NCBI RefSeq assembly: GCF_040939125.1
Contig: NZ_CP162495.1
Location: 3,224,001-3,288,000, forward strand
Direction of reading: 5' to 3'
Origin: Clostridium sp. BJN0013
Lineage (GTDB): Bacteria; Bacillota; Clostridia; Clostridiales; Clostridiaceae
DNA: 64,000 nucleotides
Made by a program: the position numbers and the translations under genes. Below the pieces are notes generated by a model. The model was not told the DNA's origin. It made no database searches and saw nothing but the letters and a program-made list of their open reading frames with translations. Below are positions 1 to 64,000 of the stretch, piece by piece (the first letter of the stretch is position 1; each line of letters starts with the position of its first letter).

Positions 1-722
1 TTAGTAGTACCCTGCATATATATTTGGGAATTATCTACACTGTTTAGACTATCATATAAAGCAGATATTATATTATTAAATATATCTTCATAGCCTTTTA
101 AATCTATCCTCAAGTTATTTATAACTTTTAAATTTATTTGCTCTGCAGTTAGATTTTTCAGTCTGGCATTTAATATATTGCTTAACTTATTAAGCACATC
201 ATCTGAAATAGCTTTTCCTACCTTTATCAAATTGTTTTTTATAATTCCACTGTCAACTATTACCACTAATAATATATTTTTACTGGATTCAATATTTATT
301 AGTTGCACATGTCTTATATACCCCTTTTTAATGGATGGTGCCTTTACTATGGAAGTAAGTTTTGTCAACTGTGACAAAAGATTGATAGCTTGCTTTATTA
401 TCTTATCAACTTCAAATAAAGTGACATCTATTATCTGGCTTTTTATTATATAAAGTTCTTCAGGAGTTAAATTGGGTATTTGCATTAATTCATCTACATA
501 TAGTCTATAACCTTTATTTGAAGGTATTCTCCCTGAAGAGCTGTGAAGCTGTTCCAAATACCCCATATCTTCCAGATCAGACATTTCATTCCGTATAGTA
601 GCTGAACTTACACCTAAATTATATTTTTTAGCTATGGTTCTAGATCCTACAGGCTCTGCCGTATTTATATAATCATTTACTATGGCCTGAAGTATTTTTA
701 TTTTTCTCTCATCTATTTCCAT
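1..722 (-). CDS. hrcA: Heat-inducible transcription repressor HrcA (partial, 3' end outside window)
   Basis: Represses class I heat-shock operons by binding CIRCE operators. Reading the minus strand from an ATG at 722 gives about 240 codons without a stop, running off the window edge. The N-terminus (MEIDERKIKILQAIV) and the winged-helix segment (VGSRTIAKKYNLGVSSATIRN, about residues 25-45, shown here in part) are typical of HrcA. An AGAGGTG ribosome-binding site precedes the start, and a CIRCE inverted repeat lies 16 bases upstream, so the gene is self-regulated. Known family order puts grpE-dnaK-dnaJ next, beyond base 1. Identification is firm; full length cannot be judged. Confidence 0.95.
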   Translation of the reverse strand, partial: MEIDERKIKILQAIVNDYINTAEPVGSRTIAKKYNLGVSSATIRNEMSDLEDMGYLEQLHSSSGRIPSNKGYRLYVDELMQIPNLTPEELYIIKSQIIDVTLFEVDKIIKQAINLLSQLTKLTSIVKAPSIKKGYIRHVQLINIESSKNILLVVIVDSGIIKNNLIKVGKAISDDVLNKLSNILNARLKNLTAEQINLKVINNLRIDLKGYEDIFNNIISALYDSLNSVDNSQIYMQGTT

Positions 723-737
723 AATATCACCTCTTTA

Positions 738-764
738 TTAGCACTCGTTAGCATTGAGTGCTAA
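738..764. promoter_or_regulatory. CIRCE operator (HrcA binding site)
   Basis: Perfect 9-9-9 inverted repeat TTAGCACTC, nine-base spacer, GAGTGCTAA. This is the consensus CIRCE element and sits between the hrcA promoter and start codon. Confidence 0.97.
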
Positions 765-777
765 TTACCATGATTAA

Positions 778-806
778 AAAATATCACTCATAATTTTTTT
801 TGTCAA
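778..806 (-). promoter_or_regulatory. Sigma-A promoter of hrcA
   Basis: On the minus strand TTGACA (806-801), a 17-base spacer and TATTTT (783-778). CIRCE follows 13 bases downstream, so HrcA bound there would block transcription start. Confidence 0.75.
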
Positions 807-912
807 CATCATATAAATTATATTATTTAAGTAAATAGTTTAGTTTACCCGGTTTAAAACTGAATTCATAATCTTTTCTCATGTTTTCTCAAAATATCTA
901 ATACAATTGATA

Positions 913-2064
913 TTAGTTTAGTATAAATTCACACATTATACTGTTAGATACCTCCATTCCTCTATTACTTAGGTATAGTCTATTATCCTTTAATATTAAC
1001 ATTTCGTTATTTACATATTTAGTTATTACCTTTCCATATACTGAATAAATATTTTTATTAAATCTATTATTAAAATCAATTATAGAAATTCCTTTCACTT
1101 TTCTAAGACCCATAAACATAAATTCTTCCATATCGTTACAAATGGAATTTTTATGCCTATCCAATTTTAGAATTTTTCCCCTGGTGCCTTCTAAAATATA
1201 TTGTTCTATATTTTCTGTGTTTCTATACCTGTATCCCCCTGCATAGGAATGTGCACCTGCGCCACAACCTACATACTCATTTAAATCCCAGTATACCAGA
1301 TTATGCCTGCACATATTATCCTCTCTGCAAAAATTAGATATTTCATATTGTTTGTAACCTTTTTTCAAGAGAAATTCCAAGGTAAAATCATACATTGCTC
1401 TCTCTTCTTTTTCCGAGGGAAGATTTAATTTGTTTTCTCCATATAGATTATAAAAAGGTGTACCTTTTTCCAGGATAAGACTATAACAGGATATGTGCTC
1501 TGGTGAAATTTTAACCACATTTTCCAGGCAATCTTTCCATATCCCTAAAGTTTGTTCTGGAAGTCCAAATATAAGATCTACATTTATATTTGAAAATCCA
1601 AAATTTCTCGCCATTTTGTATCCTTCTAAAAAATCCTCTAAGGTATGGATTCTCCCTAAATTTTTAAGTATATCATTTTGCCAGGCTTGAAGTCCTATGC
1701 TTAATCTATTAACTCCCATATTCTTTAGGAATATAAGTTTTTCTTTTGTAAATGTACCTGGATTCCCCTCTACTGTGAATTCTAAATCTTCAGTGGTATT
1801 TAATTTTTGTATAGACTTATATATATTATACCACGCATCTAAAGATAAATAGGTGGGAGTTCCCCCACCTATAAATATAGTGTTTATTTTTCTACTTCCT
1901 ATAGTTTCTATATCTTTAGCCAATATTTTTGAATAATCTATCATAAGCTTTTCTTTTCCACTATAAGAAGGAAAATCACAATAGAAGCACTTTTTCTTGC
2001 AAAATGGAATATGTATATATAAAGATAGGGGCTTATTATCATTTACTTCTTTATTATCATACAT
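913..2064 (-). CDS. hemW: Heme chaperone HemW (radical SAM, formerly 'HemN-like')
   Basis: Inserts or carries heme to client proteins; it is not the coproporphyrinogen oxidase itself. The protein has 383 residues. The radical-SAM cysteines form C-x3-C-x2-C at residues 22, 26 and 29, followed by DF as in HemW rather than HemN, and a GGGTP motif lies near residue 66. ATG start has AGAGGT nine bases upstream. It is only 12 bases behind lepA and is followed by hrcA, the usual clostridial order lepA-hemW-hrcA, so co-transcription with lepA is likely. Confidence 0.93.
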   Translation of the reverse strand: MYDNKEVNDNKPLSLYIHIPFCKKKCFYCDFPSYSGKEKLMIDYSKILAKDIETIGSRKINTIFIGGGTPTYLSLDAWYNIYKSIQKLNTTEDLEFTVEGNPGTFTKEKLIFLKNMGVNRLSIGLQAWQNDILKNLGRIHTLEDFLEGYKMARNFGFSNINVDLIFGLPEQTLGIWKDCLENVVKISPEHISCYSLILEKGTPFYNLYGENKLNLPSEKEERAMYDFTLEFLLKKGYKQYEISNFCREDNMCRHNLVYWDLNEYVGCGAGAHSYAGGYRYRNTENIEQYILEGTRGKILKLDRHKNSICNDMEEFMFMGLRKVKGISIIDFNNRFNKNIYSVYGKVITKYVNNEMLILKDNRLYLSNRGMEVSNSIMCEFILN

Positions 2065-2076
2065 ATAATATACCTC

Positions 2077-3885
2077 TTATTCTTCAGTTTTCAGTATAGC
2101 CATAAATGCTTCCTGTGGAATTTCTACCGTTCCTACCTGTCTCATTCTCTTTTTTCCCTCTTTTTGTTTCTCAAGTAATTTTCTCTTTCTTGATATATCT
2201 CCTCCATAACATTTTGCAAGTACATCTTTTCTCATAGCTTTAACTGTTTCTCGTGCTATAATTTTTCCACCTACAGCAGCTTGTATAGGTATTTCAAAAA
2301 GCTGTCTTGGAATTATACCTTTTAACTTTTCAGCTATACCTCTTCCCCTCTCATAGGCTCTTTCTTCTGGAACAATCATAGACAATGCATCTACCATATC
2401 TCCATTTAAAAGCACATCCAGCCTTACTAATTTAGCTGGCTTATATCCTTTTAATTCATAATCTAAAGATGCATAACCTCTAGTTCTGGATTTTAAAACA
2501 TCAAAAAAGTTATATATTATCTCATTTAAGGGTATATCGTAGTTTAACGATACTCTTGCAGTTTCAATATACTGCATATCCTTAAAAATTCCCCTGCGAT
2601 TTTGTGCAAGCTCCATAACTGCTCCTACATATTCAGAAGGAGTTATTATAGACGCTTTCACTATAGGTTCCTTCATATATTCTATTTCTGAAATAGGAGG
2701 CATATTGGTAGGATTTGTAAGTTCCACTACTGTACCATCTGTTTTTCCTATTTTATATATAACAGAGGGGGCTGTAGTTATTATGTTCAAATTAAATTCT
2801 CGCTCTACTCTTTCCTGTATAACATCCATATGTAATAGCCCTAAAAAACCACATCTAAATCCAAAACCTAATGCCACAGAGGTTTCCGGCTCAAAATTTA
2901 AAGCTGCATCATTTACCTGCAGTTTCTCCAATGCCTCTTTTAACTCTCCATATTTTGCTCCATCAACAGGATATATACCACTGTATACCATAGAAATTAC
3001 AGGTCTATACCCTTTTAAAGGTTCTTTTGCCTGATTCTTAGCTCCAGTTACAGTATCACCTACCCGGGCATCTCTTACATTTTTAATAGATGCAGTAAAA
3101 TACCCTACATCTCCAGCCCTTAATTCAGCCCTTGGCATAAAATTGGGAACAAATATGCCCGTTTCTGTAACTTCATATATCTTTCCAGTAGCCATAAGTT
3201 TTATTTCATCTCCAGGTTTAATAGTACCTTCTTTTACTCTTATATGACAAACTACTCCTTTATAACTATCATAATTTGAATCAAATATAAGTGCTTTTAA
3301 GGGAGCATTTTCTTCTCCCTGTGGAGGTGGTATTTTATCCACTATTGCTTCCAGCACCTGCTCTATATTAAGGCCTGTCTTTGCAGAAACAAGAGGAGCT
3401 TCAGAAGTTTCTATTCCTATAACATCTTCTATTTCTTCCTTTACTTCCTCAGCCCTAGCGCTTGGAAGATCTATTTTATTTATCACAGGCAGTATCTCCA
3501 AATCGTGCTCCATTGCCAAATAGCAATTTGCCAAAGTTTGAGCTTGAATTCCCTGTGTGGCATCTACTACTAAAATTGCTCCTTCACAAGCTGCCAAACT
3601 TCTTGAAACTTCATAATTAAAATCCACATGTCCCGGTGTATCTATAAGATTTAATACATATTCTTCTCCATTATCCCTTTTATATACAAGCCTTATAGCC
3701 TGAGATTTTATAGTTATACCTCTCTCTTTTTCTAGTTCCATATTGTCAAGTACTTGAGAATCCATTTCTCTTTCAGTAAGTGTTCCTGTCTTTTCAATTA
3801 ATCTATCTGCCAATGTAGATTTACCGTGATCTATGTGAGCTACTATGGAAAAATTTCTTATATGTTTTTGTCTTTCGGTCTGCAT
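2077..3885 (-). CDS. lepA: Elongation factor 4 (LepA), back-translocating ribosomal GTPase
   Basis: Ribosome-binding translational GTPase. Motifs: G1 [11 protein letters not shown]3 DTPGH, G4 NKID, then EF-G-like domains II, III and V and the LepA-specific C-terminal domain, 602 residues in all. I start it at the ATG at 3885 ([13 protein letters not shown]) because GGAGG lies eight bases upstream; an in-frame TTG at 3900 overlaps that ribosome-binding site and is unlikely. Twelve bases separate it from hemW downstream. Confidence 0.97.
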
Positions 3886-3964
3886 ACTATTTTCCTCCAA
3901 TATTACTAACTATATGGATAGCTACAGTAAATTATATCATAACGCATATATAGTGAAAAGCCTA

Positions 3965-4288
3965 TTATTTAGTAAATTTGTCTTCTATGTTTTCAAATAT
4001 GTGTTCAGTTTTGTTTGTGACTTTAGAAATCCCAGAATGGACCCCTTCTCCTATTGAGTTTACAAGCTTTTTTGTACCATTTTTAAAATTATAACCTATT
4101 TTATTATTTATGTATAAAGAATATTCTCCCATATCTACTCTGAAGTCAAAAGGTGAAAGGGAACAATCTATTTTAAAGTTTGAATCATCTTTTATAAATT
4201 CCGGCAACCTTGCGGTAACAATTGTAAAACCCGCAAAGATTATTATAGTAAAAATTATTATCACAGCTATAACTCCTTTTTTACTCAC
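3965..4288 (-). CDS. Small single-pass membrane protein of unknown function
   Basis: About 107 residues. I prefer the GTG at 4288 (VSKKGVIAV) since GGGGTGA precedes it by five bases; the upstream ATG at 4312 overlaps the site. One hydrophobic helix (roughly residues 4-26) is followed by a soluble tail of about 80 residues rich in Lys, Asn and Gly, without recognisable motif. It lies between spoIIP and lepA. Clostridial genomes often have a small protein here; I do not recognise a function. Confidence 0.7.
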   Translation of the reverse strand: MSKKGVIAVIIIFTIIIFAGFTIVTARLPEFIKDDSNFKIDCSLSPFDFRVDMGEYSLYINNKIGYNFKNGTKKLVNSIGEGVHSGISKVTNKTEHIFENIEDKFTK

Positions 4289-4358
4289 AAAAATCACCCC
4301 TATAACAAACATTGTTTACATTATAAGGATGATCCTTTTTACAGATTTTATACAAATT

Positions 4359-5447
4359 TTATTTATTAAGTATTTCCGCTATTATTCTAGCCACATATTT
4401 ACCTGTAGCCTTAGATTCATCAGATGTATTTATATCCGCTCCTATTTCCATAAGCACAGCATTATTACTCTTATCCTGATTAAAATATCTAGTTCCATAA
4501 TTATAATAACAAATACCTTTTGCAAGCCCAGGAAATAAATTATTAGAAGTTTCTATTATTTTATTTGCCATAATCATATTTTTATCAAAGTGGGGATTTT
4601 TTCTAGCCATCACCAGCATGAATTTAGCTACATTTTCTCCATTCAATCTAGCGGTTACTGCTTTTTTATCCTCTACTGAATCCCTGTGAAGATCTATTAT
4701 AAGCTTAAAATCTCCATGTTTTTTTAAATAATTATCTAAAGTTACAGAGGATCTTGCATAACTTTGAGTATATGCCTCTGCATCATGAACTGTCTTGTCA
4801 TTTATGGCACATATTCCATAATTATTTTGAAGTTCATTAACTATTACGTCTCCTACGGCACAAACATTTTGTGTATTATCAAAACTATTTGCCTCTCCTG
4901 GTTTATAGCTTTCTGTAGTATGAGTATGATATATAAGTACTTCCGGTGTGCTAGTATCCAAAGTTTTTTTAAGACTTGAATCATATAAAGTTACAGTTTT
5001 ATTTTCTAAATTTAAATCATTCTGGCTGTTGGAACTTGATGTATCACTACTTTTTTCAATTTCTTTATCTTCTAAATTAAATTCATTAAAACTTACATTC
5101 TTTGAACCATCTAAATCCAAAAAAGCCATTTCTCTTCCCAAAAGCGACAACACATCACTGGTATTTAATCCTATCATCTTTAAAGCTGTATCTCTTATAG
5201 AAAAAGTATTTTCTGCCATATCATCTTCTGAAAAAGAAGTAACTTTCACAGTAGATAGGGTGTAATTTAAAACTTGAACATAAAACATATTTCTCTTTTT
5301 ATCACTGCTATATGAGTTAGCTTTTACCATACAAGGCAAAATAATAACTAGTATTATAGTCACTACTAGCATACATATTTCTAACTTGGACCTATATTTA
5401 AAACTATTTCTTCTGTAATTCAATGTTTTCTGCTTTAAATTCTTCAA
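4359..5447 (-). CDS. spoIIP: Stage II sporulation protein P, peptidoglycan amidase/endopeptidase
   Basis: Part of the SpoIIDMP machine that degrades septal peptidoglycan during engulfment in the mother cell. About 362 residues: basic N-terminus, a membrane anchor (about residues 25-42), a low-complexity Ser/Asp/Asn-rich linker, then the zinc hydrolase domain with HTHTTES (metal-binding His and Glu) and DLHRDS, ending in an ILNK tail. A run of G-rich ribosome-binding sequence (GGGAGGGGGG) overlaps the upstream ATG at 5474, so the TTG at 5447 is the better start. It follows gpr on the same strand, a common clostridial pair. Confidence 0.92.
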   Translation of the reverse strand: MKNLKQKTLNYRRNSFKYRSKLEICMLVVTIILVIILPCMVKANSYSSDKKRNMFYVQVLNYTLSTVKVTSFSEDDMAENTFSIRDTALKMIGLNTSDVLSLLGREMAFLDLDGSKNVSFNEFNLEDKEIEKSSDTSSSNSQNDLNLENKTVTLYDSSLKKTLDTSTPEVLIYHTHTTESYKPGEANSFDNTQNVCAVGDVIVNELQNNYGICAINDKTVHDAEAYTQSYARSSVTLDNYLKKHGDFKLIIDLHRDSVEDKKAVTARLNGENVAKFMLVMARKNPHFDKNMIMANKIIETSNNLFPGLAKGICYYNYGTRYFNQDKSNNAVLMEIGADINTSDESKATGKYVARIIAEILNK

Positions 5448-5521
5448 AGCAGTTTTCCCCCCTCCCGTAAACATATTACTGTTAATTTATATGAGAGGTA
5501 TATTAAATTTATTACTTAATT

Positions 5522-5549
5522 TAAAATAAGGAATGTACCTACTCCTTAT
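5522..5549 (-). terminator. Possible terminator after gpr
   Basis: On the minus strand ATAAGGA, a ten-base loop and TCCTTAT followed by TTTAAATT. The stem is short, so this may be partial termination between gpr and spoIIP. Confidence 0.4.
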
Positions 5550-5573
5550 CCACTGCCAGTATAAATCAAAAAT

Positions 5574-6548
5574 TTAATTTAAAAAAGTATTTATATCATT
5601 TAAATCCAAAGCAGGCTGTAGGGCTATATTTATTCCATTGGCAATAATCTTTGAAATTGAATCTATAACTAAATCCACATCTTTAGGTGTCACCACGATA
5701 TTTTCTCCATAGGGTTCTAATATTTCTTTTATCATTTTTTGCTTTTCATCTTTATCTACAGCTTTTAGTGCCTTGTAAAATTCTCCTCCCTTTTTACTCT
5801 GATTTATCATTTCATCTAAAACCAAATCAATAGTATCATTTGCCATAGTAGCTGCATCTACCACTGTAGGCACTCCTATAGCTATTACAGGAACCCCTAA
5901 AGTTTTTTCGCTTAATTCCATTCTTTTATTACCTATTCCAGAGCCGGGAGATATCCCTGTATTGCCTATCTGTATTGTAGTATTTACCCTATCCATCTTT
6001 CTGGAAGCCAGAGCATCTATACATACTATAAGATTAGGCTTTATTTTGTCTACAACTCCTTTTATAATTTCACCGGTTTCAATGCCAGTAATACCTAAAA
6101 CTCCTGGTGAAATAACACATACCGGCCTTATTCCTTCATCTATTTTATCTGGAACTAACTCCTTTAAATGTCTAGTCACCATTAATTTGGAGGCTACTTT
6201 AGGCCCCAGGGCATCCGGGGTTATATTCCAATTTCCAAGGCCAACCACCATTGCTGTCATACTGTCCTCTATACTTATCATGCCTGACAATACTTTTCCC
6301 ATTGCCATACTCACCTTATCTCTCATTTCTCCATCATAGTGAGTAAATTGTGGCATATCTATAGTTATGTAGGAGCCTTTAGGTTTTCCCATGAACTTTT
6401 CTCCAACATCTTCTAATATCTTTACATAAGTTACTTTTATATTGTCTTCCATTTTTTCTTCTATCTCTACTCCTGGAATTTTACTACCTATTTTTTTCTC
6501 GCAGATTTCCTTAGCTTCTACTGCTAAATCCGTTCTTATATTAAACAT
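5574..6548 (-). CDS. gpr: GPR germination protease (SASP-degrading)
   Basis: Degrades the small acid-soluble spore proteins that protect DNA when a spore germinates. 324 residues, normal for peptidase family A25. The N-terminus MFNIRTDLAVEA is the propeptide region that is cleaved when the zymogen matures. Conserved stretches such as GLGNWNITPDALGP and AIGVPTVVDAATM are characteristic. Upstream is a repeat-bearing intergenic region; downstream is spoIIP. In the family it is made in the forespore under sigma-G; I did not identify that promoter. Confidence 0.95.
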   Translation of the reverse strand: MFNIRTDLAVEAKEICEKKIGSKIPGVEIEEKMEDNIKVTYVKILEDVGEKFMGKPKGSYITIDMPQFTHYDGEMRDKVSMAMGKVLSGMISIEDSMTAMVVGLGNWNITPDALGPKVASKLMVTRHLKELVPDKIDEGIRPVCVISPGVLGITGIETGEIIKGVVDKIKPNLIVCIDALASRKMDRVNTTIQIGNTGISPGSGIGNKRMELSEKTLGVPVIAIGVPTVVDAATMANDTIDLVLDEMINQSKKGGEFYKALKAVDKDEKQKMIKEILEPYGENIVVTPKDVDLVIDSISKIIANGINIALQPALDLNDINTFLN

Positions 6549-6600
6549 TTATGTACCACTCTCCATTTACAATTTAATATTAAAATTCAATTATTAATCA

Positions 6601-6664
6601 TATTGAATGATTCTCAGATTTAAGTGAAGTTTGCCACAAGTAATGCTTTTCTCCACATATATCT
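6601..6664 (-). repeat. Dispersed intergenic repeat, copy R1 (one end only)
   Basis: Resembles the tail half of the repeat seen complete at 12727-12878: on the minus strand GTGGAGAAAAGCAT, about 20 variable bases, then CACTTAAATCTGAGAATCA. It lacks the hairpin-containing half, so it is a truncated or diverged copy. Confidence 0.5.
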
Positions 6665-6794
6665 ACACATTATTATTAGTTATTTTCCTTTGCAATATAC
6701 TATTATATAAAGTGAAGAATATATTTAAGTAATTCTTATTATTGCTGCTAGTAATGGTAGTATTCAGATAAAACTAGAGCTATTAAAATTTCCC

Positions 6795-6823
6795 TTGAAG
6801 TGGTTAAAATTTAATGTTATAAT
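6795..6823 (+). promoter_or_regulatory. Sigma-A promoter of rpsT
   Basis: TTGAAG (6795-6800), exactly 17 bases, TATAAT (6818-6823), 80 bases upstream of the rpsT start. A leader of about 70 bases remains. Confidence 0.8.
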
Positions 6824-6904
6824 AGCATTTGTTAAATATAATGAACTCATTGGTAAATTTCCCCAAGGCTGTTGAGATCTAATAATTAATAAGGGGGTGA
6901 AAGC

Positions 6905-7171
6905 ATGGCAAACATAAAGTCTGCAAAGAAGAGAATAAAGGTTATAAAAACCAAAACGCTCAGAAATAAAATTATAAAATCTTCATTAAAAACTACTATA
7001 AAGAAATTTTTAGCTGCAGTTGAAAGTGGAAATGTGGAAGAAGCTAAAGTTAGCTTTACTGCAACTGTAAAAGCTTTGGATATGGCCGCATCAAAAGGTG
7101 TAATTCACAAAAATAAAGCATCTAGAAATAAGTCTAAGTTAGCTTTGAAATTAAATAAATTGACAGCATAA
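6905..7171 (+). CDS. rpsT: 30S ribosomal protein S20
   Basis: Binds 16S rRNA early in 30S assembly. 88 residues, strongly basic, starting [17 protein letters not shown], the S20 signature. AAGGGGGTG ribosome-binding site six bases before ATG. Monocistronic, with its own promoter and a hairpin terminator immediately after the stop; it is convergent with the holA gene, as in many clostridia. Confidence 0.97.
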
Positions 7172-7202
7172 TAAATAAACCGGTACCTGCCGGTTATTTA
7201 TT
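7172..7202. terminator. Bidirectional terminator between rpsT and holA
   Basis: AATAAACCGG, six-base loop, CCGGTTATTTATT. A GC core flanked by A- and T-tracts, so it can serve both convergent genes; it abuts the holA stop. Confidence 0.8.
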
Positions 7203-8235
7203 ATGCTGTAGTATTTATTATCAAAAGTTCCATTTCAATTTTTTCATCTGTAGATAGACTCTTTAATTTTTCTTCTGTATTTAAACATAATTCCACAGCT
7301 CTTTTTAGTTGGTTTAAAGTAAACTTTTTACTCTGATTTAACATAACACTGTATCCATATTCTGATTTAATATTTAATTTTTCCATAACTTCTTTTTTGG
7401 CACTTCCACATTTTAAATACAACTTTATTTTTAATAAAATATTAAACTGTCTTTCTATCATGGATAAAATATAGCTTATTTTAATGCCACCATAAATAAG
7501 TTCATTTAATATGTAAAGGGCATCTTTTATCTTTTTATTGGATATGGCATTTACCAAATCAAATATATCCTCTTCACTACTTTTTAAAAATACTTTTTTA
7601 ATATCTTCTCTTTCTATATCTCTGCCATAAGTATAACAACACAACTTTTCAACTTCATTTTCTATCATATTCAAATTGTTATCATTCATAAGACTGCAAA
7701 ATATTCTAAGATCTACTTTTTTTATATTTTTCCCTCTTTCATAAAAAAACTCTTGAACCTTATTTTCCAGTTGGTACCCTTTCATTTTATCAGTTCTTAC
7801 TATACACAAGTGCTTATCCAGACTATATATCTTTTTACCTATTTTATCCCTTTTATTCTTAAATAAATAATACAATATTAAAATACAATGCTCAGGTACA
7901 TTTTTCAAATAATCTCGTATACTATTAAATTCAGAAGAAAGTTTACTTCTATTATCTTGTTCTTCACCTATAAAGGTGGCCCTATATACAAGTACAACCT
8001 TCTTATCACTCATGAAAGGTAATGTTTCACAGGCATTTATTACAGGATCAAAACTTTCAAGAGAACTTCCATCAAATTTTATATAGTTAAACTCTGCAAA
8101 ATCAGGTTTTATAGTTTTCTGAACCAATTTTGTTATATTCTCTTTTATAATAAATTCATCTATTCCACAAAATAAATAACAATTTTCTATATGTGCTTTT
8201 TTTAAATTTTTCTCAAAAGTAAATACATCTATCAA
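7201..8235 (-). CDS. holA: DNA polymerase III delta subunit
   Basis: Clamp-loader subunit that opens the beta clamp. 344 residues, the usual length. An N-terminal AAA-like region (YLFCGIDEFIIKENI) lacks a complete Walker A, as expected for delta, and the C-terminal helical collar (ISYILSMIERQFNILLKIK) is typical. Starts at TTG, with GGAAGTG seven bases upstream. It follows the comEC-like gene by 37 bases on the same strand, the standard Firmicutes comEC-holA order. Confidence 0.9.
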   Translation of the reverse strand: MIDVFTFEKNLKKAHIENCYLFCGIDEFIIKENITKLVQKTIKPDFAEFNYIKFDGSSLESFDPVINACETLPFMSDKKVVLVYRATFIGEEQDNRSKLSSEFNSIRDYLKNVPEHCILILYYLFKNKRDKIGKKIYSLDKHLCIVRTDKMKGYQLENKVQEFFYERGKNIKKVDLRIFCSLMNDNNLNMIENEVEKLCCYTYGRDIEREDIKKVFLKSSEEDIFDLVNAISNKKIKDALYILNELIYGGIKISYILSMIERQFNILLKIKLYLKCGSAKKEVMEKLNIKSEYGYSVMLNQSKKFTLNQLKRAVELCLNTEEKLKSLSTDEKIEMELLIINTTA

Positions 8236-8272
8236 TTATAATCACTTCCATTTTATTTAAATAGAGCAAATA

Positions 8273-10078
8273 TTATTTGATTCTAAAAAGCCTATTTAGT
8301 ATTATATCATATCCCACGCTTTCTTCATTATTTGATAAATACTTTTTGTAATCTTTATTAACATCTTTATTAAGCAATTTCATTTTGGGTATATATATAC
8401 AATTATCTTTTTTAAAAACCTCTATATGGTCTTTGTAATACTTGGTCAATAAAAAATTAAATTCTTTATCCTCATTATAAAATTTGATTTTCATGGAGGT
8501 ATCTAAATTATCGCATACTTTCAAATACATATGTTCATCCAGTCTATATACAAAATTTTTTTCGGGATTGGTCACTATCTTTTCTATTTGTTCATTATCC
8601 TTTATATTCCTTATCCACTGAGTATTAATATAGTCATAATTGCATATAAAAAACCTGTCGAAACCTTTTTTCATAATCACAGCCTCCCCATTACTATTAT
8701 TCATAAAAGTTATAGTAGGAAAAAAGTTATAACTTTGAAAAAAAATTAAGACTGCACAAATTGCAGGAACATATTTAAACTTTTTATATCCATATCTACA
8801 CATGAGGAAACTTATATATATTATAATTATAATTACTCCATCTATATATTTTAAATAAATTATATTAGGGCAAAACTTTAAAATAGCTATATTAATAACT
8901 TCTTCTAAAATAAAAACAAGATTTATAATCCAGGAAATAACTTTAAATACAGGTTCAATAAAGTATAAACATAGTGCTGAATTTCCTAAAATTACTATTA
9001 TTGAAAATAAAGGAATGAGGAATAAATTTCCCGCCATAAATCCCAAACTGAAATTTTGAATTGTAAAAGCTATATAGGGCATAGAAAATATTTGAGAACT
9101 TAAACTGAGACTTATATTGCTGGCTATTTTGGAATGAAGTTTAAATAACTTTCTATAAATTCTTTCATTATATAATATTATTCCAAGGGTTGATAAAAAA
9201 GAAAGTCCAAATCCAATATTTACTATATAATAAGGTTTTACAGCCATTAAGATCAAAGCTGATAAGCTCAAAGAAGATACACTGTCATATTCTTTCAAAA
9301 ACATTTTAGATAGCTTAAATATTAATATCATTATAAAAGATCTCATGGTGGCAGCACCCATACCTGTAAAAATCACATATAAAACAGATATGCCTACAGC
9401 TATTTTAAGGCCAAATATACATTCCAGTGTCTTATATATTATGGCCATATGAAATCCCGATACACTTACAGCATGGATTATTCCCAATTTTTGAAATTCC
9501 TCCATTTGATTCTCACTCATGTAAGCAGTTTCTCCATAGCAAAGGGACATAACCATAGCTGCTCTACTTTCTCCTATTGACTTTTTAAATCTTTCATATA
9601 TATTCTTTTTAAATTTATAAATATTAAATATGATGTCATCCTTACAAGCTTTATATTCTTCTAAAGCATAGTTACCAATTATCCCCTCCTCTATATAGGC
9701 ATTTCTCTTGAAATTCCCCCGTACTTTTATTCTTTGTCCCTCTTTCAACCCTTTTGTTTTACCGTTTAATATAATTTTTCTGCCCTTGAAATCTCCTATA
9801 AAATAGTAATCTTTCCTTTCCACTACTCTAATTTCAATAATCTCTTTAACCTCTACATAAAAATACACATTAAAGGACGCTACTCCGAAAATAAAAAATA
9901 GCATATTGAAAATACAAAACTTAATTTCTAAAGTTAATAATACTATAATAAAAAAAGAAACAGCTAATGCTGCTACCATAAAAATGCTATCTAGAAATAT
10001 TATAGCTGATATACACCCTGCTGCCAGTGAAATGGAATAAAATACCAGTGGCCTTTTTATACTATATTTACTATACAA
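8273..10078 (-). CDS. ComEC/Rec2-family membrane protein without a canonical metallo-beta-lactamase domain
   Basis: ComEC forms the channel for single-stranded DNA uptake in competence. About 601 residues: an N-terminal DUF4131-like region with two to three membrane helices, a beta-rich OB-like part (about 90-140), then the competence domain with VSVSGFHMAI and many helices to about residue 450. The remaining 140 residues contain no HxHxDH zinc motif, so the nuclease-like C-terminal domain of full-length ComEC is absent or replaced. Start chosen at TTG 10078, eight bases after GGAGG; the GTG at 10087 overlaps that site. Confidence 0.85.
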   Translation of the reverse strand: MYSKYSIKRPLVFYSISLAAGCISAIIFLDSIFMVAALAVSFFIIVLLTLEIKFCIFNMLFFIFGVASFNVYFYVEVKEIIEIRVVERKDYYFIGDFKGRKIILNGKTKGLKEGQRIKVRGNFKRNAYIEEGIIGNYALEEYKACKDDIIFNIYKFKKNIYERFKKSIGESRAAMVMSLCYGETAYMSENQMEEFQKLGIIHAVSVSGFHMAIIYKTLECIFGLKIAVGISVLYVIFTGMGAATMRSFIMILIFKLSKMFLKEYDSVSSLSLSALILMAVKPYYIVNIGFGLSFLSTLGIILYNERIYRKLFKLHSKIASNISLSLSSQIFSMPYIAFTIQNFSLGFMAGNLFLIPLFSIIVILGNSALCLYFIEPVFKVISWIINLVFILEEVINIAILKFCPNIIYLKYIDGVIIIIIYISFLMCRYGYKKFKYVPAICAVLIFFQSYNFFPTITFMNNSNGEAVIMKKGFDRFFICNYDYINTQWIRNIKDNEQIEKIVTNPEKNFVYRLDEHMYLKVCDNLDTSMKIKFYNEDKEFNFLLTKYYKDHIEVFKKDNCIYIPKMKLLNKDVNKDYKKYLSNNEESVGYDIILNRLFRIK

Positions 10079-10120
10079 AAAAACCACCTCCTATTACTAT
10101 TTTATCCTAAAAATAATAGG

Positions 10121-12709
10121 TTAAACAAATTCTTCTCTTTGAAATTTATAAAATACACAAAAAATAATCCATATCAAAATACATATTAAAAATATTTTTA
10201 AATAAATGCTATTATATAGAATCACAAAATTGCTTATAATCGCTGTTATTACAAATTGAATAAAAGCACTTGTAATTATAATTAAGTTGGACACCTTGTT
10301 ATGGAAAAACTTTTTATTGGAAAAACTATAGGTAAATATTACTGCACAGGTATTTAAAATCCATAGAGAAGTTAAAAGATCAAATTGAATTTTATATAAA
10401 TTACCTATGTAAAAACCTATAAAAGCTATAATTCCCATTAAAAATCCGCCAGTTATAATAAATGTAAAATTATCTGTAACTATGCTTTTATCAATAGAAA
10501 AGTATGTATAGTCACCTTCTTCATCCTTATACTGATATATAAGAGCCAGAATAGATAAAAACATAAGTATGCTATTAAACCAAAAAGATTCTATAATAAT
10601 ATTGTTGACAATATGAAAATCAAACAAAAAACTTCCCATTAAAAATATTAAAAGAGCAAAATTACAACTTATAATATAGACAATTATTTTTTTAAACACT
10701 TTCATTATTTTTCTTGAATCCTCTATGGTACCTAAAATATTCATAAAATCTATATTATCAGTAAATATATCACATAATCTCTTTACTATTTTGCTTTTTG
10801 TATTGGTTATTCCCACATTAGATATTTTAAGAGCAGGTAAATCAGTAAGCTTCCATCCTGTTATGGCAGATACATATCCATAACCTTTTAATGCTTTTAC
10901 TATCTGAACTTTATGTTTGGAATTTATTCTACAAAAAATATTAACTTTTTCTCCAATACGTTTAAATTCACTCTCTGTCATATTATCTATTTCCACTCCA
11001 GATAATATTTGCTGAAGTCTGGATACAATTTTCAATTTTTTTCCTATAGCCAAAGCTGTAAGTTTATTATCCTCTGTAATTATAATAGGTTTAATAGAAA
11101 GAGACAATGCCTTCTTAATAGAATCCACTGCATTTTCCTTTAACATATTGTCAAAGCCAATTAATCCCACGAACACCAGATTACTTTCAATATTCTCTTT
11201 AATACTAGGCTCATAATTAAAATTCCTATAGGCAAATCCTACCACATATAAGCATTCATTAGACATGCTAATATTCCAATCTTTTATAGCTTTTATATCT
11301 TCATCTGTTATCTCAACTTCTACACCATTTTTTAATATATGGGTACATCTGGCTATAATAGAATCCGGTGCCCCTTTTACATTAGCCCTATACTTTTTAC
11401 TCATTTTATTTACAGTTGTCATTATACGCCTTTCACTGTCAAATAAAATTTGAAATATTCTATTATTGTCTTTATCCAATTCTCTTTTATAAATACCATT
11501 TTGTTGTCCGAACCTTACTAAAGCTAACTCTACTAAATTTTCTCTGGAATTTTCCACATCTGCTTTTACAGATCTAATATCATTACACAATATGCCTATA
11601 TTTAACATTCTGTATAAACTTTTTCCCATATTTTCTTTTAAGATTTCCTCATTTACATCAATGAATCCATTACTGTCGTAAGCCTTTACAACTTCCATCT
11701 TATTTTTAGAAAAAGATCCTACTTTGTCTGTACAAATAGCTGAAACTCTTGAAAGCTTTTCTAAACTAGACAAATCCTTAAAAAAGACTTTCTTTTTTGC
11801 TAGCTTCTTAAATAATATAGTACCTGAAAATAAAATTATTATAATCATTACTTGAGGAATGGAACTTAAAAATATAATGGACAATTCTTCTAAATTACTA
11901 TAAAAATTCTGTTTAAATATAAGAGTTAATATTAATTGAATGATAGAAAGAACTCCTATAGAAATTATAGTGAATATATTTAAAATTTTATGAAGTCTAA
12001 AGCCAAAAGATTTTTTTTCCTTTCCTTCTTCAATTAAAAGCTTTACCATATTGGCCACTTCTGTATCCATACCCACTGACACAACTATTCCTGTACCATC
12101 TCCTGAAACTACTGAAGAAGATTTAAACAATATATTTTTCATATCTGATAAGAGTAATTCTTTATCATCTATTTTAGATTCATACTTTTCAGAGATAAAA
12201 TTCTCCCCTGTAACAGAGCATTCATCAACCTTTAAATCATTACTTTCTATAATCCTTATATCTGCAGGTATTCCCTCTCTTTGACCTACAATAACTATAT
12301 CCCCTACCACCAGTTCTTCCGAAGGTACCTTTATCGTTCTTCCATTTCTTATTACTCTTGCCATGCCTGAATTTAATTTTCGTAATTCTTTAATGTTTTT
12401 CTCTTCTTTATACCTTTCAAGTGCTACACATAACATATTAAAAAACATAATAGCCAAAGATACAACTGCATATATAAACATATCCAAATATATAAATACA
12501 ACTATACTTAAAATTAAAAATACAATCCAAATTTCTTTAAATTGTATAAACATAAAATAAAATAGCCCTTTGGTAGAAGGCATAATAATTTTATTTTTCC
12601 CATATTTTTCTCTGCGGAGCTCTACCTGATCATCATCCAGCCCATAATATACATTACTGTTTAATTCTCTTACTACTTCACTCCAAGAATGTCTATACCA
12701 ATCAACCAT
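10121..12709 (-). CDS. P-type cation ATPase homologue with eroded catalytic motifs
   Basis: 862 uninterrupted residues with the full P2-type layout: cation N-terminal domain (1-45), helices from about 48, actuator loop, phosphorylation and nucleotide domains, and six C-terminal helices. However, the motifs are altered. DKTGT reads DKVGS (328-332), the M4 ion motif PEGL reads PQVM (285-288), the P-domain motif TGDGVND reads TGWKLTD (618-624), TGD in the 540s reads TED, DPPR reads DNMLK, and TGES reads TGEN (167-170). KGAPD (446-450) and the phosphorylatable Asp328 remain. By family knowledge, loss of these acidic and hinge residues should prevent normal pumping. It is probably a pseudoenzyme under some constraint. 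AAGGTG lies before ATG. Confidence 0.85.
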   Translation of the reverse strand: MVDWYRHSWSEVVRELNSNVYYGLDDDQVELRREKYGKNKIIMPSTKGLFYFMFIQFKEIWIVFLILSIVVFIYLDMFIYAVVSLAIMFFNMLCVALERYKEEKNIKELRKLNSGMARVIRNGRTIKVPSEELVVGDIVIVGQREGIPADIRIIESNDLKVDECSVTGENFISEKYESKIDDKELLLSDMKNILFKSSSVVSGDGTGIVVSVGMDTEVANMVKLLIEEGKEKKSFGFRLHKILNIFTIISIGVLSIIQLILTLIFKQNFYSNLEELSIIFLSSIPQVMIIIILFSGTILFKKLAKKKVFFKDLSSLEKLSRVSAICTDKVGSFSKNKMEVVKAYDSNGFIDVNEEILKENMGKSLYRMLNIGILCNDIRSVKADVENSRENLVELALVRFGQQNGIYKRELDKDNNRIFQILFDSERRIMTTVNKMSKKYRANVKGAPDSIIARCTHILKNGVEVEITDEDIKAIKDWNISMSNECLYVVGFAYRNFNYEPSIKENIESNLVFVGLIGFDNMLKENAVDSIKKALSLSIKPIIITEDNKLTALAIGKKLKIVSRLQQILSGVEIDNMTESEFKRIGEKVNIFCRINSKHKVQIVKALKGYGYVSAITGWKLTDLPALKISNVGITNTKSKIVKRLCDIFTDNIDFMNILGTIEDSRKIMKVFKKIIVYIISCNFALLIFLMGSFLFDFHIVNNIIIESFWFNSILMFLSILALIYQYKDEEGDYTYFSIDKSIVTDNFTFIITGGFLMGIIAFIGFYIGNLYKIQFDLLTSLWILNTCAVIFTYSFSNKKFFHNKVSNLIIITSAFIQFVITAIISNFVILYNSIYLKIFLICILIWIIFCVFYKFQREEFV

Positions 12710-13045
12710 ACCTCAACACCTTCCCATATCAAGTGATTCTTAGGTTCATGTGAAATTTGCTTATAAAAAATGCTATTCTCCACCTAAATCTTAGAAGAAC
12801 TTATCAAGTGGCGCAAGCAGTGCTTATCCCCCTTTTAAGAAGTTAGGGGTGTTAGCTAATTGCTGCATCCGGATAAACAAAATACTATTAAAAACATAAA
12901 TCTAACTTATTTTCCTTTATTTCCAAATATTATTTATTACCTTATATAATAATCGATTTATAATATAATATACTTTAATGTATACCTAAAATAAACTGAA
13001 CTTTTTAAATATATCGATGTAAATTTTGCATTGTATTTTAAATTC
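12710..13045. other. Intergenic region with repeat R2
   Basis: Contains the complete dispersed repeat R2 at 12727-12878, then about 165 bases of AT-rich sequence up to the stop of the AEC permease. No gene seen. Confidence 0.7.
12727..12878 (-). repeat. Dispersed intergenic repeat, copy R2 (complete short form, 152 bp)
   Basis: Read on the minus strand: TTTATCCGGATGCAGC at the head, a hairpin CCCCT...AGGGG, GATAAGCACTGC, then CACTTGATAAGTTCTTC, and the tail AACCTAAGAATCACTTGATA. It shares head, hairpin and tail with R3 and R5 but lacks their central insert of about 55 bases. Confidence 0.75.
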
Positions 13046-13957
13046 TCATAAACAAAATTTAATTATTAAAGGTATTGTAACCATAGAAAAAAGTGTAGAC
13101 AAGGAAACTATAAATACGGAATATTGCCTTCCCTTATTAAAATTCTCTGCAAAAATTGAAGTTGTTGCACCTGCCGGCATAGCTTGCATTAAAATAAAAG
13201 TTTTCATAACCATAGAGTTTTCTTTAAAAAAAATTGAAACTATATACAAAACCACAGGTATAAATAAAAGCTTAATAAAAACCCCATAATACATACTTAC
13301 ATCATTAATAAGATTTTTAAAATTGGACTTTGATAATAAACTCCCTATTATAAGCATGGATATGGGAGTAGTTAGACCACCTACTGCTTTCATGGTATCC
13401 TGGATTACTGAAGGCACTTTTATAGAAAATATCATAATCAAAATTCCAATTAAAGCAGAGATTATTCCTGGATTTTTTAATATTTTGCCAAATTCCCGAA
13501 TAGTCTTTATTTCACTAAACAACATTATTCCATAAGTCCATACAAAGATATTAAAAACCATATTGAATATAGATGCATATATAATTCCCTCATTTCCAAA
13601 AATACTTTGGGTTATAGGGAATCCCATAAAACCACAATTTGAAAATACCATGGCAAATTGAAGAACATCTCTCTTTTCCTTTTCAATTTTCATCAATAGA
13701 GGTTTTACTATTAAAGGAGTTATGGCAAATATAAGAATTGAATAAATAAATGCTTTTACTATATTACTTATTATATCCCTTTCATAAGTAAAACTAAAAG
13801 AAGATATAATTAAAAGAGGAAGTGTTACCTCTAATAATAATTTAGATAGTTGATTTGAAAAAGTTTCATCAATAATATCCTTTTTTCCACAATAAAAACC
13901 TATTACTGAAATTATAAATAAAGATGCTATTTGTTTAATTACTGTATTTAGTACCAT
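13046..13957 (-). CDS. AEC-family permease (auxin efflux carrier / malate transporter type)
   Basis: Membrane transporter of organic anions or similar solutes; substrate cannot be told. 303 residues with about ten hydrophobic helices in two halves of five, and the family motif region FSNCGFMGFPI near residue 110, plus QAMPAGATTSIFAENF in the second half. Start ATG follows AAGGGG. It stands directly after the aminotransferase gene (49 bases), so the two may be co-transcribed; an amino-acid-derived substrate is possible but unproven. Confidence 0.85.
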   Translation of the reverse strand: MVLNTVIKQIASLFIISVIGFYCGKKDIIDETFSNQLSKLLLEVTLPLLIISSFSFTYERDIISNIVKAFIYSILIFAITPLIVKPLLMKIEKEKRDVLQFAMVFSNCGFMGFPITQSIFGNEGIIYASIFNMVFNIFVWTYGIMLFSEIKTIREFGKILKNPGIISALIGILIMIFSIKVPSVIQDTMKAVGGLTTPISMLIIGSLLSKSNFKNLINDVSMYYGVFIKLLFIPVVLYIVSIFFKENSMVMKTFILMQAMPAGATTSIFAENFNKGRQYSVFIVSLSTLFSMVTIPLIIKFCL

Positions 13958-14006
13958 ACAATCCCCTTATGATAAATCATAATTTAAAATTTATTGCTTG
14001 AAAATA

Positions 14007-15197
14007 TTATTTTTTATAATCCTCCGCCAATTTTTTAAATACCGGCAGTGCATTTACAATTTGCTGTGTCTCTACACAATAAGAAATTCTAACATGGCCA
14101 GGACATCCAAAATCATCTCCAGGTACCATTAAAAGATCATATTTTCTAGCCTTTTTACAGAATAAATTTGCATCAGTTTCTAAGGATTGAGGAAATAAAT
14201 AAAATGCCCCTTGTGGTTCTACACATTTGTAGCCCATTTCTATTAATCCCTTATACAGTAGATTTTTATTTGTTTCATAGATTGAAATATCTGAAGTCTG
14301 ACCCACACACTTCGCAACAACTTTTTGGAATAAACTAGGTGCATTAACATAGCCAAGTATTCTACCTGCACCACAAACAGCAGCATAAGTATCTTTAAAA
14401 TTATCCATTTCACTAGGTACAACTATGTATCCTATTCTTTCTCCTGGCAGTGATAATGACTTACTATAGGAATAACAAACAAAAGTATTTTTATAATATT
14501 TAGTAATATAAGGCACTTCAACTCCTGCATATACAATTTCCCTATAGGGTTCATCAGATATTAAATAGATTGCATGTCCATATTCTTTAGATTTAACCTC
14601 TAAAATAGATACCAGCTTTAATATAGTATCTTCTGAATAAACAGCTCCTGATGGATTATTAGGCGAATTAACAATAACAGCTTTTGTTTTACTGTTAATT
14701 TTCTTTTCAAATTCTAAAAAATTAACTTGAAAATTTTCTGTGTTAGCAGGTACAACAATAAGCTTTCCTCCTGAACCCTGTTCTACAAAGCACTTATATT
14801 CTGGGAAAAATGGTGCAAAGGTAATAAATTCATCTCCTGGGTTGGTTAAAGCTTTAAAGCATATGCTTATAGATGCTGCAGCTCCTACAGTCATATATAA
14901 ATTATCTTTAGTAAAATTTGTACCAAATCTTTTATTTATAGATTCAGCAATTACATCTCTTACATTATCATCTCCCTGTGCACTTGTGTATCCATGTACA
15001 GCGGTTGATTTTTCATGTTCCAATATATCTAAAATTGCACTTTTTACTGAATCCGGTGATGGAACATTAGGATTTCCAAGGCTAAAATCATATACCTTAT
15101 CTCTCCCAACTATAGCTGCTCTTTTTTTACCAAATTCAAATATTTCTCTAATAGTAGATCTTTTATTTCCTAATTCCACCATATCTTTTGATAACAT
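14007..15197 (-). CDS. Pyridoxal-phosphate aminotransferase, class I/II
   Basis: Fold-type I aminotransferase of the aspartate/aromatic group, 396 residues. The PLP-lysine is in SYSKSLSLPGERIGY, the NSPNNPSG cofactor-pocket motif precedes it, and RISYC near the C-terminus carries the carboxylate-binding Arg. GGAGGAGAAAAT precedes ATG. Sequence style matches clostridial 'pyridoxal phosphate-dependent aminotransferase' proteins. Substrate uncertain. Confidence 0.88.
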   Translation of the reverse strand: MLSKDMVELGNKRSTIREIFEFGKKRAAIVGRDKVYDFSLGNPNVPSPDSVKSAILDILEHEKSTAVHGYTSAQGDDNVRDVIAESINKRFGTNFTKDNLYMTVGAAASISICFKALTNPGDEFITFAPFFPEYKCFVEQGSGGKLIVVPANTENFQVNFLEFEKKINSKTKAVIVNSPNNPSGAVYSEDTILKLVSILEVKSKEYGHAIYLISDEPYREIVYAGVEVPYITKYYKNTFVCYSYSKSLSLPGERIGYIVVPSEMDNFKDTYAAVCGAGRILGYVNAPSLFQKVVAKCVGQTSDISIYETNKNLLYKGLIEMGYKCVEPQGAFYLFPQSLETDANLFCKKARKYDLLMVPGDDFGCPGHVRISYCVETQQIVNALPVFKKLAEDYKK

Positions 15198-15269
15198 ATT
15201 TTCTCCTCCATATACTATAAATAAAATTTTTATTCAACCTAAATATTTTAAGACAAATCATACCTCCAA

Positions 15270-15869
15270 TTACCTTATATCTACCTTATCTTTTATTTTT
15301 TCTAAAGTTTTATCTCCTATTCTATCTATATTTTTTAAATCCTCCACAGATGAAAAACTTCCATTTTGTTCTCTATAATCTATAATTTTTTGTGCCATTA
15401 CATCCCCTATGCCGGGTATGGTTTTTAATTCTTCTTTAGTAGCACTATTTATATTTATTTTAACATTTTCTGTTGTTTCTCCCTGCATTCCATTTTGTAA
15501 TTGCAAATTTTCATTATCTAACTTTTTATCTACATATATATAATCTTCATCTTTTAACTTTTTAGCCAAATTCAGTTTATAACTATTAGCTTCATTTGTA
15601 AAGCCCCCACATGCTTTTATTAAATCTCCCACTCTACTGTCCTGTTCTAATTTATATACCCCAGGACTTTTAACCTCTCCATTTATATAAACAATTATAT
15701 TATTGGAAGACTGTTCTACGACACTATCATTAGATTGTTCTTTAAATATATCTTCTTTACTACTAGATATATCATTTACTGATTTTGAATTAACATAAAA
15801 TATTATTAAAAATAAACTAAGTATTATTAAAATCACAGCAGAACCTATAATCTTCTTCTTATACTTCAT
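15270..15869 (-). CDS. comEA: ComEA-family helix-hairpin-helix DNA-binding protein
   Basis: Membrane-anchored DNA receptor for uptake. 199 residues: an N-terminal membrane helix (about 6-28), Ser/Asn-rich linker, an SLBB domain (about 58-115, VYINGEVKSPGVYKL) and a double helix-hairpin-helix domain at the C-terminus (KININSATKEELKTIPGIG ... IDRIGDKTLEKIKDKV). GGGAGG lies six bases before ATG. It is separated from the comEC-like gene by five kilobases, unlike the Bacillus comE operon. Confidence 0.92.
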   Translation of the reverse strand: MKYKKKIIGSAVILIILSLFLIIFYVNSKSVNDISSSKEDIFKEQSNDSVVEQSSNNIIVYINGEVKSPGVYKLEQDSRVGDLIKACGGFTNEANSYKLNLAKKLKDEDYIYVDKKLDNENLQLQNGMQGETTENVKININSATKEELKTIPGIGDVMAQKIIDYREQNGSFSSVEDLKNIDRIGDKTLEKIKDKVDIR

Positions 15870-16108
15870 TATTTTCCTCCCATAATTTCATATTTCACAT
15901 ATTAATTCAAAATATGTGAAAATTAAATAATTTTATACAAAATCATGTAAATTTCATTATATTATAAGTTGAAATGGTTATAATTTAGGAATATATTGAA
16001 CTTTACATACTTTGTAATTTTTAATAAAGTATATATTAATATATACAATTTATATTTAAATTATTGACAACTTTAAAAAAATTTGTCGCATATATATTAT
16101 TTTTTTGA

Positions 16109-16114
16109 TATAAT
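16109..16114 (+). promoter_or_regulatory. Possible -10 element of the carboxypeptidase gene
   Basis: TATAAT at 16109-16114, 30 bases before the start codon. No matching -35 at 17 bases; a TTGACA at 16064 is too far. A sporulation sigma factor promoter is possible, so this call is weak. Confidence 0.3.
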
Positions 16115-16143
16115 ATTTAATGATTATCTTAAAGGAGGAAAAA

Positions 16144-17367
16144 ATGAAAAAAATAATCACATTTATATTATTTTTTCTAATTATCTGTTATACTAATCCC
16201 TATAACATTTATGCCAGTGAAACACTTCCTTCTGTTTCAGCTGATAGTGCAGTACTTTTAGATGCCACAACAGGTAAAGTTTTATATGCTAAAAATCCTG
16301 ATTCCGCCTATCCCCCGGCATCCACTACTAAAATAATGACTGCACTTTTAACCTTTGAAAATGCAAATTTAAATGATAAAGTAATAGTTGGTAAAAATCC
16401 AACTCTTGTAGAGGGAACTAGAATAGGTCTTTATGAGGGTGAAGAATTAACTGTAAAAGATTTATTGTACGGTCTTTTGCTAGCCTCGGCTAATGATTGT
16501 GCAGAGGCATTAGCGGAATACATAGGAGATGGTTCCTCAAAGAAATTTGCCGTTGAAATGAACAAAAAGGCACATGAACTGGGCGCTTATAATACAAACT
16601 TTGTAAATCCCAGTGGACTATTTGATGAGAAACACAAAACTTCTGCAAAGGATTTAGCTCTTATAATGAGAGAATTATGTAAAAATCCTGAATACTCAAA
16701 AATCGCTACTACACCATATTATACCATCCCTCCTACCAATAAATCTCCTCGGGAAAGAGGTGTATGGAATGAGAATAGATTAATACAAACAAACTCCACT
16801 TATTATTACAGCGGTTGTGAAGGTGGTAAAACAGGATATACAACACAGTCTCTACACTCTTATGTATCTGCAGCTACAAGAAATGGTCAGCGTCTTATTG
16901 TAGCCCTGGTACACGACAAAAATAAAACTTTTTTCCCTGATTCCATATCTTTATTTAATTTTGGATTTGATAATTTCAGCCTTGTAAAATTATATTCAAA
17001 GGGAGATTTAGTTACAACTTATAATAAAAATAATCTCTCTGTACCACTGATTGCAGCTTCTGATTTTTACTATGTTAAAAATAAAAAGGACACAACTGTT
17101 CCCAGTTTCACTCTTAAAAATTCAAATTTATCAGTTAAGTTTTTTAATGCAGGAGAAGTGGTTGAAGAGGCTACCATATCTTTTAAAGGAAAAAATATAG
17201 GAAAATTAAATCTTTTAAGTAACTCTAGTCATTATGAAAAACAGACAATAGCTTCCACTCATGTAGAAAATATTATAAAAAATAAATACATATTTTTTAT
17301 ATCAATTATGGTTATATTAACTCTTATAATTTCTTTTACCATAAAAAAAATTATAGTTTCTAAATAA
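16144..17367 (+). CDS. D-alanyl-D-alanine carboxypeptidase (DacF/PBP5 family)
   Basis: Low-molecular-weight penicillin-binding protein trimming peptidoglycan stem peptides outside the membrane. 407 residues from the ATG at 16144, which follows AAGGAGG by five bases; an upstream ATG at 16120 overlaps that site. Signal peptide about 1-24. Active-site motifs STTK (SxxK), SAND (SxN) and KTG (GGKTGYT) are all present, and a C-terminal membrane helix (about 380-400) replaces the usual amphipathic anchor. It is one of only two plus-strand genes here. A role in sporulation (DacF) is likely from context but not proven. Confidence 0.92.
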   Translation: MKKIITFILFFLIICYTNPYNIYASETLPSVSADSAVLLDATTGKVLYAKNPDSAYPPASTTKIMTALLTFENANLNDKVIVGKNPTLVEGTRIGLYEGEELTVKDLLYGLLLASANDCAEALAEYIGDGSSKKFAVEMNKKAHELGAYNTNFVNPSGLFDEKHKTSAKDLALIMRELCKNPEYSKIATTPYYTIPPTNKSPRERGVWNENRLIQTNSTYYYSGCEGGKTGYTTQSLHSYVSAATRNGQRLIVALVHDKNKTFFPDSISLFNFGFDNFSLVKLYSKGDLVTTYNKNNLSVPLIAASDFYYVKNKKDTTVPSFTLKNSNLSVKFFNAGEVVEEATISFKGKNIGKLNLLSNSSHYEKQTIASTHVENIIKNKYIFFISIMVILTLIISFTIKKIIVSK

Positions 17368-17372
17368 ACTAA

Positions 17373-17577
17373 TTTTATCCGAATGCTAGAATTAGCTAAT
17401 ACCCCCATCTTCTTCAAAGTGGGAGATAAGCACAGATAACGCATCTGGATAAGTTCTTCCCCTAAAGGATAACGTATTCTAAGTGCTAAAGACACTAAGA
17501 ATACTGTTAATAAGGTTCAGATGGAAAAAAGCATTCCTCTATAACAAACTCTACCTGAACCTAAGAATCACTTGATC
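17373..17577 (+). repeat. Dispersed intergenic repeat, copy R3 (long form, about 205 bp)
   Basis: Head TTTATCCGAATGC, hairpin of CCCC(C)A...TGGG(A), GATAAGCAC, then an insert of about 55 bases containing the internal hairpin GTATTCTAAGTG / CACTAAGAATAC, and tail AACCTAAGAATCACTTGAT. It lies downstream of the carboxypeptidase gene and is inverted relative to R5. Confidence 0.8.
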
Positions 17578-17580
17578 TAC

Positions 17581-17621
17581 AATAAGGCATCCAAACTTAA
17601 AATACAAAGAGATGCCTTATT
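17581..17621. terminator. Terminator shared by the carboxypeptidase gene (+) and the pseudouridine synthase gene (-)
   Basis: AATAAGGCATC and GATGCCTTATT form an 11-bp stem with a 19-base loop; T-rich tract follows on the plus strand. It overlaps the stop of the minus-strand gene. Confidence 0.6.
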
Positions 17622-18516
17622 TTATTTGTTTTATTAAATTTAAAATATCCTCTGGAATATCAGCCTCTAATTCCAATACTTTATCTCCTCTAGGATGAGG
17701 AAACTTAAGTCTATAGGCATGAAGAGCCTGTCTATTTATATACCTGTTATCCTCTTCTATTCCATAAAGGGTATCTCCATATAGTGGATGGCCTAAATAA
17801 CTTAAATGAACTCTAATCTGATGTGTCCTTCCAGTTTTCAACGTGAGCTTTAATATCTGATCAAATTTAAATTCTTCTATAACCTTATAATGCGTAACAC
17901 TTCTTTGACCTCTTTTATCCACAATTCTTCTTATATCATCTCCTTCAGGTCTGTATATAGGCAAATCTATAATACCCTGTTTTTGTTTCATCTTTCCATG
18001 AATTACAGCAATATAGCTTTTTTCAAAATTTTCACTTTTCATATCTCTTGACAGACACATATGGGCAAACTGATTTTTTCCAACTATTATAAGTCCAGAG
18101 GTATCCATATCCAGCCTACTTACCAATCTAACTATACAATTTTCTCCATTTTTTTGAAAATAATAAATAAGCCCATTAGCTAAAGTTCCACTAGGATAGC
18201 TTCTTGTGGGATGGACTACCATTCCCGGTTTTTTATTTACTACTATTATATCCTTATCTTCATATACCACTTTTATATCCATTTTTTCTGCATCTATATT
18301 CTGAGACTCTTCTTTTACTAAATTAAAAGATATAATATCCCCTGATTTTAATACATGATTAAGCTTTACTATTTTATTATCTATTTCTATTCTGCCACTT
18401 AAGGCTGCTCCTCTTATGAGTCTTCCTGAAAATCTTTGAATTTTTTTTAAATATTCTTTCAGTTTTAATCCTTGTTCTTCTTCTTTAACTTTAAATACTA
18501 TTTTATTTTCTTCCAT
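17617..18516 (-). CDS. RluD-family 23S rRNA / tRNA pseudouridine synthase
   Basis: Isomerises uridine in structured RNA. 299 residues: S4 RNA-binding domain (about 15-75, LKEYLKKIQRFSGRLIRGA) and catalytic domain with RLDMDTSGLIIVGKN, whose second Asp is the nucleophile, and the substrate-loop motif GRTHQIRVHL. The exact target site cannot be assigned since Firmicutes have several paralogues. Preceded by a perfect palindrome at 18547-18576 and separated from ridA by 84 bases. Confidence 0.9.
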   Translation of the reverse strand: MEENKIVFKVKEEEQGLKLKEYLKKIQRFSGRLIRGAALSGRIEIDNKIVKLNHVLKSGDIISFNLVKEESQNIDAEKMDIKVVYEDKDIIVVNKKPGMVVHPTRSYPSGTLANGLIYYFQKNGENCIVRLVSRLDMDTSGLIIVGKNQFAHMCLSRDMKSENFEKSYIAVIHGKMKQKQGIIDLPIYRPEGDDIRRIVDKRGQRSVTHYKVIEEFKFDQILKLTLKTGRTHQIRVHLSYLGHPLYGDTLYGIEEDNRYINRQALHAYRLKFPHPRGDKVLELEADIPEDILNLIKQIK

Positions 18517-18546
18517 TTAATTTCTCTCCCATTAAATATCATACAT

Positions 18547-18576
18547 AGCTTCAAAAGAGTGAACTCTTTTGAAGCT
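18547..18576. other. Perfect 14-bp palindromic hairpin between ridA and the pseudouridine synthase gene
   Basis: AGCTTCAAAAGAGT, GA, ACTCTTTTGAAGCT. The stem is perfect with a two-base loop. There is no T-tract on the minus strand, so it may be an attenuating hairpin, mRNA stabiliser or operator rather than a classical terminator. Confidence 0.6.
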
Positions 18577-18600
18577 CACTCCTTTAAATATATTTTTTAA

Positions 18601-18981
18601 TTAATCTACTAATGCTATTACTTCTATCTCAACCAAAGCATCCTTAGGAAGTTTTACTTCTACACAAGACCTTGCAGGCATATCTTTTTGAAAATATCTT
18701 GCATACACTTCATTCACATCTGCAAAATCTGACATATTTTTTACATACACAGTAGTCTTAATTACATTTTCAAAACCCGTCCCCGCTTCCTCAAGTAATG
18801 CTTTTATATTGGCAAGACACCTTTCGGTAGCTTTTTTTATATCTCCTGAAATTAATTTTCCCGTTTCTGGAACTAAGGGGATTTGACCTGATGTAAATAA
18901 AAAATTCCCCACTTTTACAGCTTGTGAATAAGGACCTACAGCTCCAGGAGCTTTTTTTGTATTTATTATTTCTTTTTTCAT
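18601..18981 (-). CDS. ridA: RidA family enamine/imine deaminase
   Basis: Hydrolyses reactive enamines such as 2-aminoacrylate produced by PLP enzymes. 126 residues, the family length. [20 protein letters not shown] is the classic N-terminal signature; VYARYF...PARSCVEV carries the conserved Arg that holds the substrate carboxylate, and E near the C-terminus (VEIEVIAL) is the catalytic acid. AGGAGG lies before ATG. Standing alone between two intergenic elements. Confidence 0.95.
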
Positions 18982-19030
18982 TATGAAGACCTCCTAAACC
19001 TAATTCATAAAATATATGGCATATGTTAAT

Positions 19031-19087
19031 ATATATCCCCACTTTGAAGAAGATGGGGTAATAGCTGATTGCCGCATCTTGATAAAT
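19031..19087 (-). repeat. Dispersed intergenic repeat, copy R4 (head and hairpin only)
   Basis: On the minus strand TTTATCAAGATGCGGCAATC, then the hairpin CCCCA...TGGGG. It ends where the other copies continue with GATAAGCAC, so this is a truncated copy, located between ridA and yqeK. Confidence 0.65.
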
Positions 19088-19106
19088 TAATTTACAAACA
19101 AACAAT

Positions 19107-19682
19107 TTACTTTTTTCCGTTACAGAATACTAAATGATTCCTTCCTTCTATGGTATTTAAATGTAAAAGTTGACCTCTATTTATCACAACTTTAATAGTA
19201 TTATTAAAAGCATCCAATATTGCACCATTTAAATCTACAAAAGCCTTTTTCCTAAGCTCTTCTACTCCCGGAAAATCTCTACCGGGTTCTATATAGTCTG
19301 CAATATATATTATTTTTTCTAGTAAATTCATATCCTTTTTCCCAGTAGTATGACAAGCTATAGCGCTCAATACATCTTCATCAAAAATTCCCATAATTTT
19401 TTTTGCAACCACCACAGCCACATTACCATGGAGAAGCTTGGGATTTAATCGGCTCACCTCATCTATAGAAATTCCATTTTTTTCTGCCAAATTCAAAATT
19501 TCATTATCCGACATATATTTTGCACAATCATGTATAAGTCCCGCCAGTGCTGCCTTGTTAACATCTCCGTTATAAGCTTCAGCTAATTTTATCGCTGTGC
19601 TTTTTACATCCAAACTATGTTTATATCTTTTTTCTGATAATCTCTCCTTTAAATATTCTTTTATCTCCTCTTCACTCCACAT
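19107..19682 (-). CDS. yqeK: YqeK-type HD-domain hydrolase (Ap4A hydrolase)
   Basis: Symmetrically cleaves diadenosine tetraphosphate; clears the alarmone. 191 residues with the HD motif: HSLDVKSTA (His), IHDCAKYM (HD), and later Asp in IIYIADYIEPGR. Directly downstream of nadD (34 bases), the conserved obgE-nadD-yqeK order. The rsfS gene that often follows is not present here; a repeat copy is found instead. ATG with GGAGTG upstream. Confidence 0.92.
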   Translation of the reverse strand: MWSEEEIKEYLKERLSEKRYKHSLDVKSTAIKLAEAYNGDVNKAALAGLIHDCAKYMSDNEILNLAEKNGISIDEVSRLNPKLLHGNVAVVVAKKIMGIFDEDVLSAIACHTTGKKDMNLLEKIIYIADYIEPGRDFPGVEELRKKAFVDLNGAILDAFNNTIKVVINRGQLLHLNTIEGRNHLVFCNGKK

Positions 19683-19716
19683 CCTATATCACTCCAAAAT
19701 AAAAAATTATTGAATC

Positions 19717-20328
19717 TTATTTATAAAGATTTAACTGATTTATAATATTACAAACACTTTCAGGCAAAAAATAGTTCACATTTTTGCCTTCCTTGACACT
19801 GTTCCTTATAACTGTAGAAGAAATATCAAATAACGGAGCATCTAAATATATTATATTAGTAGAGTACTTTTCTTCTATTTTTTTTTTCTGAGCCTCTATA
19901 CTTTCTGAAGTAAATGCTGGAAATCCAGGTCTGTTAAATACTATAAACTTGCATAATCTGAATATACTATCTACCCTACTCCACTTTTCTATATCCATTA
20001 AACAATCCGCTCCGGTAAGAAAATGCCATTCAGTTTTTGATTCCAGTTTGTTAAAATGTTCTAAGGTACTATAGGTGTAACTTAAGGTAGGTTTATTCAC
20101 TTCATAGTTACTTACCGTAAATTTGCTTTCTGATCTTATAGCCACTTTTACCATTTCATATCTTAAAAAAGCATCTGTTATGCTCTTTTTTGCTTTATGT
20201 GGTGGATTACCTGTGGGCATAAATACAATTTCATCCAATCCCAATCTATATATTGCCTCATAAGCTATATGTATATGTCCATTATGTATTGGATCAAATG
20301 TTCCACCAAAAATAGCTTTTTTAACCAT
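19717..20328 (-). CDS. nadD: Nicotinate-nucleotide adenylyltransferase
   Basis: Makes deamido-NAD from nicotinate mononucleotide and ATP in NAD synthesis. 203 residues. [15 protein letters not shown] holds the nucleotidyl-transferase (H/T)xGH motif, and [13 protein letters not shown] is the second ATP-binding motif. Starts at ATG 14 bases downstream of the obgE stop with GGAGAG upstream, so translation is coupled to obgE. Confidence 0.96.
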
Positions 20329-20342
20329 CTATTTTCTCTCCA

Positions 20343-21617
20343 TTATAATATATAATCAAATTCAAAATCATTAAGTCTAACTACATCTCCGTCTTTAATT
20401 CCCATATCTACCAATCGCTGCATGACTCCTTTATTTTTAAGTACTTTATGAAAATATCTCAGTTCATTCGCATCGTTTACATTAATACTTGCCAGTAATC
20501 TGTCAACAAAACTTCCTTTAACTATATACACATTTCCCTGTTTTTCTATTTCATAGGTGAATTTCTTTTCTTCAGGTATAAATTTATCCTCTTCACTTAT
20601 ATACATATCTGTTACAGGTATGTTGCTAAGCATTGTTGCAGCTTCTTTCATAAGAGCCTCTACTCCCTGCCTTGTAGCTGCAGATATTTTAAAAACCTTA
20701 TTATACCCCAACTTTCCTACTTTATTCTTAAAACTCTCAAATATACTATCATCATATAACATATCCGCTTTATTGGCAGCAATTATCTGAGGTCTATCCC
20801 AAAGCTTCACATCATATTTTTTCAATTCTTCATTTATCTTAATAAAATCTTCAAAAGGCTCTCTTCCTTCTAACCCTGATATATCTACCACATGTATTAA
20901 AAGTCTAGTCCTTTCAATATGCCTTAAAAAATCTATTCCAAGGCCTATTCCTTCTGCTGCTCCCTCAATTATACCAGGTATATCCGCTATCACAAAACTT
21001 TGTATTCCTGGAATATTCACCATTCCCAAGTTAGGAAACAACGTTGTAAAGTGATAGTTTGCAATTTTAGGGGTTGCTTTAGTAACTACAGATAAAAGAG
21101 TTGATTTACCTACATTGGGGAAACCTAAAAGTCCCACATCTGCTAAAATCTTAAGTTCCAATGATATATATCTTTCTTCTCCAGGCATTCCCGGTTCAGC
21201 AAAATCTGGTGCCTGCCTTACAGCAGTGGTAAACCTTACATTACCTCTTCCACCTTTTCCACCCTTTGCTACTATATATTTATCTCCAATATGGGAAAGA
21301 TCTGCCATTATTTTATCTGTATTTACATCTTTTATAACTGTCCCCAAAGGCACCCTTATATATAAATTTTCTCCATTTTTCCCAAAACACTTAGAACCAG
21401 AACCATTCTCACCTTTTTCTGCAATATACTTTTTTTTATATGAAAAATCCAATAAAGTAGTAATTTCTGGATCTACTATTAATATAACATCTCCACCTTT
21501 TCCTCCATCACCTCCATCAGGGCCTCCACGAGGTACATATTTTTCTCGTCTAAAGGAAATAGCACCATTACCTCCACTGCCTGATTTTACAAATACTTCC
21601 GCCCTATCTACAAACAT
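20343..21617 (-). CDS. obgE: GTPase ObgE/CgtA
   Basis: Ribosome-associated GTPase linked to 50S assembly, stringent response and, in spore formers, sporulation entry. About 424 residues from the ATG at 21617 (MFVDRAEVF), which follows GGAAGTG; an earlier in-frame start at 21647 gives ten unlikely residues. Glycine-rich Obg fold (1-157), G domain with [17 protein letters not shown] and NKAD, then a C-terminal OCT domain. First of obgE-nadD-yqeK. Confidence 0.97.
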
Positions 21618-21641
21618 ACTAATCACTTCCTTATAAAAAGT

Positions 21642-21846
21642 TATCAAGTAACTCTTAGGTTCAGTAAAGCTTGCTCCTAAACACTGCTTTTCTTCATCTG
21701 AACCTTATTAACAGTATTCTTAGTGTCTTTAGCACTTAGAATACGTTATCCTTTAGGGGAAGAACTTATCCAGATGCGTTATCTGTGCTTATCTCCCACT
21801 TTAAAAGAGCTTGGGAATATTAGTTAATCGCTGCTTTCGGATAAAT
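21642..21846 (-). repeat. Dispersed intergenic repeat, copy R5 (long form, about 205 bp)
   Basis: Minus-strand copy of R3. The middle, from AAAGTGGGAGATAAGCAC to AATAAGGTTCAGATG, about 110 bases, is identical to R3 as far as I can compare by eye. Head and tail have diverged. It lies between the rpmA terminator and obgE. Confidence 0.8.
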
Positions 21847-21854
21847 CGTGTTTT

Positions 21855-21882
21855 CAAAAAAGCACCCTTTTCTCAGGGTGCC
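21855..21882 (-). terminator. Rho-independent terminator after rpmA
   Basis: On the minus strand GGCACCCT, six-base loop, AGGGTGC, then TTTTTT. A strong terminator ending the rplU-prp-rpmA operon. Confidence 0.88.
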
Positions 21883-21892
21883 TTAATAACAA

Positions 21893-22195
21893 CTATTCAG
21901 CTACTAATTCTTCTACCTCTAAAGGATATACACTGGCTTTCTTTTTTGTCTTTCCCATTCTTTCATATCTAACTATGCCATCTATTTTGGAAAATAAAGT
22001 GTCGTCAGAGCCTTTTCCTACATTTTTTCCAGGATGAATTTTAGTTCCCCTCTGTCTAACTAATATATTTCCAGCTAAAACAAATTGTCCATCGGCAGAC
22101 TTAGTTCCAAGTCTCTTGGATTCACTATCTCTACCATTTTTTGAACTACCCATACCTTTTTTATGAGCAAATATCTGAAGATTCATAATAATCAT
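21893..22195 (-). CDS. rpmA: 50S ribosomal protein L27 with cleavable N-terminus
   Basis: Part of the 50S subunit near the peptidyl-transferase centre. 100 residues. The N-terminus reads [18 protein letters not shown]: the LQIFA|HKKG junction is the Firmicutes-type site that the Prp protease must cut before L27 works. GGAGGTG precedes the first ATG by eight bases. Last gene of the rplU-prp-rpmA operon, followed by a strong terminator. Confidence 0.97.
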
Positions 22196-22198
22196 AAA

Positions 22199-22528
22199 TT
22201 ACACCTCCTCCATTTCCTTTACACTTATATATTCACTAAAACTAATTTCAATACTCTGTAATCCAAGTAACATAGTTTTCATAAGCACCTGGCACTTTGA
22301 CACATCATTTTCATTTATATTGTCCAATGAAAAACTTAAAAAGCCATCCTCTAAGGAGTATTTTACATTTAATTTTAAAACTTCTGTTATTCCAATTAAA
22401 ATACTTTGGGATATAGCAGAAACAGCACTGCATACCATATCATATCCCTGTTCTGCTGATTCTGCATGGCCTTTAATTACAACTGAAATCAAATTACCAG
22501 ATTTTTTATTAAATACTGCCTTAATCAT
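22199..22528 (-). CDS. prp: Ribosomal-processing cysteine protease Prp
   Basis: Removes the N-terminal extension of L27 in Firmicutes. 109 residues (YsxB/DUF464 family). The catalytic His is in GHAESAEQGYDMVCSAVS, with the catalytic Cys twelve residues later in the same motif. It sits between rplU and rpmA with almost no spacing, its stop codon inside the rpmA ribosome-binding site, so the three are translationally coupled. Confidence 0.94.
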   Translation of the reverse strand: MIKAVFNKKSGNLISVVIKGHAESAEQGYDMVCSAVSAISQSILIGITEVLKLNVKYSLEDGFLSFSLDNINENDVSKCQVLMKTMLLGLQSIEISFSEYISVKEMEEV

Positions 22529-22530
22529 AA

Positions 22531-22842
22531 TTAAGCATCAATTTTTTCAATCTGTAACTTGGTATATGGCTGTCTATGTCCCTGTTTCTTTCTGTAATCT
22601 TTTTTAGGCTTATATTTAAATACTATAATCTTCTTAGCTTTTCCTTGACTTAGTACCTTAGCCTTTACTTTAGCTCCTTCAACTACAGGTTTTCCAATCA
22701 CTAATCCTTCATCCTTATTTACCATAAGTACCTTGTCAAGTTCAATTGTAGAATCAACTTCAGCCTCCAATTTTTCAACGTATATTATGTCTCCTTCTGA
22801 AACTTTATACTGTTTTCCTCCAGTAGCTACAACTGCATACAT
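22531..22842 (-). CDS. rplU: 50S ribosomal protein L21
   Basis: Large-subunit protein. 103 residues, starting [18 protein letters not shown], the L21 signature, ending in the [17 protein letters not shown] tail. First gene of rplU-prp-rpmA and preceded by a structured leader. GAGGAGG ribosome-binding site before ATG. Confidence 0.97.
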
Positions 22843-22849
22843 AAAAACA

Positions 22850-22945
22850 CCTCCTCAATCCAGTCTCGCCTAAAAGGTATATTAGAAAAAACTTTCTCAA
22901 TAATTTATGTAACCTTTCTTGAGCGGTCTACAGCTGTCATTTTAA
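22850..22945 (-). ncRNA. Ribosomal protein L21-type leader RNA (candidate)
   Basis: Between rng and rplU on the minus strand the mRNA leader carries ACCGCTCAAGAAAGGTTAC and, just before the ribosome-binding site, CCTTTTAGGCGAGACTGG. Position and sequence resemble the autoregulatory L21 leader of Firmicutes known from Rfam. I have not computed a fold; a covariance-model hit would settle it. Confidence 0.6.
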
Positions 22946-22973
22946 CATATATGCTTCCCTTTGTAAAGTTCTT

Positions 22974-24410
22974 TCAATTTACTCTGAAATTTTTAAAATT
23001 TTCTATATCACTGTCAAATAAAAGTGGTTCTACCTTATAAGATACTTTTTTTCCATAGGTAATATATACCCTTTTATTTTCAGCTTCTATATCTTTTATG
23101 AAATCTTTCATATTTTTTTTTATATGATTTTCATAGGACACATCCATCTTAATATGAATATCTTCTACATTCTTTTCATAACACATATTTGAGATTTCAT
23201 TTTTGATAAGTAAAATCATATAGGATAACTTTATTTTCTTGCCTGTTCCCTCACAACATCTACACTCTTCTTCTATATAATCATTTATGGATCTTCCCAT
23301 TCTTTTTCTGGCTATTTGTACTAAATTCAACTCTGTGAAAGGATATATTACAGTTTTATTTTTATCCATCAAAAATCCATCTTTCAATTTATCCATAACT
23401 TTTTTCTTGTTTTTATTATTATCCATATCTATAAAATCTATAAGTATTATACCATTTAAATTTCTAAGTATTATTTGTGCTGCAATTTCTTCTGCAGCTT
23501 GTAGATTAGTAATAAACACAGTCTTGTCCATAGTACTGCTCTTTATATTTTTACCTGAATTAACATCTATTACGAACATAGCTTCTGTTTTATTTATAAC
23601 TATATATCCACCACATTTTAATTCTATTTTATTATTTCTTAAATTTAATATCTTATTTTCTAGTTCATAATAGGAAAATAGATTCTTATTTCCCGTGTAT
23701 AATTGCAAATTTACACGTGCATTATGTAATCCTTTTAAAAAATCTTCTACATATTTATAATCCCTCTGGTTATTTACATATATTATAAAATCATCATCAA
23801 TAAGTTTATCTCTAAGCACTTCTCCCAGTATTCCACCATTATCAAATAATAACCTTGGTTTTTGTAAATATGCAGCTGATTTTATTACCTGACTATATAC
23901 TCTATATAATCTTTCCATTTCATTATGTAATATCTCAATAGGAATATTTTCACTTTCAGTTCTTATCATCAGTCCAATTCCCTCAGGTAGTTTTAATGAT
24001 TTCAATATATCTTTTTTAAAAGATTCATTATGTATTTTTTTGGAAAATTGTATTTCATTACCAGAACTATTTAAAACACAATATTTACCAGGTATGCTTA
24101 TATTTTTTACAATTTTAGCTCCTTTTTTTCCCTGATCTTCCTTTAAAATTTCTCCTAAAACAATATCTCCTTTTTTCAAGTTAAGATTTTTAAATTTTTT
24201 ATCCATATACATATAAGCATTTCTTCTGCATCCTATATCTACAAAAGCACACTTTATAGCAGGAACTATATTTTTAACTATACCCATATATATTTCTCCT
24301 GGATAGGCATTTCCATCTTGCTCTCTTATAAAACATTCTTTAATTATTTTTTCCTGTCTTATAATTATCCTTAAAACTTTTGTTGCTCTTTCAACAAATA
24401 TTTCTTTCAA
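22974..24410 (-). CDS. rng: Ribonuclease G/E family endoribonuclease
   Basis: 5'-end-sensing RNase for rRNA and mRNA processing. About 478 residues: S1-like RNA-binding domain (about 25-115, YPGEIYMGIVKNIVPAIKCAFVDIG), RNase H-like core with the catalytic DVNSGK and later IDFIDMD (metal-binding Asp), and a zinc-link CRCCEGTGKK. Starts at TTG 24410, after AGAGGTG; an in-frame TTG at 24437 lies upstream of that site. It follows the DUF2344 gene by 47 bases. Confidence 0.92.
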   Translation of the reverse strand: MKEIFVERATKVLRIIIRQEKIIKECFIREQDGNAYPGEIYMGIVKNIVPAIKCAFVDIGCRRNAYMYMDKKFKNLNLKKGDIVLGEILKEDQGKKGAKIVKNISIPGKYCVLNSSGNEIQFSKKIHNESFKKDILKSLKLPEGIGLMIRTESENIPIEILHNEMERLYRVYSQVIKSAAYLQKPRLLFDNGGILGEVLRDKLIDDDFIIYVNNQRDYKYVEDFLKGLHNARVNLQLYTGNKNLFSYYELENKILNLRNNKIELKCGGYIVINKTEAMFVIDVNSGKNIKSSTMDKTVFITNLQAAEEIAAQIILRNLNGIILIDFIDMDNNKNKKKVMDKLKDGFLMDKNKTVIYPFTELNLVQIARKRMGRSINDYIEEECRCCEGTGKKIKLSYMILLIKNEISNMCYEKNVEDIHIKMDVSYENHIKKNMKDFIKDIEAENKRVYITYGKKVSYKVEPLLFDSDIENFKNFRVN

Positions 24411-24457
24411 ATATAATTCACCTCTTCTTAAAACCAACTATCTATAGGAAATAAATT

Positions 24458-25174
24458 TTAATGTATTTTATCTACATATTCATATAATGGAATTAACTTA
24501 TTTCTTATTTCTCCATACATTTCTTTTCTCATTATATTAATAAAAGAATTTTTATCAGAACCTTCAATGGTATTTTGTATATAATTTGACAAAAGTTTCG
24601 GTGATAAGTTATCAAGACTTCCACAGCAAATAGTAGTATCTAGAACCAATTTATTATCACAAATAAAATAATGTATACACTTTACTAGCTTTTTTATATC
24701 CGTTTCTTTTTCACCTTTTTTGGTTCTTTTCAAGGTAGTCCAAACTGACATATTCATTAAATCTTTCATATGTTCTTCTATCTCACTAGTATCTATATAA
24801 GGTATTTGTATACTATATTTAGCTGCTCTAATTGCTGCCATAGATTTAAATATCTTTTTATTTTCTACATTGTAAACTTTATTTGCTCTTGATATTTTTA
24901 TCCCTAAAGGAGCACTCTTATTTAATTTTTCTATAATTTCTTCTTCAGACGTTTCACTTTCAAAATATACATCCATGTATTCTCCACAAGAATATATTCC
25001 TACTGCCAGAGGCTGTGCTATAGACATATTTATATGAGGATTAAATCCTTTGGAATATTCCACTGGGAGAGCTGATCTCTTTATCATTCTCTGTATAGTT
25101 CTCATCAGATCTAAATGACCTATAAATTTTATGCTATCCTTTTTACTGAATTTTATTAAATACTGCTCCTTCAA
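24458..25174 (-). CDS. TIGR03936/DUF2344 protein (radical-SAM-linked)
   Basis: 238 residues, YLIKFSKKDSIKFIGHLDLM at the N-terminus and ARNKG-like FNPHINMSIAQPLAVGIYS are the family marks. Unknown biochemistry; in other bacteria it is fused to or always next to the TIGR03960 radical SAM protein, as here, where the start overlaps that gene's end by 32 bases. TTG start with GGAGG upstream. Probably acts with rng and the neighbour in RNA processing or modification, by association only. Confidence 0.88.
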   Translation of the reverse strand: MKEQYLIKFSKKDSIKFIGHLDLMRTIQRMIKRSALPVEYSKGFNPHINMSIAQPLAVGIYSCGEYMDVYFESETSEEEIIEKLNKSAPLGIKISRANKVYNVENKKIFKSMAAIRAAKYSIQIPYIDTSEIEEHMKDLMNMSVWTTLKRTKKGEKETDIKKLVKCIHYFICDNKLVLDTTICCGSLDNLSPKLLSNYIQNTIEGSDKNSFINIMRKEMYGEIRNKLIPLYEYVDKIH

Positions 25175-26996
25175 AGCATTTACCTCCTAAATTAACATTC
25201 ACCCCACAATTTTTACATCCTATTCTACAGTCAGGAGTTACTAAAGCTTTTTTAGCTTTTTCATTTTCTTCTATTAAAAACTCCTTATCCACTCCTATAT
25301 CTATAAAATCCCATGGAAGTATTTCATCATAACTTCTGTTTCTGTAGATATAAAAATCTGAATCTACTTTACATTCTCGAAAAGCCTCCATCCATAATTC
25401 AAAATTAAAATATTCCGACCATCCATCGAATTTAGCCCCTTTTTCATAAGCTCTAACTAATACATCACATATTTTCCTATCTCCCCGGGCAAAAGCAGCC
25501 TCTAAATAACTTACTGGTGTTTCATGCCAGTTATATACTATATTTTTGCTTTTTATGGAAGATCTTAAGACTTTAATCTTATCTCTGATTTCTTCCATTT
25601 TTGCCTGAGGTGACCATTGAAAAGCGGTAAAAGGTTTAGGTACAAATATAGAAGTACTAACTGTTACCTTCAATCCTTTTTTTCTTATATTTTTCGGAAT
25701 GCCAAAATACTCATCCACTACTTTTTGAGATAAATCTGCTATACCTTTTACATCTTCTGTGGTCTCATAGGGAAGTCCTATCATAAAATACAATTTTATA
25801 GTAGACCATCCTGATAAAAATGCACTTTTTACAGAATTCATTAAATCCTCTTCTGTAACACCCTTGTTTATCACATCTCTCATCCTCTGGCTGCCGGCCT
25901 CCGGAGCAAAAGTAAGACCTGTTTTTCTTACTTTTTGAATTTCATTTATAAGCTCTACAGAAAAAGAATCTATTCTAAGAGAAGGAAGAGATACTCCTAC
26001 TTTATCTTTCTCATATTTTTCAATAAAATTATACACTAAATTTTTTAAATCAGAATAATCACATATACTTAATGAAGTTAACGATACTTCTGAGTAGCCA
26101 GTACTCTTTATTAGTTTATCTACCTGTTCTAATAATTTTGATGTACTTTTTTCTCTTACAGGCCTATATATTATACCTGCCTGACAAAATCTACAACCTC
26201 TTGTACATCCTCTAAAAGTCTCAAGAACTATTCTATCATGTACTATGTCGGTATAGGGTACTATAAGCTTATCGGGATAAGCTATATCATTAAAATTTTT
26301 AATTATTCTTTTAATAATTTTTTTAGGTACGTCCTTATAAAGAGGTTTAAACTCTTTAATAGTGCCATCTTCATTATAATATACATCATAAAGTGAAGGT
26401 ACATATATACCTTCTATGTGGCATACATTTCTTAAAAATTTTTTTTTATTTCCCTTATGAATTTTATATAAATCCATAACTTCATTTATTTGTTCTTCTC
26501 CTTCTCCTATTGCAAACAAATCCGCTATATCCCATAGAGGTTCAGGATTATATGCACAGGGTCCTCCACACATAATTATAGGAGCCTCTTCCCCTCTTTC
26601 TGATGCTCTAACAGGTAATCCTGCCAAATTTAACATATTCAAAATATTAGTATAACTCATTTCGTATTGAAGCGTAAAACCTATAAAGTCAAAATTCACT
26701 ATTGGTTCTTTACTTTCAAGTCCATATAATAATATATGATTTTCTCTCATAAGTTCTTCCATATCTGGCCAGGGTGCAAATACCCTCTCACAATAAGTAT
26801 CTTCTCGTTCGTTTAATATGTAATACAATATTTTCATGCCTAAATGGGACATACCTACTTCATACACATCTGGAAAACAAAATGCATAATGAATATCTAT
26901 TTTTTCTTTATCTTTTATGTAACAATTCATTTCACCGCCAATATAACGGGCAGGTTTTTCTACTTTAAATAATATATCATCAGAAATTCTATTCAT
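25143..26996 (-). CDS. TIGR03960-family B12-binding-like radical SAM protein
   Basis: 617 residues. N-terminal Rossmann-like region resembling a cobalamin-binding domain (about 30-190, containing GMSHLGMKILYYIL and CGGPCAYNPEPL), then the radical SAM core with C-x3-C-x2-C in GCTRGCRFCQAG near residue 265, and a C-terminal domain ending in several cysteines (CRIGCKNCGVN). Family substrate unknown. Translationally coupled to the DUF2344 gene by overlap. Confidence 0.9.
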   Translation of the reverse strand: MNRISDDILFKVEKPARYIGGEMNCYIKDKEKIDIHYAFCFPDVYEVGMSHLGMKILYYILNEREDTYCERVFAPWPDMEELMRENHILLYGLESKEPIVNFDFIGFTLQYEMSYTNILNMLNLAGLPVRASERGEEAPIIMCGGPCAYNPEPLWDIADLFAIGEGEEQINEVMDLYKIHKGNKKKFLRNVCHIEGIYVPSLYDVYYNEDGTIKEFKPLYKDVPKKIIKRIIKNFNDIAYPDKLIVPYTDIVHDRIVLETFRGCTRGCRFCQAGIIYRPVREKSTSKLLEQVDKLIKSTGYSEVSLTSLSICDYSDLKNLVYNFIEKYEKDKVGVSLPSLRIDSFSVELINEIQKVRKTGLTFAPEAGSQRMRDVINKGVTEEDLMNSVKSAFLSGWSTIKLYFMIGLPYETTEDVKGIADLSQKVVDEYFGIPKNIRKKGLKVTVSTSIFVPKPFTAFQWSPQAKMEEIRDKIKVLRSSIKSKNIVYNWHETPVSYLEAAFARGDRKICDVLVRAYEKGAKFDGWSEYFNFELWMEAFRECKVDSDFYIYRNRSYDEILPWDFIDIGVDKEFLIEENEKAKKALVTPDCRIGCKNCGVNVNLGGKCFEGAVFNKIQ

Positions 26997-27099
26997 TAAA
27001 ATCCTCCTCTTAGGTATTCATCATTATATTTTAGCATACCCCTAAACAATTTGAAATGCAAAAATCAAGTTATATATTGTTAGACATAATATTACTTAA

Positions 27100-27140
27100 A
27101 TTATAAAAAGTACAGATACACCAGTAGTGCACTGTACTTT
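27100..27140 (-). terminator. Terminator after the M50 protease gene
   Basis: On the minus strand AAAGTACAG, 16-base loop, CTGTACTTT followed by TTATAATTT. The hairpin overlaps the stop codon of the protease gene. Confidence 0.7.
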
Positions 27141-27984
27141 ATCTATTTACCTTCATAAACTCTTCTACAGTTATATTTCCATATAACTTTAAAGCATCAA
27201 TTATTTCCTCTTCATATATCAAATCCATTACATTCATTTCATCATCTAATACTGTAAATATATTATATTTCCCTTTGTCAAACAACCCCATAGCTGTAAG
27301 AAGATTTTGTTTATAATGTATAGATAAATTTCTATTTTCAATATAACCTCTCTTTATAAATTTATACTTCTTTTTAATAATATCTCCCATAATTATATAA
27401 GATGTCCTTTCATTTTCTCTCAATGATGTAGTCATTATAAATGTCGCTATTACTCCTATACTGAAATTATTATGTCCATTAAAAAATAGAAATACATAAA
27501 CTAACATAAGCATTATTCCAATAATTATGCTTATTACTATGGTGATCTTATTTGCCTTCCTATATGGTATCTTAAAATTCAAAATACTTCTAAGTATTCT
27601 TCCTCCATCTAGGGGAAAGGCAGGTATCAGATTGAATAATCCTATGGCTAGATTTATAGAAAAAAGCATATAACAAAAATCCAAGTATGAAATTTTATAT
27701 ATAAAATAAAAAAATCCACTAAATATCAAATTAAATGCTGGACCAGAAATTGAAATTATTAAATCCTCTTTAGGAAATGCTTCATCTAAATCCTTAAGTT
27801 TTATAACGGCTCCCACTGCTATAAATTCTATGTCAAACCCAGAAAATTTATAATATCTAGAAAATAAATAATGAATAACTTCATGAAAAAAAACTACCAC
27901 AGCTGTATAAATAAGCTGCCCTTTATAACCTATGACAATCAAAAGTATTATATAGGGAATAAAATATTTATTTATTTTAATCAC
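27139..27984 (-). CDS. Site-2 type M50 metalloprotease (SpoIVFB-like)
   Basis: Intramembrane zinc protease. 281 residues with about six hydrophobic helices in the first 200. HEVIHYL (HExxH) lies near residue 34, and NLIPAFPLDGGRIL (NPxPxxPLDGG-like) is the second metal motif. The C-terminal 80 residues are soluble and CBS-like. In Bacillus SpoIVFB activates sigma-K; the location beside cell-shape genes and a small membrane protein matches, but a SpoIVFA homologue is not obvious. GTG start with AGAGGT upstream. Confidence 0.85.
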   Translation of the reverse strand: MIKINKYFIPYIILLIVIGYKGQLIYTAVVVFFHEVIHYLFSRYYKFSGFDIEFIAVGAVIKLKDLDEAFPKEDLIISISGPAFNLIFSGFFYFIYKISYLDFCYMLFSINLAIGLFNLIPAFPLDGGRILRSILNFKIPYRKANKITIVISIIIGIMLMLVYVFLFFNGHNNFSIGVIATFIMTTSLRENERTSYIIMGDIIKKKYKFIKRGYIENRNLSIHYKQNLLTAMGLFDKGKYNIFTVLDDEMNVMDLIYEEEIIDALKLYGNITVEEFMKVNR

Positions 27985-28002
27985 AAAAATACCTCTTAAA
28001 AT

Positions 28003-28368
28003 TTATTTTTCCCCATTAATCCTAAGTTCCTTAACTGTATTTTTTATTCTATCTTCAATATAGTTTATATTGATACTATTTAATTGAGTTTTTAATTTAC
28101 TATAGTTATAATTTTGATTTATTATGCTCTTAGAATAATTATATACACTTTTAGCCTGAGGATTTGAAGCTACTTTACATAATATAATAAATATAAATAA
28201 TACCAATACTCCTATTAGATCTCTTATGATTCTTCTAACTAAATAGTTTCCTTTTTTATTGAAATAATTCTCTTTATTGGATACTCTTTCTCTATAATAA
28301 GGTGAATAATTAAGTTTTCTCCTTAATGAACCATAATATTTTTCATATTCTGAATCATAATATCCCAC
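28003..28368 (-). CDS. Small membrane protein upstream of the M50 protease
   Basis: 121 residues: Tyr-rich N-terminus (MGYYDSEYEKYYGSLRRK), a single membrane helix about 48-67, and a charged extracytoplasmic tail. It ends 18 bases before the protease gene, so the two are probably co-translated. The position suggests a regulator or partner of the protease (SpoIVFA-like place), but the M23-like domain of SpoIVFA is absent. GTG start with GGAGG. Confidence 0.7.
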   Translation of the reverse strand: MGYYDSEYEKYYGSLRRKLNYSPYYRERVSNKENYFNKKGNYLVRRIIRDLIGVLVLFIFIILCKVASNPQAKSVYNYSKSIINQNYNYSKLKTQLNSININYIEDRIKNTVKELRINGEK

Positions 28369-28545
28369 AACATCCTCCTTTTTAAATAACGTGCTACTTA
28401 ATATATATTTAAATGTTACTATATTTATGACTAGAAATTATGGGTAGGTATATCAATGAAACCTTAATATAAATTAATACAAAAGACTTTATAACATACA
28501 TAACTACTATCTTTTAAACATTATTTATTTTAACTTTTAAATATC

Positions 28546-29670
28546 TTAAAAATTAATCTTCTTTCTTCTCATACCTATATTCAAAATTAACGATATACTT
28601 ATAAAAGCTGCCAAAATAGAACTTCCCCCATAACTCATAAAAGGTAATGTAATGCCTGTTATAGGTAATAAACCTATGGTCATGCCTACATTTTGAAAGA
28701 TAGAAAATAACATAGAAGATACAATACCTACACACACCATAGAACCAAATATATCCTTAGATTCTCTGGCTATATTTATAGAACGATATATTACAATTCC
28801 ATAAAATGCTATCAGTGAAAATGCTCCTATAAGTCCCCATTCCTCTCCAACTACAGAAAAAATAAAATCTGTATGAGATTCTGGAACATATCCTCCGGAT
28901 ATTTGAGTTCCTTTTAAAAATCCTTTTCCTAAAATTCCTCCTGAGCCAATTCCTATTTTTGACTGTGTAAGCTGAAGTGCATAAGTCAACTGGTATTTAT
29001 CAGCATTGAACAGAGCTATAATCCTCATCTTTTGATAGTACGGTATAAGTGTGGACTGCCAGGCCACAGCCACCACCAATGTTAATCCTAATATTCCCCC
29101 AAGTATCACCTTCAGATCCAATCCTGAAACAAAATATATTCCAAGCACAGTAAAAAAACAAATCATAGTCATTCCCATATCAGGCTGCTTTACAATCAAA
29201 GCCATAGGAATAACTGCATATATTGTAAGCTTTAAAAAATTTTTCAAGTTATTAATATTTCCTTCCATATCATCTAATTGTTTTGCCAGCATAAGTATAA
29301 TTCCTACTTTGGCAAATTCAGAAGGCTGCATGGTAAATCCTCCAATTTTAATCCAGGAAGAAGCTCCATTGACCGTATATTTAAATATAGGAATACAGTT
29401 TATAATAAGTAAGAATACTCCAACCCAGTATATTATACTGGCATAACTTTTTATTAAAGAATAATCTATTAAAAGTATAAAATAGATTAATATAAATCCC
29501 ATAACTATCCAAACAAGCTGAGACTTCAAATACTGATTGCCATAACTCAGATGAGAAGCACTATATATGTTTAAGCTTCCAAATACACATATAATTAATA
29601 TTGTAATAAGTATAGGAAAATCAAACTCTCTTAAGAATCTTTTATTAATAGTAAATTTTTCAAGAAACAT
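28546..29670 (-). CDS. rodA: Rod-shape SEDS glycosyltransferase RodA
   Basis: Polymerises lipid II for side-wall peptidoglycan together with a class B PBP. 374 residues with ten hydrophobic helices. SEDS hallmarks: KQPDMGMTMICF with the catalytic Asp region, ESHTDFIFSVVGEEWG, and the C-terminal LPFMSYGGSS. ATG with GGAGG upstream. It ends the mreB...rodA cluster; the partner PBP is mrdA (31694-34375). Confidence 0.95.
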   Translation of the reverse strand: MFLEKFTINKRFLREFDFPILITILIICVFGSLNIYSASHLSYGNQYLKSQLVWIVMGFILIYFILLIDYSLIKSYASIIYWVGVFLLIINCIPIFKYTVNGASSWIKIGGFTMQPSEFAKVGIILMLAKQLDDMEGNINNLKNFLKLTIYAVIPMALIVKQPDMGMTMICFFTVLGIYFVSGLDLKVILGGILGLTLVVAVAWQSTLIPYYQKMRIIALFNADKYQLTYALQLTQSKIGIGSGGILGKGFLKGTQISGGYVPESHTDFIFSVVGEEWGLIGAFSLIAFYGIVIYRSINIARESKDIFGSMVCVGIVSSMLFSIFQNVGMTIGLLPITGITLPFMSYGGSSILAAFISISLILNIGMRRKKINF

Positions 29671-29710
29671 TTATATCCCTCCAATATAACTATAATGATT
29701 ATACCACAGC

Positions 29711-29740
29711 AAAATAAAAAAGCTATGTAAATACATAGCT
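29711..29740 (-). terminator. Rho-independent terminator after minE
   Basis: On the minus strand AGCTATGTA, TT, TACATAGCT, then TTTTTATTTT. The hairpin overlaps the minE stop codon. Confidence 0.9.
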
Positions 29741-30005
29741 ATTTATTATATTTAACTTTTTTTACAGGTATATTGGCAACAAGTGCTACCGGATCTTCTT
29801 CAACTTCCTCAGTAACTGTCATCCTAACATCTATTTCAGAGTAATTTATTTCCATATATTTTGAAAGTACTTTAAGTATATCTTCTTTTATATCCTCTAA
29901 TACTTCCTGTGGCATACTACATCTGTCATTTATAAGTATTAACCTCAACCTCTCTTTAGCTACGTCTTTGGAAGATGGCTTGGAAAACACTCTAAATAAA
30001 TCCAT
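29739..30005 (-). CDS. minE: Cell division topological factor MinE
   Basis: Stimulates MinD ATPase and restricts MinC to the poles. About 88 residues from the ATG at 30005 (MDLFRVFSKPSSKDVAKERL), after AAGGGGGG; an upstream in-frame start at 30032 overlaps minD. The anti-MinCD helix (LRLILINDRCSMPQ) is clear. A MinE oscillator in a spore-forming Firmicute is typical of clostridia, unlike Bacillus. Confidence 0.95.
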   Translation of the reverse strand: MDLFRVFSKPSSKDVAKERLRLILINDRCSMPQEVLEDIKEDILKVLSKYMEINYSEIDVRMTVTEEVEEDPVALVANIPVKKVKYNK

Positions 30006-30018
30006 TGCCTTACCCCCC

Positions 30019-30816
30019 TTATTTAATACCAAATATTTTTTTTATAGATGAAAATAATCCTTCTTGCCCACTACTTAAATCTATAAGAGGTACCTCTTCT
30101 CCTATTATTCTTTTTGCTATGTTTCTAAAAGCCTGTCCTGAAATAGCACTTTTATCTAATACTATTGGTTCTCCTTTATTAGTTGAAACAGTTATACTTC
30201 TGTCATCTGGTACTACCCCTATAAGTTCTATAGCTAAACTATCCAATATATCATTTACATCTAACATCTCTCCATTTTTAGTCATTTTATAATTTATTCT
30301 ATTTATTATAAGTTGGTGATTTTCAAGACCTTTAGCATCAAGTTTGCCAATAACCCTATCAGAATCCCTAACAGAAGTAACTTCAGGATTTACTACTATT
30401 AATGCCCTATCTGCACCTACTACAGCATTTTCAAATCCCTGTTCAATTCCTGCCGGACAATCTATTATTACGTAATCATAGTCTACCTTTAATTCTTCTA
30501 CCAAATTCATCATCTGCTCTGAACTTATATCTTCCTTATCTCTTGTTTGTGCTGTAGGTAAAAGATATAGATTAGGTAATCTCTTATCTTTTATAAGAGC
30601 CTGTTTAAGTCTGCATTTATTTTCTAATACATCTAATAAAGTAAATACAATTCTATTCTCAAGTCCCATAAGAATATCTAGATTTCTAAGTCCAGTATCC
30701 CCATCTACTACTACTACATTTTTATTTAAAGCAGCTAATCCTGTACCTATATTAGCTGTAGTAGTAGTTTTTCCAACTCCCCCCTTGCCTGATGTTACTA
30801 CAATTGCTTCTCCCAT
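30019..30816 (-). CDS. minD: Septum site-determining ATPase MinD
   Basis: Membrane-cycling ATPase that recruits MinC. 265 residues. Deviant Walker A GKGGVGKTTTTANIG, switch DGDTGLRNLD, DCPAGIE, and a C-terminal amphipathic helix (LFSSIKKIFGIK) for membrane binding. Between minC and minE with short spacing. Confidence 0.97.
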   Translation of the reverse strand: MGEAIVVTSGKGGVGKTTTTANIGTGLAALNKNVVVVDGDTGLRNLDILMGLENRIVFTLLDVLENKCRLKQALIKDKRLPNLYLLPTAQTRDKEDISSEQMMNLVEELKVDYDYVIIDCPAGIEQGFENAVVGADRALIVVNPEVTSVRDSDRVIGKLDAKGLENHQLIINRINYKMTKNGEMLDVNDILDSLAIELIGVVPDDRSITVSTNKGEPIVLDKSAISGQAFRNIAKRIIGEEVPLIDLSSGQEGLFSSIKKIFGIK

Positions 30817-30830
30817 TTACACTACCTCCC

Positions 30831-31463
30831 TTAAATAAATTTATTAGGCAAATATGGTTCTACTATTATTATGTTTCCTCTAATTTTAGCTACTTCTGGA
30901 TATTGGGGCTTCATGTTATCTTCTGGCGATCTAGTTACTAAATTAGCAATTTGAAGCATTTCTGGCTGCAGGGAAATTGAAGCAACTATTGCTTTGGAAT
31001 TTCCACCAAAACCAGCATGAGCATACCCTCTTAGAGTTCCAAAGACTATTATATTACCCCCTGCATATATTTCTGAACCAGCATTTACATCTCCTATTAT
31101 AACTATGTTACCTGTATAATTTACAACTTGTCCTCCTCTTATTGTTCTTCTTAAAAATTTAGTTCTGCCCTCATAAATACCCGAAAATATTTTACTAGGT
31201 TTTTCATTGCTATCTTCAAATATACAATCCTTTATTAAAAATTTTTCAAATAATACATGTTTCAATCTTATAAATTGCTTTTCATTTATATTTTTTAAGT
31301 CTGTAATTATTTTTAAATTACATCCCTTATAAAACATCTTACCTACTGAAAGTCTTTTTATTAAAGCTTCTAGCATTTCCTCAAAATCTTTAAATTTATT
31401 TATATTTATAACTATATTTATACCCTCTTTATTACCTTTAACTAATATATTATTATCTATCAT
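30831..31463 (-). CDS. minC: Septum inhibitor MinC
   Basis: Blocks FtsZ polymerisation at cell poles. 210 residues: N-terminal FtsZ-interacting domain (about 1-95) and C-terminal beta-helix domain with [20 protein letters not shown] and [10 protein letters not shown]-type turns, needed for MinD contact. ATG with TTGGAGG upstream. Followed 14 bases later by minD. Confidence 0.95.
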
Positions 31464-31644
31464 AAATTAGCCTCCAATAAGTTACCTCATAATAATATTT
31501 CAACATTATTCATATAAATCCTCCTTATATTTTAACTTTATTTATCAAAAATTCTTATATTTTTAAAGTTCCTAGTATTTTTGAGAATATCTTATCTAAG
31601 CTAACCCGTATTTAAATACATAATATTACATTTTAATTATTATA

Positions 31645-31684
31645 CATAAATTTGCGAATAGAATATCCTATTCGCAAATTTATG
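31645..31684 (-). terminator. Hairpin terminator after mrdA
   Basis: Perfect 17-bp stem (CATAAATTTGCGAATAG and its complement) with a six-base loop, ten bases past the mrdA stop. The following T content is modest. It separates mrdA from the min genes. Confidence 0.7.
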
Positions 31685-31693
31685 AATTAATTA

Positions 31694-34375
31694 CTATTCA
31701 CTAGCAGCTGAATTTTCTTTATCATTATTATCTTGATTTAAATTAAAATATGCAGAATAAATATCTCTGGCTATGTAAGCAGAACCAGCACCCATACCTC
31801 CGTCAAATACTACTACACATACAGCTATTTCAGGATTATCTAGTGGTGCATAACCTACATACTCTGCATAATCAGTTCTTCCAATCTCATCCTGATTTCC
31901 TAAACTTGCAGTACCTGTTTTTCCTGCAGTCTTTATAGGAAAATTTGCAAAAGCCTGAGATGCAGTACCCTTTTCATTAACTGCCTCCATTCCTGCTTTA
32001 ACAGCCTCTATATTTTCAGCCTTAACCTCCGTATTTTCAAGAACCTCCGGTTTAACTTCTTCAATAACGTTACCGTCAGAATCTAAAAATTTGTCTACTA
32101 GATGAAGCTTGTATCTGGTTCCTCCATTTGCCAGGGTGGCAATATAATTTGCCATTTGAAGTGGGGTAAACTGATTTAGCCCCTGTCCTATAGCCGCATT
32201 TTCTATATTGGCAGGTACATCCAGCTGGGCATTGGCATCTGAAACAGTTATATAGTATATAGCCTGAATCAAATTATCCATATCTTCATCACTGATATTT
32301 TTTTTGTTATTTGGATCTTCTAATGTCAGCTCTGAAAATAATTGCTTGTATTTTTCCTTGTCAAAAGACTTGCTTCCACCCTTTATGGAATTCTGTATTA
32401 AAGTTTTTATTTCCTTTTTCAATGATTTAACTTTATCAGAATCACTATCATTATCGTACAAATCTATTTTAACTATACTGTTTCCCTTGTCATCCAGTCC
32501 GCTCTTAAGTGATGACATGGTCTTCCAAAGATAGGTATTGGCATAGGTATTTTCATTAGACTGAGTATTATATACCTGTCCAAATTTTTCCGGAATTTCT
32601 ATACCTGTAGCAGGTTTTTCTTCACTACCTGTGGGTACTCCAAGTCCAAACTTCCATGCATATTTAGCCAGAGTATCATCCCCAAAAGCTTTTCTAATCA
32701 GTCTTGCTACCTCCATAAAATAAGGGTTACTGGACTTTTGTATGGCAGTTGTAAGATTCACCAGTCCATTTGGTCCATCCAATTTAAATTCTACAAGTCT
32801 CCCGCCTTGATTATAAGTACCATTATCATAAAAACTAAAATAAGGTGTTATAACTCCACTTTCCAGCCCTGCAATGGCAGTCATGGGTTTAAAGGTGGAC
32901 CCTGGAGGTATTAGAGACTGAGTGGCATAATTATAAAAAGGCTTTGGGTATATGTCATATAGATCCTGTCTTATGGTAGTATTATCTTTAATACTTTTAT
33001 CAATAGGGAAAAGTATATCCAATACTTCATCCTCACTTTTTCCAGGATAATTAGCTGTAATATTTCTTTTCCTTATATAATCTCTTCCGAATTCTTCTAA
33101 ATTAGGATTGAAATATTTGTTATATTGCTCTGTAGAAAGTTTTCCAGGGATTGAAAAATCATTTGGATCATATCCCGGTCTGCTGGCCAGGGCTATTATA
33201 GCCCCCGTATTTACATTAATTACCACAGCTGCCCCTCTGGTTGCATTTGTGGTATCAGCTCTCTCATAGGAATAAGGGTTCGTTCTTAATTCTTCCATTC
33301 TCTCATCCAGTGCCTTTTCTGCAGCTGCCTGTACATCCTTGTCTATGGTAAGCTGAACAGTTTGTCCTGGATAGGAATCCCTGCTGCCCAATTCTTCAAG
33401 TATTCTGCCATTTTTATTAAGTTTTACTATTCTGCCGCCTTTAGAACCCTTTAATCTATCTTCAAAGGCTGCCTCAATTCCCGCCTGACCTACATAATCA
33501 CTGCTTATATCATAGCCATTGTCTTCATATTTTTCATAATTGGAGGCTATTTTTGATATATATCCCAGAAAAGCAGAACCTAGCTCTCCATTTGGGTATG
33601 ACCTTATAGGCTGGGTATTTACATCTATGCCTGGAAGTTCATTTAGCATTTGTAAAAACTTAAAAGCAGTATCCTTGCTTATACTTGCTATCGTTACTGG
33701 TTTATAGCCTGAAAAGCTCTGCATTTTTAAAGTATCTCTTATAATCATAAATCTTCTTTGCTCTTCCAGTGAATATCCACTGGGAATTTTATATTCCTTT
33801 AAAAGTGCTTTAAAGGTGTCCTCTGCAGATATCTTTAAAAGTTCTTTGTTAACCTGGCTCTCCAAATCATCCTCTGAAATATTCTCATTTTTACTTTTGA
33901 TTTTTTTTTCTATTGAATTATTTAATCCCCTGTCTCTTTTAAATCTTATCTCAAGGTTGTTCCGGGTATTTTCATCATCACTTCTAAATTCAAATCTAAA
34001 GGGATTTACCTTAAGTTCAAAGTCGTCCTGCTGAGTTTCACCGCTTTCATCCAATATTTTAAATACTTTGTCCATGGCAGAAAAAAATGTACTGTCACTT
34101 TTATTCGTATCATCAGTTTCATCCGGCTGATTATATACCAACACATAACCTAGTGTACTTTTAGCCAATTTATTTCCATTACAGTCTAAAATATCTCCCC
34201 TAGGAGCAACATCAGGTATTTCTCTTATAGACTTATTGTTTGACTGTTCCTTATATTCCTTACCCTGTACCACCTGCAGGAAAAACAGTCTCATAGCCAT
34301 AGTTATAAAAAGAAATAACATAATTATTATAACAGCAGTATACCTTGTAATATTAGTATGCTTCTTACTTCTCAC
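31694..34375 (-). CDS. mrdA: Class B penicillin-binding protein 2 (elongasome transpeptidase)
   Basis: Cross-links peptidoglycan with RodA in elongation. 893 residues, longer than Gram-negative PBP2 (about 630) because of insertions in the pedestal (about residues 100-230) and in the transpeptidase domain (about 600-710), common in clostridia. Membrane anchor about 14-32. Active-site motifs: PPGSTFKPM (SxxK), SSN in KSSNPYF, and KTG in AGKTGTASLG. GTG start with GGAGGTG upstream. Follows mreD by 41 bases. Confidence 0.95.
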   Translation of the reverse strand: MRSKKHTNITRYTAVIIIMLFLFITMAMRLFFLQVVQGKEYKEQSNNKSIREIPDVAPRGDILDCNGNKLAKSTLGYVLVYNQPDETDDTNKSDSTFFSAMDKVFKILDESGETQQDDFELKVNPFRFEFRSDDENTRNNLEIRFKRDRGLNNSIEKKIKSKNENISEDDLESQVNKELLKISAEDTFKALLKEYKIPSGYSLEEQRRFMIIRDTLKMQSFSGYKPVTIASISKDTAFKFLQMLNELPGIDVNTQPIRSYPNGELGSAFLGYISKIASNYEKYEDNGYDISSDYVGQAGIEAAFEDRLKGSKGGRIVKLNKNGRILEELGSRDSYPGQTVQLTIDKDVQAAAEKALDERMEELRTNPYSYERADTTNATRGAAVVINVNTGAIIALASRPGYDPNDFSIPGKLSTEQYNKYFNPNLEEFGRDYIRKRNITANYPGKSEDEVLDILFPIDKSIKDNTTIRQDLYDIYPKPFYNYATQSLIPPGSTFKPMTAIAGLESGVITPYFSFYDNGTYNQGGRLVEFKLDGPNGLVNLTTAIQKSSNPYFMEVARLIRKAFGDDTLAKYAWKFGLGVPTGSEEKPATGIEIPEKFGQVYNTQSNENTYANTYLWKTMSSLKSGLDDKGNSIVKIDLYDNDSDSDKVKSLKKEIKTLIQNSIKGGSKSFDKEKYKQLFSELTLEDPNNKKNISDEDMDNLIQAIYYITVSDANAQLDVPANIENAAIGQGLNQFTPLQMANYIATLANGGTRYKLHLVDKFLDSDGNVIEEVKPEVLENTEVKAENIEAVKAGMEAVNEKGTASQAFANFPIKTAGKTGTASLGNQDEIGRTDYAEYVGYAPLDNPEIAVCVVVFDGGMGAGSAYIARDIYSAYFNLNQDNNDKENSAASE

Positions 34376-34416
34376 AAAATATCACCTCCAAATTATAAAA
34401 TGCCCCATTTTGGCTT

Positions 34417-34908
34417 TTAAAATTTCCATTTAACTTGCATATATTCTTTACTACAAAGATTATATATAGGCTTATACATGAAAATACATAATACCATATC
34501 ATAAATACTTATAAAAAATACTTTATTTATATTCACATATATACCATATAAATATAACAACCCAAACATTAAAATACCTTTAAATAAAGCTAGTAGGAAA
34601 CAAGAGATAACCGGAATAAGTCTTTTTTCTTTGAATATGCTATCCCCTACAGCTCCTGCTATGACACATATTATCATATTTGTAAATCCATTTATTCCAA
34701 AGCCTCGTGAGAAATATACATCCTGTAATAGTCCCACAAATACTCCAAGCCATAATCCTTCCCACTTTCCATTTACAATAGAATAACAGATTATAAAAAT
34801 CAAAAGAAGACTTGGATAAAAAGTTTTTATGGCAAAGAAAGGCATTAATATATTGTCTAATACAAACAACACTATAGATAAGAGACTTAATACTAATATT
34901 TTTTTCAT
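34417..34908 (-). CDS. mreD: Rod shape-determining membrane protein MreD
   Basis: Small integral membrane protein of the elongasome. 163 residues, about five helices, with the family-typical GLLQDVYFSRGFGINGF segment. Eleven bases after mreC and upstream of mrdA. ATG with GGGTG upstream. Confidence 0.92.
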   Translation of the reverse strand: MKKILVLSLLSIVLFVLDNILMPFFAIKTFYPSLLLIFIICYSIVNGKWEGLWLGVFVGLLQDVYFSRGFGINGFTNMIICVIAGAVGDSIFKEKRLIPVISCFLLALFKGILMFGLLYLYGIYVNINKVFFISIYDMVLCIFMYKPIYNLCSKEYMQVKWKF

Positions 34909-34919
34909 TTTTCATCACC

Positions 34920-35780
34920 CTAGTATTTTATATCTATTTTATTTTTAGGGATTACTATAAGCAATTGTTGAATTTTATCAAAGTTCACATAAGGTTTTAT
35001 CAGGGCATTCTTCATTACTTTTCCTTTATCCGTTTCTACATCTATTACACTTCCAATTCTAATTCCACTTGGATAAGAATTATCAATTCCTGAAGTTAAA
35101 ATTATATCTCCTTCTTTTACAGTAGATTCCTGTGGAAGATAATAAAGCTTAGCCAAAAACTTGCTTTCCTCACTTTTATAACCTTTTACAATACCACTAT
35201 TTATTACTCCACCTTCATCTCCTGTCTTATCAACAGTTCCCCCTACTGCCATATTCTCATTAGTTAAACATTGAACTATAGACCAATTCTTTTCCACATG
35301 GACGACTTGTCCTACCAAGCCATCTGCAGTAACAGCTACCATTTGTTTTTCTATCCCATCTTTACTTCCCCTATTTATAGCAACTTCATCTAAAATTCCA
35401 CTGCTGCTTTTTCCTATTATGTCACAGCCTATGTAATTATATTCTTCTATTTCACTTTTAAAATTCAACTCTTTTCGCAAATTAGAATTCTCACTTTTTA
35501 AAGAATTGTATTCTACAAGTTTATTTTCTAAAGAGCTATTTTTTTTCTTCAATTGCTCATTTTCTTTTTTAACGTCAGAAAAATTTAAAATAAAACTTAT
35601 AGACTCTTTTATTTTATTATTAATTTTGTATAATCCTCCTTGCAGAGAATTAAAAGTAATACCTACACCATCTCTTATAACTGAATTACCATCACTCTTG
35701 AAACTAAAAGAAATTAATATCAAAAAAATAATTGAGAGTATTATTACTGTCATTACAAGTTTATTTTTCAAAAATCGCAT
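34920..35780 (-). CDS. mreC: Rod shape-determining protein MreC
   Basis: Periplasm-side scaffold that activates PBP2-RodA. 286 residues: one membrane helix (about 8-26), coiled coil (about 65-108, KKENEQLKKKNSSLENKL), and a double beta-barrel domain with VAINRGSKDGI and TSGIDNSYPSGIRIG. Between mreB and mreD. Confidence 0.95.
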   Translation of the reverse strand: MRFLKNKLVMTVIILSIIFLILISFSFKSDGNSVIRDGVGITFNSLQGGLYKINNKIKESISFILNFSDVKKENEQLKKKNSSLENKLVEYNSLKSENSNLRKELNFKSEIEEYNYIGCDIIGKSSSGILDEVAINRGSKDGIEKQMVAVTADGLVGQVVHVEKNWSIVQCLTNENMAVGGTVDKTGDEGGVINSGIVKGYKSEESKFLAKLYYLPQESTVKEGDIILTSGIDNSYPSGIRIGSVIDVETDKGKVMKNALIKPYVNFDKIQQLLIVIPKNKIDIKY

Positions 35781-35796
35781 AACATATCACTCATAA

Positions 35797-36807
35797 CTAT
35801 TTTCTACTAGCTACTATTTTATCAATAGTATCTAATGCTTTTCCTGCACCTAGGGCAACACAGTCAAGAGGTGATTCAGCTATATGCACTGGCATATGTG
35901 TCTCTATATTTATTAATTGATCTAATCCCTTAAGCATTGCTCCTCCACCTGCCAGCATAATTCCTTTATCCATTAGGTCTGATGCAAGCTCTGGCGGTGT
36001 TTTTTCAAGAGTTGTCTTTATGGCATCAGTTATGGACAGTATAGGTTCCTTTAAAGCATCTCTAACTTCACTTTCAGTTATATTTATAACTTTAGGTAAC
36101 CCTGATATTAAATCTCTTCCTCTTATTTCCATAGAATCTTCTTCTCCCGTGTCATATGCGGAACCTAATTGAATTTTTACATTTTCTGCTGTTCTCTCAC
36201 CTATCATCAAATTATACTCTTTTTTTATGTAACTTATTATAGCTTGATCCCATTCATCTCCAGCAATTCTAAGTGACTTACTTGTGACAATTCCTCCAAG
36301 GGATACCACAGCAACTTCTGTAGTTCCTCCACCTATGTCTACAATCATACTTCCCGTAGGTTCATGTACTGGAAGCCCCGCTCCAATTGCAGCTGCCATA
36401 GGTTCTTCCATAAGAAGCACATCCCTAGCTCCTGCCTGTTTTGTCGCCTCTTCTATTGCCCTTTTCTCTACCTCAGTAACTCCTGAAGGAAAGCATACAA
36501 ATATTCTAGGGCTTGTAAATGCTGACTTAGGACTTACCTTCTCTATAAATTTTCTAAGCATAGTATGAGTTATATCAAAATCAGCAATAACTCCATCCTT
36601 TAATGGTCTTATGGCTACTATATTGCCTGGAGTTCTACCTATCATATCCTTTGCCTCATTACCTATAGCCATTACCTTTTTAACATCTTTATTTATAGCC
36701 ACCACAGAAGGTTCTCTGAGTACTATTCCTTTTCCTTTAACATATATCAATGTATTAGCTGTTCCTAAATCAATTCCCATATCTTTAGACATTCCAAAAA
36801 AACCCAT
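35797..36807 (-). CDS. mreB: Actin-like cell shape protein MreB
   Basis: Membrane-associated filament that directs side-wall growth. 336 residues. [18 protein letters not shown] (phosphate 1), [13 protein letters not shown] (phosphate 2), and [13 protein letters not shown] (adenosine) are complete. AGGAGA before ATG. First of mreBCD-mrdA, 20 bases after radC. Confidence 0.97.
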
Positions 36808-36827
36808 TTAAATTTCTCCTTTCAATC

Positions 36828-37514
36828 TCACAAAATTCCTTTTTCTTTTAAACTAATAAATATTCCATTTCCTATTATTAAATGATCAACTAATTGTATT
36901 CCTAAAAGCTCACCACACTTTTTTAATCTAAAAGTTACGTTTACATCTTCATTACTAGGAGACGGATCTCCAGAAGGATGATTATGGCATAAAATTATAG
37001 AAGCACTGTTCTTTTTTATAGCATAAAAAAATATTTCTCTTGGATGCACTATAGATGAATTTAAACTTCCAATAAACACATTTTTAATTCCTATAACCAT
37101 ATTTTTTGTATTTAACAGGATAACCTTAAGGTGTTCTTGCTTCATCCCCCTCATTTCTTCCATAACAAGTACTGCGGCATCTTTAGGACTGCATATCCTA
37201 TAGTTATCCCCATCTCTGTAGGACTTAAACCGCTTTGACAGTTCCACCATAGCCACTATTTTAGCTGCCTTAGCCTTTCCAACTCCTGAAATACTCATAA
37301 AATCTTCTAAATCCGAATTAAAGACCCCATTTAATCCCCCATTATTTTTTATTATCCTGTTACTTAAAGATACTATATTCTCACCTTTAATACCAGTTCC
37401 AAGTATTACTGCTAGAAGTTCCGGATTGGATAAAGCTTCCGAACCATATCTAAATAACCTTTCTCTTGGTCTTTCATTTTTGGGCAAATCCATAATCTTC
37501 AAAGTATTCTTCAT
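36828..37514 (-). CDS. radC: RadC/DUF2466 JAB1-type protein
   Basis: 228 residues: N-terminal HhH-like UPF0758 domain (VGKAKAAKIVAMVEL) and a JAMM metalloprotease-like domain with HNHPSGDPSPSNED. Despite its name, a direct role in repair is not established. Widely located upstream of mreB, as here. Confidence 0.93.
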   Translation of the reverse strand: MKNTLKIMDLPKNERPRERLFRYGSEALSNPELLAVILGTGIKGENIVSLSNRIIKNNGGLNGVFNSDLEDFMSISGVGKAKAAKIVAMVELSKRFKSYRDGDNYRICSPKDAAVLVMEEMRGMKQEHLKVILLNTKNMVIGIKNVFIGSLNSSIVHPREIFFYAIKKNSASIILCHNHPSGDPSPSNEDVNVTFRLKKCGELLGIQLVDHLIIGNGIFISLKEKGIL

Positions 37515-37528
37515 TTTAAATCTCCCTA

Positions 37529-38107
37529 CTACAAATTTACCCCCATCCCACTTAACATATTATACAACTTATTTAAAGGTAATCCCACTACATTATAATA
37601 ACATCCATGAATTTCTTCTACAAAAACCCCTCCATAGCCTTGAATGCCATAGGCTCCTGCTTTATCTTTATATTCCTCTTTTTTTAAATAATTTTTTATA
37701 CATTTATCATCTATTTCAGAAAATTTTACAGTAGTACATACAAAATCTTTAACTGTTTTATGTGAAAACTTATCTATGATTGCTATACCCGAATACACCT
37801 CATGTTCATTTCCACTTAATGCTTTCAACATACAAAATGCCTCTTGTATATCTCTTGGCTTTCCCATCACTTTTCCTTTTAAAAACACTGTGGTGTCACA
37901 CCCTATAATTATTAAACTTTCATCTGGCAGTTTTCCACATACATCTTTTGCCTTACCTTCAGCCAGTTCCATAACATAGGATTCACACTTTCCTTGAAAC
38001 AATACAGAGTTTTCATCAAAATCACTTGCTACTACTTGAAAATTTTCTATTAATCTATTTAAAAGTTCTCTCCTTCTACTAGAGGCCGAAGCCAATACAA
38101 CTTTCAT
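37529..38107 (-). CDS. maf: Maf/YhdE nucleotide pyrophosphatase
   Basis: House-cleaning NTP pyrophosphatase for dTTP/UTP or modified nucleotides; associated with septum inhibition. 192 residues. The N-terminal loop [12 protein letters not shown] and the [19 protein letters not shown] segment are the family signatures; catalytic Asp in GCDTTV. Fourteen bases before radC. Confidence 0.94.
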
Positions 38108-38118
38108 GTCACCACTTC

Positions 38119-38379
38119 CTAATATTTTCTATATAATATTATGGCCATAATTATGCCTATTATAGTTACAATATTTATACTGAAATTTATACCTAAAGTT
38201 AGTACCATAACTTTAAGATTTAACACGATTGGCTCAGTCATCCCTATTGAATAAAAATTTTTTAAGAAACTTAAAAAAGTAAAATTATTTCCAATAGCAT
38301 CTCCTACAAGACTGCCACATATGGCCCCTAAAAATATAAAAAACCATATAAAACTTCTGCTTTTTCCGACCCCTTTCAC
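38119..38379 (-). CDS. DUF4321 small membrane protein
   Basis: 86 residues with two helices: [19 protein letters not shown] near the N-terminus and a C-terminal helix ending in LYRKY. DUF4321 proteins sit beside maf or radC in clostridia; function unknown. Confidence 0.85.
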
Positions 38380-38556
38380 ATAAAATCCCCTACCTTAATA
38401 ATATATCTTATATAGTTTATCATTTAATAAAACCATAAACAAGTAAATATATTATTGTTCAAAAAAATTTTTAAATTATATATAAAAATGGCAAGTATTG
38501 GTATAAATTCCCTATACTAGCCACATTTTTCAAGTTTATTTATAAGCAATATTTAA

Positions 38557-39237
38557 TTAACTAGAACTTATTTTTTTTAATATATTAAATATGTAAATAT
38601 AATTTTGTTCCCCATCTGTTTTTTTAATTTCTTCTGGAAGTTTATTTATATATTCTTTTAGTTCTTTTAAAATTAATTTACTATTGTTATCACTGCCCTT
38701 TACATCTTTTAAAGAAGCACACCATTTTTTTAATTCATCTGTTTTTATAGATTTTACATCACTTTCTGAGAGCTTGTTTAATATCTTAAGATTGGCATTT
38801 ATTATTTCTGTTAATTCTACATTGTACAAGTCATTTTGGTGTACAGTAAATACTATTTTTGTATTATCTATATTCTTTTTCGTAAGAGAATCCATAATGC
38901 CTTTGGCATTTTTATCAGTATAAATACCCATGCAAACTCTCGTCTTATCTGAATCTGTTACAGAAAAGGGAACTCCATAGTTAGACAGTAAATTTTTTTG
39001 TGTATCTGCATTATTCTTGTCCTTATAGACTCCACCTTGAATAGCTACAAATTTCACATACTTATTACTAGAATCAGAAATTTTTATATCATTTGGACTA
39101 AAACCAGCTGTATTTTTTACAATTACTTTAAATACAAAAGTTCCAATTACAAAAGCAAGAAAAAATATCATTAGTAATGAAACTATAAAAACCTTAAATC
39201 CATTTTCTCTTTTCAAATCATATCGTGTGTATCTCAT
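38557..39237 (-). CDS. SPOR-domain membrane protein
   Basis: About 226 residues from the ATG at 39237 (MRYTRYDLKREN), after AGGGGTGA; an earlier start at 39312 would overlap the GNAT gene. A membrane helix lies at about 18-40 and a SPOR-like fold at about 65-140 (VKFVAIQGGVYKDKNNA... TKIVFTVHQND), which binds septal glycan stripped of stem peptides. Role in division or sporulation inferred only from the domain. Confidence 0.78.
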   Translation of the reverse strand: MRYTRYDLKRENGFKVFIVSLLMIFFLAFVIGTFVFKVIVKNTAGFSPNDIKISDSSNKYVKFVAIQGGVYKDKNNADTQKNLLSNYGVPFSVTDSDKTRVCMGIYTDKNAKGIMDSLTKKNIDNTKIVFTVHQNDLYNVELTEIINANLKILNKLSESDVKSIKTDELKKWCASLKDVKGSDNNSKLILKELKEYINKLPEEIKKTDGEQNYIYIFNILKKISSS

Positions 39238-39295
39238 CTTTTCACCCCTACTTATAGTATCCCTATATATTATTATTACAGAGAGAGAAAAAATA

Positions 39296-39808
39296 TTACT
39301 GTGATACACCAATCTTTTTCATAAGCATCATATCTATATATTTTCCATTGACATTATAAAAATTTTTTACCATTCTTGCAAGGCTAAATCCTATATCCTT
39401 CCAAAAATTCACATTGTCTGCTTCATCTTTAATTACTCTGGCAAAGAAAATATTTACTCCATATATCTTATTAAAATAATTCATTAAATATTTTATTACA
39501 ACACTACGTAAGTCCTCACTATTACATATGTTATCTAAATAAAAAAACCATATCCAAAGTTCATTTTGTTTTTTAAATTCAACTCTACCTTTTAAAATAC
39601 CTACTAGCTTTTCACTCTTTTCTATTTTGAAAAAGAATTCACATTCACTTATATAACTTTCTAAAAATCTATTTTTTAACTCTTCCAGAGCAGATTCTTC
39701 CTTTAGAAAAGCATTATTGGTTTCCATCCATTTTTGTATTCCAATCAAATCTTTTTCTTCCACACTTGAGATCCTTATGTCTTTAAGATTTATCTCAACA
39801 TCTAACAT
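39296..39808 (-). CDS. GNAT-family N-acetyltransferase-like protein
   Basis: 170 residues with the GNAT pattern: RISSVEEKDLIGIQKWM (start strand and helix), KLVGILKGRVEF, LRSVVIKYLMNYF in the acetyl-CoA region and a NVNFWKDIGF C-terminal motif. The canonical R/Q-x-x-G-x-G/A loop is poorly kept (NSEDLRSVV), so activity is uncertain. AGAGGTG before ATG. Confidence 0.65.
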   Translation of the reverse strand: MLDVEINLKDIRISSVEEKDLIGIQKWMETNNAFLKEESALEELKNRFLESYISECEFFFKIEKSEKLVGILKGRVEFKKQNELWIWFFYLDNICNSEDLRSVVIKYLMNYFNKIYGVNIFFARVIKDEADNVNFWKDIGFSLARMVKNFYNVNGKYIDMMLMKKIGVSQ

Positions 39809-39964
39809 AATCTCACCTCTTTATATTTATCTATTAATTTTAAATTCTACACAAATAATTAAATCCCTTTATTTTAGGTATATGGAAATAAATCATAAAT
39901 AAAAATGTTTTTTCAATATTATCAGCGTAAAAAGTAATATACTAAAGAGGTGTTCTACTCATAT

Positions 39965-40050
39965 CGTTCCAAAAGCTACAACTGCTAATACCCCATCTTC
40001 AAAGTGGAGATAAATACTGCTCGCCCCTTTATAAGTTCTTCTAAGATTTA
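39965..40050 (+). repeat. Dispersed intergenic repeat, copy R6 (head half, overlaps thrB end)
   Basis: Contains the head, the hairpin CCCCATCTTCAAAGTGGAG, GATAAATACTGC and the ATAAGTTCTTCTAAGATTTA block of the family. Its last bases supply the final Asp-Lys-Ser codons and the TAG stop of thrB on the opposite strand. Confidence 0.65.
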
Positions 40051-40958
40051 TCTGATATTAGATTAACAGTTCTAACTCCTTCCAAATCCGGCTCAAGTAA
40101 AATTACATTCCATTTATCTTTAAGTCCACTTAAATACTTTTTCATAGATATGACAAATTCATCTTCATTTTTATCCAATACGGCCATAAGTGTAGAGCCT
40201 GAGCCACTTATAAACTCACCTATAGAACCAAATTCCTTTGCTCTTTTAAAAATATCATCAGAATTTCTTATTAAATTTTTTCTATAAGGCTGATGAATTT
40301 TATCTTGAAAACATGTTCTAAGTTTATCAAATTCCCCATTATAAAGAGCACTTACAAGCATAGCACATCTCGATATATTAAATATACATTCTTCTTTCAA
40401 ATAGGACTTAGGTAAAACTTTTCTAGAAAGAGCTGTATTCACCTGAAAAGGAGGTATCATAGCCACAAATTTTAACTGCTTAGGTAAATCTATCTTAGAA
40501 TATTTTATATCCTCTCCCACTCTTAAAGATACTACCATACCACCTACTATTGCAGGCACTACATTATCTGGGTGACCTTCTATTTTAGTAGCTAAGGCAA
40601 TTATATCTTTTAGGTTCAATTTATTTCTCATAATCTCATTTGCTATTTTTATGCCTCCAACTATACAAGCAGAACTACTTCCAAGTCCTCTAGAAATAGG
40701 CACATCACACTTGACTACATTTATTTTAAATCCTTTATAAGGATATTTTTCTTTATTCATGGTTTCTATTATACTTTTATATATAAGATTATTTCCAAAA
40801 TCCTCCTCAGATTTTAGCCCATTATTATATATTTCTGTTTCTCCAGTTATTTCTTCTACTTCAATTTCATTATATAACTTTAAAGCCATACCCAAAGTAT
40901 CAAATCCCGGTCCCATATTTGCAGTAGTAGCCGGTATTCTAACTTTCACTTTAGCCAT
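40041..40958 (-). CDS. thrB: Homoserine kinase
   Basis: ATP-dependent phosphorylation of homoserine in threonine synthesis; GHMP kinase superfamily. About 305 residues from the ATG at 40958, nine bases after GGAGG; a TTG two codons upstream is too close. VRIPATTANMGPGFDTLG at the N-terminus and the ATP loop PISRGLGSSSACIVGG are complete. Downstream of hom, forming hom-thrB under T-box control. The last four codons including the stop lie in repeat R6. Confidence 0.96.
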   Translation of the reverse strand: MAKVKVRIPATTANMGPGFDTLGMALKLYNEIEVEEITGETEIYNNGLKSEEDFGNNLIYKSIIETMNKEKYPYKGFKINVVKCDVPISRGLGSSSACIVGGIKIANEIMRNKLNLKDIIALATKIEGHPDNVVPAIVGGMVVSLRVGEDIKYSKIDLPKQLKFVAMIPPFQVNTALSRKVLPKSYLKEECIFNISRCAMLVSALYNGEFDKLRTCFQDKIHQPYRKNLIRNSDDIFKRAKEFGSIGEFISGSGSTLMAVLDKNEDEFVISMKKYLSGLKDKWNVILLEPDLEGVRTVNLISDKS

Positions 40959-41095
40959 ATTCAACTTCCTCCCAATTGATAAAAATATTTTTTATAAAGA
41001 TACCTTGGAAAACAAATTCTGCTAATAATCATTACATTAACGAATACTATGTAACTAAACTAGTAATACGCCAGCTATTCATTTGGATGTACTTC

Positions 41096-42337
41096 TCAGT
41101 GTAGAACTAACAATTTTTTAACATCGCAGGCTTCTCCTTTTGATTTGACTTTTTCAATATAATTATCTATACAGATCTCATTATCTGCATTGACAAAAGC
41201 TACTACTTCTTCTTTATTTTCAGAAAAAGTACTAGATAAAATATAACAGCTTTTAAAACTTGAGGATATGCCTTGTATAATTTTTACTCTATTTTGTGTT
41301 TTTACTCTAAGAAGCCATTTTCCCTTTAATCTCCAACTCTTATCTACGTCTGCCTTTTCACTGCTAAAAGTAATACATTTTTCCCTCTTTTGTTCAATTA
41401 TATCTGCTATATCTGCAAACACTGCACTGGCAGTAGGAAACATTCCTGCACCCTTTCCTGAAAACATAACGTCTCCCACAGCATCCCCTTCTACCAAAAT
41501 AGCATTATATTCATCCTCAATTTTTCCAAGAACAGAATCTTCTTTTACCATAACAGGCATAACTGTAGCATAAATATGTTTATCGCTTAGTTTACTAATT
41601 CCCATTAATTTTATACTGCATTTTTCCATTTTAGCATATTTAAAATCATATTCATCAATTTCTGTAATTCCCTCTATATTTATGTCCTTCCAGTTTACCC
41701 TCTTATTGTACGCAATGGTAGATAAAATTGAAAGTTTCCTAGCTGCATCATATCCTTTAACATCTGATTCTGGATTGGCTTCTGCAAATCCTAATTTTTG
41801 TGCAAGTTCCAGTGCTTCTTCATAGTTCATGCCATTATGATTCATTTTAGACAATATAAAATTAGTGGTACCATTTAATATGGATTTTATACTCTTTATT
41901 TTATTCCCTATAAGACATTCATTTATTGACTTAAGTATAGGTATTCCTCCTCCTACACTGGCTTCAAAATGAATGGTAACTCCATTTTTCTTTGCTATCT
42001 GTAAAAGTTCATAACCATATTCCGCAATTAAATCTTTATTAGCTGTAACTACATGTTTTTTCATATTTAAAGCCCTTTTTACATATTCATAGGATGGATC
42101 AAGCCCCCCCATAGCTTCAACTATAATGTCCACTTTTTCTTTGAAAATATCATCTATATCTTCTGTTAGGAGTTCTTTGTTCTTATTGTTTGTGTGCTTA
42201 CTAATGTTTCTAACCAAAATTTTTGATAATATCAATTCTTCATTTAATTCATTTTTGAATTTATCCTTATTTCTAAATATAAGTTCAGCCACCCCACTGC
42301 CTACTACACCATATCCAAGCATTGCTATATTAGCCAT
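41096..42337 (-). CDS. hom: Homoserine dehydrogenase
   Basis: NAD(P)-dependent reduction of aspartate semialdehyde, the branch point to threonine and methionine. About 413 residues from the ATG at 42337 (MANIAMLGYGVVG), after AAGGAGG; the open frame extends back through the T-box terminator but that is not coding. Rossmann G-x-G-x-x-G, catalytic Lys in ATANKDLIAEYG and NPESDVKGYDAARK, and a C-terminal ACT domain (about 345-413). thrB follows. Confidence 0.96.
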   Translation of the reverse strand: MANIAMLGYGVVGSGVAELIFRNKDKFKNELNEELILSKILVRNISKHTNNKNKELLTEDIDDIFKEKVDIIVEAMGGLDPSYEYVKRALNMKKHVVTANKDLIAEYGYELLQIAKKNGVTIHFEASVGGGIPILKSINECLIGNKIKSIKSILNGTTNFILSKMNHNGMNYEEALELAQKLGFAEANPESDVKGYDAARKLSILSTIAYNKRVNWKDINIEGITEIDEYDFKYAKMEKCSIKLMGISKLSDKHIYATVMPVMVKEDSVLGKIEDEYNAILVEGDAVGDVMFSGKGAGMFPTASAVFADIADIIEQKREKCITFSSEKADVDKSWRLKGKWLLRVKTQNRVKIIQGISSSFKSCYILSSTFSENKEEVVAFVNADNEICIDNYIEKVKSKGEACDVKKLLVLH

Positions 42338-42396
42338 ATTATTGCCCTCCTTCTTATTTAACACTTTTAAATAAATAATTAATTCCCTTGTCATGA

Positions 42397-42730
42397 AAAT
42401 AAAAAACTCTTCCCACATGGGACGAGTTTTATCGCGATTCCACCCAAATTAACAGTAATATTTAACAATATTTAATTAAAATTATTTTATACACATACCC
42501 CAAATTATGTGTATTAATAGATAATGCTATCCTTATTACAATTTTCCTACTGTTATCTCCATATCCATAACGCAGATCCGCGGAAATACTTAATTAAAAT
42601 TTCAGTATACGACTCAAAGGTGGTTTTCAATAATTCTTCCTTAAGGAACATTTCAGCCGTTGAATTCCTCTCTCTTTAAAGTAGTGTATTATTTACTCTT
42701 CCTCTTCACAGTTTTATTTATATATAATTT
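42397..42730 (-). promoter_or_regulatory. T-box riboswitch upstream of hom-thrB (probably tRNA-Thr)
   Basis: On the minus strand the T-box core GGGTGGAATCGCG (consensus GGGTGGNACCGCG) lies at 42445-42433, followed by a terminator hairpin AAAACTCGTCCCA / TGGGAAGAGTTTT and T-tract (42430-42397). Upstream, stem I candidates include AACCACC at 42625-42619, giving ACC (Thr) as a likely specifier, which matches the hom-thrB genes it precedes. The 5' end is approximate and the specifier is inferred without folding. Confidence 0.88.
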
Positions 42731-42797
42731 CATACAACTAAACTATCACAGGTATTTAAAATAACTACATGGATGGATATATTACTAAACATCTTTT

Positions 42798-43235
42798 TTA
42801 CTCTACTGCAACTAAATTTACTTTTATTACACCTTTTAAGATTTTTATATCTTCCATCAATTCATTAACTTCAACTTCCAACTGAGAAGCATCGAAGGTT
42901 ATAGATACATTAGCAGCATTATTAATAGGTATATCTTGATTTATAGTAAGAATATTTCCTTTCTTCTGTGCTATACTATCAAGTATTTTTGATAATGTCC
43001 CTGCTTTATGCGCTAAAGTTAATCCCAGAGTTATTTTATGCCCTGCCATACCTTCAGACAAGGTAAAAACTGAATCTCTATATTTATAATAAGTACTTCT
43101 ACTTATACCTACTTGCTTTACTCCTTCTGATATATCCTTCACATCACCAGTCCTAAGAAGTTCCTTTACCTTTACCACTTTGTCAAATACATCAGGAAGT
43201 ATATTAGTATCAATTATAAGAAATTTATTTTTCAT
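42798..43235 (-). CDS. ACT-domain protein (PheB/UPF0735 type)
   Basis: 145 residues from the ATG at 43235 after AAGGTG. An N-terminal helix-turn-helix-like part (KQVGISRSTYYKYRDSVF) and a C-terminal ACT domain (AHKAGTLSKILDSIAQ ... AANVSITFD), which binds amino acids. It is upstream of the T-box and hom; in Bacilli the homologue lies beside hom or obg. Probably an amino-acid-sensing regulator, not proven. Confidence 0.85.
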   Translation of the reverse strand: MKNKFLIIDTNILPDVFDKVVKVKELLRTGDVKDISEGVKQVGISRSTYYKYRDSVFTLSEGMAGHKITLGLTLAHKAGTLSKILDSIAQKKGNILTINQDIPINNAANVSITFDASQLEVEVNELMEDIKILKGVIKVNLVAVE

Positions 43236-43253
43236 AAGCTCACACCTTGTCCG

Positions 43254-43281
43254 CAATTGAAAAACATGTGTTTTTCAATTG
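43254..43281. promoter_or_regulatory. 13-bp palindrome upstream of the ACT-domain gene
   Basis: CAATTGAAAAACA, TG, TGTTTTTCAATTG. A perfect 13-bp inverted repeat with two-base centre, 19 bases upstream of the start codon. It has the form of an operator, possibly for the ACT/HTH protein itself. Confidence 0.55.
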
Positions 43282-43350
43282 AATATATGAATTATATTAT
43301 CATATGTAAAATAAATATTCAATAACTTTATGAAAAAACTTACTATAAAA

Positions 43351-43393
43351 TTAAATTCCAGTAAAATAAATTGTTCATTTTACTGGAATTTAA
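43351..43393 (-). terminator. Hairpin terminator at the end of the microcompartment operon
   Basis: Perfect 17-bp stem (TTAAATTCCAGTAAAAT and complement) with a nine-base loop, about 60 bases past the last pduT stop. On the minus strand it is followed by TTTTATAG. It isolates the operon from the ACT-domain gene. Confidence 0.75.
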
Positions 43394-43455
43394 TATAAAA
43401 TACTTTCTGTTCTAGTTTTTATAGTTATTAAAATTCACTTTACTTTTATGCTACA

Positions 43456-44004
43456 TTATAACAAATGTGGCAATAAATCTTTATTTGGTCCGGATATAAC
43501 TTCACTATTTACAAGCATTCCAGTTTCAAGTGAAACATTGACCCCGGCTTCTATTGCATTCTTAACTGCACTTACATCTCCTGTAAGAGTTACAAAAGAT
43601 TTTCCGCCCATTCCCATTCCTAATCTAACTTCTATAAGCTGTACATCTGCTGCTTTAGCTGCCGCATCTGCTGCAACAATACCTGTTGCCACACTAAAGA
43701 ATTCCATAACTCCTAAATCCTTTAATTTTACAACACCTGTAGCCTCATTTATTGCAGGAATTACCTGTTCATGAACATTTGGAAGTAATAACTTGTCTAC
43801 TACATGTTTTCCTCCTATGCTCACTGCTGCTTCTATTGAAGCTGTAACAGCCCCTACATTTCCTGTAATCAATACAATGTATTTACCAGGACAAATAGTC
43901 TTTGCCAGAAGTAATTCAACTTCTGCTGCCTTTATCATAGCATCTGCTGTCTTTATTCCCCTGGCTATACTGTTTAATTCTATCATTCCTATAGTTCTTA
44001 TCAT
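43456..44004 (-). CDS. pduT: PduT-type double-BMC-domain shell protein, copy B2
   Basis: Trimeric microcompartment shell protein that holds a [4Fe-4S] cluster at the trimer centre. 182 residues, two BMC domains (about 1-88 and 95-182). The cluster Cys is in TICPGKYIVL, residue 38. I start at the ATG at 44004 after GAGGTG, matching the A copies; a GTG three codons earlier is less likely. Amino-acid identical to copy B1 (47533-48081). It overlaps nothing and follows its pduS by 18 bases; last gene of the operon. Confidence 0.95.
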   Translation of the reverse strand: MIRTIGMIELNSIARGIKTADAMIKAAEVELLLAKTICPGKYIVLITGNVGAVTASIEAAVSIGGKHVVDKLLLPNVHEQVIPAINEATGVVKLKDLGVMEFFSVATGIVAADAAAKAADVQLIEVRLGMGMGGKSFVTLTGDVSAVKNAIEAGVNVSLETGMLVNSEVISGPNKDLLPHLL

Positions 44005-44021
44005 GGTTATCACCTCAACCC

Positions 44022-45353
44022 TTAAATAGCTTTTATGACTACATTTTCATTTACTTCAACAACAGTTCCATCGATGCTGGCATGTACATTTGTTCCCATT
44101 TTTCCTTCATCTATTGCCCCTATCTTCTGGCCTTTCTTAACCACATCTCCTACTTTAACAACTGCTGTAGATGGCGCACCTATACCCTGTTTCAAAGGAA
44201 TACTTACCTGTGCTGGTACCAACTCTTCATTTTCTTTATATGGTTGTCCTTTGTATTTATTCATTCCCAGTCTTGTTATTAACATACCTGTAGGAACTTT
44301 TCTGTATTCTCTTTGAGGGTCTCCTTCAAATACATCTGTAGTGTTCTTCCATTTTATACCTTTAGCTCCTAGTTGAGCTTTAACATATCCATTTATACGT
44401 CTAGGAGATAACCCATTTGGACATGCATACATTTCACATACTCCACACTGGCAGCACATTATTGCTTCCTTAAGAACCTCTTCATCGTTTCTCCCTAATG
44501 CCATAGTTCTCATTATTTTATGTGGGTGTAGTGGATGTCCAATCTGATATCTAGGACATAGTTCTGTACAATAACGACATTGTTCACAGGCTGCTTTTGC
44601 TCTGTGTACCATCTCATCTATAGTAAGTCTTTCTCTTTCAGCTACATAATGATCCTTTGGAATTACTATAATTCCTCCGTTAGTTTTTGTAATAACTGTG
44701 TTTTGTGCTTCCTCTTTTGAGATTTTCTTTCCCATCATAGGTCCGCCCATTATTACTACGTAATCGCCTACAGTGGCTCCTCCGCATTTTTCTATACATT
44801 CTGTAACTTTTGTACCTATAGGAACTTTAACTATTGCAGGACTTGCAACTTCTCCTATAACAGTTACATATTTGTATGTAACGGGCTCATCCTTAAGAGC
44901 TTCAAATACATTAAATACTGTACCTACATTTGATACCACTGCTCCTACACTTGAAGGTATTGCTCCTGGTGGTATTGTCTTTCCTGTTACTTCATAAACC
45001 AGTATCTGTTCATCCCCTGCAGGATAAAAAGTTCTGTTTAAAAACAGTTCTACTGAAGAATTTAACTTTTTTATAGACTTTGTAAGTGCATCTATTTCAT
45101 CATAATAAACTTCTTTTAAACCTATTACAATTTTTTCTGCCCCTAATGATTTTCCTATTATCTCTGTTGCACCTACTATTTCATCACTGTGATTTCTCAT
45201 TAAATATTTATCTGACTGTAATAGTGGTTCACACTCTAAACCATTTACTATGAAATATTTAACTTTGGTATTAAGCTTTACATGAGTAGGAAATCCTGCT
45301 CCTCCAGCTCCTATAATACCTGCATCTTTAATCTTTTTTAGTAAATCCATCAT
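44022..45353 (-). CDS. pduS: PduS-type RnfC-like flavin/iron-sulfur protein, copy B2
   Basis: Membrane-independent RnfC relative that passes electrons from NADH/FMN to cobalamin in Pdu systems and partners PduT. 443 residues: a GAGGAGFPTH loop (residues 15-24), SLBB fold (about 160-230), two [4Fe-4S] clusters CEQCRYCTELCP and CCQCGVCEMYACP, and a barrel-sandwich hybrid C-terminus. Two tandem ATGs; the second (45350) is better spaced from GAGGTG. Identical in protein sequence to copy B1 (48099-49430). Confidence 0.94.
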   Translation of the reverse strand: MMDLLKKIKDAGIIGAGGAGFPTHVKLNTKVKYFIVNGLECEPLLQSDKYLMRNHSDEIVGATEIIGKSLGAEKIVIGLKEVYYDEIDALTKSIKKLNSSVELFLNRTFYPAGDEQILVYEVTGKTIPPGAIPSSVGAVVSNVGTVFNVFEALKDEPVTYKYVTVIGEVASPAIVKVPIGTKVTECIEKCGGATVGDYVVIMGGPMMGKKISKEEAQNTVITKTNGGIIVIPKDHYVAERERLTIDEMVHRAKAACEQCRYCTELCPRYQIGHPLHPHKIMRTMALGRNDEEVLKEAIMCCQCGVCEMYACPNGLSPRRINGYVKAQLGAKGIKWKNTTDVFEGDPQREYRKVPTGMLITRLGMNKYKGQPYKENEELVPAQVSIPLKQGIGAPSTAVVKVGDVVKKGQKIGAIDEGKMGTNVHASIDGTVVEVNENVVIKAI

Positions 45354-45416
45354 TACACCTCTCTTACCCCTAAAGGTTGTAATATTTATACTACCGTATT
45401 TACATTGTTGTAAATG

Positions 45417-45503
45417 TTATATGTCATATCCTCCAAAGCCCATTTCTGCATAAGAAGGTGCATTCTTAACAAATATAGTAGTATCTATTTTTTCTATTTT
45501 TAG
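45417..45503 (-). pseudogene. Fossil of pduP (propionaldehyde/acetaldehyde dehydrogenase), remnant 1
   Basis: Between pduT-A2 and pduS-B2 the minus strand encodes IFVKNAPSYAEMGFGG preceded by IDTT and closely followed by a stop. This matches the conserved C-terminal block of CoA-acylating aldehyde dehydrogenases of the PduP/EutE group (pattern: I-D-T-x-I-F-V-K-N-x-P-S-Y-A-G-x-G-F-G-G). Upstream of it the frame has stops. All that remains of about 460 residues is 28. Confidence 0.78.
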
Positions 45504-45571
45504 CTAACTCTATAATACTAAATTATATTACATCCCTATAAATTATCTTGTTTAATATAATCTTATATATC

Positions 45572-46120
45572 TTACAATAAATATTGTAATAAATCTTTAC
45601 TTGGTCCGGATATAACTTCACTATTTACAAGCATTCCAGTTTCAAGTGAAATATTAACTCCAGCTTCTACTGCATTCTTAACTGCACTTACATCTCCTGT
45701 AAGAGTTACAAAGGACTTTCCTCCTACTCCTACTCCCATTCTAACTTCTATAAGCTGTACATCTGCTGCTTTAGCTGCCGCATCTGCTGCAACTATACCT
45801 GTTGCTATACTGAAGAATTCCATAACTCCTAAATCTTTTAATTGTGAAACACCTGTTGCTTCATTTATTGCAGGAATTACCTGTTCATGTACATTTGGAA
45901 GCAATAGTTTGTCTACTACATGCTGTCCTCCTATTTGTACTCCTGCTTCTATTGAAGCTGTAACAGCTCCTACATTTCCTGTAATTAATACAATGTATTT
46001 TCCTGGACAAACAGTCTTTGATAAAAGCAACTTTACTTCTGCAGCTTTTACCATGGCATCTGCTGTCTTCATTCCTCTTGCTATACTATTTAACTCTATC
46101 ATTCCTATAGTTCTTACCAT
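45572..46120 (-). CDS. pduT: PduT-type double-BMC-domain shell protein, copy A2
   Basis: 182 residues, two BMC domains, cluster-binding Cys in TVCPGKYIVL. Differs from the B copies at scattered positions (for example QIGGQHV against SIGGKHV) but is protein-identical to copy A1 (49546-50094); one synonymous base change, Phe TTT against TTC, is the only difference I saw. ATG with GAGGTG upstream. Follows pduS-A2 by 17 bases. Confidence 0.95.
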   Translation of the reverse strand: MVRTIGMIELNSIARGMKTADAMVKAAEVKLLLSKTVCPGKYIVLITGNVGAVTASIEAGVQIGGQHVVDKLLLPNVHEQVIPAINEATGVSQLKDLGVMEFFSIATGIVAADAAAKAADVQLIEVRMGVGVGGKSFVTLTGDVSAVKNAVEAGVNISLETGMLVNSEVISGPSKDLLQYLL

Positions 46121-46137
46121 GATATCACCTCAACTTT

Positions 46138-47466
46138 TTATATAGCCTTTATGACTACATTTTCATTTACTTCTATAACTTCGCCCTTAATGCTGGCATG
46201 TACATTTGTTCCCATTTTCCCTTCGTCTATTGCACCTACCATCTGTCCTACTTCTACTGTATCTCCTACAGAAACTATTGCTGTAGATGGTGCACCTATA
46301 CCTTGTTTCAATGGAATACTTACCTGTCCTGGAACTAATTCTTCTCCCTCTTTAATTGCCTGTCCCTTATATTTATCCATCTTTAATCTTGCAATTAATC
46401 TACCTGTCGGGATTCTCTTTTCTTCTCTCATTATTCTGCCTTCAAAATGGTCTGTTTCATTCTTCCATTTTATACCCTTTGCCATCATCTGTGCTTTAAC
46501 ATATGCATTCATTCTCCTTGGGGATAATCCCATAGGACATGCAAACATTTCACACACTCCACATTGACAACATATTATTGCTTCTTTTAGTGCTTCATTT
46601 CCTTCACTTAAAGCTATACCTCTCATTATCTTATGTGGATGCATAGGATGTCCAATTAAAAATCTTGGACACATATCTGTACAATAATGACATTGTATAC
46701 AGGATGATTTTGCCTTATTTATCATATGGTCTATTGATATTGTTTCTTTTTGTGCTATAAGATGATTGCTTGGAATTACTATAATTCCTCCGTTAGTTTT
46801 TGTAATAACAGTGTCTTCTGCTTCCTCTTTTGAAAGCTTCTTTCCCATCATAGGTCCACCCATTACTACTATATAATCATCTACTGTAGTACCTCCACAC
46901 TTGTCTATACATTCCATAACTTTTGTACCTATTGGAACTTTTATAATAGCAGGGCTTCCTACTTCTCCTATAACAGTTACATACTTGTATGTAACCGGTT
47001 TATCATTAATAGCATCAGCAATATTGACTACTGTACCTACATTTGATACCACTGCCCCTACGCTTGAAGGTATTGCTCCTGGTGGTATTGTCCTTCCTGT
47101 TACTTCATAAACCAATACTTGCTCATCGCCTGCAGGATAAAAAGCTTCACTTAAAAATAACTCTACTGTTGAATTTAATTTGTCTATGGACTTTTTAAGT
47201 GCTTCTATTTCAGTATGATAAGCTGATTTTAAGCCTATTACAGCATGTTCTGCTCCAATTGTTTCCCCTATTTTTTGTACAGTCTCTACTATCTGGTCAC
47301 TATAGTTTCTCATCAAATATTTATCTGACTGCAGTAATGGTTCACATTCCAAACCATTTACTATGAAATATTCAACTTTGGTATTCAATTTTACATGAGT
47401 CGGAAATCCTGCTCCTCCAGCTCCTATAATACCTGCATCTTTAATCTTTTTTAGTAAATCCATCAT
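46138..47466 (-). CDS. pduS: PduS-type RnfC-like flavin/iron-sulfur protein, copy A2
   Basis: 442 residues with the GAGGAGFPTH loop, SLBB fold, CIQCHYCTDMCP and CCQCGVCEMFACP cluster motifs. Protein-identical to copy A1 (50112-51440); about three quarters identical to the B copies, the first 30 residues almost fully. Eighteen bases before pduT-A2. Confidence 0.94.
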   Translation of the reverse strand: MMDLLKKIKDAGIIGAGGAGFPTHVKLNTKVEYFIVNGLECEPLLQSDKYLMRNYSDQIVETVQKIGETIGAEHAVIGLKSAYHTEIEALKKSIDKLNSTVELFLSEAFYPAGDEQVLVYEVTGRTIPPGAIPSSVGAVVSNVGTVVNIADAINDKPVTYKYVTVIGEVGSPAIIKVPIGTKVMECIDKCGGTTVDDYIVVMGGPMMGKKLSKEEAEDTVITKTNGGIIVIPSNHLIAQKETISIDHMINKAKSSCIQCHYCTDMCPRFLIGHPMHPHKIMRGIALSEGNEALKEAIICCQCGVCEMFACPMGLSPRRMNAYVKAQMMAKGIKWKNETDHFEGRIMREEKRIPTGRLIARLKMDKYKGQAIKEGEELVPGQVSIPLKQGIGAPSTAIVSVGDTVEVGQMVGAIDEGKMGTNVHASIKGEVIEVNENVVIKAI

Positions 47467-47532
47467 TACACCTCTCTTACCCCTAAAGTGTTGTAATACT
47501 ATACTACTCTACTTATATTATTCTTACATATT

Positions 47533-48081
47533 CTATAACAAATGTGGCAATAAATCTTTATTTGGTCCGGATATAACTTCACTATTTACAAGCATTCCAG
47601 TTTCAAGTGAAACATTGACCCCGGCTTCTATTGCATTCTTAACTGCACTTACATCTCCTGTAAGAGTTACAAAAGATTTTCCGCCCATTCCCATTCCTAA
47701 TCTAACTTCTATAAGCTGTACATCTGCTGCTTTAGCTGCCGCATCTGCTGCAACAATACCTGTTGCCACACTAAAGAATTCCATAACTCCTAAATCCTTT
47801 AATTTTACAACACCTGTAGCCTCATTTATTGCAGGAATTACCTGTTCATGAACATTTGGAAGTAATAACTTGTCTACTACATGTTTTCCTCCTATGCTCA
47901 CTGCTGCTTCTATTGAAGCTGTAACAGCCCCTACATTTCCTGTAATCAATACAATGTATTTACCAGGACAAATAGTCTTTGCCAGAAGTAATTCAACTTC
48001 TGCTGCCTTTATCATAGCATCTGCTGTCTTTATTCCCCTGGCTATACTGTTTAATTCTATCATTCCTATAGTTCTTATCAT
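47533..48081 (-). CDS. pduT: PduT-type double-BMC-domain shell protein, copy B1
   Basis: 182 residues; same protein as copy B2, with the same GTG/ATG start choice (ATG 48081 preferred). Only 66 bases separate it from pduS-A2, so the array has no room for another gene here. DNA identity with B2 starts at the run before the stop and carries through the whole gene. Confidence 0.95.
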   Translation of the reverse strand: MIRTIGMIELNSIARGIKTADAMIKAAEVELLLAKTICPGKYIVLITGNVGAVTASIEAAVSIGGKHVVDKLLLPNVHEQVIPAINEATGVVKLKDLGVMEFFSVATGIVAADAAAKAADVQLIEVRLGMGMGGKSFVTLTGDVSAVKNAIEAGVNVSLETGMLVNSEVISGPNKDLLPHLL

Positions 48082-48098
48082 GGTTATCACCTCAACCC

Positions 48099-49430
48099 TT
48101 AAATAGCTTTTATGACTACATTTTCATTTACTTCAACAACAGTTCCATCGATGCTGGCATGTACATTTGTTCCCATTTTTCCTTCATCTATTGCCCCTAT
48201 CTTCTGGCCTTTCTTAACCACATCTCCTACTTTAACAACTGCTGTAGATGGCGCACCTATACCCTGTTTCAAAGGAATACTTACCTGTGCTGGTACCAAC
48301 TCTTCATTTTCTTTATATGGTTGTCCTTTGTATTTATTCATTCCCAGTCTTGTTATTAACATACCTGTAGGAACTTTTCTGTATTCTCTTTGAGGGTCTC
48401 CTTCAAATACATCTGTAGTGTTCTTCCATTTTATACCTTTAGCTCCTAGTTGAGCTTTAACATATCCATTTATACGTCTAGGAGATAACCCATTTGGACA
48501 TGCATACATTTCACATACTCCACACTGGCAGCACATTATTGCTTCCTTAAGAACCTCTTCATCGTTTCTCCCTAATGCCATAGTTCTCATTATTTTATGT
48601 GGGTGTAGTGGATGTCCAATCTGATATCTAGGACATAGTTCTGTACAATAACGACATTGTTCACAGGCTGCTTTTGCTCTGTGTACCATCTCATCTATAG
48701 TAAGTCTTTCTCTTTCAGCTACATAATGATCCTTTGGAATTACTATAATTCCTCCGTTAGTTTTTGTAATAACTGTGTTTTGTGCTTCCTCTTTTGAGAT
48801 TTTCTTTCCCATCATAGGTCCGCCCATTATTACTACGTAATCGCCTACAGTGGCTCCTCCGCATTTTTCTATACATTCTGTAACTTTTGTACCTATAGGA
48901 ACTTTAACTATTGCAGGACTTGCAACTTCTCCTATAACAGTTACATATTTGTATGTAACGGGCTCATCCTTAAGAGCTTCAAATACATTAAATACTGTAC
49001 CTACATTTGATACCACTGCTCCTACACTTGAAGGTATTGCTCCTGGTGGTATTGTCTTTCCTGTTACTTCATAAACCAGTATCTGTTCATCCCCTGCAGG
49101 ATAAAAAGTTCTGTTTAAAAACAGTTCTACTGAAGAATTTAACTTTTTTATAGACTTTGTAAGTGCATCTATTTCATCATAATAAACTTCTTTTAAACCT
49201 ATTACAATTTTTTCTGCCCCTAATGATTTTCCTATTATCTCTGTTGCACCTACTATTTCATCACTGTGATTTCTCATTAAATATTTATCTGACTGTAATA
49301 GTGGTTCACACTCTAAACCATTTACTATGAAATATTTAACTTTGGTATTAAGCTTTACATGAGTAGGAAATCCTGCTCCTCCAGCTCCTATAATACCTGC
49401 ATCTTTAATCTTTTTTAGTAAATCCATCAT
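48099..49430 (-). CDS. pduS: PduS-type RnfC-like flavin/iron-sulfur protein, copy B1
   Basis: 443 residues, same protein as copy B2 with offset 4,077 bases. GAGGAGFPTH, CEQCRYCTELCP and CCQCGVCEMYACP are intact, so all cluster ligands are kept. The upstream spacer (116 bases to pduT-A1) contains pduP remnant 2 and differs from the matching 218-base spacer of the other unit. Confidence 0.94.
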   Translation of the reverse strand: MMDLLKKIKDAGIIGAGGAGFPTHVKLNTKVKYFIVNGLECEPLLQSDKYLMRNHSDEIVGATEIIGKSLGAEKIVIGLKEVYYDEIDALTKSIKKLNSSVELFLNRTFYPAGDEQILVYEVTGKTIPPGAIPSSVGAVVSNVGTVFNVFEALKDEPVTYKYVTVIGEVASPAIVKVPIGTKVTECIEKCGGATVGDYVVIMGGPMMGKKISKEEAQNTVITKTNGGIIVIPKDHYVAERERLTIDEMVHRAKAACEQCRYCTELCPRYQIGHPLHPHKIMRTMALGRNDEEVLKEAIMCCQCGVCEMYACPNGLSPRRINGYVKAQLGAKGIKWKNTTDVFEGDPQREYRKVPTGMLITRLGMNKYKGQPYKENEELVPAQVSIPLKQGIGAPSTAVVKVGDVVKKGQKIGAIDEGKMGTNVHASIDGTVVEVNENVVIKAI

Positions 49431-49496
49431 TACACCTCTCTTCCCCCTGAAATGTCGTAATATTTATATTACTTTTACTATTAATTATATACTTCC

Positions 49497-49540
49497 CTTC
49501 AAAGCATGTCTGCATAAGAAGGTGCATTCATAACAAATTT
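49497..49540 (-). pseudogene. Fossil of pduP, remnant 2
   Basis: Between pduT-A1 and pduS-B1 the minus strand encodes FVMNAPSYADM followed by a Leu codon and a stop. It corresponds to FVKNAPSYAEM of remnant 1 but with substitutions and a shorter flank, showing that the two spacers have decayed independently. Confidence 0.65.
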
Positions 49541-49545
49541 AAATA

Positions 49546-50094
49546 TTACAATAAATATTGTAATAAATCTTTACTTGGTCCGGATATAACTTCACTATTT
49601 ACAAGCATTCCAGTTTCAAGTGAAATATTAACTCCAGCTTCTACTGCATTCTTAACTGCACTTACATCTCCTGTAAGAGTTACGAAGGACTTTCCTCCTA
49701 CTCCTACTCCCATTCTAACTTCTATAAGCTGTACATCTGCTGCTTTAGCTGCCGCATCTGCTGCAACTATACCTGTTGCTATACTGAAGAATTCCATAAC
49801 TCCTAAATCTTTTAATTGTGAAACACCTGTTGCTTCATTTATTGCAGGAATTACCTGTTCATGTACATTTGGAAGCAATAGTTTGTCTACTACATGCTGT
49901 CCTCCTATTTGTACTCCTGCTTCTATTGAAGCTGTAACAGCTCCTACATTTCCTGTAATTAATACAATGTATTTTCCTGGACAAACAGTCTTTGATAAAA
50001 GCAACTTTACTTCTGCAGCTTTTACCATGGCATCTGCTGTCTTCATTCCTCTTGCTATACTATTTAACTCTATCATTCCTATAGTTCTTACCAT
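49546..50094 (-). CDS. pduT: PduT-type double-BMC-domain shell protein, copy A1
   Basis: 182 residues, two BMC domains, cluster Cys in CPGKY. Protein-identical to copy A2 at offset 3,974. It follows pduS-A1 by 18 bases. The offset differs by 103 bases from that between the B copies because the A-to-B spacers differ in length. Confidence 0.95.
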   Translation of the reverse strand: MVRTIGMIELNSIARGMKTADAMVKAAEVKLLLSKTVCPGKYIVLITGNVGAVTASIEAGVQIGGQHVVDKLLLPNVHEQVIPAINEATGVSQLKDLGVMEFFSIATGIVAADAAAKAADVQLIEVRMGVGVGGKSFVTLTGDVSAVKNAVEAGVNISLETGMLVNSEVISGPSKDLLQYLL

Positions 50095-50111
50095 GATATC
50101 ACCTCAACTTT

Positions 50112-51440
50112 TTATATAGCCTTTATGACTACATTTTCATTTACTTCTATAACTTCGCCCTTAATGCTGGCATGTACATTTGTTCCCATTTTCCCTTCGT
50201 CTATTGCACCTACCATCTGTCCTACTTCTACTGTATCTCCTACAGAAACTATTGCTGTAGATGGTGCACCTATACCTTGTTTCAATGGAATACTTACCTG
50301 TCCTGGAACTAATTCTTCTCCCTCTTTAATTGCCTGTCCCTTATATTTATCCATCTTTAATCTTGCAATTAATCTACCTGTCGGGATTCTCTTTTCTTCT
50401 CTCATTATTCTGCCTTCAAAATGGTCTGTTTCATTCTTCCATTTTATACCCTTTGCCATCATCTGTGCTTTAACATATGCATTCATTCTCCTTGGGGATA
50501 ATCCCATAGGACATGCAAACATTTCACACACTCCACATTGACAACATATTATTGCTTCTTTTAGTGCTTCATTTCCTTCACTTAAAGCTATACCTCTCAT
50601 TATCTTATGTGGATGCATAGGATGTCCAATTAAAAATCTTGGACACATATCTGTACAATAATGACATTGTATACAGGATGATTTTGCCTTATTTATCATA
50701 TGGTCTATTGATATTGTTTCTTTTTGTGCTATAAGATGATTGCTTGGAATTACTATAATTCCTCCGTTAGTTTTTGTAATAACAGTGTCTTCTGCTTCCT
50801 CTTTTGAAAGCTTCTTTCCCATCATAGGTCCACCCATTACTACTATATAATCATCTACTGTAGTACCTCCACACTTGTCTATACATTCCATAACTTTTGT
50901 ACCTATTGGAACTTTTATAATAGCAGGGCTTCCTACTTCTCCTATAACAGTTACATACTTGTATGTAACCGGTTTATCATTAATAGCATCAGCAATATTG
51001 ACTACTGTACCTACATTTGATACCACTGCCCCTACGCTTGAAGGTATTGCTCCTGGTGGTATTGTCCTTCCTGTTACTTCATAAACCAATACTTGCTCAT
51101 CGCCTGCAGGATAAAAAGCTTCACTTAAAAATAACTCTACTGTTGAATTTAATTTGTCTATGGACTTTTTAAGTGCTTCTATTTCAGTATGATAAGCTGA
51201 TTTTAAGCCTATTACAGCATGTTCTGCTCCAATTGTTTCCCCTATTTTTTGTACAGTCTCTACTATCTGGTCACTATAGTTTCTCATCAAATATTTATCT
51301 GACTGCAGTAATGGTTCACATTCCAAACCATTTACTATGAAATATTCAACTTTGGTATTCAATTTTACATGAGTCGGAAATCCTGCTCCTCCAGCTCCTA
51401 TAATACCTGCATCTTTAATCTTTTTTAGTAAATCCATCAT
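50112..51440 (-). CDS. pduS: PduS-type RnfC-like flavin/iron-sulfur protein, copy A1
   Basis: 442 residues, first of the four-pair array in transcription order. Full motif set: GAGGAGFPTH, SLBB fold, CIQCHYCTDMCP, CCQCGVCEMFACP, C-terminal biotinyl-lipoyl-like barrel. RnfC/PduS proteins bind FMN and NADH in the N-terminal half and pass electrons to the clusters; PduS reduces cob(III)alamin in Salmonella. Upstream lies a 470-base gap with a pduO fossil. Confidence 0.94.
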   Translation of the reverse strand: MMDLLKKIKDAGIIGAGGAGFPTHVKLNTKVEYFIVNGLECEPLLQSDKYLMRNYSDQIVETVQKIGETIGAEHAVIGLKSAYHTEIEALKKSIDKLNSTVELFLSEAFYPAGDEQVLVYEVTGRTIPPGAIPSSVGAVVSNVGTVVNIADAINDKPVTYKYVTVIGEVGSPAIIKVPIGTKVMECIDKCGGTTVDDYIVVMGGPMMGKKLSKEEAEDTVITKTNGGIIVIPSNHLIAQKETISIDHMINKAKSSCIQCHYCTDMCPRFLIGHPMHPHKIMRGIALSEGNEALKEAIICCQCGVCEMFACPMGLSPRRMNAYVKAQMMAKGIKWKNETDHFEGRIMREEKRIPTGRLIARLKMDKYKGQAIKEGEELVPGQVSIPLKQGIGAPSTAIVSVGDTVEVGQMVGAIDEGKMGTNVHASIKGEVIEVNENVVIKAI

Positions 51441-51911
51441 TACACCTCTCTTCCCTCTAAAGTGTTGTAATATTTATATTACTATCTATGACATTATACT
51501 CCATTTTCTAAGCTCAGTAAAGAAATTTACAACTGTTAATCCTTTACTTATATTAGTGTCATAATATTATAAATATCATATAAACCTTCACTTGCAAATA
51601 CAATGGGTACATACAACAAAGAACCCTCTTAAAAAATAAATAACAACATATATTCTAATCATAAACAACATTATTTAAGAATATATTCACTAAAACCAAC
51701 TAAAGGAACTTGTACAAATCTTCATATTCCATATAAATCTTTGCCAAATCAATTTTAGAATTTCTACAATAATATTTTCGTAAACTGATAATTTTGATTC
51801 AATATTTGCTTTTTCTCACTTAACCAATTAAATTTGTACTTCTACTATCACCAATTTTAGTGCATACTTCATTTTTATTATCACATAAAATATTATTTTG
51901 AAAAGGATGCA
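51441..51911. other. Gap between eutN and the S/T array
   Basis: 470 bases without an intact gene. About 120 bases nearest eutN carry the pduO fossil; the rest is AT-rich with short open stretches such as DLAKIYMEYEDLYKFL that I could not assign. Confidence 0.6.
51750..51872 (-). pseudogene. Fossil of pduO (ATP:cob(I)alamin adenosyltransferase)
   Basis: Just after eutN, minus strand, an ATG AAG TAT is followed, with one frame change, by CTKIGDSRSTNLIG. That matches the N-terminal nucleotide loop of PduO-type adenosyltransferases (VYTKTGDKGETSLIGG pattern). Further on a second frame reads EKANIESKLSVYEN, similar to the RIEAYGTVDELN segment. In canonical operons pduO follows pduN, which supports the reading. 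Frameshifts and stops make it inactive. Confidence 0.62.
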
Positions 51912-52193
51912 TTAAATTAAACTTTCGTTCCACTCAACGGAATCTACAATTCCTACAATTGAAGCATCTGTTGGTATATCTATAGTATTACTTGCTTTTC
52001 TTGCTCCACTTCCTGTAACAACAATAACAATTTCGTTAATGCCGGCACCTACTGTATCTATAGCAACCATAGGTTCAGTTTGTATTATATTTTCTTTTTC
52101 ATCTAGTTTTTTAACTATTAGAAGTTTATTTCCTATGAGCTTTTCATGCTTCTGAGTAGAAACAACGTTTCCCACTACTTTAGCTAAAAACAT
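51912..52193 (-). CDS. pduN: EutN/PduN/CcmL-type pentameric vertex protein
   Basis: Caps the twelve vertices of the icosahedral shell. 93 residues, MFLAKVVGNVVSTQKHEKLIGNK start and VAIDTVGAGINEIVIVVTGSGAR are the family signature. AAGGAGAG before ATG. Intact, so a closed shell could be built with the BMC-H and BMC-T proteins here. Confidence 0.95.
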   Translation of the reverse strand: MFLAKVVGNVVSTQKHEKLIGNKLLIVKKLDEKENIIQTEPMVAIDTVGAGINEIVIVVTGSGARKASNTIDIPTDASIVGIVDSVEWNESLI

Positions 52194-52226
52194 ACTTACT
52201 CTCCTTTTCTTAAAGTTTTTCAGTTT

Positions 52227-53177
52227 CTAACAATACTTTACAGTTATACCGTTATTATCTATATAATCTTTTGCTAAAGGAGTTATTAAAGCACCTTGCT
52301 TTACATTAATTTCCTTACATCCGTGAGCATTTTTCGTAATATCTTTCATTGTTATAATCCCTGATAACATTCTTTTGTCTTCAATTGTTTTCAGTTCATT
52401 TGAACTCGAATCTGAAGATACTTTTGGAATCTCACAAACTGTCGGTGTGTCTTTTACTCTTTCTACAGTATTACTTGCTTGTTCTTGTACAGTATTGTTT
52501 ACTGGCTTTGTATTTCCTAATCTACTATTTATTTGTTTCTCTACTATAGCACTGATTAGATCTTCCATGCTTTCTTTATTCACAGGCTTACTCTTCTCGC
52601 TGCCATGTACAGTCCTGTGATTTATAAGAACACATTTTTCTTCTATTGCTTTCTTCAAGTTATTTCCTTCTACAAAATCAATTCCTAAACTACTCAAACT
52701 ATCCTTGTAATTCAATATAAATTTATTATATGCCTTATTTTTACTAAGTCCTAAAGACACATTTGTAGGATTTTCAGGATCAAAACTATCTGTTACTGCA
52801 ATTATTTCTTTACCCATCATAAGAGCTTCCGCTATACCTGTAGTAACCAAGTTATCTTGTATTCCAACTGCACATTTAGACAATGTATTCCTAGTCATTA
52901 CAGGTATTACTACTAAATCATCTGCTTTTGTAGCATTAGTCAATTCTTCTTTAGATTCTATCACCTTTCCCTTTAAACTACTAATGTAAACTTCTGGAAT
53001 AATGTTTTTGGCATTTTCTGTCATAACTATATCGTATTTTATAATGCCCATGGAAGAAAGAGATTCAAATATCTCTTTTAAGTTAACTTCTCCTCCAGAT
53101 ATAAACAAAAGTGCTCTTTTATTTAACATATTTACAATTTGAGTAACTATAGGTCTCAGTAAATCTTGAATATCCAT
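52227..53177 (-). CDS. Microcompartment-associated flavoprotein
   Basis: 316 residues. N-terminal amphipathic helix MDIQDLLRPIVTQIVNML looks like an encapsulation peptide. A flavoprotein (PF02441-like) fold covers about 22-190 (LLFISGGEVNLKEIF ... TAEALMMGKEIIAVTD). A charged, low-complexity linker follows, then a short C-terminal block (KEINVKQGALITPLAKDYI) that resembles tails found in EutQ/EutT-like and other BMC proteins. Homologues are common in glycyl-radical and Pdu-type loci; substrate unknown. 33 bases before eutN. Confidence 0.72.
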   Translation of the reverse strand: MDIQDLLRPIVTQIVNMLNKRALLFISGGEVNLKEIFESLSSMGIIKYDIVMTENAKNIIPEVYISSLKGKVIESKEELTNATKADDLVVIPVMTRNTLSKCAVGIQDNLVTTGIAEALMMGKEIIAVTDSFDPENPTNVSLGLSKNKAYNKFILNYKDSLSSLGIDFVEGNNLKKAIEEKCVLINHRTVHGSEKSKPVNKESMEDLISAIVEKQINSRLGNTKPVNNTVQEQASNTVERVKDTPTVCEIPKVSSDSSSNELKTIEDKRMLSGIITMKDITKNAHGCKEINVKQGALITPLAKDYIDNNGITVKYC

Positions 53178-53237
53178 TTACTCACCTCACTTATTTTTAA
53201 GTCATCTAACCCCTAGTCGCACTTTATAGAATACTTT

Positions 53238-54239
53238 CTAACTAAATTTAGTGTCATTCATAGCAATTCCCATAGGTGTTACTAAAAGGGGATCGTGTGG
53301 TTTAATAGTTTTTATACCTGTATACTTTTCAAATACCTTTTCTATATCTTTTAGACAACAGGTTCCTCCAACCAAATAAATTTCATTTACATTAAATCCC
53401 TTAATATGCTGAACAACTATATCTGCCATTTTTTCTACCACTGGCCTTACTAATGTAAACACTCTATTATAATTTTTCATATCAACTTTGTATTTCTCTG
53501 CCGATTCATAATCCATTTGAAGTGCTCCAGCTACAACTAAACTTAAATGATGTCCTCCAGTAGGTTCATCCGCTGAATACACTACTTCTCCATCTTGTAA
53601 TATGGATATTCCTGTAGTTCCGCCACCTACGTCTACCACTGCACCATTTTTTATTTTTAAGACTTCAGAAGCTGCAGTTGGTTCATCTACTACATTACTT
53701 ACTTGAAATTCTGCTGCTTCTACCACATTTTGAATAACCTTTGTATTCCCTGCACTTATTCCTGGTGGTATAGCCGTAGCAGCATATAATAATTCTCTGT
53801 TTAAAGTACCCTCCAATTTACCCTTTAACTTTCTAAGTATAGTTACGGCATTCAGATATTCAACAACTATACCATCTCTAACTACATTTGCAGAAAACAA
53901 CTCTCCTGCCACTGGTCTATTATTTTCATCTAATACTGCTACAACAATATTAGAAGTACCTAAATCTACTCCAACTTTCAATTTATCATCTTTACCTACT
54001 GCCCTAGGATTTTTCATAACTTTCTCCATATCCATTATGAATGCATTAGCATCATCTAATATACTTTTTTTAACTGGTTTTTTAGGTACATTTTCTTTTA
54101 CATCTTCTTTTTCAACTTCTTTTACATTTTCATTTGCAGCTTCTTTTTCTTTTGGAGTTTCTTTAGGCACATCACGTTTTAAAGATTTTTTAGGTGGATC
54201 ATTCACTCCTAATAAAATTTTTGAAAGCTTTCTTGCCAT
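53238..54239 (-). CDS. eutJ: EutJ-like actin/Hsp70-fold chaperone with extended N-terminus
   Basis: 333 residues. The ATPase domain starts at about residue 87 (KVGVDLGTSNIVVAVLDE), with DVGGGTTGISIL and YLVGGTCCLKDIE, as in EutJ (usual length about 280). The first 86 residues are Lys/Glu/Pro-rich and predicted to be disordered, not part of the usual family. Proposed role in BMC enzyme folding or reactivation. It lies between pduL and the flavoprotein gene, the place usually held by pduM/pduJ-type genes. Confidence 0.85.
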   Translation of the reverse strand: MARKLSKILLGVNDPPKKSLKRDVPKETPKEKEAANENVKEVEKEDVKENVPKKPVKKSILDDANAFIMDMEKVMKNPRAVGKDDKLKVGVDLGTSNIVVAVLDENNRPVAGELFSANVVRDGIVVEYLNAVTILRKLKGKLEGTLNRELLYAATAIPPGISAGNTKVIQNVVEAAEFQVSNVVDEPTAASEVLKIKNGAVVDVGGGTTGISILQDGEVVYSADEPTGGHHLSLVVAGALQMDYESAEKYKVDMKNYNRVFTLVRPVVEKMADIVVQHIKGFNVNEIYLVGGTCCLKDIEKVFEKYTGIKTIKPHDPLLVTPMGIAMNDTKFS

Positions 54240-54251
54240 ATCATCACCTGC

Positions 54252-54914
54252 TTATTTTAATATTCTAATTAAAGCATTATTTTTTATCTCACACGCATTA
54301 GCTTCATCTGTGTCTATATGGAACTCTAAAGCGGATGTATCAGTTACTCTAACTAAAACATTCTTAAAAATGACCCCTTTATCTCCCATAGTTTCTACCT
54401 TTACTAAATCTCCATCTTTCACTCCGTAAACTTTTGCCTGCTCCGGTAACATATGAACGTGTCTATTAGCACATATAACTCCATTCTTAAGAATTATTGA
54501 TCCCTTAGGCCCAATAACAGAAAGAGTCTCTGAACCTTTTAAATCTCCTGAATTTCTAACTGGTGCTTTTATACCAAGAGTACGTGAATCTGTTCTAGAA
54601 AGTTCAATTTGGCTGTAGCTTCTTATAGGTCCTAAAATTCTTACTTTAGGAAAGATAGCTTTTGCTCCTGCAATAGCAACAGTTTCATTTGCTGCGAACT
54701 GTCCTGGTTGCTTTACTGGACCTTTAACTGTTAATTCATATCCTTCACCAAATAAACATTCCAAATGCTCTTTAGTTAAATGGATGTGCCTATTAGATAT
54801 ACCTACAGGTATAGAAAATCCATCCTTATCAATTTCAGCTTTAGGTTCAGGCTTAGTTCCGGTTACAATTTTAGCTACTATATCTTGTATTAATTTTTCA
54901 TTTATTTCTACCAT
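54252..54914 (-). CDS. pduL: PduL-type phosphotransacylase
   Basis: Converts acyl-CoA to acyl-phosphate inside the compartment and recycles CoA. 220 residues. N-terminal helix [17 protein letters not shown] is an encapsulation-peptide type. Zinc ligands in SNRHIHL, ANRHVHM and [12 protein letters not shown] are all present. With pduP lost, its acyl-CoA source in this operon is unclear. Six bases after pduK, tight coupling. Confidence 0.95.
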
Positions 54915-54920
54915 AATTCA

Positions 54921-55877
54921 TCACTTTCCCATCTTTTTATAATGAAGGCATAAATGCCTTGGCTGTCCTTTTCTCCTAGGGCATGCAGGATCACGACATA
55001 TATTACATACTTCATTATCTTTAGCATTCTTTTTTGAAGAAACATGATTTTCTGCTTTAGCTTTATCTTTTTTAGTAGTTACTTCTGCATCTTTTTCCTT
55101 TGCTTCTTCATTAGAATTATTATTATTTGGCTCCATGCTTTCTTTAAGAGTCAAACTTTCTTCTGTGTTCTCAACTTTTTCTTTATCTGACTCTACATCT
55201 TTTTCAGGAGTTAAATCTTTTTCCAATTCTATATCTTTCTCAAGAGCTAAATCTTCTGGCTCTTTAGTTTCTTTTGGAGTTGAGTCCTCTTTTGATTCTT
55301 CAGCTTCTTCTGGAGCCGAACCTTCTTCTGATTTTTCAGTTTCCTCTGGAGCTGAATTCTCTTTTGATTCTTCAGCTTTTTCTGGAGCCGAACCTTCTTC
55401 TGATTTTTCAGTTTCTTCTGAAACTGAATCTTCTTCTAATTTTTCAGTTTCCTCTGGAGCTGAATTCTCTTTTGGTTCTTCAGCTTCTTCTGGAATCAAA
55501 TCCTTTTCTGATTCTAAATTTTTTTCAGAAACTAAAGTTTCTTGTGCTTCTTTATCACAAATTAAATTTTCCTCTGGTTCTGTATTTTTAATTCCTACTG
55601 TTGAATTAGATTCTATAATCTTGTGTAAATTCTGTGCAGGTCTTGGTATAACAAGAGTTCCAACTACGGTACCTATTCTTTCTGCACTTACTTTTCCTGC
55701 ATCAATGGCAGCTTTAACCGCTCCTACGTCACCTTCTATTTTAATTGCTACAAGTCCACCTGTTGTCAACTCATAACCTATAAGGGTTACATTAGCCGAT
55801 TTCACACAACTATCTGCAGCTTCTACTGCTGCAGTCATTCCAATAGTTTCAATAACACCAATAGCTTCTCCATTCAT
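54921..55877 (-). CDS. pduK: PduK-type BMC shell protein with long acidic linker and C-terminal FeS-type motif
   Basis: About 318 residues from the ATG at 55877, six bases after GGGGGG; the TTG at 55880 is less likely. BMC domain about 1-90 (IGVIETIGMTAAVEAADSCV), then roughly 180 residues of imperfect Glu/Ser/Lys/Pro repeats (units like EETEKSEEGSAPE), and a tail CNICRDPACPRRKGQPRHLC with four cysteines, as in PduK. Typical PduK is about 160 residues, so the linker is doubled. Repeats are likely to vary in length between strains. Confidence 0.92.
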   Translation of the reverse strand: MNGEAIGVIETIGMTAAVEAADSCVKSANVTLIGYELTTGGLVAIKIEGDVGAVKAAIDAGKVSAERIGTVVGTLVIPRPAQNLHKIIESNSTVGIKNTEPEENLICDKEAQETLVSEKNLESEKDLIPEEAEEPKENSAPEETEKLEEDSVSEETEKSEEGSAPEKAEESKENSAPEETEKSEEGSAPEEAEESKEDSTPKETKEPEDLALEKDIELEKDLTPEKDVESDKEKVENTEESLTLKESMEPNNNNSNEEAKEKDAEVTTKKDKAKAENHVSSKKNAKDNEVCNICRDPACPRRKGQPRHLCLHYKKMGK

Positions 55878-56319
55878 CAAAATCCCCCCCTTGCTACATT
55901 ATGGAGTTAATGCATAAATTTTAGAGAATAATTAAACTTCTTAAAAATATAAATGACTACAGAACTACTTTGTCCGTTGTTCTAATTTCTCATTACTTGC
56001 ACTATAAATTGATCTCAAAGGTATAACTTTATAGAATCTTGAAGCGTTACACCCAATTATTCTATACCTACTTTATTCTTTCATAAATATCTAGAGTCCT
56101 TTATTAATAAGAGGGTGATTTTCTTTAAGTTTATAGCGATGAAGTACTGCTCCTATCGTTTTCAATCGCACTAGCTGTCTCCATTATAGATTTTTTCTGA
56201 AGCTTTACAGGCAAACTTATCTATTTTATTATAACCAAAAGCTACATTTTTAAATTGACATTATGCTACAACTTACCTCACTATATCTGGTATTTAAAAT
56301 TTAAACACTCTCTTAAAAT
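55878..56319. other. Gap between pduE and pduK
   Basis: 442 bases with no intact gene; holds the pduH fossil (55975-56250) and nothing readable of pduG, which in canonical operons lies between pduE and pduH. Confidence 0.7.
55975..56250 (-). pseudogene. Fossil of pduH (small subunit of diol dehydratase reactivase)
   Basis: The minus strand reads, in shifting frames, KFACKASEKIYNGDS, then SAIENDRSS, then AVLHRYKLKENHPL, then GCNASRFYKVIPLRS. These match in order the known PduH/DdrB pattern (x-A-x-S...GIGI-D...VVLH-x-x-LP-x-x-PLF ... G-x-NAAR-x-VKGIPF). The match GxNAxRxxKxIPxR near the end is the most specific. Several stops and frame changes show it is dead. Position after pduE and before pduK fits canonical order. 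Confidence 0.72.
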
Positions 56320-56850
56320 CTACAATTTTATCATATTCCTTTTTTCATATGATTCAATCGCTTCCCTAACAAGCTCAGCATTTAATTTAGCATTATACTT
56401 ACTTTCAAGTTCGTCTGCTATTTCAATTAATTGCTGTTTTGTAGATTTATGAGGTTTTAAAGCATTATAAATTTCTACCACCCTATCATCTGGAACTACG
56501 GTAAGTTCAGCTGCTCTCATAAGATTTGCTGCAAGTTGAATATTACCTACAGATTCCGCTATTTGAGCCTGATATAAAAGTGTTTTTTTATTTATCTTAA
56601 CATCATCTAAAGTTATTTTTCCACTTAACACATTTTCTAAGCTTATATCATTTATAGCTTTACCTGTACTTGTCTTTATAAGATCCGGTCTCTTTTTACC
56701 TAGGGGATAATCTTTTTTATTTACAACTTCACAAGATTTTCTACCACCATGAATTTCTTCAGATTTATATTTCTGTTGATTATTTTGAATAGATTCCATA
56801 CTTTTCAAAACTTCTTTAACTATTTGTTCTATTAAATCATTACTGCTCAT
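56320..56850 (-). CDS. pduE: Diol/glycerol dehydratase small subunit PduE
   Basis: Gamma subunit of the adenosylcobalamin-dependent dehydratase. About 176 residues from the ATG at 56850, after GGAGTGGAGCT; the in-frame start at 56868 lies ahead of that site. N-terminal helix MSSNDLIEQIVKEVLKSM is of encapsulation-peptide type. Core DYPLGKKRPDLIKTSTGKAI and LMRAAELTVVPDDRVVEIY are PduE signatures. Normally preceded by pduD, which is missing here. Confidence 0.92.
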   Translation of the reverse strand: MSSNDLIEQIVKEVLKSMESIQNNQQKYKSEEIHGGRKSCEVVNKKDYPLGKKRPDLIKTSTGKAINDISLENVLSGKITLDDVKINKKTLLYQAQIAESVGNIQLAANLMRAAELTVVPDDRVVEIYNALKPHKSTKQQLIEIADELESKYNAKLNAELVREAIESYEKRNMIKL

Positions 56851-56879
56851 AGCTCCACTCCTATTCAAAATTTACTCAT

Positions 56880-56975
56880 AATGTTTTTCAATCTGAAAAT
56901 TTTTGTATACTTAATGGCTACTTGTGAAAATAGTTTTAAAACTATAACATAAATTAAGATAAATAATTAATATTT
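56880..56975 (-). pseudogene. Possible scar of pduD (medium subunit) between pduC and pduE
   Basis: Only about 120 bases separate the pduC stop and the pduE start, where a gene of about 670 bases is expected. One frame reads VAIKYTKIFRLKN, weakly like the C-terminal LHIKETKYVVTGKN of medium subunits. Too short to be sure; the absence of pduD itself is certain in this window. Confidence 0.4.
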
Positions 56976-58640
56976 TTAAATCTTATGGGGTTCTAAAGCA
57001 AAATTTACATTCTTCAATTCATCCCATTTTTTTGCTTCTACCCTATAACCAGTTCCAGGTCCCATATAATCGTTTCTATCATTTATTGCACTTATAACAT
57101 TATATTGTTCATCAAATATCGAAGACTGATGCAAATAATCTCCTATCAATCTCTGTTTAAACATGTTAAGTATACTTTCAGCAACATCAGCAAAGCCTCC
57201 ATTATAAAGTCCCTTAACTATATCTAATATTGTAACGCCTTTATCTAACAATTTTTCAATTGCCTTCAAATCTTCTTCTACATTTCTAGCTGGCATATCT
57301 CTACTACCATGAGCATAAGTTGCAGCTTCCACTTCTTCATCAGTTATAGATGGCAATCCTAATTCCTTGAACAAAGCCTGAATTGCTCTAGCAGACTTAT
57401 TCCTAACTGCTATAACTTCTTCTTCCTTAACAGGCTTAAGTCCCCCATCAATTCTTAAATCTCTTTGCAAAATTAACCAGTCATCATAATTTTCTGCATT
57501 CCAATTTGAATGTGTAAACACATTATCGTAACTTGGAGTAGAATTATACCCCGGAGATACAAAATCAGCTCCAGGTAGAAATTGCAACATAGCTTTTGAA
57601 GTTTTTCTGATTTCAGAATTTGTAAAAACTTGCTCATTACCTGATACAACCTCTAAACCAAGCATTTCAGTTATAAGGCTCTTTCCTAGAATTGCTTTTA
57701 TACCTTCTGGTACTGCTGCTGAAACACCAGCAGCATTCACTAACCCATTTTGCAATCCTTGAACTCCTGTACCTTTAGCCATCATTATACACCTTGCTTC
57801 TAAATAAAGCATTGATTTTCCCTCTGAATATCCCATTTGAACTTCAGAACCAATGCTTGAAGAAAATCTCATTTTAAATCCTCTCGAAGTATATGCTGAA
57901 GCTAAGAAAGAATTAGACCAAGGAGTATCATCACCCTCTACAAATGCACTTTCTGTACCATATACAGATATAGTTTCTACATAAGAAGCAAAACCAAGCA
58001 TACCTAATTTAATTTTCGTAGCATCTTCCAGTAAACATTGCGTTAATACCCCAGGCCTTCCTATCTGAGAACCTATTAAGATTGAAATCGCATTAAAAAG
58101 GGTATATCTTAACATTCCTGCTCTTGTTTCCATTTCTGCAAAACCTCTAAGGGCTCCCTCCGCTGAATCTGCTGCAATTTGAACAGGATTATCCCGCAAA
58201 TTAGTCACACATGCTTGGTTTGCAGGTGTCCTTCTGGCCTTCATTTTCTGAAGAGCCATCATCATTTCCACTACATTTAAGTTACTAATTACTTCTACCA
58301 ATTTTGCTGCTGTAAGTGAATTAGTTATATTCATAATTTCATCTCTGGAAATATTTATATCCACCAACATTCTAGCAATATCCAGTGAATCCATTGCCAT
58401 AGCTTTTTCTGTATTTTTTACATTGATTGAATGATCTGCAAGAAAGATATCTATAAAATCAAACTCTTCTCTCCTCTTTCCATCCATCTCAATTATTTTT
58501 CCATCTTCCACTTTAACACTTGGAATAGGATCATTAGGACTTTCTATGGCCACAAGTCCTATTTCGGGCCATTCTTTCACAAAGCCATCCTTATGAATTG
58601 ACCTTTGCTCTAATACCTCAAATCTTTCAGATCTCCTCAT
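56976..58640 (-). CDS. pduC: Diol/glycerol dehydratase large subunit PduC homologue with substituted active site
   Basis: Alpha subunit that carries the active site for B12-dependent dehydration of 1,2-diols. 554 residues, full length, no interruption. Gln142, Glu171, Glu222 and Gln297 match the metal/substrate ligands Gln141, Glu170, Glu221 and Gln296 of the Klebsiella enzyme. But Cys144 replaces His143, Glu336 replaces Asp335 and Pro363 replaces Ser362; B12-site positions Thr172, Asp234 and Ser301 are also changed (Arg, Glu, Asn). The comparison is from remembered reference sequence. Such changes make normal activity unlikely. Confidence 0.9.
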   Translation of the reverse strand: MRRSERFEVLEQRSIHKDGFVKEWPEIGLVAIESPNDPIPSVKVEDGKIIEMDGKRREEFDFIDIFLADHSINVKNTEKAMAMDSLDIARMLVDINISRDEIMNITNSLTAAKLVEVISNLNVVEMMMALQKMKARRTPANQACVTNLRDNPVQIAADSAEGALRGFAEMETRAGMLRYTLFNAISILIGSQIGRPGVLTQCLLEDATKIKLGMLGFASYVETISVYGTESAFVEGDDTPWSNSFLASAYTSRGFKMRFSSSIGSEVQMGYSEGKSMLYLEARCIMMAKGTGVQGLQNGLVNAAGVSAAVPEGIKAILGKSLITEMLGLEVVSGNEQVFTNSEIRKTSKAMLQFLPGADFVSPGYNSTPSYDNVFTHSNWNAENYDDWLILQRDLRIDGGLKPVKEEEVIAVRNKSARAIQALFKELGLPSITDEEVEAATYAHGSRDMPARNVEEDLKAIEKLLDKGVTILDIVKGLYNGGFADVAESILNMFKQRLIGDYLHQSSIFDEQYNVISAINDRNDYMGPGTGYRVEAKKWDELKNVNFALEPHKI

Positions 58641-59107
58641 TAACTTACACCACCCTCTTAGATATAAAAGTTAGTAGTAGAAACAGAACTTTGTCCCAAT
58701 AACTTTAAAACATACCACATCTGTCTCTTACTTCTTGGGCGGCAATTACTGATTGTGTAACAGTACTTAAAATTCCACTCAACACTATACTTTTAATTCT
58801 TGTTCAAGTGGTTCTTCTACTGCCCTTTTTCATCAGATACATCTTTAGCAGTTACTTATAAATGATTAACAACCTCATGTTTAGCTTTAACCTCTGTAAT
58901 TTTTCATATTCAACACCTACAGCTTTTTCTGCAAATCCAATTATTATTAACGGAGCCCTTATAAACTAAATTCATTTCTTTAATGTATCACTCAAATTTC
59001 ATAGGTCAAAATTTTTCAAATTATGCTTTCATTAAACTGACTTAAAACCTTTTCGATTAAATCATCACCTAGTATAACTGCCTTTATTAATAATCAGACT
59101 TGATTTA
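58641..59107. other. Gap between pduA and pduC
   Basis: 467 bases with no intact gene; most of it is the pduB fossil. Confidence 0.7.
58700..59085 (-). pseudogene. Fossil of pduB (double-BMC-domain shell protein)
   Basis: Minus strand, in order but different frames: DDLIEKVLSQF (like the N-terminal helix of PduB), RAPLIIIGFAEKAVG (against GAGPQIMAADEAVK), AKDVSDEKGAVEEPLEQEL (against AEDVSDVKRAVEVALKEL) and VLSGILSTVTQSVIAAQEV (against ISGDSGAVRQAVIAAREV near the C-terminus). Stops and frameshifts lie between the blocks, and about half of the gene is deleted. In canonical operons pduB follows pduA and precedes pduC. Confidence 0.8.
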
Positions 59108-59386
59108 TTAACCAATTTTAGGTAATATTTTTTCAACATCTGTATGAGGTCTTGGAATAACATGTACTGATACAAGTTCTCCTACTCTCTGAGCTGAAGC
59201 AGCTCCTGCATCTGTAGCAGCTTTTACTGCACCTACATCTCCTCTTACCATAACGGTTACAAGTCCTGAACCTATTTGTTCTTTTCCTATTAATTGAACA
59301 TTTGCTGCCTTTACCATTGAATCAGCTGCCTCAATAGCTCCAACTAATCCTTTTGTTTCAATCATACCTAATGCTTCTTGTCCCAT
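59108..59386 (-). CDS. pduA: PduA/PduJ-type hexameric BMC shell protein
   Basis: Main shell tile with a central pore. 92 residues. [24 protein letters not shown] start, the [23 protein letters not shown] core, and [13 protein letters not shown] near the end. The pore loop KEQIGSG is as in PduA. First gene of the operon; GGAGGTG before ATG. With PduK, PduT and PduN it makes a complete set of H, T and P shell components. Confidence 0.96.
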
Positions 59387-59837
59387 AAGAACACCTCCAT
59401 GAAATTTAAAATTATTTTATTAATATTTTTACATTTTCTATTGTATATTATTTTTACATACTTATCTTGCAAAATATTGTTTAGTTTAATACCTATATTA
59501 ACTATTTAAAATTGTATTTTTTATATATATTTATGTACTTTCTTTACATCTTCATATACTAACATAATAATGAAGAAATTTTGGAAAATACATAAACAAC
59601 TTTAGTAATACAACAGCAACAACATAAAGTAAATTAAAGATTGTATCTGATAAATAAAATTATACATCATTTTATAAATAAAATCATTAAATTTTTATAG
59701 ATTATTTACTAATATCATTAACAAATAAAAAAGACTTTTCCACATTTGTTTAAAAATTAAAAAATTAATTATAATACACATATGCATTTATTTATCCTTT
59801 ATTTTATGTGAATTTTTATTAATTTGAATCTTAAATA
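59387..59837. other. AT-rich intergenic region upstream of the microcompartment operon
   Basis: 451 bases, very AT-rich, no gene or fossil recognised. A weak hairpin (AACAAAT...ATTTGTT, 59720-59751) may end the hydrogenase operon; a promoter candidate is listed separately. Confidence 0.6.
59445..59472 (-). promoter_or_regulatory. Possible promoter of the microcompartment operon
   Basis: On the minus strand TTGCAA (59472-59467), 16 bases, TAATAT (59450-59445), about 60 bases before pduA. In so AT-rich a region this may be chance. Confidence 0.3.
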
Positions 59838-61229
59838 TTATAAAGTAGTGTTTTTTCTGGATTTATATTTTGTATGCAACAACTCATGAGATTTATGTCC
59901 TAAAGGTTCCCCTAAAAATTCACTATATAATTTTTGTATACTTGGATTCTCATGAGACTTTCTATAAGAAAGATTAGAATCATGATTATAAAGTCCTTTT
60001 TTCCTAGCATCATAGGCTACAGACTTATCTGCTTCAAATATAATTTTAGGCTGCCCTCCTCCACTTACACAACCTTCAGGACATGTCATAACTTCTATAA
60101 AATGCATATCGCATTTTCCCTTTTTTATCGCATCCAATACCTTTTTTACATGCTTCAACCCTGAAACTACTCCTACCTTTAATTTAAAATCTGCTAATTT
60201 CACTTCTGCAGTCCTAAATCCCTCTCCCCCTCTGATATCAGTAAGTTCTATGCTAGGAATGGGCTTCTTAGTATATAATTCATATCCTGTTCTAAGGACC
60301 GCTTCCATTACTCCCCCAGTAGAGCCGAATATGGTTCCTGCTCCAGTATACATTCCTAGTATATCATCAAATTTATCATTGGAAAGAGTACTGAAGTCAA
60401 TACCAGCATCTTTTATTAAATGTGCTAACTCTCTTGTAGTTATAACTACATCTACATTCTTATATTCATGATAATTCATCTCCTCTCTTTCACTTTCAAA
60501 TTCCTTACAGGTACAGGGCATAACAGCTACATTATATATCTTAGCTGGATTTACTTTATTTATCTCAGCTCCATAGCTCTTAAAAATAGCACCAGCCATC
60601 TGTTGCGGAGATTTACAACTGGAAAGATGATCTAAAAGTTCTGGATAAGTTTGCTCCATATATTTTACCCATGCAGGACAACAGGAAGTAAACATAGGTA
60701 AGGTTCCTCCTTTTGTTATCCTATCTAATAGTTCACTACCCTCTTCCATTATAGTAAGATCTGCGCCAAAATTTGTATCATACACCTTATCAAATCCAAT
60801 TTTTTTAAGCATAGCTGCCATTTTTCCCTCACTTAAAATTCCAAATGGCAATCCAAATTCCTCTCCTATAGCAACTCTTACAGCAGGTGCACACTGTACA
60901 ATTTTGAATACATCTGTGTTCCCTAGTATTTCCTTAACATTTTTAATTTTGCTTGTACTATATGCTGCAAAAAGAGGTTCATCTACATTGTCCAGTAATC
61001 CCCTATCAAATAGTTTTTTACTCATAGGGGTAGCAACATCGTCATATATAGAATAATATCCTTTACATATTTGAATACATTGTCCGCACATAATACATTT
61101 TTCTACATCTATCACTTGTGGTTCACCTTGTTTGCCTTCTATAGCATCCACCGGACATACATTAGCACATCGCCTACAACCTGTACATAATTCTCTATCT
61201 ATATTTATCATGGAAGTATTAGTCCACAT
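59838..61229 (-). CDS. hydA: [FeFe]-hydrogenase catalytic subunit
   Basis: Reduces protons or oxidises H2. About 463 residues from the ATG at 61229, after AAAGGA; the TTG at 61253 precedes that site. N-terminal two [4Fe-4S] clusters (CTGCRRCANVCP, CIMCGQCIQIC), then H-cluster motifs: L1 TSCCPAWVKYM, L2 MPCTCKEFESE, L3 EVMTCPEGCVSGGGQP. No 2Fe-2S or NuoG-like N-terminal extension, so this is a short, two-cluster enzyme that must take electrons from the other subunits. The Cys after Thr in L2 is unusual. Last gene of the hyd operon. Confidence 0.95.
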   Translation of the reverse strand: MWTNTSMINIDRELCTGCRRCANVCPVDAIEGKQGEPQVIDVEKCIMCGQCIQICKGYYSIYDDVATPMSKKLFDRGLLDNVDEPLFAAYSTSKIKNVKEILGNTDVFKIVQCAPAVRVAIGEEFGLPFGILSEGKMAAMLKKIGFDKVYDTNFGADLTIMEEGSELLDRITKGGTLPMFTSCCPAWVKYMEQTYPELLDHLSSCKSPQQMAGAIFKSYGAEINKVNPAKIYNVAVMPCTCKEFESEREEMNYHEYKNVDVVITTRELAHLIKDAGIDFSTLSNDKFDDILGMYTGAGTIFGSTGGVMEAVLRTGYELYTKKPIPSIELTDIRGGEGFRTAEVKLADFKLKVGVVSGLKHVKKVLDAIKKGKCDMHFIEVMTCPEGCVSGGGQPKIIFEADKSVAYDARKKGLYNHDSNLSYRKSHENPSIQKLYSEFLGEPLGHKSHELLHTKYKSRKNTTL

Positions 61230-61281
61230 ATCTAACATTCCTTTCTTTATCAAATTTTTATAACCTATAAATTAAATCTTT

Positions 61282-61830
61282 TTATTTCATTTGCTTATGA
61301 GGTTTTTTAATATTGCAATCTCCATTATAGTCCTTATTTTCTTCCCATTTTACTAATTTCAAAGCTTCCTCTAGACATTCTTCAATGCAGGTAGGTTTTT
61401 TGCCTTCTTCTATGCATAAGTCACATTTATAAGCTACAGCACTAACTTTAGGTTTAATCCTTCCTTTAGTCACCTGACTTTCAATTCTTGGTAATAAATT
61501 CACAGCCCCTACTGTACACACCAACATACAATTTTTACATCCTATACATTTGTCTTCTTGCACAAATATAATTCCATCATTTTCAACTATAGCCTTTACA
61601 GGACAAACATTCACACAAAGAGCTTCTGTGCAATGTCTACATTGTACAGGCATTGTAAAATGCTCCCCTTTCACAAGAAATAATCTTGGAACTACCTCAT
61701 TATTCATAGTTCCAATAGTACCTCCTGAATTATTTTTTCTATGCTTTGCAGCACAAGCAATTTCACAGGCTCTACATCCTATACATTTATCTGGGTCTGC
61801 AATTACAAAAGAATTTATATACTCTTTCAC
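61282..61830 (-). CDS. Ferredoxin-like electron-transfer subunit with four [4Fe-4S] motifs (HycB/CooF type)
   Basis: 182 residues with four Cys groups: CIGCRACEIACAAKH, CRHCTEALCVNVCP, CIGCKNCMLVC and CDLCIEEGKKPTCIEEC. The pattern is that of HycB, CooF and DmsB subunits that wire hydrogenases and formate dehydrogenases. It lies between the NuoG-like subunit and hydA, so it probably passes electrons to HydA. A formate dehydrogenase partner elsewhere is possible. GTG start with AAAGGTGG. Confidence 0.9.
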   Translation of the reverse strand: MKEYINSFVIADPDKCIGCRACEIACAAKHRKNNSGGTIGTMNNEVVPRLFLVKGEHFTMPVQCRHCTEALCVNVCPVKAIVENDGIIFVQEDKCIGCKNCMLVCTVGAVNLLPRIESQVTKGRIKPKVSAVAYKCDLCIEEGKKPTCIEECLEEALKLVKWEENKDYNGDCNIKKPHKQMK

Positions 61831-61867
61831 TCAACTTACCACCTTTCCTATTTTAAGACATATAACT

Positions 61868-62629
61868 TTAAATACTTTCAAATACATTGTTTATAGACCT
61901 AACTGCATGTTTTCTTTTACACTTACTGCAATAAATTTTTTCCGGTTGCCCTATTCCTAACTTATCGTAGGCATATTTAATATGATCCTCCGTGGCAAAA
62001 TATTCTCCACAGCAATCACATTTAACCATTTTAAACTTATTGCCCCATATTTTTCTTTGTTCATTTTTATCTATAATTTTTATGGCATTAGTTGGACATA
62101 CATTAGCACAGGAACCACACCCTATACACTTTTGGGAAGCTTTATCCAAAATATTCAATTTCTTATATATACCCTTATTAACTAAAGAAAGTACTCCTAT
62201 CCCCACTGCTTTACAGGCCTTTACACAAAGTCCACACAAAACGCAGTCTTCTCCTTTGCTTAACTTAAATCTATTTACTTTTCTCTTCTCCACTTTAAAA
62301 GCTTTAGCAAACTTTTCTATTTCCTTATTATCAGGACATCTAGCTTGAAGTAACATAGCTATAGTTCTCCTCATCCTCTTTATCTTATTTGAATCAGTCA
62401 TAACTTCTATTTCTTTATTTGCAGGATTTGCAGGAGATATACAAGAAGCTACAATTTTAGATTCTTCTCCATCCACGATCTCTACTATACAGAGTCTGCA
62501 GCTTGCTAAGCCTGGCAAAGCATCACTGTGGCATAAGGTAGGTATATATATGTTATTTCTTCTAGCTACTTTTAATATAGTATCTCCTTTTTCAGTTTCA
62601 TAATCTTTACCATTTATTACAATTTTCAT
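61868..62629 (-). CDS. NuoG/HydA-N-terminal-like iron-sulfur subunit
   Basis: 253 residues: 2Fe-2S ferredoxin domain (about 1-75, CHSDALPGLASCRLC), His-Cys type region around RRTIAMLLQARCPDNK (where the usual His-Cys [4Fe-4S] pattern HxxDCxxC is reduced to a single Cys), two [4Fe-4S] clusters (CVLCGLCVKAC, CIGCGSCANVCP), and a C-terminal zinc-ribbon-like CDCCGEYF ... CSKCKRKH. It looks like the detached N-terminal part of a NAD-linked hydrogenase. 15 bases after the NuoF-like gene. Confidence 0.88.
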   Translation of the reverse strand: MKIVINGKDYETEKGDTILKVARRNNIYIPTLCHSDALPGLASCRLCIVEIVDGEESKIVASCISPANPANKEIEVMTDSNKIKRMRRTIAMLLQARCPDNKEIEKFAKAFKVEKRKVNRFKLSKGEDCVLCGLCVKACKAVGIGVLSLVNKGIYKKLNILDKASQKCIGCGSCANVCPTNAIKIIDKNEQRKIWGNKFKMVKCDCCGEYFATEDHIKYAYDKLGIGQPEKIYCSKCKRKHAVRSINNVFESI

Positions 62630-62644
62630 TTTAAATTCACCTCT

Positions 62645-63607
62645 TTATAAAATCTTAATAGCATCGAACCTACATATATCTATGCAGTTACCACATCTAA
62701 TACATTTACTCTCATCTATTTCATGAGGCCTTTTAAATTCTCCTACAATACAATTATTATCACAGTTTTTTTTACACAAGTTACAACCCATACACTTGTC
62801 TTTATCTATATAAAAAGTAGTAAGATTTTTACATATTCCTTGTCTACATCTTTTATTTTTTAAATGTTCTTCAAATTCGTCTCTAAAATATCTAATAGCA
62901 ATCATTATCGGATTTTGTGCACGTTTACCAAGATTACATAAAGAAGCTTGACTAATAACATAAGACATTTGAAGCATATTCTCTATATCTCTTTCCTTTG
63001 CAGTGCCTTCACAAATATCAGTAGCCATCTCCAGCATCCTCTTTACCCCTTCTCTACAGGGCATACATTTTCCACAAAACTCTTTACTTAAAAAACTTAA
63101 GTAATCTTTAACCACATCTACCATACAATTTCTATCACCCATAACAATTTCTGGTTTCATTTCAAGTATTACTTCCTTTAAAGCTTCATATCCACCTTTT
63201 TCAATATATTGATCTATAGTAGTTGGATCTATATCATCTACATTTTTAAGTGCTACTTTATACTGTCTTTTATAAAATCCACTTTCATGATAATCTTTTA
63301 GTTTTTCCTTCATAGACGGAGTAGCTTTTATCAATCTGCTAACAATTTCATCATTTATAACTGTCCTTTGAATTATTTCTTCAACATCTTTAATCTTAAC
63401 TCCATAGTAGGTTATATTAGGATAGATTTTAACCACAGGGCCCTTATCACATATTCCACTGCATACACTAGATGTCAGTTTAGCTGACACCTCAGCATCA
63501 ATTTCCATCTGTTGTATTCTATCTCTGAATTCTTCAAAAATTGACATGCTATTTTTAGCTATACATCCTGTTCCACAGCATACATAAATTTTCTTTTTAT
63601 TGCCCAT
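62645..63607 (-). CDS. NuoF/HydB-like protein lacking the FMN/NADH core
   Basis: 320 residues. A thioredoxin-like [2Fe-2S] domain (about 1-85, CCGTGCIAKNS and VCSGICDKGP), then the usual linker (VDDIDPTTIDQYIEKGGYEALKEVI) that normally leads into the FMN domain. Here it runs straight into GDRNCMVDV and the C-terminal cluster domain (CGKCMPCREG...ASLCNLGKRA), then two [4Fe-4S] motifs (CMGCNLCKKNCDNNC, CIRCGNCIDIC). The roughly 260 residues with GRGGAGFPTG, NADEGDPG and the SLBB fold are cleanly absent. It should not bind NADH or FMN. ATG after AGAGGTG; first gene of the hyd operon. Confidence 0.9.
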   Translation of the reverse strand: MGNKKKIYVCCGTGCIAKNSMSIFEEFRDRIQQMEIDAEVSAKLTSSVCSGICDKGPVVKIYPNITYYGVKIKDVEEIIQRTVINDEIVSRLIKATPSMKEKLKDYHESGFYKRQYKVALKNVDDIDPTTIDQYIEKGGYEALKEVILEMKPEIVMGDRNCMVDVVKDYLSFLSKEFCGKCMPCREGVKRMLEMATDICEGTAKERDIENMLQMSYVISQASLCNLGKRAQNPIMIAIRYFRDEFEEHLKNKRCRQGICKNLTTFYIDKDKCMGCNLCKKNCDNNCIVGEFKRPHEIDESKCIRCGNCIDICRFDAIKIL

Positions 63608-64000
63608 AATTTTTCACCTCTATAATTTATCAATATTATTAATTAATTCCACTTAATACTCTCACTGATATACTCAATTAGCTATCTGTAAGTTTTAGTT
63701 TATATTATTTTAAAACTAGCATCACTATTTGTAAACGACTTCATTTTTATAACAATTACCACACTTAATAAAAATTAAAATATTAACAATAGATATAATT
63801 TTTATATAGTATATATGAAAATTATCCCTATTATACCTACTAAATTTATACCTATTAATATACTCCCCTTTCACATATTAAATTTTTTGTAAATACCTGA
63901 TTTTTATATTTATATACTTATATACATTGTTAATATGTAAACAATCTATTCGACTTCAGTATAACATGTTTTAAAACCAAATAAAAGAATAATCAAGTAA
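63608..64000. other. AT-rich region upstream of the hydrogenase operon
   Basis: 393 bases with no gene recognised on either strand; contains a promoter candidate. Confidence 0.6.
63707..63735 (-). promoter_or_regulatory. Possible promoter of the hydrogenase operon
   Basis: On the minus strand TTTACA (63735-63730), 17 bases, TAAAAT (63712-63707), 100 bases before the NuoF-like start. Confidence 0.4.

Follow-up and report, generated by a model that had tools for sequence, protein, structure and literature searches.

The window, the whole stretch of 64,000 nucleotides that was analysed, contains a reduced Pdu operon that has, in our reading, rather likely lost its B12 dehydratase activity and is kept as a supplier of parts (a 'satellite') for the ethanol-oxidising compartment of the ETU locus in the same genome. 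The dehydratase activity was probably lost in an ancestor of the C. kluyveri group. This reading was deduced from gene content, residue conservation and substitution patterns in the kluyveri-type clade, which was sampled by three genomes: the present one and two sister genomes, G003 and G004.

The open reading frames of pduA, pduC, pduE, pduK, pduL, eutJ, a flavoprotein gene, pduN and four S/T pairs are located on the minus strand (Table 1). The initial annotation had listed all of them as intact, and family matches agree with it; identities were assigned with Pfam and NCBIfam for 10 of the 16 ORFs, one S and one T representing all four pairs. The shell genes include A and K (BMC-H), four T (tandem BMC) and one N (BMC-P), in line with the annotated H/T/P shell set. 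The number of terminator-like sites (6) is close to that expected from shuffles (6.3), and the stem downstream of the last pduT is the longest of them. No Rfam matches at the gathering score were found within positions 43000–60500.

Table 1. Features of the reduced Pdu operon and its partner locus (positions refer to the window unless indicated otherwise).
Feature	Position	Strand	Remarks
Reduced Pdu operon	43456..59386	-	From pduA (59386) through the last pduT (43456)
Operator-like direct repeat AAGTACAT...AAATACA	59513..59540	-	Boxes 21 bp apart; upstream of pduA
pduA, BMC-H shell protein	59108..59386	-	0–1 amino-acid differences from the two sister genomes
Gap, probable pduB fossil	58641..59107	-	End piece at ~58729–58824; start-like piece near 59020–59073 (by eye)
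pduC, large subunit	56976..58640	-	Open; active site altered; probable pseudoenzyme
Gap at the expected pduD position	56869..56975	-	No trace of pduD found in profile searches
pduE, small subunit	56320..56868	-	N-terminal encapsulation-type helix and likely internal ATG start, both by eye
pduH fossil, reactivase small subunit	55968..56171	-	Profile search and tblastn
pduK, BMC-H with repeat-rich linker and Cys-rich tail	54921..55880	-	Length varies among genomes
pduL, phosphotransacylase	54252..54914	-	Sole PF06130 gene of the genome
eutJ-type chaperone-like ATPase	53238..54239	-	Family match
Flavoprotein, TIGR02536-like	52227..53177	-	Score under the TIGR02536 cut-off
pduN, BMC-P vertex pentamer	51912..52193	-	Sole PF03319 gene of the genome; protein identical in three genomes
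pduO fossil, adenosyltransferase	51715..51870	-	tblastn and profile search
Four pduS/pduT pairs	43456..51440	-	Operon order S2T2 S1T1 S2T2 S1T1
Terminator-like 20-bp stem	43350..43394	-	3' of the last pduT
ETU locus	~1,115,200–1,125,300 of the same chromosome		Two-component system, etuA, etuB, then two aldehyde and two alcohol dehydrogenases

Gene fossils were sought by gap profile scores, with 20 shuffles of two-base blocks as a control. Remnants of pduB, pduH, pduO and pduP had been annotated between the open genes; those of pduH and, in this genome, pduO are retained here, that of pduB is weak, and that of pduP does not rise above the shuffle level. The pduH fossil is clear in all three genomes (36.8–38.7 bits versus a shuffle maximum of 3.8) and yields 58–62 bits in tblastn when the two nearest PduH sequences are used. 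For pduO, a clear fossil is confined to this genome (15.7 bits versus a shuffle maximum of 5.8), and the profile search gave no pduO matches in the shorter N–S gaps of the sister genomes. The pduB signal has a position common to the three genomes (3.1 bits here, 4.3 and 5.1 in the sisters; shuffle maximum 1.5), and its tblastn pieces of 21–23.5 bits are within noise (maximum of 30 shuffles, 24.3). The best pduP score, 4.0 bits upstream of pduA, equals the shuffle maximum of 4.0, and the score in the N–S gap of this genome is below zero.

The loss of pduD and pduG, claimed in the initial annotation, is upheld by genome-wide searches. The gaps contain no clear trace of pduD (best profile score 3.4 versus 3.2 in shuffles, inside the pduH fossil of one sister genome), and pduG profile scores in them are below zero. 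PF02288 (PduD) has zero matches in the whole of this genome, G003 or G004; as a positive control, it was found in 4 of 13 genomes of the same genus, and PduD is present in the fetched stretch of all 82 other pduC loci, of which the named ones are the best 80 of 199. The single match of PF08841 (PduG), 24 bits and elsewhere in the genome, is similar to matches in nine genomes without a pdu reactivase. A functional PDU locus would encode a complete PduCDE dehydratase with an intact PduC active site, and PduGH and PduO; here PduD is absent from the genome, the active site of PduC is altered, PduG is matched only by the 24-bit hit, and PduH and PduO are fossils within the operon. Of the copies that could act in trans, EtuB, which is an intact protein of the PduB type, is encoded elsewhere, as are aldehyde and alcohol dehydrogenases, and PduD is not.

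The remaining large subunit differs strongly from its relatives. In a comparison with 82 relatives (the named pduC loci being the best 80 of 199, with much redundancy), 52 of 238 near-invariant columns of PduC are altered in one or more of the three genomes, and 42 of these in every one. The individual kluyveri-type proteins have 47, 47 and 45 altered columns, while leave-one-out control of the same relatives gives a median of 2 changes and no more than 15. The substitutions H144C, T173R, S302N, D336E and S363P are common to all three genomes and correspond to His143, Thr172, Ser301, Asp335 and Ser362 of diol dehydratase (Klebsiella numbering from the 1iwp and 1dio alignments, the latter offset by one, and from PMC7674605; Thr172 is assumed to be in diol dehydratase numbering). 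Four of five potassium ligands (Q142, E171, E222 and Q297) are conserved, and the site of PduC is therefore not stripped entirely. Asp335 mutants tested were inactive, the H143A mutant has a kcat of 5.1 per s versus 304 for the wild type (values from two studies), and the beta subunit (PduD) contributes to the B12 pocket together with the alpha subunit (PMC7674605). D336E is a conservative change, and Glu does not appear among the Asp335 changes in the excerpts of that paper.

The former constraint on PduC has also changed in its distribution. Between this genome and G003, PduC differs at 15 of 238 formerly invariant and 19 of 316 other columns. In 54 control pairs of relatives at 92–95.5% identity, which are not independent and include many Citrobacter, 37 differences are in invariant columns versus 2063 in other columns, with at most three invariant ones per pair. 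The formerly invariant columns thus vary like all others, which indicates that PduC is no longer constrained in the pattern of a dehydratase while the protein stays under selection. With its catalytic residues altered under purifying selection, PduC is probably a pseudoenzyme. An inactive PduC of C. kluyveri is not mentioned in the excerpts of the literature searched, including PMC4207490, PMC7674605, PMC8217296, PMC6620236, PMC11334527, PMC13101501, PMC11796326, PMC13026961 and PMC8473912.

The reduced operon is conserved in both sister genomes, which have PduC proteins 94% identical to the one here, an identical gene set and order, and likewise four tandem S/T pairs; this is the outcome of the comparison of related strains proposed in the initial annotation. 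Twelve gene kinds of the operon are open in all three genomes. Pairwise Nei–Gojobori dN/dS values for the three genome pairs are 0 for N and 0–0.16 for A (both from few changes), 0.07–0.09 for L, 0.10–0.13 for EutJ, 0.12–0.24 for the flavoprotein, 0–0.15 for S and T, 0.11–0.16 for C, 0.21–0.32 for E, and 0.25–0.62 for K, whose repeat-rich linker aligns poorly. Neutral values across all remaining genes, which were to speak against repurposing, are thus not observed. The comparison of near-invariant columns covered C, A, E, L, N and EutJ; S2 orthologues numbered 13. L, N and EutJ have no altered columns (0 of 32, 14 and 43, respectively), PduA has 2 of 30, a number equalled or exceeded by 14 of 51 relatives, and PduE has 3–4 of 25, above every one of 53 relatives.

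The gaps diverge in a different way. Summed over four gaps, this genome differs from G003 at 125 of 1272 positions (9.8%) and from G004 at 107 of 1211 (8.8%), and the sisters differ from each other at 29 of 1219 aligned bases (2.4%). Codon positions 1 and 2 show 3.0–3.1% divergence between this genome and the sisters and 0.9% between G003 and G004. Four-fold sites show 11.5–13.0% (137/1188 with G003, 154/1185 with G004) and 6.1% (76/1239), respectively. The gaps therefore evolve about three times faster than codon positions 1 and 2, yet slower than four-fold sites. Strictly neutral gaps are unsupported by this comparison (2.4–9.8% versus 6.1–13.0%), and since the gaps are slower than four-fold sites, part of the gap DNA may be under constraint.

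Parts missing from the operon are found at the ETU locus, which is present in all three genomes. EtuB of this genome matches PDB 3io0 (EtuB) with 476 bits, and also the PduB family, and hence the lost pduB has an intact predicted counterpart at this locus. The neighbours of etuB encode an acetylating aldehyde dehydrogenase and an alcohol dehydrogenase. Conversely, a EutN-type vertex gene and a PduL gene occur exactly once in each of the three genomes, always in the Pdu-like operon, so that the satellite would supply the ETU compartment of the same genome with its sole vertex protein and sole PduL. The ETU locus was described as having neither a vertex protein nor PduL, and co-option was suggested (PMC4207490).

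The four S/T pairs could be understood as part of the same arrangement. Duplicate S genes of this genome are identical (1329/1329 and 1332/1332 positions) and those of G004 nearly so (1325/1326 and 1329/1332), although spacers differ among the duplicates and S genes differ by 3–6% between genomes; this is concerted evolution of the array, probably through gene conversion. The motif-based comparison covered the S/T copies other than T2 of the two sister genomes. Tandem BMC domains number eight in every one of the three genomes. PduT retains a single cysteine (position 38 of T2), a position that we take to be functional, and PduS retains the Fe-S motif CxxCxxCxxxCP. According to a proposal relayed in PMC4207490, electrons cross the shell by way of PduS and PduT.

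We propose that the Pdu-like operon and the ETU locus build one organelle. In this organelle, the ETU dehydrogenases would convert ethanol to acetyl-CoA and NADH, PduL would recycle CoA with a yield of acetyl-phosphate, and the amplified PduS and PduT would return NAD+, electrons being exported through the Fe-S cluster of PduT. In the least supported step, which is our guess from the sequence, PduC and PduE could stay as an encapsulated pseudoenzyme that works as a scaffold or a cargo anchor.

Other explanations were weighed against this one. The operon could be a passive relic in mid-decay, with the open genes merely not yet hit by mutations, as the fossils of pduH, pduO and probably pduB between open genes, the disappearance of pduD and pduG, and the drift of PduC off the dehydratase consensus would suggest. 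We regard this as very improbable, since the same twelve gene kinds are open in three genomes with dN/dS far below 1, the gaps diverge from the sisters much more than codon positions 1 and 2 do, N is identical in three genomes, and L, N and EutJ have no altered near-invariant columns. The mid-decay relic was rejected on dN/dS and the sister genomes; with it falls one of the two readings of the initial annotation, decay of the locus mid-way, given the identical gene set of both sisters and dN/dS of 0–0.32 for all tested genes except K. Its other reading, repurposing, is favoured by the same sister gene sets and purifying selection.

Repurposing could also mean that PduC and PduE form a new enzyme that works without PduD and B12 on a substrate of its own. 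Purifying selection on PduC and the retention of four potassium ligands agree with this, as does the concentration of changes in residues 130–390 (45 of 52 changed versus 109 of 186 unchanged columns, within limits picked post hoc). The changes at the equivalents of His143, Asp335, Ser362 and Thr172 remove the known chemistry, however, and the formerly invariant columns vary between species like others, unlike those of a conserved new active site, so we consider a new enzyme unlikely. It is also quite doubtful that the operon makes an independent shell, distinct from that of ETU, which would enclose some other cargo and have the flavoprotein and PduS/T as its redox core. All three shell protein types are present for that, and PduE retains an encapsulation-type N terminus (by eye); on the other side, the operon proteins include no dehydrogenase, kinase or intact signature enzyme, and the vertex protein and PduL that ETU lacks according to PMC4207490 are exactly those of the Pdu-like operon. 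The suggestion in the initial annotation of a new kind of microcompartment was not sustained either: the operon itself encodes no catalytic core, parts that it lacks are at ETU, and a link between the two loci had already been proposed in PMC4207490.

The ETU locus, to which we assign the satellite, may itself derive from a glycyl-radical microcompartment. In the relative G008, the order of genes is topoisomerase-like, alcohol dehydrogenase-like, glycyl-radical enzyme, activase, two-component system, A, B, aldehyde dehydrogenase and alcohol dehydrogenase. The ETU locus is syntenic with it except for the radical enzyme and activase, in place of which there are 69 bases; the flanking genes were matched by eye (first residues), and the radical enzyme, activase, B and aldehyde dehydrogenase by family. 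The labels 'topoisomerase', 'hydrogenase' and 'ferredoxin-like' for flanking genes are our assumption. Outside this locus, the best-matching radical enzyme of the three genomes is 39–40% identical over ~590 residues; G005, G006 and G007 have proteins with 63–77% identity. EtuB is 55–63% identical to six PduB-type proteins of relatives, which are 68–90% identical to each other, so that none of the six stands out as its closest relative. One GRM3 aldehyde dehydrogenase branches near ETU in the tree of PMC4207490. In G008 too, the vertex gene and the PduL gene occur once each, both inside its Pdu operon, and the dependence on the Pdu operon may thus be older than the ETU locus.

Tentatively, these observations could be extended to a scenario in which the one ethanol-oxidising organelle of the C. 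kluyveri group arose from two propanediol microcompartments, one of the B12 type and one of the glycyl-radical type, each without its dehydratase. The dead PduC without PduD would be a structural pseudoenzyme, and the need to reoxidise, through the shell, the NADH made inside it would explain why PduS/PduT were multiplied to four pairs and why gene conversion keeps the copies identical. We hold this fuller scenario to be possible rather than probable.

An operator-like repeat is located upstream of pduA in this genome, G003, G004 and the relatives G002, G005 and G010. A loose operator pattern has 12 matches genome-wide and zero at etuA; the promoter boxes of ETU and pdu are alike, with spacing of 24 and 21 bp, respectively. 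The pdu-type two-component system adjoining pduA in G002, G005 and G010 is lost here. The differing box spacing and the lost two-component system were counted against common regulation of ETU and pdu. The genes upstream of the operon, which we presume to be 'ferredoxin-like', are also upstream in G002 and G005.

C. kluyveri is the model for ethanol-based chain elongation (PMC13101501, which also reports a genetic system), and recycling of cofactors in its ethanol compartment and closure of a shell without its own vertex protein are treated as an open question in PMC4207490 and PMC6620236. Judging from the sequences, a single operon would provide the parts that ETU lacks, and the question can thereby be tested one gene at a time. 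With a PduC that is conserved but catalytically altered, a pseudoenzyme would stand in for the signature enzyme, and the locus illustrates how a microcompartment could change its substrate through loss of the head enzyme.

Complete Clostridium Pdu operons, as in C. luticellarii (L007/L098) and BL-3 (L008/L096), have the order A-B-C-D-E-G-H-K-(L)-J-flavoprotein-N-O; L098 of C. luticellarii has both pduP and pduL, and the BL-3 operon is without pduL. They retain B, D, G, H and O, whereas the operon in the window has lost all five. A catalytically altered enzyme is also kept in GRM1 loci, where the altered second aldehyde dehydrogenase is a proposed scaffold or regulator (PMC4207490). That enzyme is of another family, and its active partner adjoins it, whereas no active dehydratase was found here.

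The closest known system is the 'PDU-like' locus of C. kluyveri described by Axen, Erbilgin and Kerfeld (2014, PMC4207490), which has no PduD and four PduS, and for which sharing with ETU was suggested; like the operon in the window, it also has no core aldehyde or alcohol dehydrogenase. The window comes from a further genome of the C. kluyveri group. The reduced locus and its link to ETU are therefore already known. By contrast, the excerpts of the literature searched contain nothing on a PduC that is altered yet under selection, on the fossils, on how ETU relates to a glycyl-radical locus or on concerted evolution in the S/T array; those of PMC4207490 do not mention loss of the PduC active site, fossils, selection, concerted evolution of S/T, or a glycyl-radical ancestor of ETU beyond the GRM3 remark. 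The ETU locus of C. kluyveri (etuA, etuB and dehydrogenases) resembles the Pdu-like operon in its related shell proteins and is its partner in the same genome; unlike the operon, it carries the dehydrogenases, and it has neither the vertex protein nor PduL.

The coding sequences of the duplicate pduS genes are identical or nearly identical inside each of three genomes (the window genome and its sisters G003 and G004). Because these within-genome copies match while the spacers between them and the copies of different genomes differ, the pattern points to concerted evolution of pduS in the S/T array. The two aldehyde dehydrogenases of the ethanol-utilisation (ETU) locus share 100% protein identity, and would be the second instance, after pduS, of identical duplicates tied to the same compartment.

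The putative operator of the relatives is retained 5' of pduA, although the adjoining two-component system is gone from the window operon. The genes immediately upstream of the operon, which we take to encode hydrogenase-like and iron-sulphur proteins, resemble those upstream of the complete operons of G002 and G005. A further dispersed microcompartment site, made up of two EutP/PduV-type genes and a small BMC-domain match lying between the two, is predicted elsewhere in the genome.

Locations of the features discussed (L, fetched stretches)
Feature	Location	Remark
pduS duplicates	window 43456-51440 (-)	
Operator-like repeat	window 59513-59540	upstream of pduA; 21-bp spacing; same in relatives
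Upstream genes	window 59838-62629	
Two EutP/PduV-type genes	L001:6325-9840	window's genome; small BMC-domain match between them
ETU locus (with the two aldehyde dehydrogenases)	L106:2745-8829	window's genome
ETU/glycyl-radical correspondence	L109:299-11439, L004:8988-12276	

In a relative, the counterpart of the ETU locus is a glycyl-radical microcompartment locus. The radical enzyme and activase present there are missing from the ETU locus, where 69 bases occupy their place.
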